Source of the DNA: Ypsolopha sequella
Taxonomy: Eukaryota > Arthropoda > Insecta > Lepidoptera > Ypsolophidae
DNA length: 64,000 nucleotides
Assembly: GCA_934047225.1 (NCBI GenBank)
Contig: OW204004.1
Span: 9,986,401-10,050,400, forward strand
Direction: 5' to 3'
Numbering within the stretch: the stretch's first letter is position 1; each line of letters starts with the position of its first letter. Below, piece by piece: positions 1 through 64,000 of this stretch. A program made the position numbers and the translations under genes. The notes below the pieces were generated by a model. The model made no database searches. It saw nothing but the letters and a program-made list of their open reading frames with translations, and was not told the DNA's origin.

Positions 1-1650
1 AATAATTTAATTGATTTCCAAAATAAAAAAAAACAATTATTTTGATATGTGTTAATAACATCATCAAAAGTTTTTCCACATACATTGTGTAGATATCGCC
101 ATCAAATATTTGTGTAATTTTTCTCGTTTTTTTGCGTATCAAAAGCTCAAAGAGTAGGTAACGTCATTTTTTCTACAACTTTATGAAAAAGTTTCATTTA
201 ATATTCGAAGTTAGTTTTCAAAATCAAACTTTCCGGGCCCCGTTGCGGAATGAGTATCAGGTCAGATTGAAATATCGTATTGAAATTTCATTTATTGCAA
301 AATTAGGTTCTTTTTGACGTTTGTTTTCATTTCATGCTAAATTAGGTTCTTTTTGACGTCCTTAGTTTGTCTTTACAATCGAAATTCCCTGCGTTCCGAT
401 TCACGACATAATTGATTATATCGCGTCTGACACTCTTTTTTCGCAAAATGATACTGGCCACAAATAGAAGCCGCTGGCTGAAGCCTGAAAAAAAAAAGTA
501 AAAACCGTGCCGCTCTTTGCAAAGTCAATGTGTAATACATTAAATTTGAAACGAAAAATTAAATACATTAATCAGGTAGTAGAAAAAGTATGGGTCGCAA
601 CGAGTAAAAATTAGTTTTCTTACCCTCGGAATGTAAGCTTTCGACGTTCGCCTTCGTTTTATACTCGTCACGAAATATACTATTTTGTCATCGGAATGAA
701 ACGAAATATACGGGTAATGTACTATTTTCAACTCTCAAATCTTGCAGAAGCCTCCCGAGCTAACAATTTTCAAAAACAAGAACAGCAAAAGCTCAACGGA
801 TTTATTAAAAATCCTTTTATGACGGTATTCTGATTAAAAAAAATAAAAGCTTGAAAAGCCCCAGCCATTTTCACTTTATTAACTGCTTTTAAACCGGTAA
901 AGAAAACAAAAACTGCACGAATCAAAAACATAAACTGCGAGTGAATTCTGCATATTATTTTTCAGCTGTGCGGTTGGATTTTTCAACATTTAGCTTTTCA
1001 CAGATTAAAGGCTTTGAAGGAATAAACGGCTTGGCGGCCGCCGCGGCGTTGGCCGATACGTAACAAAAACAACGCATAAACTGACACAGTTTGTCTACTA
1101 AGTCGTGACTATGTGACAGGCTATACATCAAAAATTTGAAGCAAAACAATTGTTTGTGTAGTCGTTTTTATTTAGTGTGTAAGGCAAAACATGCGTTAGA
1201 GACCCATTTTAACTCGATTCACGTGGTAGTAAAGTTATTAGCTAAACAACTCGCACTTAACTCTCGGTAGAGTATCAGTACAAAATATTTCTAAAGATAG
1301 TAGCTGGGAGAGTAGAGTGGATAACGCATGTGGTAAAGTAGCTCGCTAAATAGAACGCTAGTTATCATACTTCTAACTAGCCAAAAACGAAATATTTATC
1401 AAAACGCTGCTACGGAACCAATCCCGATGATTTTTGCTGGCTTCAGAACACAAACGAGTTTTTATATTTTTTATTCATAAACATACGGTAACTACGCATT
1501 TGATTGAACCATTAGAAAAGAAATATCCTCAATCAATAAAAATAAATAAAAAAAAGCTTTTAGTTATGACTTTTAAGAGACTGGCTGGACGATTGTCTCC
1601 TGAAATAACGTGCAAATCACAGTCCACACACTTTACACTCACTGATATGT
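1..1650. other. Non-coding AT-rich stretch, no gene recognised
   Basis: No open frame here carries a recognisable domain; the longest frames are about 60-70 codons and look random. A 21-bp direct repeat lies at 300-320 and 339-359 (AAATTAGGTTC...). A short GC-rich patch sits at 1030-1050. Confidence 0.5.
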
Positions 1651-2010
1651 GAATTTTATTTTTATTAATGTCGCTCCAAGCAAAAAAACGCGCAGTGTGG
1701 GAAAAGCGGATTCAGTGTGAAAGAGAAAAAAAGTATGTTTTTTATTTTTATAAAAAAAACAAATACAGCTAGAAAAAATTCTAAAATCCGGAATCTAGAC
1801 ATTGTTAAAACCCATCCAAAAATATATGTTTGAGTTCTCTACATGATTCCTGTTTGTCACTTTTTAATAAGTAAATATATCTATTGAGGAAAATTTATTC
1901 AAACATGTTTTCCAAAAATAAAACCCAAAATTATATAATCAAAATACTATACCAGAATTTTATTGAAATTTTTCGTATATTTCAAGAAATACAGAGAAAA
2001 AAGGTTTTAT
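1651..2010 (+). repeat. Dispersed repeat family R1, copy 1
   Basis: About 360 bp that recurs at 42026-42490 (same strand) and in part at 62880-63060 (opposite strand). Shared landmarks are the block with TCGCTCCAAGC, the poly-A-rich centre, the CTAGAYATTGTTRAAACCCATC motif, and ACATGTTTTCC near the end. It has no coding capacity. It is probably a non-autonomous transposon; its exact ends and class are not clear. Confidence 0.6.
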
Positions 2011-2045
2011 TTAACAGACGATTATAAAACCCCAGCAAGATGTGT

Positions 2046-2490
2046 GCTGGTTAAGCCTTAAGAGGCGTCATTACGTGCAAACCTCCATACAAACGCTGTC
2101 AACACATTGTGGAATGTCTATGGAATGTTATTATAATATTTTAGGCTGAGTCCATTAAAATAATCTAGATCTATGTTTACGTCGAATTAAAAATCGTAAA
2201 ATTTGAGTAATATCATAACAACAAACTCCTAAAATACGTAAATTTAACGTTTTTTTACCAACATTTTCCATCCGTGCTTTTATTGTTTTAGATAAAATCA
2301 AAAAATGAATATGGGTCAAACATTGAAAATGTTATCTAGATTAATAATATAATAACCAAAAATAATGATTGAAAACGTCCACAGTCTTGCCGAAAGTGGT
2401 TTCTCCTGAAACAAGTTTTCAATTTTGGGCTGGCGACGAAATCGGCACGATTGTATTGTCCTCGCAAGTTTCATGGAGCATGCATGCATC
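2046..2490 (+). repeat. Dispersed repeat family R2, copy 1
   Basis: This segment matches 35245-35690 in reverse complement, collinearly. It starts in AAGAGGCGTCATTACG, passes through a block reading TATTATAATATTTTAGGCTGAG, and continues to a block containing GACGAAATCGGCACGAT. The match shows a mobile non-coding repeat of about 450 bp. No terminal repeats were identified. Confidence 0.6.
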
Positions 2491-2499
2491 TAGCGAAAT

Positions 2500-3450
2500 G
2501 AAACAGCATGACATTTGGCCACGCCCACAACTGAGTTGGTTGCGTCATGACGACCATCCTTCGAGAACAAATATGGATCCACACCTTGTCTTTCAAACTT
2601 CCAAATCACAGAAGCGGGTTTCAAATAACTTTTAGAACACATATTGCCAAAACTATATTTGTATGTCTACTATATAGATGCCTACGCCCCTTTCCCCAAA
2701 GATTTGACAAACAAACGTTCCGCAAAGTTGCTGCTTTGGAGGAACCCTAATAAAAGGGTTCGTCATGTCATGAATAAGTTTCGAAGCACTTTGTAATAAA
2801 ACTAAAAATAACGCTATCAAAGTTTTGCGATACCACACAAATGAAACTTTGGGTGACTGTGCAAACAAACAGAACCCGTTTTACTGGTGTTACCTTAATG
2901 AACAGTGACATAAAGGCAGACAAACAACATTAGCACCAATGTAGATATAAAGATTTATGGGACAAAATAACAAGGGAAAAACATTAAAGGCTTTGCGGCG
3001 TCGTAAATAATTTTGTTTGCCATTTTCTATGGATGAAGGAAGGTATGGGTGAGCCATAAAAGTCGTTTCAAAATCTTAGGGCCATTTGCACACTCTAACC
3101 TGCCCAATTCGCACACGCGGGGTGCGGAGTTCAAGCCCTGTGCCAGCCCCTGCACATTCGCGGCCCCATGTGTTTGCTTGCTTCTTTGACTCAAGTGTGT
3201 CGTCGGCAGTTCGGCACTGCACTGGACGACCGTATCTGTCAGGCTGATATCGGGTGACCGGAAGATTGGCACATACCTAAGCCAACGTGTGTTGACCATT
3301 CAATGAGAGAACGTAGCCAGTCTAAGCCCAATGCCGCAGGGGGCGCTTTAGATTAGATAGTTGTAATTAATTGTTTATTTAACCTCGTTTTTACTTTCTG
3401 TTTTTTAAATGCTTTAGTTTTATTGTAATTATATTTAGATTCTTGTATTT
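2500..3450. other. Non-coding stretch, no gene recognised
   Basis: Only small frames without known motifs were seen. The part from about 3060 to 3340 is clearly richer in GC than its surroundings and could be a degraded retroelement tail, but no family could be assigned. Confidence 0.4.
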
Positions 3451-3451
3451 T

Positions 3452-3890
3452 TAGGATTCCGTGCCTCAAAACGAAAAACACAACCCTTACAGGATCACTT
3501 TGTTGTCCGTGGCTGTCCGTCTGTATGTCAAGACCCTTTTTCTTGGCCTAAGTTATTGCACTTTGCATATTAAATTTCATAAAAAGTTATGTCACTTACA
3601 AGGGAATCAAAACCTATAGGACACTTCAAGTTGACTTAGAAACTTTAAATTTCGTTTACATGTAGATTTTATAGCACACATATAGGAAAGAAACTAAAAA
3701 TTACAAATATTTAAACTTAATAATACCATTTAGACACAAAGTTTAATAAGTCGTAACTGTCAAGTTTAGTTAGTACATCATAACTGCAAGTGGAATTATT
3801 TTACCATGTTTTAAGGGTTCCGTACCCGTATTGTGTGGTGGTACGGAATCTTTTTTGTGCGCGAGTCTGACTCGCACTTGGCCCGTTATT
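3452..3890 (+). repeat. Dispersed repeat family R3, copy 1
   Basis: It begins with a GGATTCCGTGCC-type block, carries a TGTCCGT-rich pyrimidine patch, and ends with the block CGAGTCTGACTCGCACTTGG before a T-run. The same head (GGGTTCYRT, AAAGGAACCTTTATG, CCGTCCGTCCG) and tail recur at 46528-46670 and 47073-47808. This is a common style of insect non-autonomous repeat; its class is not determined here. Confidence 0.6.
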
Positions 3891-3899
3891 TTTGTTTAT

Positions 3900-4309
3900 T
3901 TTATGTTGAAAGAAAGAAAATAAATTTATTGGCGCGTTTACAAAACAAAAGAACTTATAGCTAACACAGTAGAAAAGGTTTACTTAAGTAGGGAGTAATC
4001 TATAAATAAAAATAACAACACGACAAAAGTATGTAGCTCAGCTATGTGCCATCCAAAACATGCTTTGGTTGGCGCTGGTTTTCAGCTACCTCCGTTGTTG
4101 TTGCTTAGTAAGTTCCTTATTATGTAATACATTTCTATTAGCAGGATTAAATTTTGTGCAACCTTCATGTTTTTGCCGGTGATAAATGTTCACAGAGGAA
4201 GTAAGTGTTGAAACTTATTACTATTATTATTGAGACCCTGAAAACCGCAATCCAGACAACTAAACGGCGAAACAAGGAGAAAAAAAACAGCAGGTTGTGT
4301 CGGAGATAT
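3900..4309. other. Non-coding stretch, no gene recognised
   Basis: AT-rich, with no recognised gene. A block near 4283-4330 (TTGTGTCGGAGATA...) recurs at 5762-5800, so at least part of it is repeat-derived. Confidence 0.4.
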
Positions 4310-4725
4310 AACCGTATATTATTAAGAGCCCGGTCCGCGACGACGACAACTTTGATGCAAAGCATTTTGTTAAACATTTTTCTGGCCTATATCTCAATGT
4401 TTTTGGAAAAACCAAGGACATACACCACTTTATATTGACCGTCTAAATGAATTTCTAAGATTAACTGATTGAATTGTTTCTCTTTTGCAAATTATTTTGG
4501 TACTTACGAGCCCGTTCCGAATAGTTCTTCATTATGTCTAAGTACCAAAATAATTCGCAAAGGAAAAACAATTCAATCAAATAAATTTTAGGACTTCATT
4601 TAGACGGCCAATATCATTTGGTGTATGTCCTTGGTTTTTACAAAAACATCGCGGTAAAGATGAGAAAAATATTTAAAAATACTTCGCATCAAACGGACGA
4701 AAAATATGGAGCGGGTTCTTAAAGC
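4310..4725. repeat. Large imperfect palindrome (fold-back element)
   Basis: Arms 4399-4506 and 4539-4648 are inverted copies with scattered mismatches around a 32-base loop. Weaker inverted similarity extends outwards to about 4310 and 4725. Landmarks are CCAAGGACATACACC on the left and GGTGTATGTCCTTGG on the right. This is typical of a fold-back or MITE-type DNA transposon derivative. Overlapping short frames are a by-product of the palindrome. Confidence 0.65.
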
Positions 4726-5033
4726 GAAAATATGACCTGAGAAATTCAAAACTAACCCATAGTTTGCAAACAAACAACGCGACAAGAAAAACATTGCCTT
4801 GTGACCATTGCAGTCCTGTAATTTTTTTGAGATATGCTATAACTAGAAACTGACACTGCACTGAGGCTTCGCTATAACAGTTTTCGTTATTGTTGAGACC
4901 ACAGAAATATTAATAGGAATAGAAAGGCCTTAAGGCCGTGACTGCGACGCACCAATGTGATCAATACGTCAAGACGTAACCCACGGGCCTCTCATTTCTC
5001 TACCAAACGCGTTAGAACAAACATATTGTAAAA

Positions 5034-5113
5034 ATGGTGTATTGCAGCGTGGCAAATTGTTCTAACTCTTCAAATAACGCAAATAAGACATCCAAAGGAA
5101 TTTAATTTCACTC
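5034..5113 (+). pseudogene. THAP-like zinc-finger first-exon relic
   Basis: The ATG at 5034 opens a frame reading MVYCSVANCSNSSNN, which has the C-x4-C start typical of THAP domains (DNA-binding domains of P-element transposases and host factors). The frame reaches a TAA at 5103-5105, in the place where the family usually has Ser in GISFH, then continues as FHS. A GTAAGT consensus donor follows at 5114-5119. So this looks like a first exon killed by one nonsense change. No downstream exon was found. Identification rests on about 25 residues and is tentative. Confidence 0.35.
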
Positions 5114-5119
5114 GTAAGT

Positions 5120-6575
5120 AATTGAAACATGTATTTACTGTGATATTTACAGAATAAACCTTGCGGTAAATAAAATTTCAACCTTACCATGAAATATTTA
5201 GCATTGTTGTAGCGAGTAGCGTTGAAATTAGACAATATTTTGTCCATTGCAGGTTATAAAGAGTGTCACACATTGAGTTAGAATATTAACGCCGCAATGT
5301 ATATTTTTTCAAACATTATCAACACGGACCTAATTGTGTCATAGTGCGGCCGCTGGTCATGGCTCTTTACACACATTGGCACAGTGCCATGACGTGTTTG
5401 GTATTTTACATCTAAGCTTCATAGAAATACGGTGTTATTTTGGCTGTATGATGACGGATGAATCTATGTGTGCGTCACGTATGTTTACTAACTAGGCAAT
5501 ACTACGTTATTCCAAAAAGTGGCGACAGAGGTTCTCGAATAAAATTTGTGTCACGCCATCCCCGTGGTTGAGATGAAACAAAGGCGAAAAAAAACTTCAC
5601 TGTTTCATTGTTTACTATATCATTTATTGCACGGAATAACATAAAATCAGTCTAACTAAACCCTTGATGATGTTGTAAAACCGAAACCGGTCAGGTTAAA
5701 TAAGCTCATGAACTGTGAAACGAGTGCAAGTTCATCATCCTGAAAAAAAAAAAAACCGCGGCTTGTGTCGGAGATACAACTGTCTATTATTAAAGCAAAT
5801 ACTTTGTGCCATGTGCTACCTTTTGCCCTCATGTTCAGGTTAGGGAAAGCATTGTTGTTTTACCGTTTTGGACCAGTAACGTTTGCAAAAATCTTATTTT
5901 CATCTACATCTGTTGCACTACATACGATGATACAACATACTTTCTCATTTCGCTAATATACGTAAGGGATCATGCTTGCTTGTAACAATATTAAATTTAC
6001 TATTTTTAGTTATTCGACACTGCATGTTGTGGCATTAGATGTCAATCACGTAGAAAAGCATTAATATGTGAACTTTCTGCTGGCAGCGCGCGCATTAACC
6101 TTATGGAGTCGTTAAATTTTTTTATTATAAATGAAAATTTATTTATCATGAATGATAACTAATAACAAATAATGAACGGTTAAAAACGTTCAGATCTGTA
6201 AGAAAAAAAAAATATTAATCCTTCGTCAAAAATAAAAGGTTATCATGAACTTGTTTTCTTCACGAAAGAAGTCTCCTGTCTAAATACTTTTATTGAGTAC
6301 ATACTAAATACGAAAATGCCTTGATCTGCGGAATTTTTTCCTGACGTCGATCACGGAAGTGACGTATAAGTTCTGAATTGGACCCTCTATCTATCTGAGG
6401 CGCGAACAAAAGTACAAACCTCACAAAGTCACAAAGTAAATAAGAAAACCCTCAATCCAAAAGTCTACAACTGTTACGTACATAAGCGGTGCGATCAGGC
6501 AATGCTGTACTAACTCTGATTAGGTTTTCACAATTTTTGTACTAGTACTTGTTCCTATATTTTTGTATTATTTTA
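5120..6575. other. Non-coding stretch, no gene recognised
   Basis: AT-rich sequence with only short random frames. The segment 5762-5800 is related to 4283-4330, so repeats contribute. No RNA gene or coding region could be supported. Confidence 0.4.
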
Positions 6576-6581
6576 TTAAAT

Positions 6582-6795
6582 GTATGGCCGAGTGGTGGGG
6601 TGCTCGCCACTAACCCAGAGGTCGTGGGTTCAATCCCCATGGTGTACATTCATTTGTGTTAGGTCTCGTTTAGCTGTTGGTCCATTTGTGCCCGAAGAAC
6701 GGCGATAGGGCTTACCACCCATCACGTTTCAGACGTAAAAATCGTGAGTGAAAAGCGGGTGTACTAATGTGGTGACTGTGACTTGCATTTCAAAA
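6582..6795 (+). repeat. tRNA-derived SINE
   Basis: The head has RNA polymerase III promoter boxes: an A-box-like TGGCCGAGTGG at 6585-6595 and a B-box GGGTTCAATCC at 6626-6636. The body contains the block GATAGGGCTTACCACCCATCACG. That body recurs at 31911-31995, 32084-32270, 33287-33452 (minus) and 54576-54957 (minus). It ends in an A/T-rich tail. It is a short interspersed element, not a functional tRNA: the acceptor stem does not pair. Confidence 0.75.
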
Positions 6796-7556
6796 CAATT
6801 TTTTTTTTCTCTTTTATATTTTTATTTTAAATAATAGAAAACGATTTTTTTTTACTTACGAGACTCATTCCTGCAGTCTGTTATACAGTTTTGCAGGGCA
6901 TTATTTTAAAAGATAACATTTGTTTCCTGTTTAATAATTTAAATAAATAATAAATAAATAAGTAAATATTTTTCTTTCTGTATTGACAGATTTTGACCAA
7001 TGCAGCGCTGCGTTGACACTTCTACCGCTACAAGATATAACGTGACATCAACTAGAAAGAACGCAAGGTCTAGGTCAAAGCACTTTCCTTGAACAACCTG
7101 GAAAAGGTATGGCAAGAATAAAATAAATACATAAAACACATCAAGAAAAATATCGAATCAAAGTCTCTAAATGAATGTTTTTAACGGAACTATATTTCTT
7201 TTATAGTTTCGAAACTTAGTAAAAACAAAAAGGAAGTTCTCTGATTGTTGTCCTTTGCTAAATTGGTATTTCTGACTGATTTGATTATGCAGGCTTTCTA
7301 TGGCCACAAACTTCGCGCCTTGATTGATCCGTGGCTGACCAGTAACGGGCAGTTCCAATCCGATGACACAAACTGGGATCGTATATCCTAATCATACTTA
7401 ACCCGACGTCGCCGTAGTTTTATTTGTCGTAACATTTTACAGCTTCCGATCGCTCGGCCCGAGGTTATTTCAGTTTTCTTTTTTATTTTCACATTAGTTT
7501 GGACCTCGTAAGAAGGCGCGTGTAAAGTTAGCTAATAACTGCCTAGTAACCACATA

Positions 7557-7945
7557 GAAGTACTACTAAAATCATTGAAAAAATTATTAAATTCCTGACT
7601 CTAGTTTTTTTTTCTCATGGATTCTTTTGATTGAGTATTTACTTTTTGTACACTTTTTTAACTAATCTTGGTCGAGGACTAGATATTCATAAATAATGTA
7701 TATAACTAAAGGGAGAAAAATATTACGAAGCACTTTTAGAAAGAAGAAAGAAACACTTTTATTACTGCAACAGCTACATACTTACAATCCCAGTCGCCCA
7801 ATGGAAGGACTACTAAAATTATAAAATTCCCGACTCATTTTTTTTTCTCATGGATTCTATTGATTGAGTATTTACTTTTTGTACCCTTTTCTAACTGATT
7901 TTGGTCGAGGACTAGATATTTATAAATGATGTTTATTAGTGCGAT
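7557..7945 (+). repeat. Direct duplication of about 140 bp
   Basis: The segment 7557-7705 is repeated at 7806-7940 with small changes. Both carry TTTTCTCATGGATTCT, TGATTGAGTATTTACTTTTT and GGTCGAGGACTAGATATT. The spacer is about 100 bp. No coding potential is visible. It may be two nearby insertions of one element or a local duplication. Confidence 0.6.
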
Positions 7946-8339
7946 AGCCACACACTTACAAATACAGTTATATATCTACATGACACCTAACTTGAGTTTA
8001 GATTTTCGTCGCTAAAAACAGTTAGTCATTATAAATGAAATCGTTATATTCGGTACCGTAGTAGTTACAAATTATAAAATTATAGATACAGTTAATTATT
8101 TATTAATGATTACAAATTCTCGGTGCGTCTGTTGCTGACTCAGCGATGTGCTGAAGGTGTGAGCCCTCATCTATGATTTTCAGTCAGCGCCTGGTGGTGA
8201 CTCATTAGTGTACCAGTTGAAGCGCGGCGCTGTGCAGTGGGCAATAAATAAATAATAACAGTAATAGCTACTGTTAGGTGCCATCGCGCAGAAGGGATGA
8301 AGAGGGAAAGAGGAGCCTTCAGGACATCAAAGTGGTGCT
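7946..8339. other. Non-coding stretch, no gene recognised
   Basis: AT-rich to 8110, then gradually GC-richer towards the LINE relic that follows. The latter part may be 5' sequence of that LINE. No domain was seen. Confidence 0.4.
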
Positions 8340-9092
8340 AAAGGAAAAGGATCCCGACCTTTGTGGCGAAGGACCTACGCAAGCTCCCGCCAGTTACCTT
8401 TGATCATATTGATGTTACCAGACTGTTAAGGGATATAACATCCCTTCGATCCAGCCTGACCGCATAAGAGCTGAAGTTCGAAGCCTCACAAACCACCATG
8501 GGTGAGCTGCGTGTCGAGGTCGATGCGTTGCGCAAGACGACATCGGTATGTAAGTCACCTGAGACTTCGAACATCAACACCCGTCGAGGAGCGTTTTGCG
8601 CTGGCGATAGCTTTGAGTCAGCAAATTAACCAACCGTCGACTCCGTTGCCCAGCGCCCCGTGCCTCTTTCAACCCGTGTCACCCCCGCCCCTCACTCCGC
8701 AGTGATGACACCGGTGTCTACTTACAGTTCATCTTAATATGCTGCTGCTGCCGCCAGCAAATCTACCAACAGGCGGCAACCTACTACACTCATCGAGAGG
8801 GGGCTTTTGTATCATAAATTTAAGAGTTGCCGTGTGCCCCTTTGCAGTGCGAACCCCGGACCGTCATCAAAATGGTCGGGCCGATGACAAGGGTTTCATC
8901 TTAGTTGAGAAGAAGAAGAAGAAGATGCCTCATCAACGTAACCAGTGCGGAGCTGCACCGACCAGACCGGAAAACTTACAACTTACTCTACCCTCGACGC
9001 TGTTGTACGTGTCCCAACTGCACTTCACCACCCAGTCAGCGGATTTGTTGGAGTACATTAAGAAGAAAACCAACATGAATGTATCTAAATGA
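8340..9092 (+). pseudogene. Truncated LINE ORF1 (Gag-like) relic
   Basis: Conceptual reading in shifting frames gives a stretch of the type VTFDHIDVTRLLRDITSL, then a Ser/Pro-rich linker, then FILVEKKKKK and finally LYVSQLHFTTQSADLLEYI. This matches the layout of the first protein of arthropod non-LTR retrotransposons: a coiled-coil N part, a variable linker and an RNA-binding-fold C part. In-frame stops (after SLTA, for example) and frame changes show it is dead. The copy ends near 9092 and no ORF2 follows, so it is truncated. The family is inferred from motifs only. Confidence 0.55.
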
Positions 9093-9256
9093 TTTTTGTA
9101 TTATACATTACGAGGAGATCATTTCCTGATTCTTGTTTGATATTAAGTTAAATTAAAACTTGGATGACAATTACACGTTTATACAAAAAATTTAACCCGT
9201 TCAGTGCACGTCAAACTCACGCTTCGAGAGATTTGTACACAGTTGTAAGATATACA

Positions 9257-9261
9257 AGTAG
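9257..9261. repeat. Target-site duplication AGTAG of element A (left)
   Basis: AGTAG directly precedes the first LTR base at 9262 and is repeated at 29046-29050, right after the other LTR. A 5-bp duplication is usual for BEL/Pao integrases. Confidence 0.85.
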
Positions 9262-9662
9262 TGTAACCGCGAGGTTACAGGAATGCAGAGCTGATGGGAT
9301 TTGAGGATTGACACGGGAGAATTGTGGAAGAAACGTGAGTGAACTAACCTTTGTTCTGGATGGTTCTGGATGGGCCGGCGAATGCGCCGCGTGGCGTCCC
9401 TCCTTGTTGGGCTGATTGAGCTGGTCTCGGGCAGGGATGAGCAGGGGTATTGGTTCGTGGAGTAATGTGAACACGACACTGGTATGAGCGTAGGTACGCG
9501 AGATTTATCGGCGGGTCAAAGGTGCGCGGCGCGATGTGTGTGCACACGTGTGTTTCGGGAGACGTCTGCCGCGGAACAGAACGAACAAGCGCCCAGCGCG
9601 CGAGTCGATTGGCGCGAGACTACGCATGCGCATGCGCATCCGTCACGCTTGTGGCGTGAACA
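9262..9662 (-). repeat. 3' LTR of element A
   Basis: 401 bp with TG...CA ends, matching 28645-29045 without a difference that I could see. The last 43 bases of the pol frame (9620-9662) lie inside it. It contains the palindrome TGCGCATGCGCA at 9627-9638, an NRF-1-type site. It is GC-richer than the surrounding DNA. Confidence 0.9.
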
Positions 9663-12600
9663 TCCTGGGGGGGCCGGGGCTGCGACCCCTCTTGAGCTGA
9701 ATCCAACGGCAGCCTGGCTAGCTTGGACACAGGTCGTCGCAGATTTCCATGGGCTGTGTCCAGATCCACAACTCGGATCACTCCATCCTTGCCAGGTATC
9801 GTGCGGAGAATTCTCCCCAACTTCCATTGGAGCGGAGGCAGGTCATCCTCTTTGATGAGGACCAGTTCACCTACTTGAGGAGGGGAAGAAGGGGAGAGCC
9901 ATTTGGAGCGGGTTTGCAGGGTATGGAGGTAGGATCTGGACCATAGAGTCCAAAAGCGCTGAGAGAGCGCTTGAATGAGTTGAAAGCGTCTAAGAGCAGA
10001 TATGGGCCTGTCGTCAAAAGACTGCTCAGGTAGAGCGGTGAGCAGACGACCAATAATGAAATGTCCGGCCGTGAGAGGTTCAAAGTCCGTAGGATCGGAT
10101 GAAATTGCGCAGAGGGGTCTTGAGTTGAGTACAGCCTCAATTCGAGCCAAAAGGGTAGAGAATTCCTCAAAAGTGAGGTGCTGTTCACCTATCACGCGAT
10201 AAAGTAGTTGCTTGGTGGATTTTACGTTTATTTCGTGCAGAGCGCCGAACCAAGGCCCTTTAGGCGGGTTCAGTAACCAAGTTATGTGCTGATTCGCGAG
10301 CTTGTGAGTGATTGCATCATTGTTTGACCTGAGGAAGTTCTGAACTTCAATGAGCTGATTTCTAGCACCTACATAGTTTGTGCCGCAGTCTGAGCGAATG
10401 AGAACTGGAGTACCGCGACGTGAAATAAAACGTTGCAATGCCGCAAAGAACGCTTCCGTTGTGAGTGCAGAGACGGGTTCCAAATGAACCGCCTTTGTTG
10501 CGAGGCAAACGAAAATACAAAAATACGCCTTTATGAGTTTCGCGTTCCGCAACGTGCTGGATTTAACGAAGAAGTGGCCAGCAAAGTCCGTCGTGACGTG
10601 ACTAAAAACTGGCTGAGGAGTAACTCTGTCTACTGGGAGATCAGCCATGAGCGGAGCCTTAGGCTGAGCGCGGCACCGGAAACATCTAATACATTTAAAC
10701 ACGCGGTGTCTAATAATACGACGAGCGGACAGAATCCAGTACTGCTGGCGTAATATGGCGTGTAATGTGTCAGCTCCAGGGTGGCAGTGTATTTTGTGAT
10801 AATGGTCTATGATGAGATCTACGAGCGGACTTGAGCTGGGTAGAATGAGTGGGTGTTGAGCGTCATACCTAATTGACGCGTGAGAGAGACGACCACCGAC
10901 TCTCAAGAGGCCGTCCTTTATGAAGGGCGAGAGGCGCTGGAGCCGAACGGGACAAACTTTATCAGTCTGGATACGATTAATGTCTTCAGCAAACTCATTG
11001 TGCTGAACAGAGCGGACCCAGTGCAACAGAGCGTCCCTGCGTTCATTAGCTGTCAACGGACCAGAGCGCCGTGCATCTGGGCTGTGCCGACAATTGAATA
11101 TGAACCTTTGAATACAAGCCGTCACTCCAACGAGCTTGTCAAGTGAGCTGTAGCGAGTGAGCAAGTCCAGATCGATATCTGGGACTGCTATGTGTGCTGG
11201 TACCTTTTTGGGCTTAAGGCCTGGGAGAGCATGATGGCCTAGAGCGGGTGGCATCTTGGGCCAAGTGCAGGTAGGTTCTTTGAGCCAACTGGGTGACCAC
11301 CAAAGGTCATGAAGTGAGAGAGACTGGGCAGACATGCCTCTGCTTGCACAGTCAGCAGGGTTGAGGTTTGTGGGCACATGCCTCCACGTATTGCTAGTTG
11401 AAGTAGCTGTGATCTTAGCCACTCGATTGGCCTCGAAAGTCTGTAATCGGTGAGGTGGGGTATTGAGCCATGCCAAAACTATTGTGCTATCTGACCAGCA
11501 TGTGTGTGTTTGAATGGGTATATGAGCTGACAGTTGGGCTGACACTCGAGTCATGAGCTGAGATAAAAGGGTCGCGGCTGACAACTCCAATTTCGGAATT
11601 GAGAGGCGACTCTTGATGGGTGCGACCTTGGACTTGCCAATGATTAGGTGTACATTGACATGTCCAGTGGTATTGCGCTCATGAAGGTAGATAACGGCAC
11701 CAAAGCCAGCCTCTGATGCGTCCGCGAACCCGTGAAGTGAGTAAGTAGACGTGGGCTTATACTTACAAATGTGTCGAGGTAAACGGAGGTTTGAGAGCTG
11801 AGGAAGATCCTCTGAAATGTGTTGCCACTCTGTGTGGACTTCTTCAGAGATAGGCTCATCCCATCCTATTTTCAGAAGCCAAAGCTTCTGCAGAAGAATC
11901 TTTGCGCGGAAGATGACTGGAGTAACCCAGACATTGGGGTCATAGAGAGACGCTACTGTACTGAGAATGGAGCGCTTTGTGACTTGAGCATGAGTGGGCA
12001 GAGAAATGCGATAAGTGAACTCATCAGTTTGAGGAATCCACTGTATTCCCAGAACCTTAATGGAATTAGAGTCGGGACTGAAGTCAAAGTCCTTGAGCAT
12101 GTCGCACTGGTCATCTGGGAACCGTTCAAGGAGCTGAGGCGAGTTGGAGGTCCATTTACTGAGCTGGAAGCCACCTAGGGCGAGTAACTCGATCAGATCG
12201 TTTTGGAGCGACTGAGCAGATTCCACAGAATCTGCACCTGAGAGAATGTCGTCCACAAATATTGATTTGCGGAGGACCTGAGCAGCGTGGGGGTAGCGAT
12301 GACCTTCGTCATCAGCCAATTGGAGTAAAGTGCGGATGGCATGGTATGGGCTGGACCTTAATCCATATGTGACGGTATTAAGGGCATACGTGAGCAGGGG
12401 CTGGTGAATGAGGATATTTCTGAACATCATTCGGATGTCAGTGCTGAAAACTTGTGAGTGGATCCTGAAGGACATGATAATGTCAACAATATCTTGTTGA
12501 AGAGCTGGACCTGTATGAAGACAATCATTTAAATTGACGCCATTTGAGCTTTTACAACTTCCGTCAAAGACGCAGCGTAACTTTTCTGATCCTGGCTTAA

Positions 12601-13606
12601 ATATGCCATGATGTGGGATATAGAAATGGGATTTATGAGCAAAGCTATTGGGGTGACACGGCGACATATGTCCCAATTTTATGTAATCTGACATGAACTC
12701 TACGTATTTCGAGTGGAAGGGCGGGTTCGCTAGCACCTTCTTCTCTAAATTGAGAAACCTGCGTAGCGCAATAGCATGAGTGGAACCTAATGTCGGCGCG
12801 TTGTGCAGAAAGGGCAGTGTAACCATATATTGACCTGATGGTTCACGAGTAGTTGTGGTGCGGAAAATGTCCTCACACTGTTCCTCTAATGGGCTGGTAT
12901 GCTTGTAGGTTTGGGGTTCCTCGGATTCCCAAAACCTCTCAAGACTTTTGTGAATGTCATGAGTGGAACGCTCTGAGTCCGTGTGAGAGCCGACAATGTG
13001 AACTGAATTGACCTGATTCGTGGGTGAGGTATGTAAACTTTCGAAAGGTCCTATTAATGTAAAATCGAATATCGTGCCGAAGGCTATGGGCTTGCCAGGG
13101 CCGAGCGAAACCTTGGTTCCGTCTAACACTTGACCAAGAACGTCAGATCCTAGTATTAGATCAACTGGAGCTGGTGTGTGGTATTCTCGATCAGCAAGAG
13201 GAATCGGTGGGTGACCTGTTAACTGAGCGAGATCTGGAACCTTTTCTAACGGTAGGTACCCAGTTACGTTCTTCAATATATGGGCTGTGGCCGTGATCGT
13301 AGGTGTGTCACGGTGTGTAGGTCGGCATACAATTGTAATTGATGCCTTTGAGTTTTGTGTGTGCTGATTTCCAACTCCTGCGATTTTTAGAGATGTATGT
13401 TTTAATGGTAAATTTAAAATTCTGGCCATGCGCTGAGAACAAAGAGTCAGCATACTTCCACAGTCTAACAGGGCTCGTGCTGAGTGAAATTGACCATGTA
13501 CGTCTGCTATTTTAAGTGAGACGGTTGGCAACAAAATTGGTGTGTTAGTGACGTTCACTACACGTTGTGCGGAGTTACAGGAATTCTCTGTTGGAGTTGA
13601 AGTCAT
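9620..13606 (-). CDS. pol: Pol polyprotein of BEL/Pao element A (PR-RT-RNase H-integrase)
   Basis: A 1328-residue open frame. An aspartic-protease motif ALLDCGS lies near residue 48 (Cys replaces the usual Ser/Thr). RT motif A, STDIRMMF, is at about 388-395 and the catalytic FVDD at 450-453. RNase H has FADAS (D628), PKLELSA and WSDST (about D706). The integrase has a zinc-binding H/C region at about 935-978 and a D,D-E triad near D1007, D1073 and E1125, with a basic C-terminal domain after 1240. Between IH at 400 and YALNTVTYG at about 407, roughly 18 residues normal for the family (compare element C) are missing in frame, so RT activity is doubtful. Upstream the frame is open to a TGA at 13709-13711. 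The ORF stop lies 43 bases inside the 3' LTR. Confidence 0.9.
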   Translation of the reverse strand: MTSTPTENSCNSAQRVVNVTNTPILLPTVSLKIADVHGQFHSARALLDCGSMLTLCSQRMARILNLPLKHTSLKIAGVGNQHTQNSKASITIVCRPTHRDTPTITATAHILKNVTGYLPLEKVPDLAQLTGHPPIPLADREYHTPAPVDLILGSDVLGQVLDGTKVSLGPGKPIAFGTIFDFTLIGPFESLHTSPTNQVNSVHIVGSHTDSERSTHDIHKSLERFWESEEPQTYKHTSPLEEQCEDIFRTTTTREPSGQYMVTLPFLHNAPTLGSTHAIALRRFLNLEKKVLANPPFHSKYVEFMSDYIKLGHMSPCHPNSFAHKSHFYIPHHGIFKPGSEKLRCVFDGSCKSSNGVNLNDCLHTGPALQQDIVDIIMSFRIHSQVFSTDIRMMFRNILIHQPLLTYALNTVTYGLRSSPYHAIRTLLQLADDEGHRYPHAAQVLRKSIFVDDILSGADSVESAQSLQNDLIELLALGGFQLSKWTSNSPQLLERFPDDQCDMLKDFDFSPDSNSIKVLGIQWIPQTDEFTYRISLPTHAQVTKRSILSTVASLYDPNVWVTPVIFRAKILLQKLWLLKIGWDEPISEEVHTEWQHISEDLPQLSNLRLPRHICKYKPTSTYSLHGFADASEAGFGAVIYLHERNTTGHVNVHLIIGKSKVAPIKSRLSIPKLELSAATLLSQLMTRVSAQLSAHIPIQTHTCWSDSTIVLAWLNTPPHRLQTFEANRVAKITATSTSNTWRHVPTNLNPADCASRGMSAQSLSLHDLWWSPSWLKEPTCTWPKMPPALGHHALPGLKPKKVPAHIAVPDIDLDLLTRYSSLDKLVGVTACIQRFIFNCRHSPDARRSGPLTANERRDALLHWVRSVQHNEFAEDINRIQTDKVCPVRLQRLSPFIKDGLLRVGGRLSHASIRYDAQHPLILPSSSPLVDLIIDHYHKIHCHPGADTLHAILRQQYWILSARRIIRHRVFKCIRCFRCRAQPKAPLMADLPVDRVTPQPVFSHVTTDFAGHFFVKSSTLRNAKLIKAYFCIFVCLATKAVHLEPVSALTTEAFFAALQRFISRRGTPVLIRSDCGTNYVGARNQLIEVQNFLRSNNDAITHKLANQHITWLLNPPKGPWFGALHEINVKSTKQLLYRVIGEQHLTFEEFSTLLARIEAVLNSRPLCAISSDPTDFEPLTAGHFIIGRLLTALPEQSFDDRPISALRRFQLIQALSQRFWTLWSRSYLHTLQTRSKWLSPSSPPQVGELVLIKEDDLPPLQWKLGRILRTIPGKDGVIRVVDLDTAHGNLRRPVSKLARLPLDSAQEGSQPRPPQDVHATSVTDAHAHA

Positions 13607-13708
13607 TGAGTGAAAATGAGCTGAGTGTGCATGTGATGAGTGTGTGTGTGATGAGTGTGCTGAGTACTGGTCGTCCTCGCCTTCATAGTGCTCTGTTATT
13701 GTAGGTAG

Positions 13709-13711
13709 TCA
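13709..13711 (-). promoter_or_regulatory. Leaky-type stop (UGA CUA) between gag and pol of element A
   Basis: On the minus strand a TGA is followed by CTA. Once element B and one GTAG copy are disregarded, the gag frame runs into this TGA and the pol frame resumes in the same phase, 35 codons before the first pol Met. UGA-CUA is an established efficient readthrough context, as in alphaviruses and some cellular genes. Function here is inferred. Confidence 0.55.
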
Positions 13712-13787
13712 TTGTTGCCTACCTACCCGAGACCTACTTGGCGATCGCGATTGAGTGGGCGGGTTGGGACGGGACGTGTATGCCTGT

Positions 13788-13791
13788 GTAG
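13788..13791. repeat. Target-site duplication GTAG of element B (left)
   Basis: GTAG precedes the B 5' LTR and recurs at 25728-25731 after the B 3' LTR. A 4-bp duplication fits Ty3/Gypsy integrases. Confidence 0.85.
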
Positions 13792-14271
13792 TGTAACATA
13801 TAGCTAGGCAATATGTTAGGTTTAGGTAAGGCTAGGTTTTATAAGTAGGTTAAAGGACTATTTGTTCGTGTTTAGTTGGCAATCGATAACCTTTATGGAT
13901 CGACATACGTCGCATTGACTGAATTATTTCGTGTTTTCCAAAAAATAAATACAGATCAAATATAAAAGATCTTTCAGACAAAACACGAGCAAGATACCTC
14001 AGAGAGTCCGATTAGTGCGGACGTAGTTCTCCATATGAAAAGATACCTTAGAGAGTCCGATTAGTGCGGATGTGCTTCTCCATCCGTAAATTATTGAAGA
14101 AATATAAGAAGCGAGTGCTCTACCAAATTTGGAGCTCCCCTCCCTTAATATACGCATGATAAATAGGCTATATGAAGAAAAAAGAGAATATAAAGAAGAT
14201 AAACAAAATATAAAATAGTATAATTATAAGAAACATCCCCATAAGATCCCGAGCACACGGAGAGCATCACA
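13792..14271 (+). repeat. 5' LTR of element B
   Basis: 480 bp, TGTAAC...CATCACA. It contains a 49-bp internal duplication starting at 13992 and 14041, each copy holding GAGAGTCCGATTAGTGCGGA, likely an enhancer-type or R-region repeat. AATAAA-type sequence lies near 13940. Confidence 0.9.
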
Positions 14272-14273
14272 AT

Positions 14274-14288
14274 TGGCGGAGGTGCCGG
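14274..14288 (+). promoter_or_regulatory. Primer-binding-like site of element B
   Basis: TGGCGGAGGTGCCGG starts two bases after the 5' LTR. TGG at this place pairs with the CCA end of a priming tRNA. The tRNA species was not identified. Confidence 0.6.
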
Positions 14289-14480
14289 ATAATTAATAAT
14301 TGACATTGCTGGAAGAGCGGTGTAATAACAAGTATAGCGCGAGAAGAGCGATATACCTATCCTGCCGGGTGCAAAGGAAGTGTATCCTGCCGGGTGTCAA
14401 AGAGACGATTTTCCACAAACTTGTGACGTGGATACCAAAGAAAAGCTAAGTTTTTGCATATTTATTTAATAAAGTGAAAG

Positions 14481-16598
14481 ATGGAGCGCTTTGATGGCCT
14501 CTCCACCGACATAACGGAATTTGAATTCCAATTCAAGAGCCTGGCTGTCATAAAAAAATGGTCAGACGACGAGAAAAAAGTAGCTTTGGGAAGCTACCTC
14601 ATCGGTCCAGCATTATCATTCTTCCGACAAAAATTCACGGACGAGAAATCGTACGATGATTTAATGATAGAGCTCAAAGCAGAGTTCCCTCCCACCATTA
14701 ACTATTTAGAAATTTTTTTCAGCAAAAATCAAGGGCAAGAAGACCTTCTTACGTATTTTTACAGCTTGAGCGAAGTGGCCGATAAGGCAAAACTGACTGA
14801 CGAAGGGATCTTCATCGAAAGATTCCTAAAATCAATTAATAATGGGGGAAAAATGAAATTAGCCACGAGTGTCTTCAACACTAAAAATGATTTAAAGAAA
14901 GCCCTACTACAATTAAAAAAGATATATAATGAAAATAATGAACCGCAATCACTCAATCTCCCCATTAAACTAGAAAGAATCGTGCCTAATGTGTGTCAGA
15001 CACCTCCTTCACCTAATTTTAATATTCGTCCTCAGCGACAAGAATTTCACCAGGGGGGAAATAATTTCAGACCGCAACAACAATTTATCCCTCAAAACTT
15101 ACAACAGCGATCTCCATGTATTAATGCTTCCCCATATTTTTTAAGATATCCAAGAAGACAGGAGGCTTATCTAAATGCCAATGAGCGAAAGGAAGCATCG
15201 GTTTCGTCCGCAAATTATGAAGAAATCCCCAAAAATCAAAATGTGAAGCCCACGAGTCTTCACCATGAACCGTTCATTAAGGTCAGTGTAAATAATTTCA
15301 ATAACTCAGTGAATTACGCATTGTGCGATAGTGGTGCATCGGTCAGCTGCGTGTCTCAACGCCTAGCTTCTTCGTTGGGTAAAGGAATCACCGAAGGCGA
15401 AGATTTCTTCATAAAAGCTGTCAATGGTGTTATGTTGGACACTAAAGGGAAAGTGAACCTAAATTTAGTGATAGATTCTGTTCTGTTTAATCACTCATTC
15501 GTCGTGATTGATGGCATACAACAAGATATTATTTTAGGTCAAGATTTCTTTCAGAAGTTTCATGCCGTCATGAACTTTAGTGAAAATTTCATAGAATTTG
15601 ACAATAAATGTCATGCCCAATTTGTAGATAAAGAGTCTTTGGAAAACATAGATTCTTTATCAAATTCGACGATCTCCATGGTTGAATATAGGTCAGAGAT
15701 AGAAAAAAGTTCACAATTGTCAAAAAGTGATTATCTTTACTTTTGCAACCTCATTGAAAAGAATGAAAACTACTTGTGTAATAACGTTCTTGACCATAAA
15801 TCTAATGAAAGTCAGCTTGTCAAGCTTGATGTCAATCAAGATCTAACATCTGATAGGGACCAAGTTGAATTAAAAGATAATGAATTAGGAAAGTGTAACT
15901 TAGGGGACGTCGAGATACAATTGAATGATGATTTTCCCGTGCATAAAGCACTATATCAAACTTCCCCGAAACAAAGTTTAACGAGAACATTAATAGAAGA
16001 AAAGGACGAATTTTATATGAAAAATACGGAAAAAGAAATCAAGAAGCATGTAAAGAATTGCTTAGTAGGCCAGGAAAGAAAGGTTAATGCTATAACTAAT
16101 TTACAGCCTACGACCGTCGACAAATCATTTGATAAAATCGGTTTAGATCCATTGGTGTGTTACGCTTGCAATATTAGTAAACAATCATCAACTAGAATAT
16201 CACCTTATACACTTATATTCGCACGGGAACCCCCACTTCAGTTTGATTTGGACTTGAATATAAATGATAATAATTTTTCAAATAATTTGCCAGATAGGAT
16301 GGATAGTGTAAATGCGCTTCGTCATAAGGCTCTGCTCAATATACGGAAGGCTCAACTTTATCAAAAAAGGCAATATGATAAGAAAGCCAAACAAATAAAT
16401 TTTCAACATGGTCAATTAGTTATGATCTATGTGCCCAATAGATTAACTGGAATAAGTACAAAATTACGTCGATTATATAAGGGTCCATTCCAGATTGTCA
16501 GAAGGGTCTCTGATACGAATTATGTAATAAAGAAAATATATAGATATAGAGACATTGTGCATGTAAATAGATTGAAACCCTTTCATTCACGAGTTTAA
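14481..16598 (+). CDS. Internally deleted Gag-Pol of Ty3/Gypsy element B
   Basis: A 705-residue open frame starting MERFDGLSTD. Residues 1-160 are a Gag-like helical region and about 160-260 a Gln/Pro/Asn-rich linker. A retropepsin motif CDSGASVSCVS is near 281, with its partner ILGQDFF near 350. After about residue 510 a stretch resembling the start of integrase (VDKSFDKIGLDPL) runs straight into the integrase C-terminal part (STRISPYTLIFAREP near 570, then RLYKGPFQIVRRV). RT, RNase H and the integrase catalytic core are absent, yet the frame stays open across the deletion. No zinc knuckle was seen. It is probably a non-functional enzyme; a Gag/protease role is still possible. ATG choice: the first Met after the leader, in a good open context. 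Confidence 0.8.
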   Translation: MERFDGLSTDITEFEFQFKSLAVIKKWSDDEKKVALGSYLIGPALSFFRQKFTDEKSYDDLMIELKAEFPPTINYLEIFFSKNQGQEDLLTYFYSLSEVADKAKLTDEGIFIERFLKSINNGGKMKLATSVFNTKNDLKKALLQLKKIYNENNEPQSLNLPIKLERIVPNVCQTPPSPNFNIRPQRQEFHQGGNNFRPQQQFIPQNLQQRSPCINASPYFLRYPRRQEAYLNANERKEASVSSANYEEIPKNQNVKPTSLHHEPFIKVSVNNFNNSVNYALCDSGASVSCVSQRLASSLGKGITEGEDFFIKAVNGVMLDTKGKVNLNLVIDSVLFNHSFVVIDGIQQDIILGQDFFQKFHAVMNFSENFIEFDNKCHAQFVDKESLENIDSLSNSTISMVEYRSEIEKSSQLSKSDYLYFCNLIEKNENYLCNNVLDHKSNESQLVKLDVNQDLTSDRDQVELKDNELGKCNLGDVEIQLNDDFPVHKALYQTSPKQSLTRTLIEEKDEFYMKNTEKEIKKHVKNCLVGQERKVNAITNLQPTTVDKSFDKIGLDPLVCYACNISKQSSTRISPYTLIFAREPPLQFDLDLNINDNNFSNNLPDRMDSVNALRHKALLNIRKAQLYQKRQYDKKAKQINFQHGQLVMIYVPNRLTGISTKLRRLYKGPFQIVRRVSDTNYVIKKIYRYRDIVHVNRLKPFHSRV

Positions 16599-17755
16599 TT
16601 GTTTATATAATTATCTATTTTATTTGTAAAAAGACAACATGACATGTATATAAATTAGTTTCATTATTATATGACTACTATATTGTATAGTAATATATGT
16701 ATAATTTGTTACATGTGACGATACTGCGAGGACAAAGAGGCATGAAGATTTTATAATTAAATGATGTATCGATAAATATAGTAACAAATTTAAGGCGAGA
16801 TGTCATCAAAGAAGGTAACAATAAGTTTTATATTTTATTGTATGTTTCGTCAAAGTGATAGTTATAGGCTATTTCCAGAGGAGCTTTACAGATATAAGAG
16901 CGGGTCACAAAGCTATAGGTGAAATATCTTTATTTATTTACTTAAGGATTTAGGGATCAATAGGAAGACTGGCTGCTCTGTGAGAACTCGCTTTAAGGAA
17001 ATAATTTCCATTCGCGAGGTATATCGATTTGATATACACCCTCACATTCTAGGTCAGTTCGACCAAATAGGGATTTTTTTATAAAATTTCAATTTTGCTT
17101 AAGTAAATTAACACTTGAGACTCGCAAAAGCTAAGAAGCAGCAGTTTCATGTTAAGACTCCTCTAGAAACAAAAACTTTACTTTGTATAAATGAGAAGTT
17201 AATAACAAATTGATGATGACATCTCATAACAATTGTTGATTTTGATTTTCAACTTAGAAATAATTTCAAAAAAAATAATTAACACCATCTTTATGTCGAA
17301 AGATTTTTTTTTGCTTGGATGGAAGAATATTAGTTATTCTTAGCGACATTATTTGTCCTCATGATGGATTAAATTTTAATTTCATATTACTAATAATTTA
17401 TTATTTTGAATTGTATAAAAGCAGAGATAGGTTATGAGATTTACCAGGACTTCAACACTAAAGTAAGACGTTGGTTCATTATCTGAATGAACTTAATCTT
17501 TGTTTATTTGAGGTAGCTTTGGACTTTAGAGAGGCTAGACTGGATGGGTCGATCTTTTCAGCAGATTTTGGTCGGCTAAGCTACTTTGTAATCTTTACTT
17601 TGAGTTTTGACTCTAACTTAAGATTTTAAGGTATCTGCCTGCAGTGAAGGCCATCTACCCATTGTAATGTCCCTGCACTTTTAGGTAGTTAGGTAATTTT
17701 GTAAATTAAAATTTTGTTTGTATTTTTGTAATTTACAAACAAAATTTTTCTCATT
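16599..17755 (+). other. 3' untranslated region of element B
   Basis: About 1.15 kb of AT-rich sequence with no open frame, between the ORF and the polypurine tract. It ends with a perfect 15-bp stem (17708-17722 with 17734-17748, 11-base loop). Confidence 0.6.
17708..17748 (+). promoter_or_regulatory. Perfect stem-loop just upstream of the element B polypurine tract
   Basis: The arms are AAAATTTTGTTTGTA and TACAAACAAAATTTT with an 11-base loop, ending 7 bases before the tract. It could act in RNA 3'-end structure or plus-strand priming; this role is inferred. Confidence 0.5.
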
Positions 17756-17766
17756 AAGGGGGGAGA
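17756..17766 (+). promoter_or_regulatory. Polypurine tract of element B
   Basis: AAGGGGGGAGA ends at the base before the 3' LTR start at 17767, as expected for the plus-strand primer of Gypsy elements. Confidence 0.85.
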
Positions 17767-17789
17767 TGTAACATATAGCTAGGCAATAT
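17767..17789 (+). repeat. 3' LTR of element B, left fragment
   Basis: The first 23 bases of the 480-bp LTR, ending in AATAT, where element C begins. The remaining 457 bases are at 25271-25727. Confidence 0.9.
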
Positions 17790-18606
17790 TGTACGATCAC
17801 CGATCGCGGGGTTGATAAATGATAAGTTTTGATAGTTTTATGAATTTATTGGACAAACACACGTAAGTATAATTGATATTGATGAGTGATTGATGAGTAC
17901 ACGCGGTATGGACGGTGACCGATTGTGAACTGATGAAATTAGGGCGATGATCGACGACGGCTAAGTAAACAGCCAACGCAGCAGAATGTGCGGCTTGCCC
18001 GTACATGCTCCCGGGGGAAAAGAAAACAAAATAAAATTATATTATTGATATGATGATAATGATATGATAAAATGAGAGGTGAGGTGCTTTACAAAGTGAT
18101 AAAACATTTTCTTTTTATATGTAATGCTAGTGTCTCTAAAACAGTGTCCATTGTTCGGATTTATTATAAAATGACAATATACACTAAACACAATTTTCTG
18201 CACTAGGGAACCTTGCTTTAAAAACAGGTGACGTGCTCGCATCAAATTTACGCACACTTGCACTCGCCCATTTGCGTCTGATGTATTGAACATTCGCGCA
18301 CTTTTTGTCACTATCACTGCTGCTTGAGTGGGCGGCGGCGGGCTGCTCCGTGGTGACAGCCCCGGCCGCCGCCGATGCTGCGAGCGCAGGCGCGGACCTC
18401 GGGTCCGCCGCCTGCTGACGACGACGCCTCCGTAGTCTCCGCCAAACCCAGATTGATACTGCTGCTCCAATGATCGCAAATGCCATACCATATATAGCCG
18501 TATAGTGATGCACATCGTGATATGATATTTCTTTTGCTAAAGTCCCTTTTTGTTTAATTTGCTCTATTTGCTGATGTATTTCTTGCAAAGTCTGCTTTTG
18601 GGCACC
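17790..18606 (-). repeat. Left inverted arm of element C (Env tail plus LTR)
   Basis: The reverse complement of 24449-25265 over 817 bp with no indel and one mismatch noted (near 18115). It contains the 3' LTR region and the last roughly 140 codons of the Env frame, in leftward orientation. Confidence 0.85.
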
Positions 18607-20631
18607 GTAGGTAACGGTCGTTAGCTGATATTCTTGTATTGCTTGATAGGCTGATTCCCTCCATATGATTTTGTGTAAATTTTGATCATCTTCATGTAAA
18701 TATATCTGCCTAAACATTTTTTCGATGTCCGCCGTAAATGCTATTTCGTACTGTCTCCAATTTAAAATTAGTTCAAATAAGTCTTTCTGCAAATTTGGAC
18801 CTTGTTTCATTATAAAATTAAGACTAATATTGCTTGAAGTTAACGCCGAGGCATTGAACACGACACGAAATTTAGTTGTTGATGACTCTGCTCGTTCTAC
18901 AGCGTGGTGTGGCAAGTAGCAACCGCTTTGGCTATTACGTGTCGCTGCTTTCATATGACCGAGATCTTGATATTCTTTGATAAATAATTTGTACTGTTCC
19001 GCCAATTGGTTCCGCCGTTTAAATCTATTTTCGATTTGTTTAAACTGCGCTACAGCTTTTTGTCTTGATTCACCTAATTTTTCTAGGCCGTCTGATTTTA
19101 AAGGTAATCGGACTTGATAGTGTCCGTCGTCTAGCCTTCTCGTTGTTTCTTGGTAAAACTGCACGCATTCTTGATCTTCGGTTGATAATTCTGATTTTTC
19201 TCCGATGTCTTCGACTGTCCAAAACCTCTGAAGGTCCTCTACATTGTTGGTAATGACGTTGCATTGTAGTGATTTTACATTTCCTGATAATATCCATCCT
19301 AACTGCGTTTGTTGCGCAATCGGCAGTATATCATTTTTCTTGATAATACCTCCCATGATAATTGATGAATAAACATCGGCCCCTAATAACATGTCAATAG
19401 GGCGACTTTTGTAAAACTTTGGATCAGCTAACTTGATATTTTTCAAATAGGACCATGAAGGTTCCGGAAAAGATTGATTCGGTAAGTTGTTTATCAATTT
19501 ACGCATGATATAAACATCGGTGTTAAACGTGTAATCTGTTGCTACTGACGAACAATTGATATTGATAAGGCCTTTGCAACTATTTTCCATGGATCCAACG
19601 CCATAAATAACGCCTTTGCATTTTTGGCGCGGTAATTGCAACAGTTGCGCTGCATTTTCGCTAATGGCCGAAATTTGAGATCCACCATCAATTAAACAGC
19701 GCAAATTATGATAAATTCCGTCCTTTGCCTGGACTTTGACGATTGCAGTCGCCAATAAAATTTCCGAAATGTTTTCCTGTGAAACGTGACTGTTTCGGGT
19801 CACTTTTTCCGGTTTCGACATGCACTCGAAAGCCTCATGCAACAGCGTATTATGATTACCGTTGCATTTTCTACACCTTTTTTCGGAGAAACAATTTTTT
19901 CCATTATGATTATAGAGACAGTTTTTGCATAAATTTAAATCGTTTATTGACCTCCTTTTCGTTTCCGCTGATAGTTCCATAAACTTGTTGCAAAAGAATA
20001 TGGCGTGATCGGTGTTATTGCAATATGCGCATCTTTTTCGATCGCCGGACCTTTTTCCCGTGTTGTATGATTTTTGTGTAGAATTATTATAGAATTTTCT
20101 TGAGTGATTTTCATCATTCTGACGGAAATTTGATTTTGATTGATATTCATACTTGCTACTACTTGGTGACGACGCTGATGGGCTTTGCCGATTCTTGTCC
20201 TGCTTATAACGAGATGATTCTAACGATGTAAACTTCGTTTTTAGGAAGTTCATGAAATCTGATATGCTAGGCAAAGCTTTTGGGTTCCGCAGTGATCTGA
20301 CGTAGTCATCGTTGGTGACTGAATCCAGTTTTTGTTGTAAAATATAAACTATCAACGGATCCCAGGTGGAGATGTTTGCACCCAGGTTTTTTATCGCAAA
20401 AAGACATTCATTAGTGGTGTCGTTTTTTCTGATTTCCAGCCATCTTGGGATTTTTATGTGATTAATATTTTGAAGATCGTTTCGGATATTTATCCATTCT
20501 GATTTGATGTCTACTGGTACTTCTTCATCCCATTGAATACCAGTTAGCCACATCTTATCAAACATATCAAGGCTTTTTGATCCTCTGGGCTGGCTGGCGC
20601 CAGTTACGACAAAGCTCAAGATTTTGTTCAA
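18184..20631 (-). CDS. Chimeric Gag-PR-RT(N)-Env(C) frame of element C, left half
   Basis: An 815-residue open frame made of pieces out of normal order. Residues 24-70 are the pol segment between RT and RNase H (WLTGIQWDEEVP). A gag C-part follows, with three zinc knuckles (CAYCNNTDHAIFFC near 199, then CKNCLYNHNGKNC and CRKCNGNHNTLLH). The protease motif LIDGGSQ is near 310 and RT motif A, FTADIEKMFRQIY, near 630. Just after TVTYG (about 674) the frame jumps to the Env C-terminus with its membrane segment. All junctions keep the frame open. The RT palm with YVDD is absent. It is a product of recombination or template switching and unlikely to encode a working polyprotein. Confidence 0.8.
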   Translation of the reverse strand: MNKILSFVVTGASQPRGSKSLDMFDKMWLTGIQWDEEVPVDIKSEWINIRNDLQNINHIKIPRWLEIRKNDTTNECLFAIKNLGANISTWDPLIVYILQQKLDSVTNDDYVRSLRNPKALPSISDFMNFLKTKFTSLESSRYKQDKNRQSPSASSPSSSKYEYQSKSNFRQNDENHSRKFYNNSTQKSYNTGKRSGDRKRCAYCNNTDHAIFFCNKFMELSAETKRRSINDLNLCKNCLYNHNGKNCFSEKRCRKCNGNHNTLLHEAFECMSKPEKVTRNSHVSQENISEILLATAIVKVQAKDGIYHNLRCLIDGGSQISAISENAAQLLQLPRQKCKGVIYGVGSMENSCKGLININCSSVATDYTFNTDVYIMRKLINNLPNQSFPEPSWSYLKNIKLADPKFYKSRPIDMLLGADVYSSIIMGGIIKKNDILPIAQQTQLGWILSGNVKSLQCNVITNNVEDLQRFWTVEDIGEKSELSTEDQECVQFYQETTRRLDDGHYQVRLPLKSDGLEKLGESRQKAVAQFKQIENRFKRRNQLAEQYKLFIKEYQDLGHMKAATRNSQSGCYLPHHAVERAESSTTKFRVVFNASALTSSNISLNFIMKQGPNLQKDLFELILNWRQYEIAFTADIEKMFRQIYLHEDDQNLHKIIWRESAYQAIQEYQLTTVTYGAQKQTLQEIHQQIEQIKQKGTLAKEISYHDVHHYTAIYGMAFAIIGAAVSIWVWRRLRRRRRQQAADPRSAPALAASAAAGAVTTEQPAAAHSSSSDSDKKCANVQYIRRKWASASVRKFDASTSPVFKARFPSAENCV

Positions 20632-20636
20632 AAAGG
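20553..20636. other. Asymmetric centre of the element C palindrome
   Basis: 84 bp between the inner inverted arms. Rightward it reads as normal BEL pol leading into WLTGIQWDE (DPLGWLAPV), so it belongs to the right half. At its left edge ATCAA and TTGAT (about 20567-20582) form a mini-hairpin that could mark a fold-back or strand-switch point. Confidence 0.5.
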
Positions 20637-23600
20637 TGTGGCTAACTGGTATTCAATGGGATGAAGAAGTACCAGTAGACATCAAATCAGAATGGATAAA
20701 TATCCGAAACGATCTTCAAAATATTAATCACATAAAAATCCCAAGATGGCTGGAAATCAGAAAAAACGGCATCATTGAGCTTCATGGTTTCAGTGATTCA
20801 TCAACAAAGGCCTTTGCGTGTATAATATTCTGCAAGGTCATCGAAGAATCATCATCAAAAGTTACTATTGTGCAATTAGCAGCTAAGACAAGAATATTGT
20901 CAGATAGTAAGAACCTTTCTGTGCCCAGGGGTGAGCTCTGTGGGGCTCATTTATTATCAAAACTTATGACGAAAGTGTTGAGCTGCTTATCAGATCATAA
21001 AATCAAGGTTTATGGCTGGAGCGACTCAACGGCAGTTCTTGGGTGGATTCAAGGTGAACCAAGTCGGTGGAAGCCCTTCGTATCAAACAGAGTCCAGCAA
21101 ATAACAAACGTCATGCCACCTGAGTGCTGGAGATATGTGAACTCCACTGACAACCCGGCTGACTGTGCCAGTCGCGGTTTATCAGCAGCTCAATTGAAAA
21201 ATCATACGCTTTGGTGGCAGGGACCGACGTGGTTGTCTTCCTTTAACGATCAAAACGAAAAAGAACGGACTTTATACACCACCGAAGAAGAGCAAAAAGT
21301 ACCAAAACAAACATGCAATGCTATCAACTTACACGAACGTGAACCTCATATCATCAATGAGATATTAAACAGACATAGCAGCTTCACTCGGGCGACTAGA
21401 GTGGTCGCCTGGATACTACGCTTCATATCACGTGATCACCAAAAACAACCTTTCCTAACAATTCAGGAAATCAGACAAGCAAGGATCCAGATTATTAAGG
21501 TCATACAACAATCAGAGTTCTCAGATGTAATAGAATCTCTATCAGAGCATAACCAAGTAGATAAAAAGAGCCAAATATCAAATTTAAATCCATTTTTAGA
21601 TGAAAATCAGCTTTTGCGAGTCGGTGGTCGTATCAAGCATGCAAATCTCAGCGAAAATATGAAACATCCTATCATTATCCCACATAATGGTCACTTAACA
21701 GAGTTATTAATTGATCATGCACACAAGATGACGTTTCACGGCGGAGCACGACTCACGCTATCATGGCTTCGTCAGCAGTATTGGCTGATCGGTGGAAACG
21801 GAGCTGTAAAGAAAAGATTAAGAGGGTGTGTTATTTGCAGAAAACACGACCCAATAAAGCAATATCAAATAATGGGAAACTTACCTGAAGCCAGGATAAA
21901 TCCTACCAGACCGTTCTATCATACAGGAGTTGACTACACTGGGTATGTCGACATTAAATCAAATAAGGGCCGAGGAATTAAGACAACAAAAGGATATATA
22001 GCCGTGTTTGTATGTATGGTAACAAAGGCTGTTCACTTGGAGTTAGTCTCGGACCTCACATCATCAGCATTTCTAGCAGCACTGAAAAGAATGGCTGCTA
22101 GGAGAGGAGCGCCCCAAAATATGTACTCTGATAACGGGACAAATTTTGTAGGAGCTAACAGAGCATTACAACGTGAATTTATCAATCTCAAGCAAACCTT
22201 GGACGAAGAGTTCTTCTCATCAATATCAGAAATGGAGATACAGTGGCACTTCAATTGCCCAACTCACGCAAGTGCCGGCGGCTTGTGGGAGGGAGCAGTG
22301 AAAAGCCTTAAGTATCACCTTGTCAGAGTCATTGGAACTCAAAAGCTCACCTTCGAAGAATACTCTACCCTATTAGCACAGCTGGAAGCGGGCTTAAATT
22401 CCAGACCATTGTGTGCAATCAGTGAAGACCCCGAAGATATCAACTTTCTGACTCCATCTCATTTTCTATCAAGCGGACCACTTCTCACTATCATAGAGAC
22501 AGAACAAGATAACAGAACAAGATGGAGATTTACCCAGAAAATATTTGAAGATATATGGAAACGGTGGAAAGCTGAATATTTATGTAAGTTATCAATCAGA
22601 AGCAAGTGGCAGCATCCAAGGGAAAATATCAAATTAAATGACGTAGTGTTAATTCACGACGATAACATCTTAGCGGGTAAATGGCCTCTAGGTCGAGTTG
22701 TTGAATTGCACCCCGGAAAAGACGGCTATGTGAGAGTCGTCACATTAAAAACAAAAAACGGACTCATGAAACGTCCAATCATCAAATTATCAGTTTTACC
22801 AACAAGTCGGGAAAATTATCATTATCCAAAATTATCAAGGGAGCAAGAAAAACAGCAAAGTGAAACAAACATAAATCATCAGGTAGAAAGAAAAATCAAT
22901 AGGAGAATCAGAAAACCGAGTCCTTTCTCACTTATATCATTTATAATGTGCATTATTATGATAACCGGCGCACAATGTACATATAACATAACAAAGTTAC
23001 GCGACCAACAGCGAATTCTTTTCGATAAAATATCAAATATGGAGTTATTAAGTGACGAATGGAAATTGGTAGTTTATTACGATTTAAATCCATATTGGCA
23101 AGGTACAACAGCATTTGAAAGATATACAAAACATTTACAACAGACTTGCCAAAACATAAAGGATCAATCACATTGTGACGTCATATTACTACAACTCCAA
23201 CAAGGCTTCTCGGAACTGGAATACTACAATCACCTGTTACTGAGTCAGCATTCCAGTACGCAGACGGGGCATCGAAGCCGGCGCGGGCTTATCAACGGTG
23301 TCGGTTACATAGCTAACAAGCTGTTCGGTGTCTTAGATGAGTCATTCGCCGAGCAATATCAAAAGGACATCGAACTCATCAGAGATAATCAAAATCATTT
23401 AGCTTCACTATGGAAAAATCAGACGTCGGTCATTGAATCCGAATATAATCTCCTGAAAAGAATGGAAGATAGCATGAATAAGCAACAAAAAATCATAAAT
23501 CAACATTTTTTTAAAGTAGACAAAGTTATCAACAAATTGAGCAACGAATTGCAAATTTTATCAAATATCAATGACTTCACCCTAGGGGCACTAACAGCAA

Positions 23601-24871
23601 GCTCAATGCTCCAGTGTTTGAAGACTATTCAGAGCATGTTACTAGATACGGTAACAGATATTTATCAAGGACGATTTAACTTTCATATCTTAACCCCAGA
23701 ACAACTTCGACATGAGCTAAGCACGATCTCAAGTCACATATCAAAAGAATCATCCCTTCCAATCAAGAACATTCAAACAGACCTCAAAAATATTTACAAA
23801 ATTCTTAAAGTCAAAGCAAGAATGACAAACGAGTATCTTCTCCTGGAAATAAAGCTTCCCTTGGTTAGCAGAGATGCATACGAAATTTTTAAAGCAACTG
23901 CAATACCCGAGAAAAAAGGTAGAGATATGATTAGTGTGATCCCTGCCGCAGAGTACTTAGCAATCAATTTGAAAAAGGATGCCTACGTAGAAATGTCCCG
24001 AGACGAGATCAAAGAATGCTATCAAGCCGACGAATCATTTTTCTGTCATACGCAGAAACCAATCTATCATATGAAACAGGACGAGAGCTTTTGTGTGAAA
24101 GATAGAGGATCAGATAATTGTAAGACTGTGACATCTCTTTGTAGCAACATATGGCAAGAGATGCATGCACAGAACCAATATTTGTATTTCTGCTGCGATA
24201 AGTGTCAACTAAGGATAATCTGTGAAGATCAACTTTCTGCAGCACAGTTGGCTGAAGCCGGTATAATCTCCATTAGCCATGGTTGCATAATCAAAACCGA
24301 TGAGTTCACAATTTACTCTCGGAAGCTAGATCAAAGCATAAGTAAAACAAGGTTCGATGTTATATTGCCAGATATTTCGCCAATTAATCAGATTTTCAAC
24401 ATTACGATACTTCCGCCCACAAATGAATCAGATATTAGTAAAGAGATCGGTGCCCAAAAGCAGACTTTGCAAGAAATACATCAGCAAATAGAGCAAATTA
24501 AACAAAAAGGGACTTTAGCAAAAGAAATATCATATCACGATGTGCATCACTATACGGCTATATATGGTATGGCATTTGCGATCATTGGAGCAGCAGTATC
24601 AATCTGGGTTTGGCGGAGACTACGGAGGCGTCGTCGTCAGCAGGCGGCGGACCCGAGGTCCGCGCCTGCGCTCGCAGCATCGGCGGCGGCCGGGGCTGTC
24701 ACCACGGAGCAGCCCGCCGCCGCCCACTCAAGCAGCAGTGATAGTGACAAAAAGTGCGCGAATGTTCAATACATCAGACGCAAATGGGCGAGTGCAAGTG
24801 TGCGTAAATTTGATGCGAGCACGTCACCTGTTTTTAAAGCAAGGTTCCCTAGTGCAGAAAATTGTGTTTAG
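20624..24871 (+). CDS. RNase H-integrase-Env polyprotein of element C, right half
   Basis: A 1415-residue frame. RNase H starts near 52 (GFSDSS, PRGELCGA, GWSDST). Integrase runs from about 350 to 700, with a zinc-binding H/C region, D in VDYTGY, D in YSDNGTNFVGA and E in GGLWEGAVKS. A basic integrase tail follows. Without any stop the frame continues into an Env-like glycoprotein: a hydrophobic leader near 768 (ISFIMCIIMITGAQC), a furin-like RSRRG near 884 followed by a glycine-rich fusion-peptide-like segment, heptad-rich coils, a Cys-rich region, and a transmembrane helix near 1312. The layout resembles the F-type/errantivirus Env family. The last 85 residues are Arg-, Ala- and Ser-rich. 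RT is missing upstream, so the copy is defective. The frame may extend upstream of the first Met. Confidence 0.85.
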   Translation: MFKKVWLTGIQWDEEVPVDIKSEWINIRNDLQNINHIKIPRWLEIRKNGIIELHGFSDSSTKAFACIIFCKVIEESSSKVTIVQLAAKTRILSDSKNLSVPRGELCGAHLLSKLMTKVLSCLSDHKIKVYGWSDSTAVLGWIQGEPSRWKPFVSNRVQQITNVMPPECWRYVNSTDNPADCASRGLSAAQLKNHTLWWQGPTWLSSFNDQNEKERTLYTTEEEQKVPKQTCNAINLHEREPHIINEILNRHSSFTRATRVVAWILRFISRDHQKQPFLTIQEIRQARIQIIKVIQQSEFSDVIESLSEHNQVDKKSQISNLNPFLDENQLLRVGGRIKHANLSENMKHPIIIPHNGHLTELLIDHAHKMTFHGGARLTLSWLRQQYWLIGGNGAVKKRLRGCVICRKHDPIKQYQIMGNLPEARINPTRPFYHTGVDYTGYVDIKSNKGRGIKTTKGYIAVFVCMVTKAVHLELVSDLTSSAFLAALKRMAARRGAPQNMYSDNGTNFVGANRALQREFINLKQTLDEEFFSSISEMEIQWHFNCPTHASAGGLWEGAVKSLKYHLVRVIGTQKLTFEEYSTLLAQLEAGLNSRPLCAISEDPEDINFLTPSHFLSSGPLLTIIETEQDNRTRWRFTQKIFEDIWKRWKAEYLCKLSIRSKWQHPRENIKLNDVVLIHDDNILAGKWPLGRVVELHPGKDGYVRVVTLKTKNGLMKRPIIKLSVLPTSRENYHYPKLSREQEKQQSETNINHQVERKINRRIRKPSPFSLISFIMCIIMITGAQCTYNITKLRDQQRILFDKISNMELLSDEWKLVVYYDLNPYWQGTTAFERYTKHLQQTCQNIKDQSHCDVILLQLQQGFSELEYYNHLLLSQHSSTQTGHRSRRGLINGVGYIANKLFGVLDESFAEQYQKDIELIRDNQNHLASLWKNQTSVIESEYNLLKRMEDSMNKQQKIINQHFFKVDKVINKLSNELQILSNINDFTLGALTASSMLQCLKTIQSMLLDTVTDIYQGRFNFHILTPEQLRHELSTISSHISKESSLPIKNIQTDLKNIYKILKVKARMTNEYLLLEIKLPLVSRDAYEIFKATAIPEKKGRDMISVIPAAEYLAINLKKDAYVEMSRDEIKECYQADESFFCHTQKPIYHMKQDESFCVKDRGSDNCKTVTSLCSNIWQEMHAQNQYLYFCCDKCQLRIICEDQLSAAQLAEAGIISISHGCIIKTDEFTIYSRKLDQSISKTRFDVILPDISPINQIFNITILPPTNESDISKEIGAQKQTLQEIHQQIEQIKQKGTLAKEISYHDVHHYTAIYGMAFAIIGAAVSIWVWRRLRRRRRQQAADPRSAPALAASAAAGAVTTEQPAAAHSSSSDSDKKCANVQYIRRKWASASVRKFDASTSPVFKARFPSAENCV

Positions 24872-25265
24872 TGTATATTGTCATTTTATAATAAATCCGA
24901 ACAATGGACACTGTTTTAGAGACACTAGCATTACATATGAAAAGAAAATGTTTTATCACTTTGTAAAGCACCTCACCTCTCATTTTATCATATCATTATC
25001 ATCATATCAATAATATAATTTTATTTTGTTTTCTTTTCCCCCGGGAGCATGTACGGGCAAGCCGCACATTCTGCTGCGTTGGCTGTTTACTTAGCCGTCG
25101 TCGATCATCGCCCTAATTTCATCAGTTCACAATCGGTCACCGTCCATACCGCGTGTACTCATCAATCACTCATCAATATCAATTATACTTACGTGTGTTT
25201 GTCCAATAAATTCATAAAACTATCAAAACTTATCATTTATCAACCCCGCGATCGGTGATCGTACA
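24449..25265 (+). repeat. Right inverted arm of element C (Env tail plus LTR)
   Basis: The partner of 17790-18606. The junction at its start shares GGTGCCC with the left arm's RT/Env breakpoint. It contains the GC-rich coding block at about 24615-24730 and, after the stop at 24871, the LTR, whose inner edge cannot be fixed because no direct copy exists. Confidence 0.85.
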
Positions 25266-25270
25266 AATAT
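25266..25270. repeat. Target-site duplication AATAT of element C (right)
   Basis: Equals 17785-17789. In the intact LTR (13792 onward) AATAT occurs once at this point, which proves the insertion position. Confidence 0.85.
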
Positions 25271-25727
25271 GTTAGGTTTAGGTAAGGCTAGGTTTTATAA
25301 GTAGGTTAAAGGACTATTTGTTCGTGTTTAGTTGGCAATCGATAACCTTTATGGTTCGACATACGTCGCATTGACTGAATTATTTCGTGTTTTCCAAAAA
25401 ATAAATACAGATCAAATATAAAAGATCTTTCAGACAAAACACGAGCAAGATACCTCAGAGAGTCCGATTAGTGCGGACGTAGTTCTCCATATGAAAAGAT
25501 TCCTTAGAGAGTCCGATTAGTGCGGATGTGCTTCTCCATCCGTAAATTATTGAAGAAATATAAGAAGCGAGTGCTCTACCAAATTTGGAGCTCCCCTCCC
25601 TTAATATACGCATGATAAATAGGCTATATGAAGAAAAAAGAGAATATAAAGAAGATAAACAAAATATAAAATAGTATAATTATAAGAAACATCCCCATAA
25701 GATCCCGAGCACACGGAGAGCATCACA
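25271..25727 (+). repeat. 3' LTR of element B, right fragment
   Basis: 457 bases continuing the LTR from base 24. Two differences from the 5' LTR were seen (GGATCG versus GGTTCG near 25354, and GATACC versus GATTCC near 25500). Confidence 0.9.
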
Positions 25728-27196
25728 GTAGCATGTGCCGAATGGTGTTGAGGCTCATGCGCTGAGCGCTGTCTGGGCAGCAAATGAGCAGATGAGCGTG
25801 TCGGAGACATGGCCCCATGGCGATGCAGTGAAGTGTGGTGGTCAGTCCGCCCACACTCCTTGCATGCACGTGTAGACCTGCACTCGTTCTCATAATGAGG
25901 ACCCAAACAGCGTCGGCACCGGTTGCGTGAGTTCACAAAATCCCACCGACCTTGAACCGGTTGGTTATTAAATTGTGGGCAGGCGATGAGCTTATGTCCC
26001 CTATTCTTGCAGTATGGGCATGGCATACCACCAGTAGGGGAAGAAGGTTGAGCCGAATAATTTTGTTGGCGAGTGGGTGATGGGGATGTTTGGGCCGAGT
26101 AAACTGGCGCTGTCGCAAATGCCAAAAATGGTTGACGAATAGGACGGGGGGAGCGATTGTCCTGCCGAGGAGTCATGGGGCGGAACTCTTGATGAGCCTG
26201 GTAGGGCTGACGTGGAGTACCTCGAGTGGGCTGAACCAGCTGATTGAGCTGAGCGAGCCTTTCTGACGGGCCGAGCCGTGCTGAAGAAGGAGCATCCTGT
26301 GACGCAAGGGACGACGACTCATTCTCCTTGCAGCGTGCGTGTTCTTCCAAAAACTCAATGAGGTTCTTGAGCGTGGGCAGAGTTGCGCGAGATCCGTACT
26401 TCCGCTCGAAAAGAGTGCGGAGCTCGCCTTGTAGTTTTCGCACCACCATGGACACGAAAACATAGTCAGAATCCTTCATGGGCAGATCGAGGTTGCGGAG
26501 AGCGCTTTGCGCTGAGATAAGCGGAATTAAAAACGATGTGCGGATATCTGAGCGCATGTGGATGTGCGGAAGGTTCATGATAATGTCCACAAATCGGTCA
26601 ATGAGTACGCGACGATTGTCGTAACGCTTGGTGAGAATTTCCATGGCTATGGGATAATTCTCGTTGGTAGGGTAGAGGTGTTTCACCATTTCATGTGCCT
26701 CACCTTTTAGGGCACCTAACAAATAATGCAGCTTGACAGCATCCGAGACTGTAGCCATCTCACTGATGAGGCTCCTAAAAACGGCAATAAATGAGGGCCA
26801 TTCTTCAACGTTCGAATGAAACTCCGGTATGGGTATTTTTGGTAGAACACCAACGGGTGTACCTGAGCTGAGGGGTTGCGTCTTGTCCGGAAGAGCTGAT
26901 TTTTCTTTCAGTTTTTCGAATGCCACTAGGATAGCATCATAGTTGCTAAGTGCCGACTGAAATTTTTTTGTGTAGGTTGCCTCAGTTTCGTCGGACAAAT
27001 CCTCATCGTCAAGGATCTCATAATATACGTCCTCTAACTTAGTTTTAACGCTTTGTATGTTTGCGTAACGAGCGGTGAAGTCCGCCACAGAATATGTTTT
27101 TCTGTCGCCTGCCTCGACCACCGCACCAATCTCCTTTAACAGAACTATCGCCTTTACGGCCTCACGAAACATCGCGGCTTGTGATTTCGAAGGCAT
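25601..27196 (-). CDS. gag: Gag of BEL/Pao element A, cut by element B
   Basis: A 531-residue frame whose last roughly 43 codons (25601-25727) come from element B's LTR; the authentic part ends at codon 489, at the GTAG duplication. Residues 1-290 form the Gag core typical of BEL/Pao (IPEFHSNVEEWPSFIAVF, then LKGEAHEMVKHL near 163-173). A Pro/Ser/Gln-rich linker follows. Three zinc knuckles come next: CPYCKNRGHKLIAC (393-406), CRRCLGPHYENEC (427-439) and CKECGRTDHHTSLH (445-458). It packages the RNA genome in cytoplasmic particles. In the ancestral copy it continued 26 more codons past B to the TGA at 13709-13711. The start is the first Met of the frame, 1.4 kb from the primer site. Confidence 0.85.
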   Translation of the reverse strand: MPSKSQAAMFREAVKAIVLLKEIGAVVEAGDRKTYSVADFTARYANIQSVKTKLEDVYYEILDDEDLSDETEATYTKKFQSALSNYDAILVAFEKLKEKSALPDKTQPLSSGTPVGVLPKIPIPEFHSNVEEWPSFIAVFRSLISEMATVSDAVKLHYLLGALKGEAHEMVKHLYPTNENYPIAMEILTKRYDNRRVLIDRFVDIIMNLPHIHMRSDIRTSFLIPLISAQSALRNLDLPMKDSDYVFVSMVVRKLQGELRTLFERKYGSRATLPTLKNLIEFLEEHARCKENESSSLASQDAPSSARLGPSERLAQLNQLVQPTRGTPRQPYQAHQEFRPMTPRQDNRSPRPIRQPFLAFATAPVYSAQTSPSPTRQQNYSAQPSSPTGGMPCPYCKNRGHKLIACPQFNNQPVQGRWDFVNSRNRCRRCLGPHYENECRSTRACKECGRTDHHTSLHRHGAMSPTRSSAHLLPRQRSAHEPQHHSAHATVMLSVCSGSYGDVSYNYTILYFVYLLYILFFLHIAYLSCVY

Positions 27197-28560
27197 CTTA
27201 ATCTTGTTAAACTAGATGGTTGTTTACTAAGATAAAATACGCAACGAGTTTGAGCTGAACTATAATAGCGAGCGTACAACTGAAATAATTGATGAGATAG
27301 ATGAATAGAGCTGAGATACTTGCGCGGATGAAGTAACAATGACTATGTTCAAACGGAACACGGAACTCTTAAATAAACACGACAGAGAAAAAAAATCTTT
27401 TAAACAACCTGTATATGAGCTGATAAACCAACGTGGAACACCCTATATGTGTACCATAAACAATAAGATCAGAGATGAGAAGAAAAAAAAATTGTTTACT
27501 ATATTTGTGCTATATGCACCCGGTTAAAGAGCAGGCAATAACACGAAAAAACTGTCCGGCAATCTATTACTGCGACACGAGATTACCGTAACACAAAATA
27601 TCGGAAAGGGCTGATGAACTTGTTCACTTTTATGTAATTTGCCTTGAAATAATGTGCCGAGAATACGCGTTAGTTCTTGCTTACACGATAGTACATTTAC
27701 AACAAAAACAACAGAGCAGAGAGAGTCGTGATAAATTCTATTTATAGAACAAAATATCTACCTACTTCTTTGAGTGCGTAAACAAAAACAATGAATGTAT
27801 TTACCGAAATCGGTTCTAAATGAGTGGTCTATCTAATGTTGCAAATCAAGCTTTGGTAATACGTAACGTAATAACGTATGTATACATACGTATGTAGCAC
27901 GAAACAAAAGTAAATTTATACTCGCACCAAAAAATATCTCGCAAGATACGAAAACTATCTTTGACAGTGGGTAGATTTACACCTCTCCGCGGGTAAAAAT
28001 TGGGTAAAAATTGGTAAATTGGGTCGGGAGTTACATGTAAAAAATGGTACCTAACAGTGTTGAGCAAAATGCTGACTTTGAGTTTAATTAATTTTACGTA
28101 TGGGGTTTATAAGGGCTGATAATTAATCCCTGCGAGTGACGGGGGGGGTTTAATAAAGAAATATAGTGGACTGTAACAAACAATTGGGCTGAATGGATAA
28201 CCAATTCCAGAACACAAGATAAGGTGTCAAATTAATACCCGGCACCGGGTCTATAAAATTTTGTTATTTGTTTAAACAAAATGGGTGATCCAAACGGATA
28301 TAATTATATTATCTGAGCTGAATAATAATAATAAACGGGATGAAAGTGAGTTTATTCTATGCCGGGGGCGAGGGGGGCCGGTTCTATACAGATAAATGGA
28401 ATGTTCTAGGCGGCGCGGACGCAGTAATTACCTACCCGAAATAGGTATTCTCGAGATCACAAAATGTTTTTGCCGGACAAAGAGCCGGGATGGGGGCCAA
28501 AATATGTAACCGGGTGAAAATGGACTGTAGTAAATCGAGGGGGGCTGGTTCACTAACGGT
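27197..28560 (-). other. Long untranslated leader of element A
   Basis: About 1.4 kb between the primer-site cluster and gag with no conserved frame. Runs of G (28140-28149) and many short frames are present. It probably holds packaging signals, but none could be recognised. Confidence 0.5.
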
Positions 28561-28640
28561 TCGAAGGATCAAAAATTTTCGAAAACGGACTCGAAGGACC
28601 AGATATTTTCGAAATTTTCGATAACGGACTCGAAGGACCA
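28561..28640 (-). promoter_or_regulatory. Triplicated tRNA-primer-binding-like site of element A
   Basis: On the minus strand, four bases after the 5' LTR, TGGTCCTTCGAGTCCG (28625-28640) would pair with a tRNA 3' end. The same 16-mer recurs at 28586-28601, and a decayed copy (TGATCCTTCGA) at about 28561-28571. They are separated by TTTTCGAAAAT-like spacers of about 23 bases. The TGGTCCTTCGAG type is common in BEL elements. Confidence 0.65.
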
Positions 28641-28644
28641 GAAA

Positions 28645-29045
28645 TGTAACCGCGAGGTTACAGGAATGCAGAGCTGATGGGATTTGAGGATTGACACGGG
28701 AGAATTGTGGAAGAAACGTGAGTGAACTAACCTTTGTTCTGGATGGTTCTGGATGGGCCGGCGAATGCGCCGCGTGGCGTCCCTCCTTGTTGGGCTGATT
28801 GAGCTGGTCTCGGGCAGGGATGAGCAGGGGTATTGGTTCGTGGAGTAATGTGAACACGACACTGGTATGAGCGTAGGTACGCGAGATTTATCGGCGGGTC
28901 AAAGGTGCGCGGCGCGATGTGTGTGCACACGTGTGTTTCGGGAGACGTCTGCCGCGGAACAGAACGAACAAGCGCCCAGCGCGCGAGTCGATTGGCGCGA
29001 GACTACGCATGCGCATGCGCATCCGTCACGCTTGTGGCGTGAACA
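28645..29045 (-). repeat. 5' LTR of element A
   Basis: 401 bp, the same as 9262-9662 by eye. It carries the NRF-1-type palindrome at 29010-29021. It is flanked on the right by AGTAG (29046-29050). Confidence 0.9.
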
Positions 29046-29426
29046 AGTAGTTATATTGATAGTAAACCTATATGTTAGCTATTGATTTATATATAAGAAA
29101 TATATTTTCACGATTTTTGCAATTTCTTATTCGATGCTCATATTGTATTTACGCAAAAACATTTTAAATTGACACAAAATGTTTTTGTAATATTTCAATA
29201 TTTTTAGAATATTTCATAATAATAGCTGAAAGTAAACGTAGAAAGTAGAAGAACCCGACTTGAACTTATTGCCTATCGCCTATAAAACGACCCTCGCCCG
29301 CGGATTTCAATGAAGACCCTGTTGAACTAGTTCAATCTCTAAAACAGTATTGTTACTGACGCAATCCTTGACATCTGATGAAGGATTTTGTTGTTCATGA
29401 TTGGTCTTTATTCCACTTGAGTCAAG
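29046..29426. other. Non-coding flank of element A
   Basis: AT-rich. It begins with the AGTAG duplication and then continues the pre-insertion sequence found left of 9257. No gene was seen. Confidence 0.4.
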
Positions 29427-29900
29427 TTAAGGCCCTTACTATTGCCAAATGGGTACTTTCTAAAGCCTACTCCTCGTTTATGGCCAAACCAAAAATAATG
29501 AAAAAATATATTATAAATAATCAACTCTTAGACAACATATGCAACATTTTTCTTTTTCATACCACCAAAACTTCTACATGAAATTTTTTTTTAACTGGAT
29601 GGTATTTTTTGGCTTAAATTTCCTACTGCTCCTAAGTGGCTTGGCCGATTGAATTCATTTATGCTTTGATAAATAGATAAATTAGATAGCTATAAACATA
29701 ACATATGATTATTCAATCGATTAATCACGTCCATGTGAAAAGTATAATTTTCTGCTATTTCGCCCTATCAAGGACGCAACGAGCGTCGTAACAGCCACTA
29801 TGCATTGCGCGCTGATATGAACGTTATTTCAATGTCGTTTCCGTCGATATTCGTAGTGACAAAAATCGAGCTGCTAATTTGGCGATGGTAATCGCCTTAA
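29427..29900 (+). mobile_element. TTAA-flanked MITE family M1, copy 1
   Basis: 474 bp bounded by TTAA on both sides. The ends are an inverted pair of about 24 bp: GGCCCTTACTATTGCCAAAT at the start, mirrored by ATTTGGCGATGGTAATCGCC at the end. Other copies are at 37251-37679 and 62199-62673 (inverted). TTAA target preference suggests a piggyBac-like source. There is no coding capacity. Confidence 0.75.
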
Positions 29901-30075
29901 GGCTCCAAATCGTAATAGTCAAAAAATACAATCATGGTAAAATATTTTAGAGCCTGACTAGGACTCATGACGAAATCATGCCGCCAAGCGACTCGTTGTG
30001 TTCCGACATGACGTCATGAGAAGCATGATTGAAGTACAAAATAACCACTTACAGAATGTTTACTCCGCATAACTA

Positions 30076-30203
30076 GCGAAAACAGGCGCACGCACACATA
30101 GACGCGTACGTACGACGATCTCGAAGATACTCAGAATGCCAATACGAAATTCTGCCGAGATCATCATACGTACGCGTCTATGCATGTGTGCGTCTGTTTT
30201 CGC
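30076..30203. repeat. Hairpin (48-bp arms) with CGTACGTA core
   Basis: GCGAAAACAGGCGCACGCAC... at the left pairs with its inverted form ending GTGTGCGTCTGTTTTCGC, with about 32 bp between the arms. It is a small fold-back MITE-like unit. Confidence 0.65.
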
Positions 30204-30642
30204 TCCGTCGTCGAGTCGGCCTTCTGGTAGTATTTAGAGTTAACCACTTTAGCAGATTTTGCATTTTGACAAACTGTAATAAACCATACAAGGTGAAAAC
30301 AAAAACCAAACAACCTATTATTTGTGACAATGATTTAGCCGCAGTGCATTTTTTTCTGGTTGTAATTTTTTTCTTTGAATCTTGTATTGTTTGCGACTCG
30401 CCGCTAAGGTAGAGCGTTTATTTGCTTGATTCAGTCCAGATTATGTAGGGGCAGACAAAAATATTGACCTCGACTATTGGATTATTGACAGTATTGTCAT
30501 TATCAGAATAGTCAAGAAACACAGTACACAGTATAGTATACAAATGCGTCCGCTGTTGACTGTCGAATGCATGTACGAAATAAACACATGCAAGGCTAAT
30601 TCGGACGTCAAAACAAAATTAAAAGTGAAGTGGTTTTTTTGT

Positions 30643-30851
30643 GGAGGCTGGGGAGGCGGGTTGGTGAGCGCGGTGCCGGAACCCTCGCACCAGTGACGCC
30701 GCTGCCCGTCACCAGTCTGTTCCATATAAGGCCCGGCTATTAGGGATGTGTATACCGCCATCCATCGGTCCCAGGCATGGTGGGCCTCCTGATTTTTTGC
30801 CTGTGAGCTGTCCTCTTACTCTCCCCGAATTACTTCGAGGGGGTCTCCAAG
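30643..30851 (+). repeat. Dispersed repeat R4, copy 1
   Basis: GC-richer block with GGAACCCTCGCACCAGTGAC, GGCCCGGCTATTAGGGATG and GAATTACTTCGAGGGG. The reverse complement of the same block is at 32926-33133. The two copies thus form a 2.1-kb spaced inverted pair. It probably derives from the 3' part of a LINE or LTR element; the class is not determined. Confidence 0.6.
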
Positions 30852-30978
30852 TAAGAAGGTGGTACCTCCAGAGTTGAGCCAAGTATCAGCTCTACCAAAA
30901 TATACATTTTTTATCTCTCAATCTTTAGGACAGGTTCGATGCACCAATAAGTTTTTCGGAATTTTGTACATAGTATTT

Positions 30979-31020
30979 GTAGTACCTAATACTTACCACT
31001 TGCTGAACGGTGTAGGAAAA
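30979..31020 (+). repeat. SINE fragment
   Basis: The block TACTTACCACTTGCTGAACGG plus GGAAAACATCG matches the SINE body seen at 32090 and (inverted) at 54800. Confidence 0.5.
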
Positions 31021-31519
31021 CATCGTGTATTTTTTAATACAGTTGCTCAAAAAGTGGCGTATTGCAGGGACGTATAGCGTTCGGGATGTGGGCTATTACA
31101 TACTCGAGCTTTTTCTTTACCTTTTCCGAACTCGTGCGTTCTCTTTCCCAACTGTCAAAATATTGTCTATTAAAAAGAAAAAAACCAACCACGAAGTTTT
31201 TACAAAAAAAAAATCAAAGAAGTTTTTATGATTCATGCAAATATTTCTAAAAGGAAGCTACTATTTTGTTTCAATATCAGATTTAATGATTTGATTCAAT
31301 GAGTTAGGTTAGGTTTCATTTCATTTCATCTCATTAAATTTCATTTTCATTTCATATCAATAAAAAAAATCTACTGAAGACTTGGCTGTATGGGCATAGT
31401 TCTCTTTGCCTAGCCAGAATGGGTGAAGAAAACAAAAAAAAATCTCTGCTTATATTCTTTTACGGTTGGCGCCATTTTCCAAAAATTTTCTTTGCGGGTT
31501 TAGTTGTTTGTTGCACAAA

Positions 31520-31654
31520 ATGAGTAATTTCGACGATATTTTATTTGAATTGACACCACCGGAACTCAGTATAATTGCACAAAATGCTTCGGAGAAGTCA
31601 AAAAGTCGCTACATATCTACATACGACGAATTTATTGCGTGGAGTATTAGTTAG
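31520..31654 (+). pseudogene. N-terminal fragment resembling Crypton-type recombinase proteins
   Basis: 44 codons, MSNFDDILFELTPPELS ... KSRYISTYDEFIAWSIS, then a stop. The segment SKSRYISTYDEFIAW resembles the N-terminal arm-binding region of tyrosine-recombinase (Crypton-like) proteins of insects. Nothing downstream continues it, so it is either a truncated copy or a first exon. The similarity is recalled from family style and is weak. Confidence 0.3.
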
Positions 31655-31734
31655 TTGAGTTTATTGTGTTTTTGTTATTTTATTAAATTGCTTCATTTTT
31701 TCGCAACTGTATTAAAAATAGTTGTTCAGTACAC

Positions 31735-31844
31735 GTGCGGAACCGTCATTGCAACTTGTTCCGACTGTCAACCCTCACCTTCGGCTGCGCCTCGGCTCGG
31801 GTAGACATTTGTCGGAACTCTTTGCAATGACAGGCTTTCCGCAC
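31735..31844. repeat. Small hairpin MITE
   Basis: GTGCGGAACCGTCATTGCAA and its inverted partner TTGCAATGACAGGCTTTCCGCAC enclose a GC-rich centre (CCTTCGGCTGCGCCTCGG). About 110 bp. Confidence 0.65.
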
Positions 31845-31910
31845 TCGTAATGAAATATACTATTGTGTTTGATATACACAAAATGTATCGTGTGTAAAAG
31901 GCATGTATAT

Positions 31911-31995
31911 GTGCCCGAAGAACGCGATAGGGCTCACCAACCATCGCGTTGGGACGTAATTTATCGTTGGTGAGACGCGGGTGTACGGAGTGTGG
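31911..31995 (+). repeat. SINE body fragment
   Basis: GCGATAGGGCTCACCAACCATCG followed by GGGTGTACGGAGTGTGG matches the SINE of 6582-6795. The tRNA-like head is missing. Confidence 0.6.
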
Positions 31996-32056
31996 ACATG
32001 TAAGATAAGTATACATGTAAGATAAGTATACATGTAAGATAAGTATACATGTAAGA
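31996..32056. repeat. 17-bp tandem repeat, about 3.6 copies
   Basis: The unit ACATGTAAGATAAGTAT starts at 31996, 32013, 32030 and (partial) 32047, wedged between two SINE fragments. Confidence 0.85.
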
Positions 32057-32083
32057 ATGTATCCTCTAAGACTATGACTAAGT

Positions 32084-32270
32084 AGTTGTTCTTACTTACC
32101 ACTTGCTGAACGGTGAAGGAAAACGTCGTAAGGAAACCTGTATGCCCTAAAAAGCATGAGGCGATAGGGCTCACTACCCATCACGTTGGGACGTAATAAT
32201 CATCGGTGTTCACAGTTCACACTCGGAATACCTCTGACAACCCTCGGAGATTCATTTCGTGACGATATAT
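32084..32270 (+). repeat. SINE body with 3' end
   Basis: Runs from TACTTACCACTTGCTGAACGG through GATAGGGCTCACTACCCATC to the terminal block CGTGACGATAT, matching the SINE at 54576-54957 in reverse orientation. The head is missing. Confidence 0.65.
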
Positions 32271-32278
32271 TTATATTT

Positions 32279-32510
32279 ATATATTTATCATCAATTTTAA
32301 ATTTAAATTGATCATAAAAAAAATGTCAGGTACTTACTAACGTAATTTCTATGATTACTATACTAATGACACCGATTTAAATGTTTCATATGTATATATT
32401 TATCATCAATTTTAAATTTAAATAGATCAGTAAAAAAATATATATGTCAGGTACTTACTAATGTATTTCTGTGATTACTATACTAATGACACCGATTCAA
32501 ATGTTGTTAT
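32279..32510. repeat. Tandem duplication of about 116 bp
   Basis: ATTTATCATCAATTTTAAAT ... CAGGTACTTACTAA ... TACTAATGACACCGATT occurs twice in a row (second copy from about 32394) with minor changes. Confidence 0.75.
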
Positions 32511-32925
32511 GGGTAATGTTTTTTTAATGTTTGCTTTTCTATTCTCTCGTGAAACTATAGTTTCGTTACCATAGTTGATGCTCCGCGAATCCTGGTTTAT
32601 TCTTGTTTTAAGAAATCGTGAAAAAAAGAAAATCAGCTGTTCCATATAAAAGTTACATACCTACTCGACCAAAATTTATGAAACACACAACAGCTTCCTT
32701 TTTTCTCGATTTCACGATTTTATTTTCACGAAATGTTGTGCTTGGGTTACTGTCGCCAGTTTTCGGCTCCCACAACATCATCTTAACACCTCGTATTTTT
32801 TCATATCTCAATATTCATTTGACATGTAAAGCTGGAATTAGACTCAGATTTAGGTAGCCAAAAAATAAGATGAATGATGGAATAAATGCAAAACTATTTA
32901 TTTTATTGTATGTATATTTTCTCTT

Positions 32926-33133
32926 ACTTGGAGAACCCCTCGAAGTAATTCGGGGGAGAGTAAGAGGACAGCTCACAGGCAAAAAACCAGGAGGCCCACC
33001 ATACCTGAGACCAATGGATGGAGGTATATCCATCCCTAATAGCCGGGCCTTAGAAAAAACAGACTGGTGACGGGCAGCGGCGTCACTGGTGCGAGGGTTC
33101 CGGCACCACGCTCACCAACCCGCCTGCCCAGCG
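32926..33133 (-). repeat. Dispersed repeat R4, copy 2
   Basis: The inverse of 30643-30851, including CCCCTCGAAGTAATTCGGGG and GTCACTGGTGCGAGGGTTCC, with about 90% identity by eye. Confidence 0.6.
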
Positions 33134-33286
33134 TGTGTGAGTATGGGAAATTCTTCCAGGATGACTGCCGGGAGTGGCAAAGTCCTGGAAAGGCTTATGT
33201 CCATAGATGGATGATATTTTCTGTTATATTTTTTTGTCACGCACCTTACTAAATAGGGCCCCTTAAAAAGGAACACACACATAATA

Positions 33287-33452
33287 GTCACGACATAAAT
33301 CTCCGAAGGGGTGTCAGAGGTGTTCCCAAGTGTGACCTGTGAATATGCAAGTCAAAGTCCACAGTTGGTACTCCCACTTTCCACCGACGATTATTACGTC
33401 TCAAACGTCATGACTTGTGATCTCTATCGCCGTATTTCAGACACAAATGCAC
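33287..33452 (-). repeat. SINE body fragment, inverted
   Basis: GTCACGACATAAATCTCCGA at the start and ACCGACGATTATTACGTC in the middle match the SINE of 54576-54957 in the same (minus) orientation. Confidence 0.6.
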
Positions 33453-33490
33453 CAACAGCCGCGAAATGTACACAACTTAAGGCGATTCCA

Positions 33491-33605
33491 TCCATCCATC
33501 AGCCCGTATTCGCCCATTGCTGGACATAGGCCTCCCTCATATTACGCCAAGTAAGATGTTGGTACCTCCACAGTCGAGCCTGGCATCAGCTCAACCACCT
33601 TATCG
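33491..33605. repeat. Retroposon tail with lepidopteran-style signature
   Basis: CATCCATCCATC, then the block TTCGCCCATTGCTGGACATA with AGGCCTCCC, a motif very common in moth and butterfly repeats. GGTACCTCCACAGTCGAGCC follows, which is related to the edge of R4 at 30860. Confidence 0.5.
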
Positions 33606-33997
33606 GACAATTATTTAAAAAATCATTAGAAAATAATCGTTGATTTATATACCAAAATAATGGCGTATATTCCATGAAAAAAAAATGAAAAGAAAGACCT
33701 TTTAGAAATTAAGCTATTGGAATTAAAAGCTTTTAATTTTAAAATAATAATAAATACTTAGACAGTTTTAAGTGTTATTAAAATATATCAGAGCTTATAT
33801 AAAACAAAGATTCGATGACATAACTTTTATAAAAATATTTATTTGAATTTTGCTTTTAATATTTATGGATAAGAGACAAAACTTCACCCTTTATGAAATA
33901 AATTTTAGACAAATAGATAGAAATGAAGATTGTGAATAGATAAATAAGGAAATGGTGTCGCTCAAAAGTGATTCGATTAATGGGTGACGTATTCTCA

Positions 33998-34525
33998 CTA
34001 GGTCTGTATGAATATGTTTAAAACCCAACACGAATGAGTTAATTTGGGATCATGATACTGGATAGAATAGTAAAATATTCCAGTTTTTCTAAACGGCAGC
34101 CGAACCTTCTGATCGAGTACATTTACATCGAACTCTTTCAACTTATAGTTTGTAATGCCATAGGAACAATTACTTTTGTACATTGGAATTTTTAAAGTAG
34201 TGTGCATCGTATCGATTACAAAGTGTTTACAGTCCATATTCCTAAATGTCACAATGAGTTTTTTGACTCCTTTAACTTCCCTCATAATTTTAATAGTCCA
34301 TTTGCATTCCTTACAAAAGTAATGTACTATGAAGTCGCCGCTTATCAGAGTTTGGTTATGTTTCTTGATTATTTCAAAATAATTAGACACAGCTGGATTT
34401 TGAGTATAAGGTGGTTCAGGATTTTCGCACATTTTGGCACTTATAAGTTTTGTCGTATAACACTCTGACAGTTTTACACATAATATACTGATTATTGTAC
34501 ATAGTATTAAAAAAAGTTTAGCCAT
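33998..34525 (-). CDS. Putative secreted protein, paralogue of the 38.5-kb gene
   Basis: 175 codons in one exon. Residues 1-22 form a signal peptide (MAKLFLILCTIISILCVKLSEC). The mature part has paired cysteines (FCKEC near 70-74, DCKH near 98, NCSYG near 120, SCW near 167) and two likely N-glycosylation sites (NQT, NCS). It aligns with the product of 38509-39072 over its last 115 residues: LISGDF/LLSGNI, MDCKH/LDCRH, FDVNVLDQ/VDVDVIDH and LPFRKTGIFYY/IPFRVFGTYYF. Size, leader and the C-terminal Pro-Phe-Arg...Gly-x-Tyr-Tyr pattern recall small secreted lipid-binding-type families of insects (DUF1091/CheB/ML-like), but this is only a resemblance. The function is unknown. The two genes point away from each other. 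Confidence 0.7.
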   Translation of the reverse strand: MAKLFLILCTIISILCVKLSECYTTKLISAKMCENPEPPYTQNPAVSNYFEIIKKHNQTLISGDFIVHYFCKECKWTIKIMREVKGVKKLIVTFRNMDCKHFVIDTMHTTLKIPMYKSNCSYGITNYKLKEFDVNVLDQKVRLPFRKTGIFYYSIQYHDPKLTHSCWVLNIFIQT

Positions 34526-35244
34526 TTTTCCCAGTGCTCTGTTTTAATACGTAAGGCAATTTAGTCATGAACAACCAGCCTTGCAAACTCATGAACACTG
34601 ATCATTAAAAAAATATTATCAAATTTAGTACTTAAGAGGCCTGTTTACGCCTAGATTTTTTTTAATATTCATACAAAAGGTAAAAACTGAATGTGAAGTC
34701 AACAGCTTGTTTTCTTCATATACGTCTCTATACAGCCCAAAAAGGAAAGATAAAACACTATCATAATTGCTGTCAGGATATAATGAATATAGCCTCGTTT
34801 TTACACAAAGTTTAGCATGTTGCATAATTTTAATGTATACTCCAAATAAAAAAAGAGAAATACAGACGTCATTTATGTTTGTTTATACGCTATGTTTATA
34901 CACTTTTCTATAAATAAACAGTAACCGTTTCATGGAAAACTGTTTTTACCTGAAAATATTTTACAAATTCGGCGCTTTTTAAATATCTCGCCATATTGCA
35001 CGGTGCACCTCTTGATGAGGGATGAGTCAGAGTACGGTGTGGGGGGGAAGGGAAACACATATAAATATGTGTGCAAAGTTTCATTGAGATCAAAGCCATC
35101 AGGATGTCACGAACACCTAAAGCATTACCATGCATTATAGCACCTACTTATATGGCAGCTGAGCGGGATGGTCCACCTTAAGGATGAGCGTCATGACGCG
35201 ACCAACACAGTTCTGGGCGTAGCCAAATGTCATGCTGTTTCAAT
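34526..35244. other. Non-coding stretch upstream of the 34-kb gene
   Basis: It should hold the promoter of the minus-strand gene, but no clear TATA or initiator could be fixed. A G-rich run lies at 35041-35049. No other gene was seen. Confidence 0.35.
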
Positions 35245-35690
35245 TTGCTCGTATAAGGTGGACGCTCCATGAAACTTGCGAGGACAATACTATCGTGCCG
35301 ATTTCGTCGCCGGCGCAAAATTGGAAACTTATTTTTTCAGGAGAAGCCACATTTTGGCAAGGTAGTAGACATTTTATAACTTTGTTTTTTGTTATTATTG
35401 GTCTTAATAAAGTTTTCAATCTTTGACCGGTAATTAATTTTTTATTTTAAACAATAAAAGTATATTCGGCTACACTTTTGGTAAAAAACCGTTAAATTTA
35501 CGTATTTTAGGGGTTTGTTGTTAAGATATTACTCAAACTTTAAGGTTTTTACTTCGACCAAAACAAAGATTTAGACAATGTTAATGAACTCAGCCTAAAA
35601 TATTATAATAACATTCCATAGACACTTCACAATGTGGTGACAGCGTTTGTATGGAGGTTTACGCGTAACGACGCCTCTTAATGCCTAATT
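35245..35690 (-). repeat. Dispersed repeat family R2, copy 2
   Basis: The reverse complement of 2046-2490, with the same block order and scattered substitutions (GTGCCGATTTCGTCGCC, CTCAGCCTAAAATATT and GTAACGACGCCTCTTAA). Confidence 0.6.
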
Positions 35691-35836
35691 TATGTTTAAT
35701 GTCTTTTGTAAAACTACACTAAATAGTACTAAAATCTTAATGATCAAAATAATTGCATAACTCTTTCCATTTTTAATAAATAACAAGCATTTAAAACCTA
35801 AAAAACACGTCAACAATTTAACTAGACGTACATATA

Positions 35837-36098
35837 CAAGGTGACTTTTTGATCATCGTCCAAATTCATACTGGTGGCTTGGTAAGTGATCAGTATCATG
35901 GATCAATAACAATTTTGGTGAAATTCGTAAAATGAAATTTCGACTCCCCATAGTGATTCACTCGGGACTGGGACTGAATTTATATGGGAAGCCGAAATTT
36001 CATTTGACGAATTTCACAAAAATTGTTACTGATCCAAGATACTGATCACTTATCAAGTCTCCAGTATGAATTTGGACGATGATCAAAAAGTCACCTTG
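35837..36098. mobile_element. Fold-back MITE with TA target site
   Basis: 262 bp. It begins CAAGGTGACTTTTTGATCAT and ends with the inverse. The arms are about 104 bp each at about 93% identity, with a centre of about 50 bp. It is flanked by TA on both sides, which suggests a Tc1/mariner-type origin. Confidence 0.75.
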
Positions 36099-36115
36099 TA
36101 TGTCGATACTTTCAT

Positions 36116-36377
36116 CAGTGGCGTGCACAGAGCTTTTTTCCGGACAAGCAATCAGAAGGTCAAGTAAGACAATAAAAAAAATATGAAAAAATTTAAATAA
36201 CACTTTGAAAAAAAAAAGTTGGTATGAAAATATTCACTCTGGGAAAGGCAGTGCCTACCCCGGCGTCATACAAACTTTTTTTTTTCAAAGAGTTATTAAA
36301 AATTTTTCATGCTTTTTTTATTGTCGTACTTGACCTTCTGATTGCTTTTCCGGAAAAAAGTTCTGTGCACGCCACTG
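36116..36377. mobile_element. Fold-back MITE with CAGTGGCGT ends
   Basis: 262 bp, with ends CAGTGGCGTGCAC and GTGCACGCCACTG. The arms of about 100 bp pair across an AT-rich middle. It is flanked by the 7-bp direct repeat CTTTCAT (36109-36115 and 36378-36384). The CAGTGGCGT end resembles hAT-type MITEs. Confidence 0.75.
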
Positions 36378-36599
36378 CTTTCATTATGATTTTTATTCAG
36401 CAAAGGGGTTTGCTAGAAGATATCTCTGCTTAGAGATAAGCTCGCGTGTTTACATGATATTTCCAAGCAATAATATTCTTAATAAAAATGTTTTTTCTTA
36501 TAACGGTGACCTTTTACCGATTTTGACCCAAAATTTTGACCCGATATTATTATTTCAACCACAAGTATCGATAGTACTCTTTGTGTAGTTCACCTACCT

Positions 36600-37190
36600 T
36601 TCGGGTCAAACTCAAAGACAGTCAAGAAGTCAATCTGTATATCCTAAGTGGTTTTTAAGCTTTGGAAATAGATAAAAGTCTAATGGGGCTAGATCAGGTA
36701 AATACGGCGCATGGGGTAACAGTTCAAACCACATCGATAAATTTCTTCCATGGTTTCAACTGATGTGCGAACTTATCCTGATAACGTAAGACTTTTCTTC
36801 TCAACAAACCGAGTCGGTTTTCCTTAATTTCTTTTCTCAAACATCTCAGCAGATTGCAATAGCAAGCAGAGATTATTGTTTATCTCTTTCTTAGTAATCA
36901 ATAATTATTACACCCTTGGAATCCCAGAAACCTGAGGCCTTCATTTTACCAGTCGATAAAACCACTTTTTGGAGCTCGAGATCCTTGTCTTTTCCATTGT
37001 TTAAACTGTATTTTTATTTCTGCAGTATGGTGTACCCAAGTTTTATCAATAGTCACAAATCTTTTAAAAAAATCGTGAGAGTCAGCTTCAAACAGTTCGA
37101 GACACTCACGGGAAACAGTCGAACGCATTTTGATCAATTCAAGGCAGCTGAGGCACCATCGCGCAGACACCGTGAAAAAGTGCAGTTCAG
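36600..37190 (-). pseudogene. Mariner transposase relic
   Basis: Reading the minus strand in shifting frames gives mariner landmarks in order: FVTIDKTWVHHTAE (first catalytic Asp; the usual DETW is DKTW), FWDSKGVIIIDY-like remains, YQDKFAHQ (second Asp; usual HQDNAPAH), and LPHAPYLPDLAPLDFYLF (third Asp). This is a DD34D mariner-family enzyme that moved DNA by cut and paste. Frameshifts and stops show it is dead; the N-terminal DNA-binding part is not found. An M1 MITE copy follows about 60 bp further on. Confidence 0.75.
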
Positions 37191-37250
37191 TATGTAATAT
37201 TTATGTGATGAGTTCGAACAGTTGAGATGAGGATAGTGTGAGCTATCTTC

Positions 37251-37679
37251 TCAAGGGCCTTACTATTTCCAAATGGGTACTTTCTAAAGCCTACTCCTCG
37301 TTTATAGCCAAACCAAAAATAATGAAAAAATGTATTATGAATAATCAACTTTTAGACAACATATGCAACATTTTTCTTTTTCATACCACCAAAACTTCTA
37401 CATGAATTTTTTCTTTTACTGAAAGGTGTTTTTTGACCTCAAATTCCCTACTGCTCCTGAGTGGCTTGGCCGATTGAATTCATCTATGCTTTGATAAATA
37501 GATAAACTTTATAGCTATAAACATAACAGAAGATTATTCAATCGAGTAATCACGTCCAAGTGAAAAGTATAATTTTCTGTGCATTGCGCGCTGATATGAA
37601 CGTTATTTCAATGTCGTTTCCGTTGATATTTGTAGTGACAAATATCGAGCCTGTAATTTGGCGATGGTAATCGCCTTAA
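37251..37679 (+). mobile_element. MITE family M1, copy 2
   Basis: 429 bp, about 90% like copy 1, with a deletion around 37580. Left TCAA (decayed TTAA) and right TTAA (37676-37679). Confidence 0.7.
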
Positions 37680-38508
37680 CAGTCAATCTCCGATCAAATA
37701 AAATTAAGTCACATACTTTTTCAAGGTTTTCGTCGGTAGTTGACGTCAAAGGGTGACCTGTACGTGGGTCGTCTTCAATCCGCCACCCATTTTTTCACAG
37801 TAGCATACGAATGCGCAAGTTCACCTAAAGTTGACAACATGTATTCATAAATCTATTTTAGTTTTTCTTATACAAATATTTACATTTTCTCCATTTTCGA
37901 AAATAGTCACAGCTCATTCAACTTTATCGCGTGAGAACTTATAGAATTATTATTTTTTTTTTTTTTATTTATTGGTGATATTACATGGTGAATAGTATCA
38001 ATAAACTCACATGAGTTTGTCCTGATACTACAATTCGTGAATACTACTCATATTCGTGCATGAGATATGCCGACAAAAGTAGAAACTTTCTCTATTCTCT
38101 AAGCGTAAGAAACAAATGCAAAAATAAATGATGTTGACATGATCACTAATGAATAAAGCGGCTTTAGAATGAGGCTAGTTTCAAAAAGTTTGAATGTGCC
38201 TATGTATGTCGGGCTAGGAACTATTTAAATACCCCTGGTAATTTTCGGTTGAATCATATCCATGTTCAAAATCAATGTCTTATCTCCACAAATTTTCTCT
38301 GTAATTTTGCTTCTTTACTGGTAACATTACTAGTATTAAAACTCCATTTGTTACAACTAATTTAACAAATAAATCGTTGCAACTCAATGTAGCCTTTTAC
38401 TTTGTTGTTTATTAAAATTCGATTTAGAAATGTTCGCAAATGCAATGCAAATCAAAATATTCAGTCAGAAATAATCAACCAGCTGAATCACATATAGTTG
38501 GCAGGATT
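37680..38508. other. Non-coding stretch upstream of the 38.5-kb gene
   Basis: AT-rich with a long T-run at 37951-37965. The promoter of the plus-strand gene must lie here, but no clear element could be fixed. No other gene was seen. Confidence 0.35.
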
Positions 38509-39072
38509 ATGTATAAAATACTATTTATTATTTTCCTAAATAATATAGACATTATCAATGCTGACTACAAGGTTACACTTCGTGAAGTAAGACCATGTGT
38601 AAATATCAGCATACCGTGCATCGAGAAAACATGCTTCATCAACGGTGTCAACATTCCATGCTTAAAGGTGTACCTAACAACTGTAAAACAGAAGAACAAA
38701 GACTTACTAAGCGGCAATATAACCATTACGCAAGAAAACTTCGACTGGAAAATGACGATAGAAATTTTACAACGAATAGCAAAAGCGCCACCGAAACATT
38801 TAATGAAATTCACTGAGTTGGACTGTAGACATACCATAATGGCATCTTTCTTCCGAGTGGCGAACATCGAGTTGTATAAAAATACCTGTACTCCACCGGT
38901 AGGATCATATACCATAAAGGAAGTGGACGTAGATGTCATTGACCATATGGTTCAAATTCCCTTCAGAGTTTTTGGCACTTATTACTTCAGGTATTTTACG
39001 TTACATCAAAAAGTGTGTATAGCTTGCTGGGAGCTCGAAATGGTCTACACTGCTTCTAAGAAGAAATACTGA
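38509..39072 (+). CDS. Putative secreted protein, paralogue of the 34-kb gene
   Basis: 187 codons from the Met at 38509. An upstream in-frame ATG at 38440 would add 23 polar residues before the hydrophobic leader, so the later start is preferred: MYKILFIIFLNNIDIINA is a good signal peptide. The mature part has Cys at RPCVN, IPCIEKTC, IPCLK, LDCRH, NTCTPP and IACWE, and possible N-glycosylation at NIS and NIT. The C-terminal 115 residues match the 34-kb gene (SGN/SGD, DC[RK]H, VDVDVIDH, PFR, YY, CW). An AATAAA lies at 39084-39089, 12 bp after the stop. It looks like a single-exon host gene of a small insect secreted family; the function is unknown. Confidence 0.7.
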   Translation: MYKILFIIFLNNIDIINADYKVTLREVRPCVNISIPCIEKTCFINGVNIPCLKVYLTTVKQKNKDLLSGNITITQENFDWKMTIEILQRIAKAPPKHLMKFTELDCRHTIMASFFRVANIELYKNTCTPPVGSYTIKEVDVDVIDHMVQIPFRVFGTYYFRYFTLHQKVCIACWELEMVYTASKKKY

Positions 39073-39083
39073 AAGTAAATACA

Positions 39084-39089
39084 AATAAA
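39084..39089 (+). terminator. Polyadenylation signal of the 38.5-kb gene
   Basis: AATAAA shortly after the TGA at 39070-39072; position and sequence fit. Confidence 0.55.
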
Positions 39090-39417
39090 TCTGTGTATTT
39101 TTTTCAACTACCCTAAAATGATTTTAACTAAAATTAATCGCATCCAAACATAAGATATTATTTACATTAGATAAAAAAATGCTGGCTGAATCGCCGCTGC
39201 CGCCGTTGGAAAGGGTGCTAAAAAGGTGGGCTGCGTTGCCACGAATGTCGCTAGCCGTCGTCGTCACATGCTATGCCATTAAGGTTCCCGCTGGCATTGG
39301 AAATGGTGGATGACGTCATTTAAATGTGCATATAGAGTCAGATTTTTACAAAACGACCCGAAACAAAAGAGTGTATTGTTTTATACATATGTATGTATGT
39401 TTCTGAAATAATTTCGT
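39090..39417. other. Non-coding stretch, no gene recognised
   Basis: Contains a GC-rich patch (39190-39260) with GCCGCTGCCGCCG; no frame or family was recognised. Confidence 0.35.
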
Positions 39418-40295
39418 TCAGAAATGAGGCTCGGCCTTCGACCTCGCCAAAGACACTTTATCAGAGGATCACTTCAGAGCACAAGAAATAGTTTCGTTCG
39501 GAATAAACTATACTATACCGAACAAATTGTACTAGGGGATCAAATCAGTAATTAAAAATTATTTCGTTTGAAATGGTGCGTCGGCCTTAAGCCTCGCCAT
39601 AGACACTTTAGATGGGAATCAAATAAGAGATCTAAAAATAATTTCACTTCGAAACGCGTTTTAGGCTTGGCCTTCGGCCTCGCCAATGATATTATACCAG
39701 ATTTCATCCTAAAACGCTGCTCAGCCTTCGGCCTCGCCAAACATACTATACTAGGGGACAAACCAGTTATAAGAAAATTACTTCATTCAGAAACGCGGCT
39801 CAGCTTTTGGCCTCCCCAATGACACTTTGTCAGAGGATTAATTCAGATAACAAGAAACAAGCGACCAAATCAGTTATCGATAAACTACTTCATTTAGAAA
39901 GGCGGCTCGGCCTGTGGCCTCGCCATAGGCGCTTTACTTGGGCATCGGAATTAGCATACACGCTTGAGCATATTTCCATCCCAGAAACGTTCGACCTGAT
40001 AAGAGATCAAGAAATACTTAGTTACTCTCATAAAATTACTTACATGGGAATCAATGAGAGATCAAGAAAAAGTTCCGTCCAGAAACGCGGCTCGGCCTTC
40101 GGCTTCATCAAATAAAATTTACTTGGGGATCAAATCAATTAAAACATTACTTCGTTCGGAAACGTAGCACCGCCATTGGCCTCACCAAAAACACTAGGTA
40201 TAGCAAAGGATCAATTTAGAGAACAAGAAAAAGTTTCGTTCGGAAATGCGGTTCTGCCTTCGTTCGAATTTGCCAAAGCCAATTTACCTGGGGAT
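39418..40295. repeat. Degenerate tandem array around GGCCTTCGGCC
   Basis: About nine diverged units of 60-150 bp, each with the order GAAACGCGGCTCGG, CCTTCGGCCTCGCCAA, AGACACTTTA, GGGGATCAAATCAG, AAGAAATAATTTCGTTC. Core copies are near 39430, 39575, 39665, 39720, 39795, 39905, 40090, 40165 and 40250. The short open frames here are by-products of the repeat. Confidence 0.75.
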
Positions 40296-40496
40296 CAAAT
40301 AAGTGCACCAAAAACACTCAAAACCAGTCAAGTTAAATACGTTTTATAAAAAAAGGAAAAGTGTCCTGAGGTTAACAGAAAACCAGCGTTTATATATCAA
40401 AGGTATTACGGATAAGATTATAACAGAATTAAATATGTACCCATTAATACTGCATATGCTTCGTTATAAAAAGTGGCGAGCCATTTAAGCACACCA

Positions 40497-40832
40497 AAGG
40501 ATGTGATTCCTTTACAAAATCCAGATGTCTATAAGATAAAATGCAGCTGTGGAAATTCCTACATTGGCCAAACAAAACCTAGCATATAGGAAAGGGTCAA
40601 AGGACACGTAGCAGCTGTGAAAAACCGGCAGATGTACAAATTAGCGTTAGCAGAACATATTTTAGAATCCGGGACCAAACACTGGATAGCACTGCATGAA
40701 CGGAAAATTCTCCACACCGATCGCCATTAATACCCTAGATTTGTGCGTAAAGCGATTGAAATCAAGAAGCATCCAAATAATTTAAATTGGGAAGATGGTT
40801 TCAAATTGTCTCCCACGTGGAGACCAGTTATC
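40497..40832 (+). pseudogene. Penelope-like element GIY-YIG endonuclease relic
   Basis: One frame reads DVYKIKCSCGNSYIGQTKPSI, then a TAG (40587-40589), then ERVKGHVAAV ... LALAEHILESGTKHW ... a TAA (40728-40730) ... YPRFVRKAIEIKKHPNNLN. Cys-Ser-Cys-Gly, the YIGQTK block and the AIEIxKHPNN block are hallmarks of the C-terminal GIY-YIG nuclease of Penelope-like retroelements, which nicks target DNA. Two in-frame stops make it dead. The RT part is not found; it may have been upstream, where the tandem array now lies. Confidence 0.7.
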
Positions 40833-40839
40833 AGGAAAT

Positions 40840-42025
40840 TTTATCCGCAGGATTCCTCTCTTAGTGCATCTCCGGATACTGTGAGTGTTGTGTGCCGTGC
40901 GTGGAACAGATAACAATTAATTTTAAAGACTACGATGTTTTTGCGGGTAGAAGGAAAATACTTGTGTCATCACCTGCATCTCATCACTGCGCCTCGCCAT
41001 ACTTGTCAGTTTCTCGTAGACTGCGAGACATGCAACTGCCTCTAAACGTGGGGTTCGTAAAAAAAGGTAAAACATTTGATCATGGTAGATCCTTTTATAT
41101 ATATTATAATGAATATAGTTTCTGTCGATATTTGTTCCGACACAGGCCGACATAAGGTCGTCATAAAGTCATAAAGTTGTTTTAGTCAAATTCCCGATGT
41201 AGAATTAATCTCTTTTGATCTACAAATATTTATATTTAAAATATTTCCCCAGTCGTACTTTAAATTTGCGGGTGACTAAACTGGCAGGGGGAGATGAGTA
41301 AGCATCGCTTCTTTACGTAGTAATATATCATATATTTTATTCCCACGTGTGTCCATTTTGCTCACGCTAGAAGAGAAGGAACAAATCGCAACTCCTTCAA
41401 AGGTCACATCCAACTCTTCTCTTACCCGGTAAAGGCGCATTCCGCACAAGTTTCACAGAGAGCTAATTTATAACAACAGCCCGTCGGGATCTCAACAATT
41501 AAACCCGAAAACTTATCCCCTTAATGCCCCTTCTATATTTCACTCCGCAGAGAAATGCCCGGAGTTTATTGTATTAAACATTCTTGTTTCACTTTTTTAA
41601 AGTTCCGTGAGAGATTTGAAATGTAATTTTGGAGTATTGTTTGTTTGTCCGTCCGTCTGTCTATCGCAGCATAATTATGGTGTCATGATTCTCAGAAATG
41701 ATTTTCAAAATTTTCGATTTCCTAAACAAGAACTTATACAATTTATAAATTTTTGAAGCTTTTTTGTTTCAGGATTTGAATCCATGACTTTCCGTTTTGA
41801 AGCCGAAAGCCGAACCACTGGACGACAAAAACGATTACTCAGAAGTGAGAATAAATAAATAGAAGGAGCAACAATATTCCCAGTGTGGCCGCGCATCTGG
41901 AGCACAGGGAGGTACCCGATACCTCGTTATACCCAATTAGTAGCTCGTTAGTGACGTCCATTTTGTGAATGTCGATAAAATAATAAAGTGGCCAAAAGAA
42001 TAATAAATACTATTAAGAGTCTATG
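40840..42025. other. Non-coding stretch, no gene recognised
   Basis: Short frames only. A TTTGTCCGTCCGTCTGTC simple-repeat patch at about 41643-41662 resembles the R3 repeats. The part at 40840-41160 may be remnant flank of the Penelope copy. Confidence 0.35.
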
Positions 42026-42490
42026 CGAATTTTATTTTTGTCACTGTCACTCCAAGCGAAAAAACGCACATTGCTAAGGGGGCGCATTCAGGACGAAAGG
42101 GAAAGAAGTTTTTAGTTTTATATTTTTATAAAAAAAACTAAAATAGCTAGCAAAATTTCCAAAATGAAACTCTAGATATTGTTGAAACCCATCTAATAAA
42201 ATATGTTTGAGTTCGCTTCATGGTTCCTAATGAATCTTTACACTGTTGATTGTTGGCACTTGGTGGAACTTGCAATACATAATAAACAGAAAATCACTTG
42301 TACTTCATCGTTCCTCTTCATCAAACGAGGAGAAAAAGTGTGTTTGAGGAACTCATTTCAACAATTATTTCTAACGAGGAAAGTTTATCCAAACATGTTT
42401 TCCAATTACAAAACCCTAGACTATATAGTCAAAATCATGTACCAGAAATAATCACAATTTTCCGTGTATTTCATGAAATACACGTTTTTT
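42026..42490 (+). repeat. Dispersed repeat family R1, copy 2
   Basis: Collinear with 1651-2010 (GTCACTCCAAGC, CTAGATATTGTTGAAACCC, ACATGTTTTCCAAT) and longer by an insertion around 42240-42340. Confidence 0.6.
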
Positions 42491-43933
42491 CTTACATATT
42501 TCCTTAAAAGCCACGTGAGCTGACTTACGAAAATATTATGAAAACGGATATATACACTGACGTATTATGTTGACTACATGCCAACTGTTTCATCGATAAA
42601 ATTTTGTCATTTTCGAGGCAATTATGTTTTTGATGAGGAAATACCACAGAAAATACCAAATGAAAAATTTCACCTACCCGCATTTTAATTATACCTTATG
42701 TCGAAATTAGTTAACCTAGTGATTAATTCATGTATCTCTATGGCAATTGTAATTTACGTACGTAAATAAACAAAACTATTCCTGTTAGATATTAAAAAAA
42801 AAAACAAGATGGAAGTAGTAAACTAAGGTAAGCATCAGCAAACACTTTTGAAATCACTTTAGATATCTAACTTATTGTGTGTGTTTGTTATTTAAAGTGG
42901 GCTTTATTGTTTATTTTTACTTACACCAGAGAAATAATAAAACTGAGAAATAATGCCAGTTTTGCTCTAAAAATAATAAGTCCGTCCTAAATCCTTCCAA
43001 TCGATCACTGTGCGACGCGGCGTTCACCATTGTCGAATGGCCACTGGCAGTGGCAGCCGGGTGGGCATTTCTAAAAGTATTTAATAAAAATGATGTCTCA
43101 GTTTTTGGGATTTTGGTCTGATTCTATACATGAAAAAATACTAGAATACAGCAGGTGCCGTGTCTTGTAATTAATGATATAATAAAGCTGCCTATTTAAT
43201 ATGTTTACCGAAGTTCAGGTTATGATAAAAATTTTATAAGCTCAGGTTTTATTTTGGTTTAGAATTCAAATTAAAATTGCCTGGGTAAGGGCGAGATCAG
43301 CTCAAGCACCGAGGGTTCCGTACATGATGGAAGTATTATAAAGCCTTTTTCACTCTAAGTATTACAAGATGCTTAAACGAATCATAAATTTACCCAATAC
43401 ACCTGACTGGTTTTGCTCTTAAAATTACTAATGATAAAAGTAAATTTTCGATAAAAGACTGTCCCATCCCTATTTCGCTTTAAGTTGCGGTTGCGTTGTA
43501 TTTCAATGCTATTCGAATAATAATTTCCTTGAAAATACACAATACACACGTTCTTTACTAATATTTCTTTATGCTTTCTTTACTATACAATAACGGTGTT
43601 TGAAAGGAATGGAAGAGTATTACCAAGTATTGTGACTTTGAAAGTAATATAATTGTATAATTATTTTTTCAATGCATGTGCTCGTAAAGGCCCACTTTTT
43701 ATGCATCAAAACCGAACAGAAAGTCGTTTATTTTGCCCTAGGGCTTTATTATTATTATTATTTTTTATTTATTTACAATGGTTGGCTAACCTGAAGACTT
43801 TCCTGTGTACCATAGATGTTATAATTTTTTTCCACTGTTTAACGGCTCTGGATACAGTCCTTTTGAGCCAATTATAATTTAAAGTTAACAAAATTATATT
43901 TGTTTTATTTCCTCACACTATGCATTGAAAAAC
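42491..43933. other. Non-coding stretch, no gene recognised
   Basis: AT-rich. A small GC-rich patch at 43013-43070 (CGACGCGGCG, GGCAGTGGCAGCC) is unassigned. No open frame with a domain. Confidence 0.35.
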
Positions 43934-44054
43934 GTAGTATGATACACGGGCGTAAGAGCAATAAATTACTCGGTTACGTTTAAAACACTCGCTACGCTCG
44001 TGTTTTAAATCGTCCTCGTAATTTATTCTTTTGCGCCCTTGTAGCATAAACTAC
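43934..44054. repeat. Hairpin MITE of about 120 bp
   Basis: GTAGTATGATACACGGG and the inverted GCCCTTGTAGCATAAACTAC flank an inner palindrome AAAACACTCG-CTACG-CTCGTGTTTT. Confidence 0.7.
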
Positions 44055-44726
44055 TATTACAATAGCATCAGATCGTTTTGTGAATAACAACCTGGTTAAT
44101 AAAAATATAATTATGTTATGTTTACTTGAATTGTTGAAAAAATAACAACGTTCTTTTTTTATGAATGCTAGATTGTTCTATTTTAATCTTTTTTAGTTAG
44201 CAACACAAAAAGCTATTTATTAATACATTGTATTTATTAGTATACATTGAATAAATTGGCCCTTATTGTGTTAAAAGTAGTAGACTTTTAATAGAATTAC
44301 TAGTTTTAAGTAAACCAACCATATAATAAGGTATTGACTAAATGCATTCCTAAATACAAAATATTTTAGTGAAATGAAAATAAAGCACATCTTTGTTAAA
44401 AAAAAAAACATTAGTCTACAAAAGGTTTTGTGTACACTGTACGAAAATGTTAATTAAGTATAGCAAAAATATGTTTAATAATTTAATTGTTAAGTAATGA
44501 CCAAATTGTTCAAGTAAACTGAACAATAAATATAGACGTCACATACTGCATAGTACAATTTTTTCTGTTTAAATTAACTATATTCAGGTTAACGGAACCA
44601 AAATTTTTCTCAGCGTGGTATCATTAAATTACATTAGTACATATATGTATATGATAATTATTGCAGACGGTCTAAAGGCATATGTATGTATTTTTTCAAA
44701 TTCGCTGTCACTGAACATTATCGGTA
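44055..44726. other. Non-coding stretch, no gene recognised
   Basis: Very AT-rich; no frame or repeat assignable. Confidence 0.35.
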
Positions 44727-44866
44727 TTACTACAAAACGGTGTTTAACTTTAGACAGTGTTTAAATCTGTTGTTGTCCCCTTTTCTTTCATATTGTAAAA
44801 AAGTGACAGCAACAGATTTAAACAGTGTCTAAAGTTAAAAATAGTTTAAACACCCTTTTGTAGTAA
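44727..44866. mobile_element. MITE with TTACTACAAAA ends
   Basis: 140 bp, with ends TTACTACAAAACGGTGTTTA and the inverse AAACACCCTTTTGTAGTAA. The arms hold ACTTTAGACAGTGTTTAAATC in inverted form around a 25-bp centre. Confidence 0.75.
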
Positions 44867-45168
44867 CACAGTATCATGCGAACACAAAGTTATCGTAAAG
44901 TACAAGAATTTTGCAGAATTCGGCCCGTGCTAACAAAACTAAATATGTCAGCCGAAGGCAATACGTATTTTGTAGTGCAATGTATTACGTATAATAATAA
45001 TAGCTTGTAAAGCCATAACTTTATCCGAAGTAAAAACAAAATCGACGCAATGAGGGCTTTTCATGACAGCTCTTAATCAAGTTTCACCAAAATGAACTAG
45101 ATGGCGCTGACGTATGCTCTAATTTCAAAAATGTATGACGTAACAAAATCTACTCTATGACCTGCGGG

Positions 45169-45391
45169 CCTATTATGTATCTCTAGTTGCCTTCTGGACT
45201 GGGTGTCTATCATCAAAAACAGAGATATACTATCGAATTCCGATTGTCTAAGGGTATGTTAGCACTTGAAGTGACGACACAGTTCGTAAATAGTTCAATA
45301 CCCACTAAAAGCAATTTTTAAAGTTTATTTTTTATCTATGTTTTTGACGATAGGCACCCTGTCCAGTTGGCAACCTAAGATACAGAATAGG
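45169..45391 (+). mobile_element. MITE family M2, copy 1
   Basis: 223 bp. CCTATTATGTATCTCTAG... and the inverse ...TACAGAATAGG, with GGACTGGGTGTCTATCATC in the 48-bp terminal repeat. A copy of the same length is at 61157-61379. Confidence 0.75.
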
Positions 45392-45396
45392 GGGGC

Positions 45397-45681
45397 TGGT
45401 CTTCTAAAAAGGCCATTTTGCATGAATCACATTATGATTCTGTTCTAATGCCGTCTCTTTTGCACGCGTGAAAAAACTCTGACTCTATCCTACTTTCAAA
45501 TCATTTTATGTTACACCCAAGTCGTCCTTTTTAAATCCCCTGGTCCTCTAAAAAGGCCGCTTTGTATGAATCATATTATGATTCCGTTCTAATGCCGTCT
45601 CTTTTGCACGCGTAAAAAAACTCTAACTCCTTACTTTCAAATCATTTTATGATTCACCCAAATCGGCCTTTTTAGATCACC
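45397..45681. repeat. Tandem dimer of a 144-bp hairpin MITE
   Basis: The unit TGGTCYTCTAAAAAGGCC ... ATTATGATTC ... CTCTTTTGCACGCG ... TTTTTAGATC occurs at 45397-45540 and 45541-45681. Each unit has inverted ends (TCTAAAAAGGCC / GGCCTTTTTAGA). Confidence 0.75.
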
Positions 45682-46527
45682 TAACCTTATATATTATAAT
45701 AAAGATTTCAATATATTTAATATTATATAGTACTATTTTCCACATAAGCGTTAGAATGTGGAAAAATCAATAATGAAATAGCATTAATTACCTAATTCTT
45801 TGGATAATGTAACTTAAATTAAACTTAAATGTTTTAGTGCTAGAGTGTCTTTTTTCACCAACTAAAGTCTAATCCACAAAAAAAAACCAGCCACTAAAAA
45901 CAATATTTCTCCGCTAAAATGGGTTTCTAAACCACCAGTTTTAGTGCAAATTCCCTAAGTTGGCAACACTGAATCAGGAACCATAGAGTAGACTGTATAT
46001 TTTTGACATGAGAGCATACGTCAGCGCCGTCTATTGATCGCACTCTGTACTTTTTTTTTTTTTTAATGCTGTCTGAAAAGCCCTCATTGAGGTGGGCAAA
46101 TAATACTCGTTATTTTAGTAATAAAATCATTGATTACGATTATATTCAGTTTTAAATAATAGAGAAAGCATTTCGACAGTTACTTACGAGAACGTACGTC
46201 AGGCAGCCATTTTTAATCCAATCTCTTTCGATTAGCGACAGGAAAGTTCTCAATCGACCGTGTACCACCAAACGGTGCTAAGTTAGACTGAAGCGCACTA
46301 ATTCCAGTTAAAGCTGCTCGAGAAACTCATTATGAGTCACGTTTGAAATGCTCTAAAATAGTTCCAAATGGAAAGGCTTTGAGTCACCAAACTTTTCATG
46401 AAAATTGAAAAGTTTATAATAGCGATTGAGGGGTAGACCTATTTTTATCTATTTTTCTATTCAATATTAAATATGTACCTATGACGAATTGATAAACAAT
46501 CAAAGGTTTTGCAAAAGACGAGAATCC

Positions 46528-46670
46528 TTTTTAGGGTTCTGTAGTAATTAAAAGGTACAAAAGGAACCTTTATGCTGAGACTCCGTTGTCCGTCCGTCCG
46601 TCCGTCCGTATGCCACCACAGCTTCATAACTTTAGCACCGTTAAACAATTTGGTACAAAAATTGCTTTAA
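46528..46670 (+). repeat. Dispersed repeat family R3, copy 2 (head)
   Basis: Head block AGGGTTCTGTAG, AAAGGAACCTTTATGCTGAG, then (CCGT)n and CATAACTTTAGCACC. It may continue in degraded form to about 47060. Confidence 0.6.
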
Positions 46671-47072
46671 TTTGCCCACATAATACGGTACAAAAAAATG
46701 TTTTTTTTTGAATTGTTCCAAATATTTCCGATACAAAAAAATAGAAAAAAAAATGTCCTAAAAATACGATATGGGTATCAATTTGTAGATACTAAAGAGC
46801 TTTAAAAAAGCATGAATTTTACGAAAAAAGCTATTCAGTTTCCATATTTCAAAACCGATTGAAACGAAACCAACACACGCAGATTTAGTATCTGAAAAAA
46901 ACATCTTTATTACATAAAGAAATTATAAATAATGTCCTAATGTAGCCGCGATTTCAAAATAACTGACGTTTTGCGTCCGCGGCCTCTGATTAGAGCAGGA
47001 TAGATAGTTAAAAACAAAAGCGTTAGAACAGGAATTAATTTTAGCATTTTGCAGCTCCTTAAGGATCGACTT

Positions 47073-47808
47073 GTTTTTTAGGGTTCCATTGTACCTAAAA
47101 GGTACAAAAGGAACCTTTATGGTGAGACTCCGGGGTCCGTCCGTCCGTCCGAGGCTGTGACCTCATAACTTAAGCACCATAAAAATTTAAAATGTTCAAA
47201 ATATTTCCAAAACAAAAGTGAGAAAAATAAGAAATATTATCCTAAAAATAAGATATGGATATCAAATTGTAGATAAATATAAAAAAATTGATTGTAAAAA
47301 TATATAATTTTACTATAATTACTGGCACTGGTTTCAAGAAATCTTTAAAAAACCACAAAAATATGTATGTCCCTCCCCTTATTTCCAAAACTGGTAGATC
47401 GAAAAATATGCAAAAAAAATTCGATTACAGATTATAAGTATAGCAATTAAAAAAAAAGTTAAGCACAAATGACAAACATAAAAAAATAAATAAAAATACA
47501 ATATTGATATCAAACTGTAGGTATTAAAAGCTGATTGTAAAAGTATATAGTTTGGCTATATTTAATTGCATCTATTTCGAGAAATCCTTTAAAAACCATA
47601 TTAAAATCTATGACCCCCCCCCCCTTTATCTCCAAAACTGGTGGACCGAAAAATATGAAAAAAATTATGGTAATATGTATTTACGTAAAGATTACAGGAA
47701 AAATAAAGCAGTTGAGAAATTTACGAAAAGAAATGACTAAATTAAATTTATCATCCACAATACGGAACCCTAGGTACGCGAGTCTGACTCGCTCTTGACC
47801 GTTTTTTT
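47073..47808 (+). repeat. Dispersed repeat family R3, copy 3 (full length)
   Basis: Starts TTTTTAGGGTTCCATTGTACC, carries CCGTCCGTCCG, and ends ACGGAACCCTAGGTACGCG plus AGTCTGACTCGC and a T-run. About 735 bp, probably the most complete copy here. Confidence 0.6.
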
Positions 47809-48192
47809 TTCACAAAATAGGTAATAGAAATATGAAGTCAATCTACTTAAATATTTTTATGTCTACAAAATATTTCAGAATGAGATAAAAACCCTTCAAT
47901 TTGTTCTTTCGCTGCGTGATTATAGTATTACCCGTTGAAGACAAATAGGCCAATGAGTCTATCAATAGCTAATAAAGTTGGACTTTTTGTGCTAGACGGG
48001 TAATAAAAAAGTTGCTAGGATAGGCCATACTCTTAAGGCGGGGGTAATCGTGTTTCCCCAGATAAATATCGTTTTGTGTTTTGTTTATAAATAACAAGCA
48101 TTTAAATTTTGATAAATATATATGGCATATTTCACTCTTTGGTCTTAATATTTCAGCTGTTCGATGCAAGTTTCCCTGCATTTACCTGCAGA

Positions 48193-48531
48193 AAATGTGG
48201 CTTCAAAATGATGGCTGTCCAGCTCACTACGCACGAGATGTGAGAAATTATTTGCACGAAGCTTATGAACAAAGATGGATCAGCCGTCTTGGTCCCATTT
48301 TGTGGCCTCCTAGATCCTCTGGATTTTTTCTACTGGGGTTGTACCGAGGACGGAGGAGAAGGTATACTCGAAACCAACTAATGACATTGATCAATTGAGA
48401 CACCGAACTAATGAAGCCGCACAGCAAGTAAATGTTGCAAGATTTGCAAGAACGATCAAGAGATCTTTCCTAAAAAGATGCTGCGCTTGCATAAGACTCG
48501 GTGGCAGGCATTTTGAACACATTCTCTGATT
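48193..48531 (+). pseudogene. Tc1/mariner (IS630-type) transposase C-terminal relic
   Basis: The frame reads MWLQNDGCPAHYARDVRNYL, then WISRLGPILWPPRSSGF, then decays with a frame change. The last codons, ACIRLGGRHFEHIL followed by a TGA at 48529-48531, sit in another frame. WxQxDGxPAH (second catalytic Asp) and WPPRSxD (the final D lost, read as G) are the standard C-terminal half of these DDE enzymes. It is dead through frameshifts and loss of the last Asp. Confidence 0.7.
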
Positions 48532-49016
48532 TTAATATAAACTCTCACCTATGTTTAATGTGTTTTAATTCGAATTCCTAAATAATAAAATGTTTTCAAA
48601 ATGAGCTTCTTTTACAATAGAACACCTGCTTTTAATTTCAATTTTTCGCCAGAGGGTACTGGTGTTGTGAACATCTTTGTTTAAATCGGTCCGTGTATTT
48701 ATTTTGTAATTGCAGTTAAACAACAATATTTTCGAGTCAGTGTACTTTGATTGTGTTTCCTGTGAAGTAAAGTTCTTCCACCAGTGTTATCTAATCCCAA
48801 CAATATCTATTAAAGATACAGCGAAATAATAATTGATCGTTCTTGTGCGACCTTTATTGACATCTGTCTGGTCATTACTAAAAACCCTTCAGATAGTGTT
48901 TAACAATATCAGTGATATGTGGTGTTCAGCCAAGTTAAAAATGATGTTTTAGTTTAAATGTCGAAGCTTACATGAGAATAGCTGCAACCTGAAAGATTAT
49001 TTTAATAATTTTGTTG
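48532..49016. other. Non-coding flank before the LINE
   Basis: Contains TTCAAAATGAGCTTCTTTTAC (48595-48616), repeated in variant form just after the LINE at 53612-53634. No gene. Confidence 0.45.
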
Positions 49017-49280
49017 TCAGCGCCATCTATTGGTCGTGCTCTAAACTGCGCTTGCTCTAAGTTAGTTCTACACGCTGCGCATACGCAAGTGTCGGTCGAC
49101 TACGCGCGCTTTCTGACCGCATATGTAAAATTTGTCAGTGTTTTCCGTTGGAGGGCGCTGCCTGTTCAAAAGCGAGGATTTACTTTTGGCTCGGAGCCGC
49201 TGCGAGATATCTACGTAGCGATTACGTCGCGCTACGCGCGTCGTTACTAGATCTCTACGGGTAACCGCAACAATTTTACG

Positions 49281-50408
49281 TTGTCTACAGAGCGTAGCAC
49301 TTATTACAAGATGAGTTGTCTCTCATGTCACCTCCAGATCAGTGCTAACGAGGAGTTAAAATGTATTCTATGTAAGGGATCTTACCACCATACATGTCTT
49401 AATATGACAACTGCTACTTACATGGCAAATATGTACAAATTAAAGTCATCATGGAAGTGTCACTCATGCACTCATGGTGTCACGCACCGTCAGAAGGCCA
49501 TTAATCATGGTAATGAAAGCCAACTTGACGTCATGTCCGGTGATAATATACCCAACGACGACCCCACTCTTATGCATAAAAATGGAGTGTCCCAACTATC
49601 AGCTAACAAACATGGAAATGAAACCTGGTCCCAGCCACCCACCACTGCTGTTACTATTGAACAGATTGGCAACTTGTTGGACTCTAAACTGGAATCTATG
49701 CGACTTTCCATAAAAGCAGACGTGAGGAGGGAATTTGAATCGGCGCTTGAAAGAATGAAGCAGGAATTTACGTATACTACGGACTTTCTCACTGCTGAAC
49801 AAAGCGATATACGAGATGATGTTGCGTCAGCTTCCGAAAAAATCTCCAGCTTGGAAAATGAAAAAGCTAAACTGCAATCGGAAGTTTCTTATTTGGAACG
49901 TCGTATGGAAACTATAGAAAAAACGTCGAGAAGTCATAATTTAGAAATACAAAATGTCCCTGAAAAGCGTAACGAAAATCTAGTCACGATCCTAAAAAAT
50001 CTATGTGAAGAGATAAAAATGCCTATTACCGATCCTGAGGTTTGTTCTATACGCAGAGTTGCTAAATTGAATGCTCAATCGACGCGACCTCGCAACATCT
50101 TGGTTACTCTACCTTCCGAGCGTCATCGCGACAATATCATCTCAGCGGTCAAAAGATTCAACAAAGACAATAAATCTTCCCCACTGAATTCTTCTCACCT
50201 GGGTGTCCTCGGAGAGAAACAGGACATCTACATCGCTGAGCATGTATCTCCTGAATGTAAAGAACTTCACGCTGCTGCGCGCAAGTTAAAGCACGATAAA
50301 GGATACAAATTCGTCTGGTTGAAATATGGTCGAGTCTATGCTAGAAAGGATGAAAATTCACCGGCTATACTAATTAAGGATAGAAATACCTTAAGCAAAC
50401 TTTTATGA
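49281..50408 (+). CDS. LINE ORF1 protein with PHD-type zinc finger
   Basis: 375 residues; a second Met at 49311 (MSCLSCHLQ) may be the true start because it opens directly into the finger. Residues 11-62 form a C4HC3 PHD-like finger (CLSC, CILCKGSYHHTC, WKCHSC). A low-complexity linker and a coiled coil at about 190-225 (SEKISSLENEKAKLQSEVSYLERRM region) follow. A C-terminal nucleic-acid-binding domain of the FP/L1-ORF1 type runs from about 226 (NLEIQNVPEKRNENL) to KHDKGYKFVWLKYGRVYARKD. It binds element RNA in the ribonucleoprotein. It lies 56 bp before ORF2. Confidence 0.8.
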   Translation: MSTERSTYYKMSCLSCHLQISANEELKCILCKGSYHHTCLNMTTATYMANMYKLKSSWKCHSCTHGVTHRQKAINHGNESQLDVMSGDNIPNDDPTLMHKNGVSQLSANKHGNETWSQPPTTAVTIEQIGNLLDSKLESMRLSIKADVRREFESALERMKQEFTYTTDFLTAEQSDIRDDVASASEKISSLENEKAKLQSEVSYLERRMETIEKTSRSHNLEIQNVPEKRNENLVTILKNLCEEIKMPITDPEVCSIRRVAKLNAQSTRPRNILVTLPSERHRDNIISAVKRFNKDNKSSPLNSSHLGVLGEKQDIYIAEHVSPECKELHAAARKLKHDKGYKFVWLKYGRVYARKDENSPAILIKDRNTLSKLL

Positions 50409-50464
50409 ATCCTCTTAGTTTTAAGTTTTAAGTACAATTATATGGATCTCTTTAAATTATAATT

Positions 50465-53317
50465 ATGTATATGTTCTATCAAAATGTGAATAAAATTCGT
50501 AGCAAAACCACAGATGTATACCTAAACGTATTAAATACTAACTATGATATAATCTGCTTAACAGAGACAAATTTTGACCGCAGTGTCTTAGATAGAGAGG
50601 TTTTTGATGAAAGATATGCTGTTTTCCGTCGTGACCGCCTTGATACTTGTATCACGTATAAGGATAGTGGAGGGGGAGTATTGGTAGCTACAAAAAAACA
50701 TCTTAATGTGGTAAGGCGAACGTTATGGGAAAGTGAGGTGGAAGACCTTTGGTTAACAATACTACCGAGCAAAGCTCACAAGCCCAAAATTCATATATGT
50801 ATCTGCTACTTACCGTCACACTTAACCGTAGATAGGCTTAAAGCCTTTTACAGGAACTTCCAAAATGTCTCATCAAAATTGGACGACGCTGACACGCTAC
50901 TCGTTGTTGGAGATTTTAATGCCTCTGATCTGTCTTGGGTCAAAACTGGTAATACGCAAAATTTGAAATGGGTTGGAAATCCAAACAATAAATCGACTTA
51001 CCTGATAGAGACTCTCTCTATGTGCCAATTATCTCAATTTAATGGTATTCAGAACTACCTTGGTCATGTTTTGGACTTGGCTCTATCAAATCAAGATAAT
51101 ATAAATGTTTCTGAGACTCAGCCACTCTCTACAGTTGATCGCCACCATCCTCCGTTATCCATAACTTTTGAATTTTCAAGCCCTGTTAAATTTATTAACA
51201 GTGACAAAGGTCATCGTTTCAATTTTGAAAAATGTGATTACACAAAACTGAAAGCCGAACTAAATAAAACTAACTGGTCTGAATTACTATCGTCTAATGA
51301 TGTCGAAGAATTAGTGGCAACCTTCTATAAGGCCATAATTAAAATTATATCTGCTCACTCACCTCTCAAAAGAGATGACTCTAACAAATATCCCGTCTGG
51401 TTTACACCAGCTTTAAAGAAATGCTTGGCTGAAAAAAAGAAATATCATACCCGTTTTATGAAATATCGTAACCCTAGAGATTATGATACCTTCGCTATGC
51501 TAAGAACTCGATGTAAAGAATTGATCGACGCCTGTTATAATGATTTTATAAGGTCAACAGAAGACTCTCTCCAGTCAAATTGCAAAGCTTTTTGGTCATA
51601 TATAAAAAACAGAAAGACCTCAAACGGAATACCGCAGACCATGACGCTTGGTGATCGGTCTGTATCTGATCCTGCGGGAGTCTGCGAATTAATGTCCGAA
51701 TATTTTGCCTCTGTTTTTGACTCCTCTGGTGGGAATCTTTCTCATCGTAATGACTTTGTATCCAGATCGGTTTCTACTCTGGCCAATGTTACAATTAGCG
51801 AGGATGAAATACTAAAAAAATTAAATAGTCTTGACCCTAACAAAGCAGTTGGACCTGATGGGATACCAGCGAAGTTCCTCAAAATGTGCGCTAAAGAGTT
51901 ATGTCGCCCTCTATTTATTATTTTTAATAAATCGTTGGCAGTGGGTCATTTTCCCTCAATCTGGAAGACTGCTCATATTGTTCCCATCCACAAATCCGGA
52001 AACAAATCCAGTTGTGAACATTATAGGCCTATCAGCATCCTGTCGACCTTAGCAAAACTTTTTGAATCATTAGTGTATGATCGTATTTATCATCAAGTTA
52101 AACCTCTTCTCTCTGAAAGTCAACATGGATTCCTAAGAAACAAATCAACTGTAACAAACCTTTTGGAATATAAAAACTTCTTGTGTGGCGTTTTCGCCAA
52201 GTGTGGACAAGTTGACTCCATATATACTGACTTTAGTAAGGCTTTCGATAAAGTAGATCATTTGTTACTCAGCGAGAAGATAGCCAGCTATGGAATACAC
52301 GGGAGTTTGCTACGATGGGTCAATTCGTATCTAAGTTTAAGAAGCCAGCTGGTCACGATTAAAGGACACAAGTCATCTCCAGTATCTGTCTCCTCTGGCG
52401 TCCCTCAGGGGTCTCATTTAGGTCCCCTGCTCTTCTTGATCTTTATAAATGATCTCGTTGAAGAGCTTTCTTGTCAATGTCTCCTATATGCTGACGATCT
52501 CAAGGTGTTCACTGAGATCAAAAATCAGGAAGACTGTGCTCGCCTCCAAAATGACGTGCTAACAATAGTTGACTGGTGCCGTAGAAATAGGATGTCTCTC
52601 AATATTAATAAATGTTTTGTCATCTCCTTTACAAACAAAATAAATAAACTCATAGTCACGTACCAAGTTGACGGACATAACCTTGAACGTAAGACCGTGG
52701 CTAAAGACCTAGGGATCTTATTTGATGACAAACTTACCTTCAGGAATCACTTCGATTATATAACAAGCAAAGCGTATCAGTTGTTGGGATTCATATACAG
52801 GTCCACGCGTAACTTTAAAAGACCTCAAAGCTTCATCTACTTATATAATAGCCTAGTGAGATCCTTATTGGAATATAGCTCAGTAATCTGGTCTCCGTAT
52901 TATGCCGTCCACTCCGACACGATCGAACGTGTCCAGAGGAAATGCCTAAGAATGGTCGCGTTCAGGTTCGGTATAGGGAGAAGTCTGGCGTCATACGAAG
53001 ACAGATTGCGAAGGTTTAATGTAACTTCTCTGCAGATCCGCCGCAAACAACAAGATTTTATTAAATTGCATAAAATCGTACACTCCATTCTTCATTCTCC
53101 TAATTTGGTAGCGTCACTAACCCTTAATATCAGATATAAAACTCGCTTTCCCAGGACTTTTGCCCTACATACCTATAAGAACAATACTTCGTACTATAAT
53201 CCGGTAGTAAGAATGTGTCGACAGTATAATGAGCTGTCGGCTAGACATAAAGACCTTGATATATTTAATGCGAATGCAGTTGCCTATAAAAGGCAAATCA
53301 AGCAGATTGTTTCATAA
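50465..53317 (+). CDS. LINE ORF2: AP endonuclease and reverse transcriptase
   Basis: 950 residues without a stop. The N-terminal endonuclease of the exonuclease III/AP fold shows FYQNVNKIRSK, ICLTETNFD (metal Glu), VVGDFNASDLSW and STVDRHHPPLS (catalytic Asp-His). RT follows with LDPNKAVGPDGIPAKFLK near 460, TDFSKAFDKVDH near 590, GVPQGSHLGPLLFLIF near 645 and YADD near 675. A C-terminal region with RRKQQDFIKLHKI closes it. It nicks target DNA and copies the element RNA. Clade: CR1/Jockey group by motif style. All catalytic residues seem present, so this copy could be active. Confidence 0.85.
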   Translation: MYMFYQNVNKIRSKTTDVYLNVLNTNYDIICLTETNFDRSVLDREVFDERYAVFRRDRLDTCITYKDSGGGVLVATKKHLNVVRRTLWESEVEDLWLTILPSKAHKPKIHICICYLPSHLTVDRLKAFYRNFQNVSSKLDDADTLLVVGDFNASDLSWVKTGNTQNLKWVGNPNNKSTYLIETLSMCQLSQFNGIQNYLGHVLDLALSNQDNINVSETQPLSTVDRHHPPLSITFEFSSPVKFINSDKGHRFNFEKCDYTKLKAELNKTNWSELLSSNDVEELVATFYKAIIKIISAHSPLKRDDSNKYPVWFTPALKKCLAEKKKYHTRFMKYRNPRDYDTFAMLRTRCKELIDACYNDFIRSTEDSLQSNCKAFWSYIKNRKTSNGIPQTMTLGDRSVSDPAGVCELMSEYFASVFDSSGGNLSHRNDFVSRSVSTLANVTISEDEILKKLNSLDPNKAVGPDGIPAKFLKMCAKELCRPLFIIFNKSLAVGHFPSIWKTAHIVPIHKSGNKSSCEHYRPISILSTLAKLFESLVYDRIYHQVKPLLSESQHGFLRNKSTVTNLLEYKNFLCGVFAKCGQVDSIYTDFSKAFDKVDHLLLSEKIASYGIHGSLLRWVNSYLSLRSQLVTIKGHKSSPVSVSSGVPQGSHLGPLLFLIFINDLVEELSCQCLLYADDLKVFTEIKNQEDCARLQNDVLTIVDWCRRNRMSLNINKCFVISFTNKINKLIVTYQVDGHNLERKTVAKDLGILFDDKLTFRNHFDYITSKAYQLLGFIYRSTRNFKRPQSFIYLYNSLVRSLLEYSSVIWSPYYAVHSDTIERVQRKCLRMVAFRFGIGRSLASYEDRLRRFNVTSLQIRRKQQDFIKLHKIVHSILHSPNLVASLTLNIRYKTRFPRTFALHTYKNNTSYYNPVVRMCRQYNELSARHKDLDIFNANAVAYKRQIKQIVS

Positions 53318-53541
53318 AATAGTTTTTTAAGTATTTTACTGTTTTTAAGTTACTGTTTTTAAGTATTTAAGTAATAATATTAGTATTTTCCTTTTAATTT
53401 AGTTATTTTCTTTTTAGCATGCTGTGCGTGCGCGCTTTTGGGTGACAGTCTAGCTCCTAACCTTTGTAATTATCTATTGTCATATTTCTGATTGTAACCT
53501 GTTGTGTACGCCAAATAAAATAAAATAAAATAAAAAATAAA

Positions 53542-54575
53542 TTAGGTAATTTTCTTTTGTAAATACCTGTCACTTAATTTAACAAGTATTTTCATTCGAA
53601 TTAAAATATTTTCAAGATGAGCTCCTGTTACAGTAGAATGGCAATATACTTTTTTCTGAAGAAAAACATGGCAATTGTTTTACTATTTAAGAAACTACAC
53701 TAAATTACTTATTATTTAAAATTACTTGCCAGCTAAACGTATTACATTTTTTTCACAGTATGAAGAGTCAAAGTTGGCAAATAAAAAATTTCAAACTCAT
53801 ATTTCGAACAAAATGTTTTTTTTTATTATAAACGTGTATCATATTGGTTTGATTTTGGACTAGGATCAATAGCAGGGCTATTCAGGATTGCAAAACAAAA
53901 ATAAAAATCTTAGAATATGTTGCTGTGGCACTGGAAAGACTCATCTAAGGTGTAGAATTTCACGAAATTCATAAAAGTATCGATAACTCGAAAACTATCG
54001 ACTTTTTACTGAGGTAATAGTTTGATATTCTGAACAGTCATGAGCTGGCCTATCAGCACTCCAAGGGATAACGTTGACTTTTGGGACACCCTGAAAACCA
54101 AAAAAGAAACTTGTAGATAAAAAATAGTTGCAAACCTATATCTACAGGACTAAATCATAAAATGTTCATTGTACCCGTCACCCCTGTCTCTAAAGAATAT
54201 CTTACTCAAAAACTACTGGACCGGAAGAGATGGTATATGGCATGCAGCTGCACTCCACAAGTACATTACGGGCATACACGGAAAGACGAAATCCAATTTG
54301 AGAAAACCGTAACATTTATTCGTATCTGAAAAATAAAATAATTTATTTTGATATTAAAAATGCTTTTAAACCAATTTCACCGACTCCGCAGTCCAAAAAT
54401 ATAAGTTTAAAAGAAAAGCTCTATCCCGGATTGGGTTACTCTTGCTACTTGTTGCAAATTTGAATTTGAGTGCATTTGCAAATTCTACAAATACAGGTAT
54501 TGGACGTACCAAATCACTCTAGTTCCCGTTACGTACAAGATTAAGCATGCTAGAAAAAAAAAAGGTTAAATTAAT
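53542..54575. other. Non-coding stretch, no gene recognised
   Basis: AT-rich. The 5' part holds the AAGATGAGCTCCTGTTACAG block shared with 48600. No domain-bearing frame. Confidence 0.4.
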
Positions 54576-54957
54576 ATATCGTCACGACATGAATCCCCAA
54601 GGGGGTTTCATATCGTCACGACATGAATCCCCAAGGGGGTTTCAGAGGTGTTCCGAGTTTGAACTGTGAAATGCAAGTCACAGTCCACACTCGGTAAACC
54701 CGTGTTTCACCGACGATTATAGCATCCCAACGTGGTGGGTAGTGAGCCCTATCACCTTACTTCGGGCACAAATACACGCTTTTTAGGGCATGCAGGTTTC
54801 CTTACGATGTTTTCCTTCACCGTTCAGGGAGTGGTAAGTACGCATAAATGCACATAAATTCTGAAAAACTCAGTGGTGCATGCCCGAGCGGGGATCGAAC
54901 CTAGATCTCAAGATTGAGAGGCCAGCGTTCTACCCCTGAGCTACCGGTGCTTATTAG
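54576..54957 (-). repeat. tRNA-derived SINE, nearly full length
   Basis: On the minus strand it starts GCACCGGTAGCTCAGGGGTAG (A box, 54931-54944), has the B box GGTTCGATCCC (54889-54902), then the SINE body. It ends in a 34-bp tail unit present twice (54576-54609 and 54610-54643, TATCGTCACGACATGAATCC...). It is the most complete SINE in the window. Confidence 0.8.
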
Positions 54958-54983
54958 CACCTTATTTCTTAAAGTTGCAAATT

Positions 54984-55195
54984 AGAACCGTTTTTCCCCC
55001 GAAGGGTATAAAACGGATATTTAGGTTTCAGCCGTAGCTTGAACCACTTGAGATTACGCCTTCTCTCTAGAACATCTTTTGTCTCTTTCTAACACCTTTC
55101 TACTTGCCATTCCAAGTGACGTCACCATTTGCCGTCCGGTTCCAAGTAGTCATAAGGCAGCGCGGCGGCAGCGGCTCTTCAGTACTGAGATCAAG
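54984..55195 (-). repeat. Inverted terminal repeat of the DIRS element (3' side)
   Basis: 212 bp. The inner roughly 165 bp mirror 60643-60811; the outer part from AGAACCG to about 55019 is unique to this end. It contains TATAAAA (55007-55013, reading inward on the plus strand) and a CRE-like TGACGTCA (55117-55124). Confidence 0.85.
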
Positions 55196-55214
55196 CCGGC
55201 AAGGCCCTGAAAGG

Positions 55215-55314
55215 GTGGTTCAAGCTACGGCTGAAACCTAAATATCCGTTTTATACCCTTCGGGGGAAAAACGGTTCTATTTAGGTGTTCGAGCCTTCGC
55301 TTGAACCACTTGAG
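55215..55314 (-). repeat. Internal complementary region of the DIRS element
   Basis: 100 bp. 55215-55278 is the inverse of the outer left end and 55279-55314 the inverse of the outer right end. The two abut exactly at CGGTTCT|ATTTAGG. This is the template thought to rebuild the ends and form the circle in DIRS replication. Confidence 0.85.
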
Positions 55315-55568
55315 AGGTGTTTACTATCTGCCGGCGCTGCACATAGCGTACTGTGATCAAATGAATAGTGTAATATCCAATGTGAAATATTAATTAATAT
55401 GGAACTTATTCAAGAATAGAGGTATAACTCGCAATAAACACAATAAATTAACAAAAATAATGTCATATATTTTGATATGAAAATCAACAAGGAATGTTGT
55501 CCTTAAATGTAATAACAAACTTAAAATTCTTCTAATTTGAATTAACAAAATTTCTGAGGAAAATGTGA

Positions 55569-58343
55569 TTAAATGGGTACAAAAGAACTAAGCAAACTAT
55601 TTTGTGGGGTTTTAGTAGGAGCCGCTACTTCGCGAAAGTAGTGCCTAAAAACCGTGTTCCTAGAACGCCAATTACCCCGAGATAAGATCTCTTCAATATT
55701 TTGTCGGGTGATCCAAGCATCAGTTGCTACTGCACTTCTGAAACTTCCCGCTGATGCCGAAATACCCGCTTCCTTAAAAAGACTCCTAATCCAACCCGCT
55801 ATTACTGTACGGGAAGCAGGCTTGATGCTTCCCCGAGTCGTTACAAAAAGGTTTACAATATTTTCCGCGTTTCGATGCTCTTTTGATATTGATATAAGTT
55901 TTCTGACCCACAGAAGTAAGTTAAGCCTGTCAGAAACGTTTTCATCTGCCGATATTGCCCATCCTGATTGTCTGTGTGTTGACGAATCTGTCTTTGAACC
56001 AAGTTTAGGCCAGAAAACAATTTTGTCTTCGGAATCTTGAAAAGAGTGTTTTTCTAAGGTTAAAAGCGTCAGGTCATGAACTCTGCGACCTGAAGCTAAA
56101 AGAAGAAGAACTGATGTGTGTCTTGATACAGAAAAAATACTGTTCTCATCAAAGCTGTAAGTTTCAAGAAATTGGAGTAAATCCTCAATCTTCCAAGTTA
56201 ATGGTTTCTTTACGGGTGGACATTTAGCAAAAATGCCTTTCAAGACGTGTTTCACAAGATAATGCGAACTTAAAACCTCGCTTTGAGTAGGGTTAGCAAA
56301 ATTAGCCACCACTGACTTATGTAGTGCTATTGTTCTTGGTGCGAGCTTAGCTTTTTTATGTAAGAAACAGAGATATTTCGCTAAATCTGAGGCTTTCGGA
56401 TTGTCAGAAGGGATATCGTTTAAAACAGACCATTTTCTCCACCTTTCCCATGCTGGCTGGTAAGTTTTCAAAGATGATTTTCTCCAAGACGCTTCTAATA
56501 TGCCTATGTCAACATCTGACCAGTCTTTTAGTTGATGGGACCAGCCCGAACCCTCCAAACCGCCAAACTTAATTGTTCTACTGATGGAGGTGGCAGGTTC
56601 GTTCGAAGATCGACGAGATGTTTCCGTAGATTTGGAATTAGAAGTGGTGGATCGATTGCTCGCTTGACCAGCTCTGGTTTCCAAAATGCTCGTTCCCACA
56701 TGGGTGCTACGAGCAGGTAAGTCCCTTTCGATATCTGAAGATGCCTGAGGACTCGGGGAATTAGCGAAGGGGGTGGAAAGATCCATCCCAGCTTGTACTG
56801 CCATATTCTGCTGAATGCGTCCGTGAACTGACTCTTTGTGTCGCTCGCATCCTCGCTCACATAAGCAGGTACAACAGCTGACCTCCCGGATGCAAAAAGG
56901 TCTACTTCTGGCCATCCCAGTTTCGTGAAAATCATGGATATGGCTTCCTTCCTTATATGCCATTCTGGGAGACTTTTGGACCGAGATAATCCGTCGGCTT
57001 GGCCATTGTAAACTCCTGGAATGTATCGAGCTGTTATGTGGCAATGCAGCTGGTTGCTCAGATTGTAAATCAACTTGGCTACTTTCAAGAGCTGTAGTGA
57101 TTTGGTTCCCCCTTCCTTTACCAAGTATGCAACACTCGTGCGGTTGTCCGTTTGAACCATTAAAGACTGCCCTTTCAATTGAGGACTCATGCGTTTTAAA
57201 ACTTCGTAAATAGTCCATAACTCTTTGAGATTGCTGTGCCAGTTTTTTTGTTTTGGCGTCCATGAGCCCCATAATCTTGCACCATTGACAACTGCCCCCC
57301 AACCCTTGTCGGCGGCATCTGTGGTTATGAATATTGTTGGCTCGGGAAAGTGAATTGGAGTATTCTTGTGAGCGTTTTCCTCCCACCACGTTAGTTCTGC
57401 ATAGGCTAGATCTGGTATGACAAACTTGGTATTTGGACTGTTTTGGGGTAATCGTGCTAATGTTCTTTGGAGTGATCGACTGTTGAGTCGCCCCAGAGGC
57501 ACCACAAAAGAAGCGAAATTCAGTTTCCCTAGTAGGACCTTTGCTTCGTGCCAACTCCATCGACCTCTTTTTAAGATTTTCCTGATATCCTTTCTCAAGG
57601 ATATCACCTTTGTTGCTGACAGTTTTTTTAGATTTTCCTTGGTGTCCCACACAATTCCCAAGTACTCCATACATGTTGACGCAATTGTGGAAGATTTTTG
57701 TCGATTTATATGCCATCCTAAACTTTCTAGTTGTTCTGTTACAATCTTTACTTGCTTCTCCAGCGTTTGTGGGTCTTCGTTTATTAACAGAAAATCGTCC
57801 AAGTAGACTATCGTTCTGACACCTTGCTGTCTGAAATGATGCGCCAACCAGTTTGTTATTTTTGCAAATGCCGAAGGGGCGCTTGCAAGTCCGAAAGGTA
57901 AGCACGTCATTTCGTAGATCTGGTCTTTGTACGCCAGAGATAGAAAATGACTGCTGCACATTGGAACATGGTAGTAAGCTTGAGAGATATCGATTTTCAT
58001 CATAAAGTCGTCTCTCTTGAGAGTTAAAGGAATTTTCTGATGATTTAACAGTCGAAACTTGGGGGCCAAGACGAAGTTGTTGAGCATTTTGAGATTGAAG
58101 ATCGGCCGATTTGAGCCATCGGATTTCTTTCGTACAAACATCGAAGAAAGAAAGCCTCTCTTCTGGGTACTTAGATGAATTGCTCCTGAAGATAACATCT
58201 TCTTTATTTCGACTGTCATATCTTCCGATGTCCTTGTTTGTAGCTTTAAGGTCAGATCCGAAGATGGTGGCCGTTTTATAAAAGGGATTCTGTATCCATT
58301 TATGAAACTTAAAACAGTTTTTGGGGCATTTAGCTTTTCCCAA
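55569..58343 (-). CDS. DIRS tyrosine recombinase ORF, overlapping the RT ORF
   Basis: 924-codon frame. Only residues from about 607 on look like a known protein: an arm/core-binding part (SLKTYQPAWERWRKW) and a tyrosine-recombinase catalytic domain with LLASGRRVHDLTLL (first Arg, about 750), AGSFRSAVATDAW (second Arg; the usual His of HxxR is Gly here), and NTVFRHYFRE (nucleophile Tyr, about 900). The enzyme would join the circular DNA copy to the chromosome. Codons 1-605 lie in a second frame over the RT/RNase H gene with no stop. Whether they are translated, or the recombinase starts later or by frameshift, is open. The stop is 255 bp before the internal complementary region. Confidence 0.8.
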   Translation of the reverse strand: MGKAKCPKNCFKFHKWIQNPFYKTATIFGSDLKATNKDIGRYDSRNKEDVIFRSNSSKYPEERLSFFDVCTKEIRWLKSADLQSQNAQQLRLGPQVSTVKSSENSFNSQERRLYDENRYLSSLLPCSNVQQSFSISGVQRPDLRNDVLTFRTCKRPFGICKNNKLVGASFQTARCQNDSLLGRFSVNKRRPTNAGEASKDCNRTTRKFRMAYKSTKIFHNCVNMYGVLGNCVGHQGKSKKTVSNKGDILEKGYQENLKKRSMELARSKGPTRETEFRFFCGASGATQQSITPKNISTITPKQSKYQVCHTRSSLCRTNVVGGKRSQEYSNSLSRANNIHNHRCRRQGLGGSCQWCKIMGLMDAKTKKLAQQSQRVMDYLRSFKTHESSIERAVFNGSNGQPHECCILGKGRGNQITTALESSQVDLQSEQPAALPHNSSIHSRSLQWPSRRIISVQKSPRMAYKEGSHIHDFHETGMARSRPFCIREVSCCTCLCERGCERHKESVHGRIQQNMAVQAGMDLSTPFANSPSPQASSDIERDLPARSTHVGTSILETRAGQASNRSTTSNSKSTETSRRSSNEPATSISRTIKFGGLEGSGWSHQLKDWSDVDIGILEASWRKSSLKTYQPAWERWRKWSVLNDIPSDNPKASDLAKYLCFLHKKAKLAPRTIALHKSVVANFANPTQSEVLSSHYLVKHVLKGIFAKCPPVKKPLTWKIEDLLQFLETYSFDENSIFSVSRHTSVLLLLASGRRVHDLTLLTLEKHSFQDSEDKIVFWPKLGSKTDSSTHRQSGWAISADENVSDRLNLLLWVRKLISISKEHRNAENIVNLFVTTRGSIKPASRTVIAGWIRSLFKEAGISASAGSFRSAVATDAWITRQNIEEILSRGNWRSRNTVFRHYFREVAAPTKTPQNSLLSSFVPI

Positions 58344-58480
58344 TTTTTTAAAAATAGTTTCAGCTGCCCCGCTCTGAAAATCTGGAAGTCACTTCGATTT
58401 TCCATCTTTCCACTTTTTCTTGGAATTTGTGCGATCCTTCGCGTCGAACTTCTTAGAGTTTGATCCCCAGTTACTTTCAA
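56528..58480 (-). CDS. DIRS reverse transcriptase-RNase H
   Basis: 650 residues. RT motifs: PIFNLKMLNNF, MMKIDISQAYYHVPM (metal Asp), CLPFGLASAPSAFAK, TIVYLDDFLLI (catalytic YLDD near 225) and MEYLGIVWD. RNase H follows with FITTDAADKGWGAV, NLKELWTIYEV, MVQTDNRTS and NGQADGLSR, so all four acidic residues are present. The tail contains the DLFAS...DAFSRIW...FPPPSLIPRVL block usual for DIRS elements. It overlaps gag by 92 bp in another frame and overlaps the recombinase frame for 1816 bp. All key residues are present. Confidence 0.9.
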   Translation of the reverse strand: MKVTGDQTLRSSTRRIAQIPRKSGKMENRSDFQIFRAGQLKLFLKNWEKLNAPKTVLSFINGYRIPFIKRPPSSDLTLKLQTRTSEDMTVEIKKMLSSGAIHLSTQKRGFLSSMFVRKKSDGSNRPIFNLKMLNNFVLAPKFRLLNHQKIPLTLKRDDFMMKIDISQAYYHVPMCSSHFLSLAYKDQIYEMTCLPFGLASAPSAFAKITNWLAHHFRQQGVRTIVYLDDFLLINEDPQTLEKQVKIVTEQLESLGWHINRQKSSTIASTCMEYLGIVWDTKENLKKLSATKVISLRKDIRKILKRGRWSWHEAKVLLGKLNFASFVVPLGRLNSRSLQRTLARLPQNSPNTKFVIPDLAYAELTWWEENAHKNTPIHFPEPTIFITTDAADKGWGAVVNGARLWGSWTPKQKNWHSNLKELWTIYEVLKRMSPQLKGQSLMVQTDNRTSVAYLVKEGGTKSLQLLKVAKLIYNLSNQLHCHITARYIPGVYNGQADGLSRSKSLPEWHIRKEAISMIFTKLGWPEVDLFASGRSAVVPAYVSEDASDTKSQFTDAFSRIWQYKLGWIFPPPSLIPRVLRHLQISKGTYLLVAPMWERAFWKPELVKRAIDPPLLIPNLRKHLVDLRTNLPPPSVEQLSLAVWRVRAGPIN

Positions 58481-60140
58481 ATGGTTTTGTTTTCTTTCCT
58501 GCGCTAATGGTAGTGGTTGAGCGAGGAGTAAACTTTTTGTCTGACTTCCTTTTGTCTGAATCTCTATCCCACCTTCTTTTTTTGATAGGAAAAAGCTTGT
58601 GTATACCTCCTTGTTGCTTGACGACTTCAGCTAGTTTTACATCATCAAACAAATGCGTATCCGATGGAGGAATGGCATGAAGGATTGCATAGAGCATTTT
58701 GTTTTTTGGTTTAAAGACGCTCCGACGCATTTTAATCACTTCAGCCCTTCGCCCGCAAACATATTGGAGTAAGGCGTCTGAGTTCTTGCGGAATTTAGAA
58801 TCGGCTGCGAGAAATTGTCCCCCTACTTTTTGGCGCACATCAGCTGGTAATGAGTCCATAAGCTCTTGGAAAATAGACCTTTTCTGAAGCAAACCATTTA
58901 TAAAAGCACCTAGAACGAGATCAAATTTCTCCAAGATTGAATTTGATGACCAATTCGGATACACACTAGCCAACAAGTTGTTGACCTTCAAAGCACAGAA
59001 GGTAGGAGTGGCCTGAAATTGTTTTTGCACATCCCCATACCTTATATTTTCCCAGCCTTCCGTACCGAGCCTTTGACAATCCACAGCCTGTTTCAAAAGA
59101 CGAGGATCGGCTTTTGAAAATTTGTCTTCCTTTTCCGTCGTTGTTGGGTCAAAGTTGTAACCTTTCTGTGCTGTGCTTTGCTCCGATTTGAGTAACGCTA
59201 ACTGGCGTTGAGCTTCGGCAATTTTTGCACAAAGTTCAGCTTCTCTATTATTTTCTTGTTGAGTTGGTGTTATAGTACTAGGCCCAGCCTGATACAATTT
59301 TCCTTGGTATGAACAGTCTTGGTCCACTATTGGCTCTGCTTCTGATGTGCTGTCAGGAATTGATTCAAAAGACTCATTAAGATTATTTTCGCTTTCGTGT
59401 TCCTGATCTCCTCGGCTAGATCTGTCGGAAGCCATCTGCTGACCCAAGAATGTAATGCTTTGGTTCGTAGCTGCAGACACCTCTAACAATTTATTGAACA
59501 TTTCCATTTGTTGGCTAAGAACCGTAGCTAACAAATGGTCAGAGCTTCCCTGTTCTATTGAAGACCGGGTACAAACTCGCTTTTTCGTTTGCTCCTCTTC
59601 TCTCTCGTCTGATTGGCATCTCCTTTTTGTTTTCTGATTTTGTTTTTCCGTAAATTCTCTTGTATCGACTGATTCTGAGTTTTGCCTTTCTTGAGAACTC
59701 CGGAGCAGAGAAGACGTCACTTTCCTTGGAGTTATTTTACACTTTACAGATTTAACCACCTCCATAAACTTTGTGTAACATCGTTCATGTATTTTCTCCA
59801 TTAGATTGTGTGGAGAGTAAAGCAGTGCCCTACCTAAAGGCCAAGTTATGAATTTCTTCCTTAAATGTCGATAGGCCCTTTCAGAAAGATTCGAGGCCGC
59901 CGGTTCGAAGGCTTTAACTAAATCTTCACTAAGAATTGCGAACCTCAACTTCGCTTCCGTTGCTGGTGAGATTTCGTCTCCAAAAAGCTCCTTTGCCGAA
60001 TAGTTACAGATTTCCCAGGAGCGCCAGTCTTCAGGAAAGTTTTCGTCAATTGATCTTAACACGCCTAGCCATGCTGCTTCGTCCCCTGGAGACGGGGGTT
60101 CTGAGGCAATATCGCCCAGAGTAATGATTTCTGAAGGCAT
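58389..60140 (-). CDS. DIRS Gag-like protein
   Basis: 583 residues, MPSEIITLGDI start. Acidic N-terminal half, a Lys/Arg/Glu-rich middle (about 150-190), a Gln-rich coil near 310-330, a conserved block around 345-500 (DPRLLKQAVDCQRLGTEGW, then QKRSIFQELMDSLPADVRQK) and a very basic C-terminus (KKRRWDRDSDKRKSD to the end). No zinc knuckle is present. By position and charge it should coat the element RNA. It starts 500 bp inside the 5' terminal repeat. Confidence 0.75.
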   Translation of the reverse strand: MPSEIITLGDIASEPPSPGDEAAWLGVLRSIDENFPEDWRSWEICNYSAKELFGDEISPATEAKLRFAILSEDLVKAFEPAASNLSERAYRHLRKKFITWPLGRALLYSPHNLMEKIHERCYTKFMEVVKSVKCKITPRKVTSSLLRSSQERQNSESVDTREFTEKQNQKTKRRCQSDEREEEQTKKRVCTRSSIEQGSSDHLLATVLSQQMEMFNKLLEVSAATNQSITFLGQQMASDRSSRGDQEHESENNLNESFESIPDSTSEAEPIVDQDCSYQGKLYQAGPSTITPTQQENNREAELCAKIAEAQRQLALLKSEQSTAQKGYNFDPTTTEKEDKFSKADPRLLKQAVDCQRLGTEGWENIRYGDVQKQFQATPTFCALKVNNLLASVYPNWSSNSILEKFDLVLGAFINGLLQKRSIFQELMDSLPADVRQKVGGQFLAADSKFRKNSDALLQYVCGRRAEVIKMRRSVFKPKNKMLYAILHAIPPSDTHLFDDVKLAEVVKQQGGIHKLFPIKKRRWDRDSDKRKSDKKFTPRSTTTISAGKKTKPFESNWGSNSKKFDAKDRTNSKKKWKDGKSK

Positions 60141-60642
60141 TTCTGCAAGAGAATAAAGCTCTCATAAGCAAGTAAGCCAGAATTTAAAACTATTTAAAAT
60201 TGCATAAATAAGCATCAGAAAGCAAACGTCATCAATCATGAATGAGACATTGAGGCGTCAAAAGCCTTGTTCATAAGACGTCGCCCTAACAAGGCGACAC
60301 CACCGCGTCGTCTCAACCGAGTGAAGAGATGTGACGACGCCCCATCAAGGCGACGCGACGTCGCCCCATCAAGACGACACGCATGTCGCCTCAACTTAAT
60401 GAAACGACGTCGCCCCAAATAAGCCGTATGGCGTCGTCTGGGTCGGACGATGCGACGTCGTCCCGTTTGGTAAGACGTCGTCTTAAAATTAGGCAACCAT
60501 TGCTATACCAAATGATACTGTAAGATTCAGTATCTCGTCGCTGGGCCAAGGGCGCCGAGCGGAATGTGGTATTTAGATACTTACATTTTGTATTTTGAAG
60601 ATCTTCAAATGACACTGTGTTGTTCACTCGAGAGTTAAAAGC
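60141..60642 (-). other. Leader of the DIRS element with a CGACGTCG-rich array
   Basis: No gene. 60246-60485 is a GC-rich run of diverged units of about 25 bp sharing GGCGACG, GACGTCG and CGTCGTC with CCCATC or CTCAAC spacers, roughly nine units, in an otherwise AT-rich region. Confidence 0.6.
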
Positions 60643-60811
60643 GTACTGAAGAGCCGCTGCCGCCGCGCTGCCTTATGACTACTTGGAACCGGACGGCAAA
60701 TGGTGACGTCACGTGGAATGGCAAGTAGAAAGGTGTTAGAAAGAGACAAAAGATGTTCTAGAGAGAAGGCGTAATCTCAAGTGGTTCAAGCGAAGGCTCG
60801 AACACCTAAAT
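60643..60811 (-). repeat. Inverted terminal repeat of the DIRS element (5' side)
   Basis: 169 bp, the inverse of 55020-55195 (one clear difference in CCACGTGACG versus CCAAGTGACG). It includes TGACGTCA at 60714-60721. It should hold the sense promoter. Confidence 0.85.
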
Positions 60812-61156
60812 CTGGGAACTTATGTGTGCGGGATGCGAGTTCTCGGTTTTTAGGGATCGCGGTACTGGAAGCCCTTTTGGTCCTCCGAACAAGGGCGGAT
60901 CCAGGATTTGATTTTGGGGGGGCCGGCCCATTTTGACAAGGTTTATCACAAAGTATAAAAAGGGAAGCTATAGATGCCTTTAGCGTAAAGGTGCTTTTGG
61001 CAAACCTATCTATACCTTTTAAACTTATGCTGTGCAAAAGTGCACCCAAATCGAATCGAAGTCGAGTAAAATGGTAAAATATATGGATTTCTTTGGCGTT
61101 TTGTGGGGTGCCTTGGCCCCCTGCCACCGAGATGAATGTAATTTATCTCCAGCCCT
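60812..61156. other. Non-coding stretch, no gene recognised
   Basis: Contains GGCGGATCCAGGATTTG and a G-run (60925-60932), wording common in old insect transposon ends; otherwise unassigned. Confidence 0.35.
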
Positions 61157-61379
61157 CCTATTCTGTATCTTTTGTTGCCAACTGAACTGGGTGCCTATCA
61201 TCAAAATCATAGATAAAAACTGAAATTTCAAAATTGCCTTTAGTAGTTAATGAATTGTTAACAAACTGTGACGTCACTTCAAGTAAAAACATATCCTTAG
61301 ACAATTGGAATTCGATAGTCTATCTATGTTTTTGATGATAGGCACCCAGTCCGGTTAGCAACTAGAGATACATAATAGA
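61157..61379 (+). mobile_element. MITE family M2, copy 2
   Basis: 223 bp, with CCTATTCTGTATCT... and the inverse ...GAGATACATAATAG, and GGGTGCCTATCATCAAAA in both terminal repeats (about 48 bp). The centre contains GTGACGTCAC. It matches 45169-45391 in length and ends. Confidence 0.75.
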
Positions 61380-62198
61380 CCCGCAGGTGGCCACATTTTG
61401 ATGATTTGAAGCAAAATGCACTCCGCTTCGAATTGGATAACGAATTTCACCGTTGCTGAAATTGAAAACTGTGGAAAGATAAAATACTTGTTTTTGTGAA
61501 GATGCGTTTGATTTATTTTTAAGCAAAAAGCCTTAGCCAGTGGTTTTTTTTTTGGATCTTTGTTTGCCCAAGTGTAATAATAATAATCTTTATTCAAAAC
61601 GTACATCAAGCTTTACAAAAAATACATAATTAGTTTCTTTCTTAAGGTCAATACAAGTATTGGTCAACGTTAGAAACCAAGCTAAGCTAATCGAGGATTA
61701 ACTTGTGATTTGACTTCCAGCGCCTTCCATCGGACTAAGTGCTATTAAGTAAAAACAGACTAATAATTTTTATGGCTATTTAACAATTTTAAGAAACAAA
61801 GTCAAACCTAATCTATGTAGCAATGCAAAAAATTATGATCCTATCAATAAAAATATTACTTAAACTATTCATTAAGAAACTGCCGACTGTGATATTTTTT
61901 ACCAGTGTCATTATGTTTATTTTGTGCAAACGTGCGTACGTTAAAGAATGAATGAGAATAAGCAATGTATGGACAAACATACAATTTATCCAGCAAATAA
62001 ATACGGTTTAAAAACGCATACTGCATAATTCATTGCAGTTGGAATGGGACACTGTATGAATATCAAAGGGTGTTTCCAGAGCAAATAAAAATATGGTGCA
62101 CCAATCAAGGCTTATGAATAATTTCTTCAGTTGTAACAACTTTGAATTAATTGAGGACGACATATTTTGAGCTTTAATGTTCTGCAGCATTTACGTAT
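61380..62198. other. Non-coding stretch, no gene recognised
   Basis: AT-rich; a TAATAATAATAATCTTTATTC block at 61576 is common in repeat tails. No frame with a domain. Confidence 0.35.
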
Positions 62199-62673
62199 TT
62201 AAGGCGATTACCATCGCCAAATTAGCAGCTCGATATTTGTCAGTACAAATATCAACGGAAACGACATTGAAATAACGTTTAAATCAGCGCGCAATGCATA
62301 GTGGCTGTTACGACGCTCGCTGCGTCCTTGAGAGGGTGAAATCGGAGAAAATTATACTTTTCACTTGGACGTGATTACTCGATTGAATAATCTTATGTTA
62401 TGTTTATACCTATAAAGTTTATCTATTTATCAAAGCATAAATGAATTCAATCGGCCAAGCCACTCAGGAGCAGTAGGGAATTTGAGGTCAAAAAACACCA
62501 TTCAGTAAAAAAAAAAATTCATGTAGAAGTTTTGGTGGTATGAAAAAGAAAAATGTTGCATATGTTGTCTAAGAGTTGATTATTCATAAAACATTTTTTC
62601 ATTATTTTTGGTTTGGCCATAAACGAGGAGTAGGCTTTAGAAAGTACCCATTTGGCAATAGTAAGGCCCTTAA
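62199..62673 (-). mobile_element. MITE family M1, copy 3
   Basis: 475 bp, inverted relative to the other two copies, with TTAA at both ends (62199-62202 and 62670-62673). About 90% like copy 1 by eye. Confidence 0.75.
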
Positions 62674-62879
62674 GGCGCTACGGGAAAAAAAACGACACTT
62701 TTAGAACTTGCATATCTCCTTCAGTAAATAATGTATTATTTTGAGAAAATAGTACATTATTTTTGGAATCTTTTTTTAGGGATCTGTTAAATAGAAACGC
62801 GATTGGAGAAATTCGGCTCGATCAATATATTTATTGAAATGAGGTCTTTTTCGACACCAATTCTCCTAGTTTGATATTT

Positions 62880-63060
62880 TAGAACGACATATGGACTGCA
62901 ATTATATTTTATTAGATGGGTTTGAACAATATCTAGGATCTGGTAAAACGAAATTTTGATAGCAACTTTACTACATTTTATATTAATAAAAAATTGACTT
63001 TTTGCTACTTTTCATCCAATCCGTCCCTCTCGCACTGAGGATTTTTTCGGATATGTAGCA
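62880..63060 (-). repeat. Dispersed repeat family R1, copy 3 (partial)
   Basis: TATTAGATGGGTTTGAACAA, TATCTAGGATC and TCCGTCCCTCTCGCACTGAG match the R1 repeat in reverse. Confidence 0.5.
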
Positions 63061-63450
63061 ACAGGGACGCTAAAACTTTAACATATGGCCTTAAAGGTTT
63101 ACATTAAGGTTAAACGTCAGTCCCTTAGCGCGAAGTGCATAGCTTAACTTTGTATTTCTTGTTTAGAAATTTAAAATTTTAAAACTGTTTGATCTGTGCC
63201 ATTTAACGCCAATAGTTTAGTATTAGTGAGGTTTATAAAGCAAGAGTTTGAAATTGTATACACAATTAGTCATGATCTTCTCAAAACTAACTTAAAATGC
63301 TGTTTTAACTTTGTTTGGACCAGATCATGACTAACATTAAATTAATGGCGGGGGACTAGCGCATGTGTTCATTCGCGTGCAATATTACTAAGTGCGATAG
63401 AGAAAAAATTACTAGCGCAGTCAAGGTCAGACGTCAAAAACCGTGCCGCT
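63061..63450. other. Non-coding stretch before the satellite
   Basis: No gene. The hexamer-level match AACCGTGCCGCT (63440) also occurs at 505; significance unknown. Confidence 0.35.
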
Positions 63451-64000
63451 ACCTTACACGGTAATTTCTCGTAGTCTACCAGTATGTAACCTACCATAAT
63501 GATTTATGTCTCAAAATGTGTATATCAATAAGGACACACAAAAAATATTCAAAAACTCTGAAACTTTTTTACAACCTTACACGGTAATTTCTCGTAGTCT
63601 GCCAGTATGTAACCTACCATAATGATTTATGTCTCAAAATGTGTATATCAATGAGGACACACAAAAAAAAATATTCAAAAACTCTGAAACTTTTTTACTA
63701 CCTTACACGGTGATTCCTCGTAGTCCGCCAGTATGTAACCTACCATAATGATTTATGTCTCAAAATGTGTATATCAATAAGGACACACAAAAAAATATTC
63801 AAAAACTCTGAAACTTTTTTACTACCTTACACGGTAATTTCTCGTAGTCTGCCAGTATGTAACCTACCATAATGATTTATGTCTCAAAATGTGTATATCA
63901 ATGAGGACACACAAAAAAAATATTCAAAAACTCTGAAACTTTTTTACTACCTAACACGGTGATTCCTCGTAGTCCGCCAGTATGTAACCTACCATAATGA
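63451..64000. repeat. Satellite array, 123-126-bp monomers, runs off the window
   Basis: Monomers start at 63451, 63574, 63700, 63824 and 63949 with ACCTTACACGG. Each holds CAGTATGTAACCTACCATAA and TATTCAAAAACTCTGAAAC. Monomers 2 and 4 share TTTCTCGTAGTCTGCC and ATGAGG; monomers 3 and 5 share TTCCTCGTAGTCCGCC. So the real period is a dimer of about 249 bp. Confidence 0.9.

Follow-up and report, generated by a model that had tools for sequence, protein, structure and literature searches.

DIRS elements are a named class of retroelements with inverted LTRs, according to the accessible part of PMC5633606. The insertion analysed here, element C, has inverted terminal repeats in common with these tyrosine-recombinase retrotransposons (PMC5633606, same part), and a preliminary description of the locus, which knew of no named class with such a structure, has to be qualified in this respect; DIRS are, however, a different kind of element. 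DIRS elements have a tyrosine recombinase instead of an integrase and make no target duplication, whereas C has an rve integrase, a target duplication and a family with direct LTRs. In retroviruses, switching between co-packaged genomes and the assimilation of plus strands onto the other minus strand are described in the accessible text of PMC3187697, and HIV-1 proviruses with internal inversions in that of PMC9278108. Template switching between co-packaged genomes or DNAs, and inverted pieces, would be common to these cases and C; in C, however, the outer end itself is changed, with U5 on both sides, of which the accessible parts of the two sources describe no example (PMC3187697, PMC9278108). 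Integration assays in which the last bases of a U3 or a U5 end are modelled are described in PMC11054761 (in part), and a double-U5 insertion is undescribed in the portions available of all four sources (PMC5633606, PMC3187697, PMC9278108, PMC11054761). The titles and abstracts in a literature search that covers few subscription journals make no mention of an LTR element of the integrase type that was inserted with two U5 ends or with inverted LTRs. Autointegration and inversion circles of retroviral cDNA also give inverted LTR arrangements. Autointegration consumes the ends, whereas C used two ends in an ordinary insertion and is a mosaic of internal deletion and duplication.

Element C is a 7476-bp insertion at 17790-25265 of the window, by which we mean the whole 64,000-nucleotide stretch of Ypsolopha sequella DNA that was analysed, and it has AATAT on either side (Table 1). 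Its outer sequences are TGTACGATC at the start and GATCGTACA at the end. The LTRs are inverted, not direct: the U5 end of the family LTR forms both boundaries, and the U3 end is found at neither. The inverted LTRs and the clean AATAT duplication of the preliminary description are thus borne out by the arms, by the flanks and by the setting of the insertion, which splits the 3′ LTR of B, an older element, after 23 bp. The 5′ LTR of B reads straight through one AATAT with no insertion and, with C excised, the two LTRs of B match at 366 of the 368 positions compared. Given the duplication and this uninterrupted site, C entered as one linear unit, as had been claimed, and is integrated as one unit with a 5-bp duplication.

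Table 1. Features of element C and its integration site (positions in the window)
Feature	Position	Strand	Basis or remark
Left copy of the AATAT duplication	17785..17789	n/a	Flank comparison
Left LTR (216 bp), inverted, U5 as the element's outer end	17790..18005	(-)	Comparison with the parent LTR
Inverted internal 3′ end, with the envelope tail and the side of the polypurine tract	18006..18607	(-)	Forms the arm with the LTR
Parent 3592 down to 1774	18605..20423	(-)	Identical to the parent over 1819 bp; CCG overlap with the preceding segment
132-bp piece, parent 4194 down to 4063	20421..20552	(-)	Inside the Pao-type domain; CGT overlap with the preceding segment
Parent 3979 onward: Pao-type domain, H2C2 and rve integrase, DUF5641, Baculo_F-type envelope	20553..25049	(+)	
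Right LTR (216 bp), U5 as the element's outer end	25050..25265	(+)	
Right copy of the AATAT duplication	25266..25270	n/a	Flank comparison
Compared part of the 5′ LTR of element B, uninterrupted integration site of C	13792..14160	(+)	

Element B is Gypsy-like by its Pfam domains and lies in turn within element A (9262-29045; 401-bp LTRs without a mismatch, duplication AGTAG), so that A encloses B and the 3′ LTR of B encloses C. Since the LTRs of A are identical, this comparison of sequences suggests that the whole three-level nest is young. A minus-strand DUF1759 gag frame at 25601-27211 is probably part of A.

An inverted-repeat search places the arms of C at 17789-18607 and 24448-25266. The arm is 818 bp long with a single mismatch, at window 24939, so the terminal inverted repeat of 817 bp reported earlier stands as a repeat but not as the length of the LTR. 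The family LTR is 216 bp, since this is what the direct LTRs of the ordinary parent copy described below measure, and the arm consists of the LTR and 602 bp of the internal 3′ end. The base at 24939 is private to the right arm; the left-arm base occurs in all eight of the other 3′ ends compared, three of which have one common flank. The term palindromic suits the arms, which are inverted, but not the middle, which is non-palindromic except for a 132-bp stem around an 84-nt loop (for which the inverted-repeat search gives arms of 150 nt at 96% and a spacer of 60 nt). The open frames run outward on both sides, in agreement with the earlier reading that coding sequence diverges from the centre.

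A normal direct-LTR parent, for which the preliminary description had advised a search, was found on contig C30 at 24327944-24336634. It is 8691 bp long, with 216-bp LTRs, ACTCT on either side and a putative primer-binding site directly adjoining the LTR. With the start of this LTR counted as position 1, C is composed of four segments of the parent, one of which is on the opposite strand to the other three: from left to right, the last 818 bp inverted, two further inverted segments, and the forward run from 3979 to the end (Table 1). Parent 217-1773 and 3593-3978 are found in neither half. The overlaps at the three junctions are 3 nt, 3 nt and none, and it is the blunt junction, at 20552/20553, that inverts the strand. 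There is no difference from the parent in the 1819 + 132 bp of the left half, nor in the 1457 bp of the right half that were compared. When the genome (866.8 Mb, 151 contigs) was searched, junctions 1 and 2 each occurred once by exact pattern, and the third, central junction was whole only at C among the 40 of 181 candidates scored. A pre-existing deletion derivative was considered as the source of the left half and rejected, because no surviving genomic source was found, junctions 1 and 2 each being present, by exact patterns, only at C.

The right half of C encodes a Pao-type domain, an H2C2 and rve integrase, DUF5641 and a baculovirus-F-like envelope, with PF05380, PF17921, PF00665 and PF18701 above their cut-offs in a Pfam scan of four frames. 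In the left half, DUF1759 is matched below its cut-off of 25.4 (E 1.7e-4, 22 bits), and a short Pao-type match stems from the 132-bp piece. From the frame and the parent map we read the stretch at 18605..20423 as a probable gag, protease and N-terminal part of the reverse transcriptase. These predicted domains place C among the BEL/Pao elements, with an envelope of the baculovirus-F-like type. In a search with the integrase region, 5275 proteins passed among the 7961 candidates scored; among the 120 matches listed, the relatives that carry an organism name are from Lepidoptera except for one from a pseudoscorpion (42%), and the identities of the others listed are 55-75%. The closest elements are presumably the BEL/Pao elements of Lepidoptera with a Baculo_F-type envelope, for which we take Semotivirus-like to be the name. 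Their domains, 5-bp duplication and moth and butterfly integrase relatives are common to C as well; C differs from them in its inverted LTRs, in having no primer-binding site by comparison with the parent map, and in that parent 3593-3978, which by our own reading would lie in the reverse transcriptase, is in neither half. A target duplication of about 5 bp, as expected of BEL/Pao, flanks C (AATAT), the parent (ACTCT) and a second inverted element (CAAGC), whereas the direct LTRs and primer-binding site of the superfamily are found in the parent and not in C. Element C is thus a defective derivative of its family and no ordinary member.

How frequent such copies are was approached by a census of the family. 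A first set of 40 matches (40 of 228 candidates scored) comprised the two arms of C, the parent and 37 others. The 5′ regions of these 37 show direct LTRs in 36 and inverted LTRs in one, on contig C119. Direct LTRs were evident at once in 33 copies (in one of which the first 14 LTR bases are unmatched), in two after a longer stretch was examined, and in a copy on contig C64 that has an inverted leader. Several direct copies have an upstream LTR without the usual T of the primer-binding site next to it. An exact-pattern census then gave 88 3′ ends and 74 5′ ends. An upstream direct LTR lies at 1.5-15 kb from 78 of the 88 3′ ends (100 of 105 outward U5 ends compared); four are those of the two inverted elements and the remaining six were placed in neither class. 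On contig C6, two neighbouring 3′ ends may have an upstream LTR in common. The inverted fraction is thus roughly 2-3% (2 of 80). The patterns were exact, with one mismatch allowed in a single search (200 LTR ends counted, 100 listed), so that the counts miss diverged copies.

In the other direction, no inverted 5′-5′ pair within 25 kb was present among the 74 5′ ends, and seven partnerless 5′ ends have no inverted partner, by matches above 150 bp, in the stretch compared. Short inverted arms without a polypurine tract were sought by listing outward U5 ends: among the 74 5′ ends and 100 of the 105 outward U5 ends, there is no opposite-strand pair within 15 kb except C, the C119 element lying outside this comparison and having been found via the list of 3′ ends; an additional list of six rows, compared by eye, shows no opposite-strand partner nearby. 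The family copies on contigs C61, C114 and C116 all have one flank in common, and the census probably counts a single insertion there three times. In 12 of 68 pairs the 3′-to-5′ spacing is about 7.1-7.2 kb instead of 8.2-8.3 kb, which marks a sub-group of the family.

The second inverted element, at C119:404631-411992, is 7362 bp long with CAAGC on both flanks, and is what the preliminary description had suggested looking for, a further inverted copy in the same genome with a duplication of its own. Its arms are 451 bp and identical, and it has a single junction, at which the inverted 3′ end meets parent 1780 and 1 nt overlaps. Since it has neither site nor junction in common with C, the C119 element is independent of it. 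Both outer ends are U5 ends of the family here as in C, so that the two are double-U5 integration products, and the inverted structure of C is real in the assembly and recurrent in the same genome. In parent coordinates, six bases separate the C119 junction from junction 2 of C (1774). A junction hot spot near parent 1774-1780 is not claimed: a rough, uncomputed estimate puts the chance of such proximity at 2%, and the RNA fold around this point is no better than shuffles (z -0.16).

The copy in the C64:635768 region has direct LTRs and the duplication CGTAT. The leader, which follows the LTR and a short primer-binding stretch, is inverted in it (parent 589 down to 215), and the copy then resumes at 1583. 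The primer-binding stretch is unlike the form in the parent and seven other copies compared, and looks like a direct copy of the tRNA primer, which we take to be tRNA-Tyr. The C64 copy looks like a further strand-switch product of the family of C.

We propose that C probably arose as a BEL/Pao insertion from two minus-strand cDNAs of one family, which were joined in inverted orientation by strand switching of the reverse transcriptase and then integrated in the ordinary way. Each minus strand would start at its own tRNA primer, so that its 5′ end would be exactly the U5 end; a growing strand that switched onto another minus-strand DNA and copied it to its 5′ end would thus carry U5 at both ends. 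Such a product would have a polypurine tract near each end and could become double-stranded. In the case of C, the enzyme would have jumped twice more between templates, once at the overlap CCG and once at CGT, and would have left a short stem of fold-back type. Integrase would then treat this linear double-U5 DNA like any other, and 5 bp of the target would be duplicated on insertion; that it accepts two U5 ends is read from the product. We also infer the timing of the joining, the enzyme responsible and the co-packaging of the cDNAs. Finding no 5′-5′ inverted pairs is as expected if the 5′ ends of minus strands, that is U5, supply the extra end. Since its two LTRs face outward and it has no leader with a primer-binding site (parent 217-1773), an inverted copy would be unable to multiply further; on this prediction each inverted copy would be its own event, as is the case for the two seen.

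The earlier proposal of an inverted chimeric cDNA, made by fold-back or strand switching, is retained in its chimeric and inverted part, which best fits the four segments, while fold-back of a single cDNA cannot give C. The 132-bp stem and 84-nt loop are what one minus strand would leave if it snapped back and copied itself to its own 5′ end. However, the plus-sense half of C stops at parent 3979 and the other half carries 1774-3592, whereas the minus-sense half lacks parent 3979-4062, which is present in the plus-sense half. If the right half was made first, it ended at 3979 and could not template 1774-3592; if the left half was made first, it could not template the right half, being without 3979-4062. 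In either order segments are missing from the folding strand, and a second cDNA of the family took part, which makes a single-molecule origin very unlikely. For the C119 element fold-back is possible, since the copied 451 bp are present in its own strand, and its arms, identical over that length, offer no difference pointing to two templates.

The main rival of strand switching is end joining by the host. On this view two incomplete double-stranded cDNAs, finished at U5 but broken at the inner end, were fused head to head, and the fused molecule was integrated afterwards. The blunt (C) and 1-nt (C119) inversion junctions are what end joining would give, and they distinguish it from strand switching in neither case; it likewise needs two U5-ended cDNAs and likewise yields no U3-U3 product. 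Strand switching itself has to account for three switches in one cDNA of C, which is many. End joining without added template switching, however, leaves unexplained both the two 3-nt-overlap jumps in the left half of C, found nowhere else in the genome by exact patterns, and the inverted leader of the C64 copy, and we regard it as unlikely. Strand switching followed by ordinary integration explains all the features in one setting.

It might also be supposed that a direct-LTR copy was inserted and only later rearranged in the chromosome, by inversion, gene conversion or break repair from other copies. Many near-identical copies (88 exact 3′ ends) could have served as donors and the short junction overlaps also fit break repair, but on the left the U3 end TGTACGGGC would have had to be replaced by the U5 end TGTACGATC precisely where the element meets the target, with the duplication kept, and this at both C and the C119 element, although U3 and U5 ends have only six terminal bases in common; a later rearrangement is thus distinctly improbable. 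False palindromes can arise from missed-adapter reads, and the structure is known here from the assembly alone. Against such an assembly or library artefact, the flanks of C are unmirrored, being two parts of the LTR of B with one duplication, the two halves of C differ in content, and there is a second case, on a different contig and with a duplication of its own; we consider an artefact highly improbable. That the family is DIRS-like, with constant inverted terminal repeats, would accord with the inverted LTRs of DIRS-1 (PMC5633606, accessible part), but this is refuted, with practically no probability left to it, by the direct LTRs of near-identical family copies; C has an rve integrase and a 5-bp duplication, and a tyrosine recombinase is absent among the Pfam matches of the four frames scanned.

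Inverted double-U5 copies are thus a product of aberrant integration in a retroelement superfamily that is already known, and C would document, in the genome, the joining of two cDNAs of one element before integration. The product indicates that two U5 ends are an acceptable pair for a retroelement integrase in an actual insertion. The signature is countable, consisting of inverted 3′-3′ pairs with a common duplication and zero 5′-5′ pairs, and would allow the rate of joining to be measured in genomes with young LTR elements. LTR elements can in this manner create long inverted repeats, which tend to escape annotation built on direct LTRs. It is tempting to go further, doubtful as we hold it to be, and to suppose that double-U5 linear cDNAs are a regular BEL/Pao by-product, amounting to a few per cent of insertions and leaving dead mirrored copies with outward promoters, which if transcribed through would give hairpin RNA and feed small-RNA silencing of the still-young family. 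If this were true, C could be read through from element B, and its 818-bp arms would form a long hairpin RNA.
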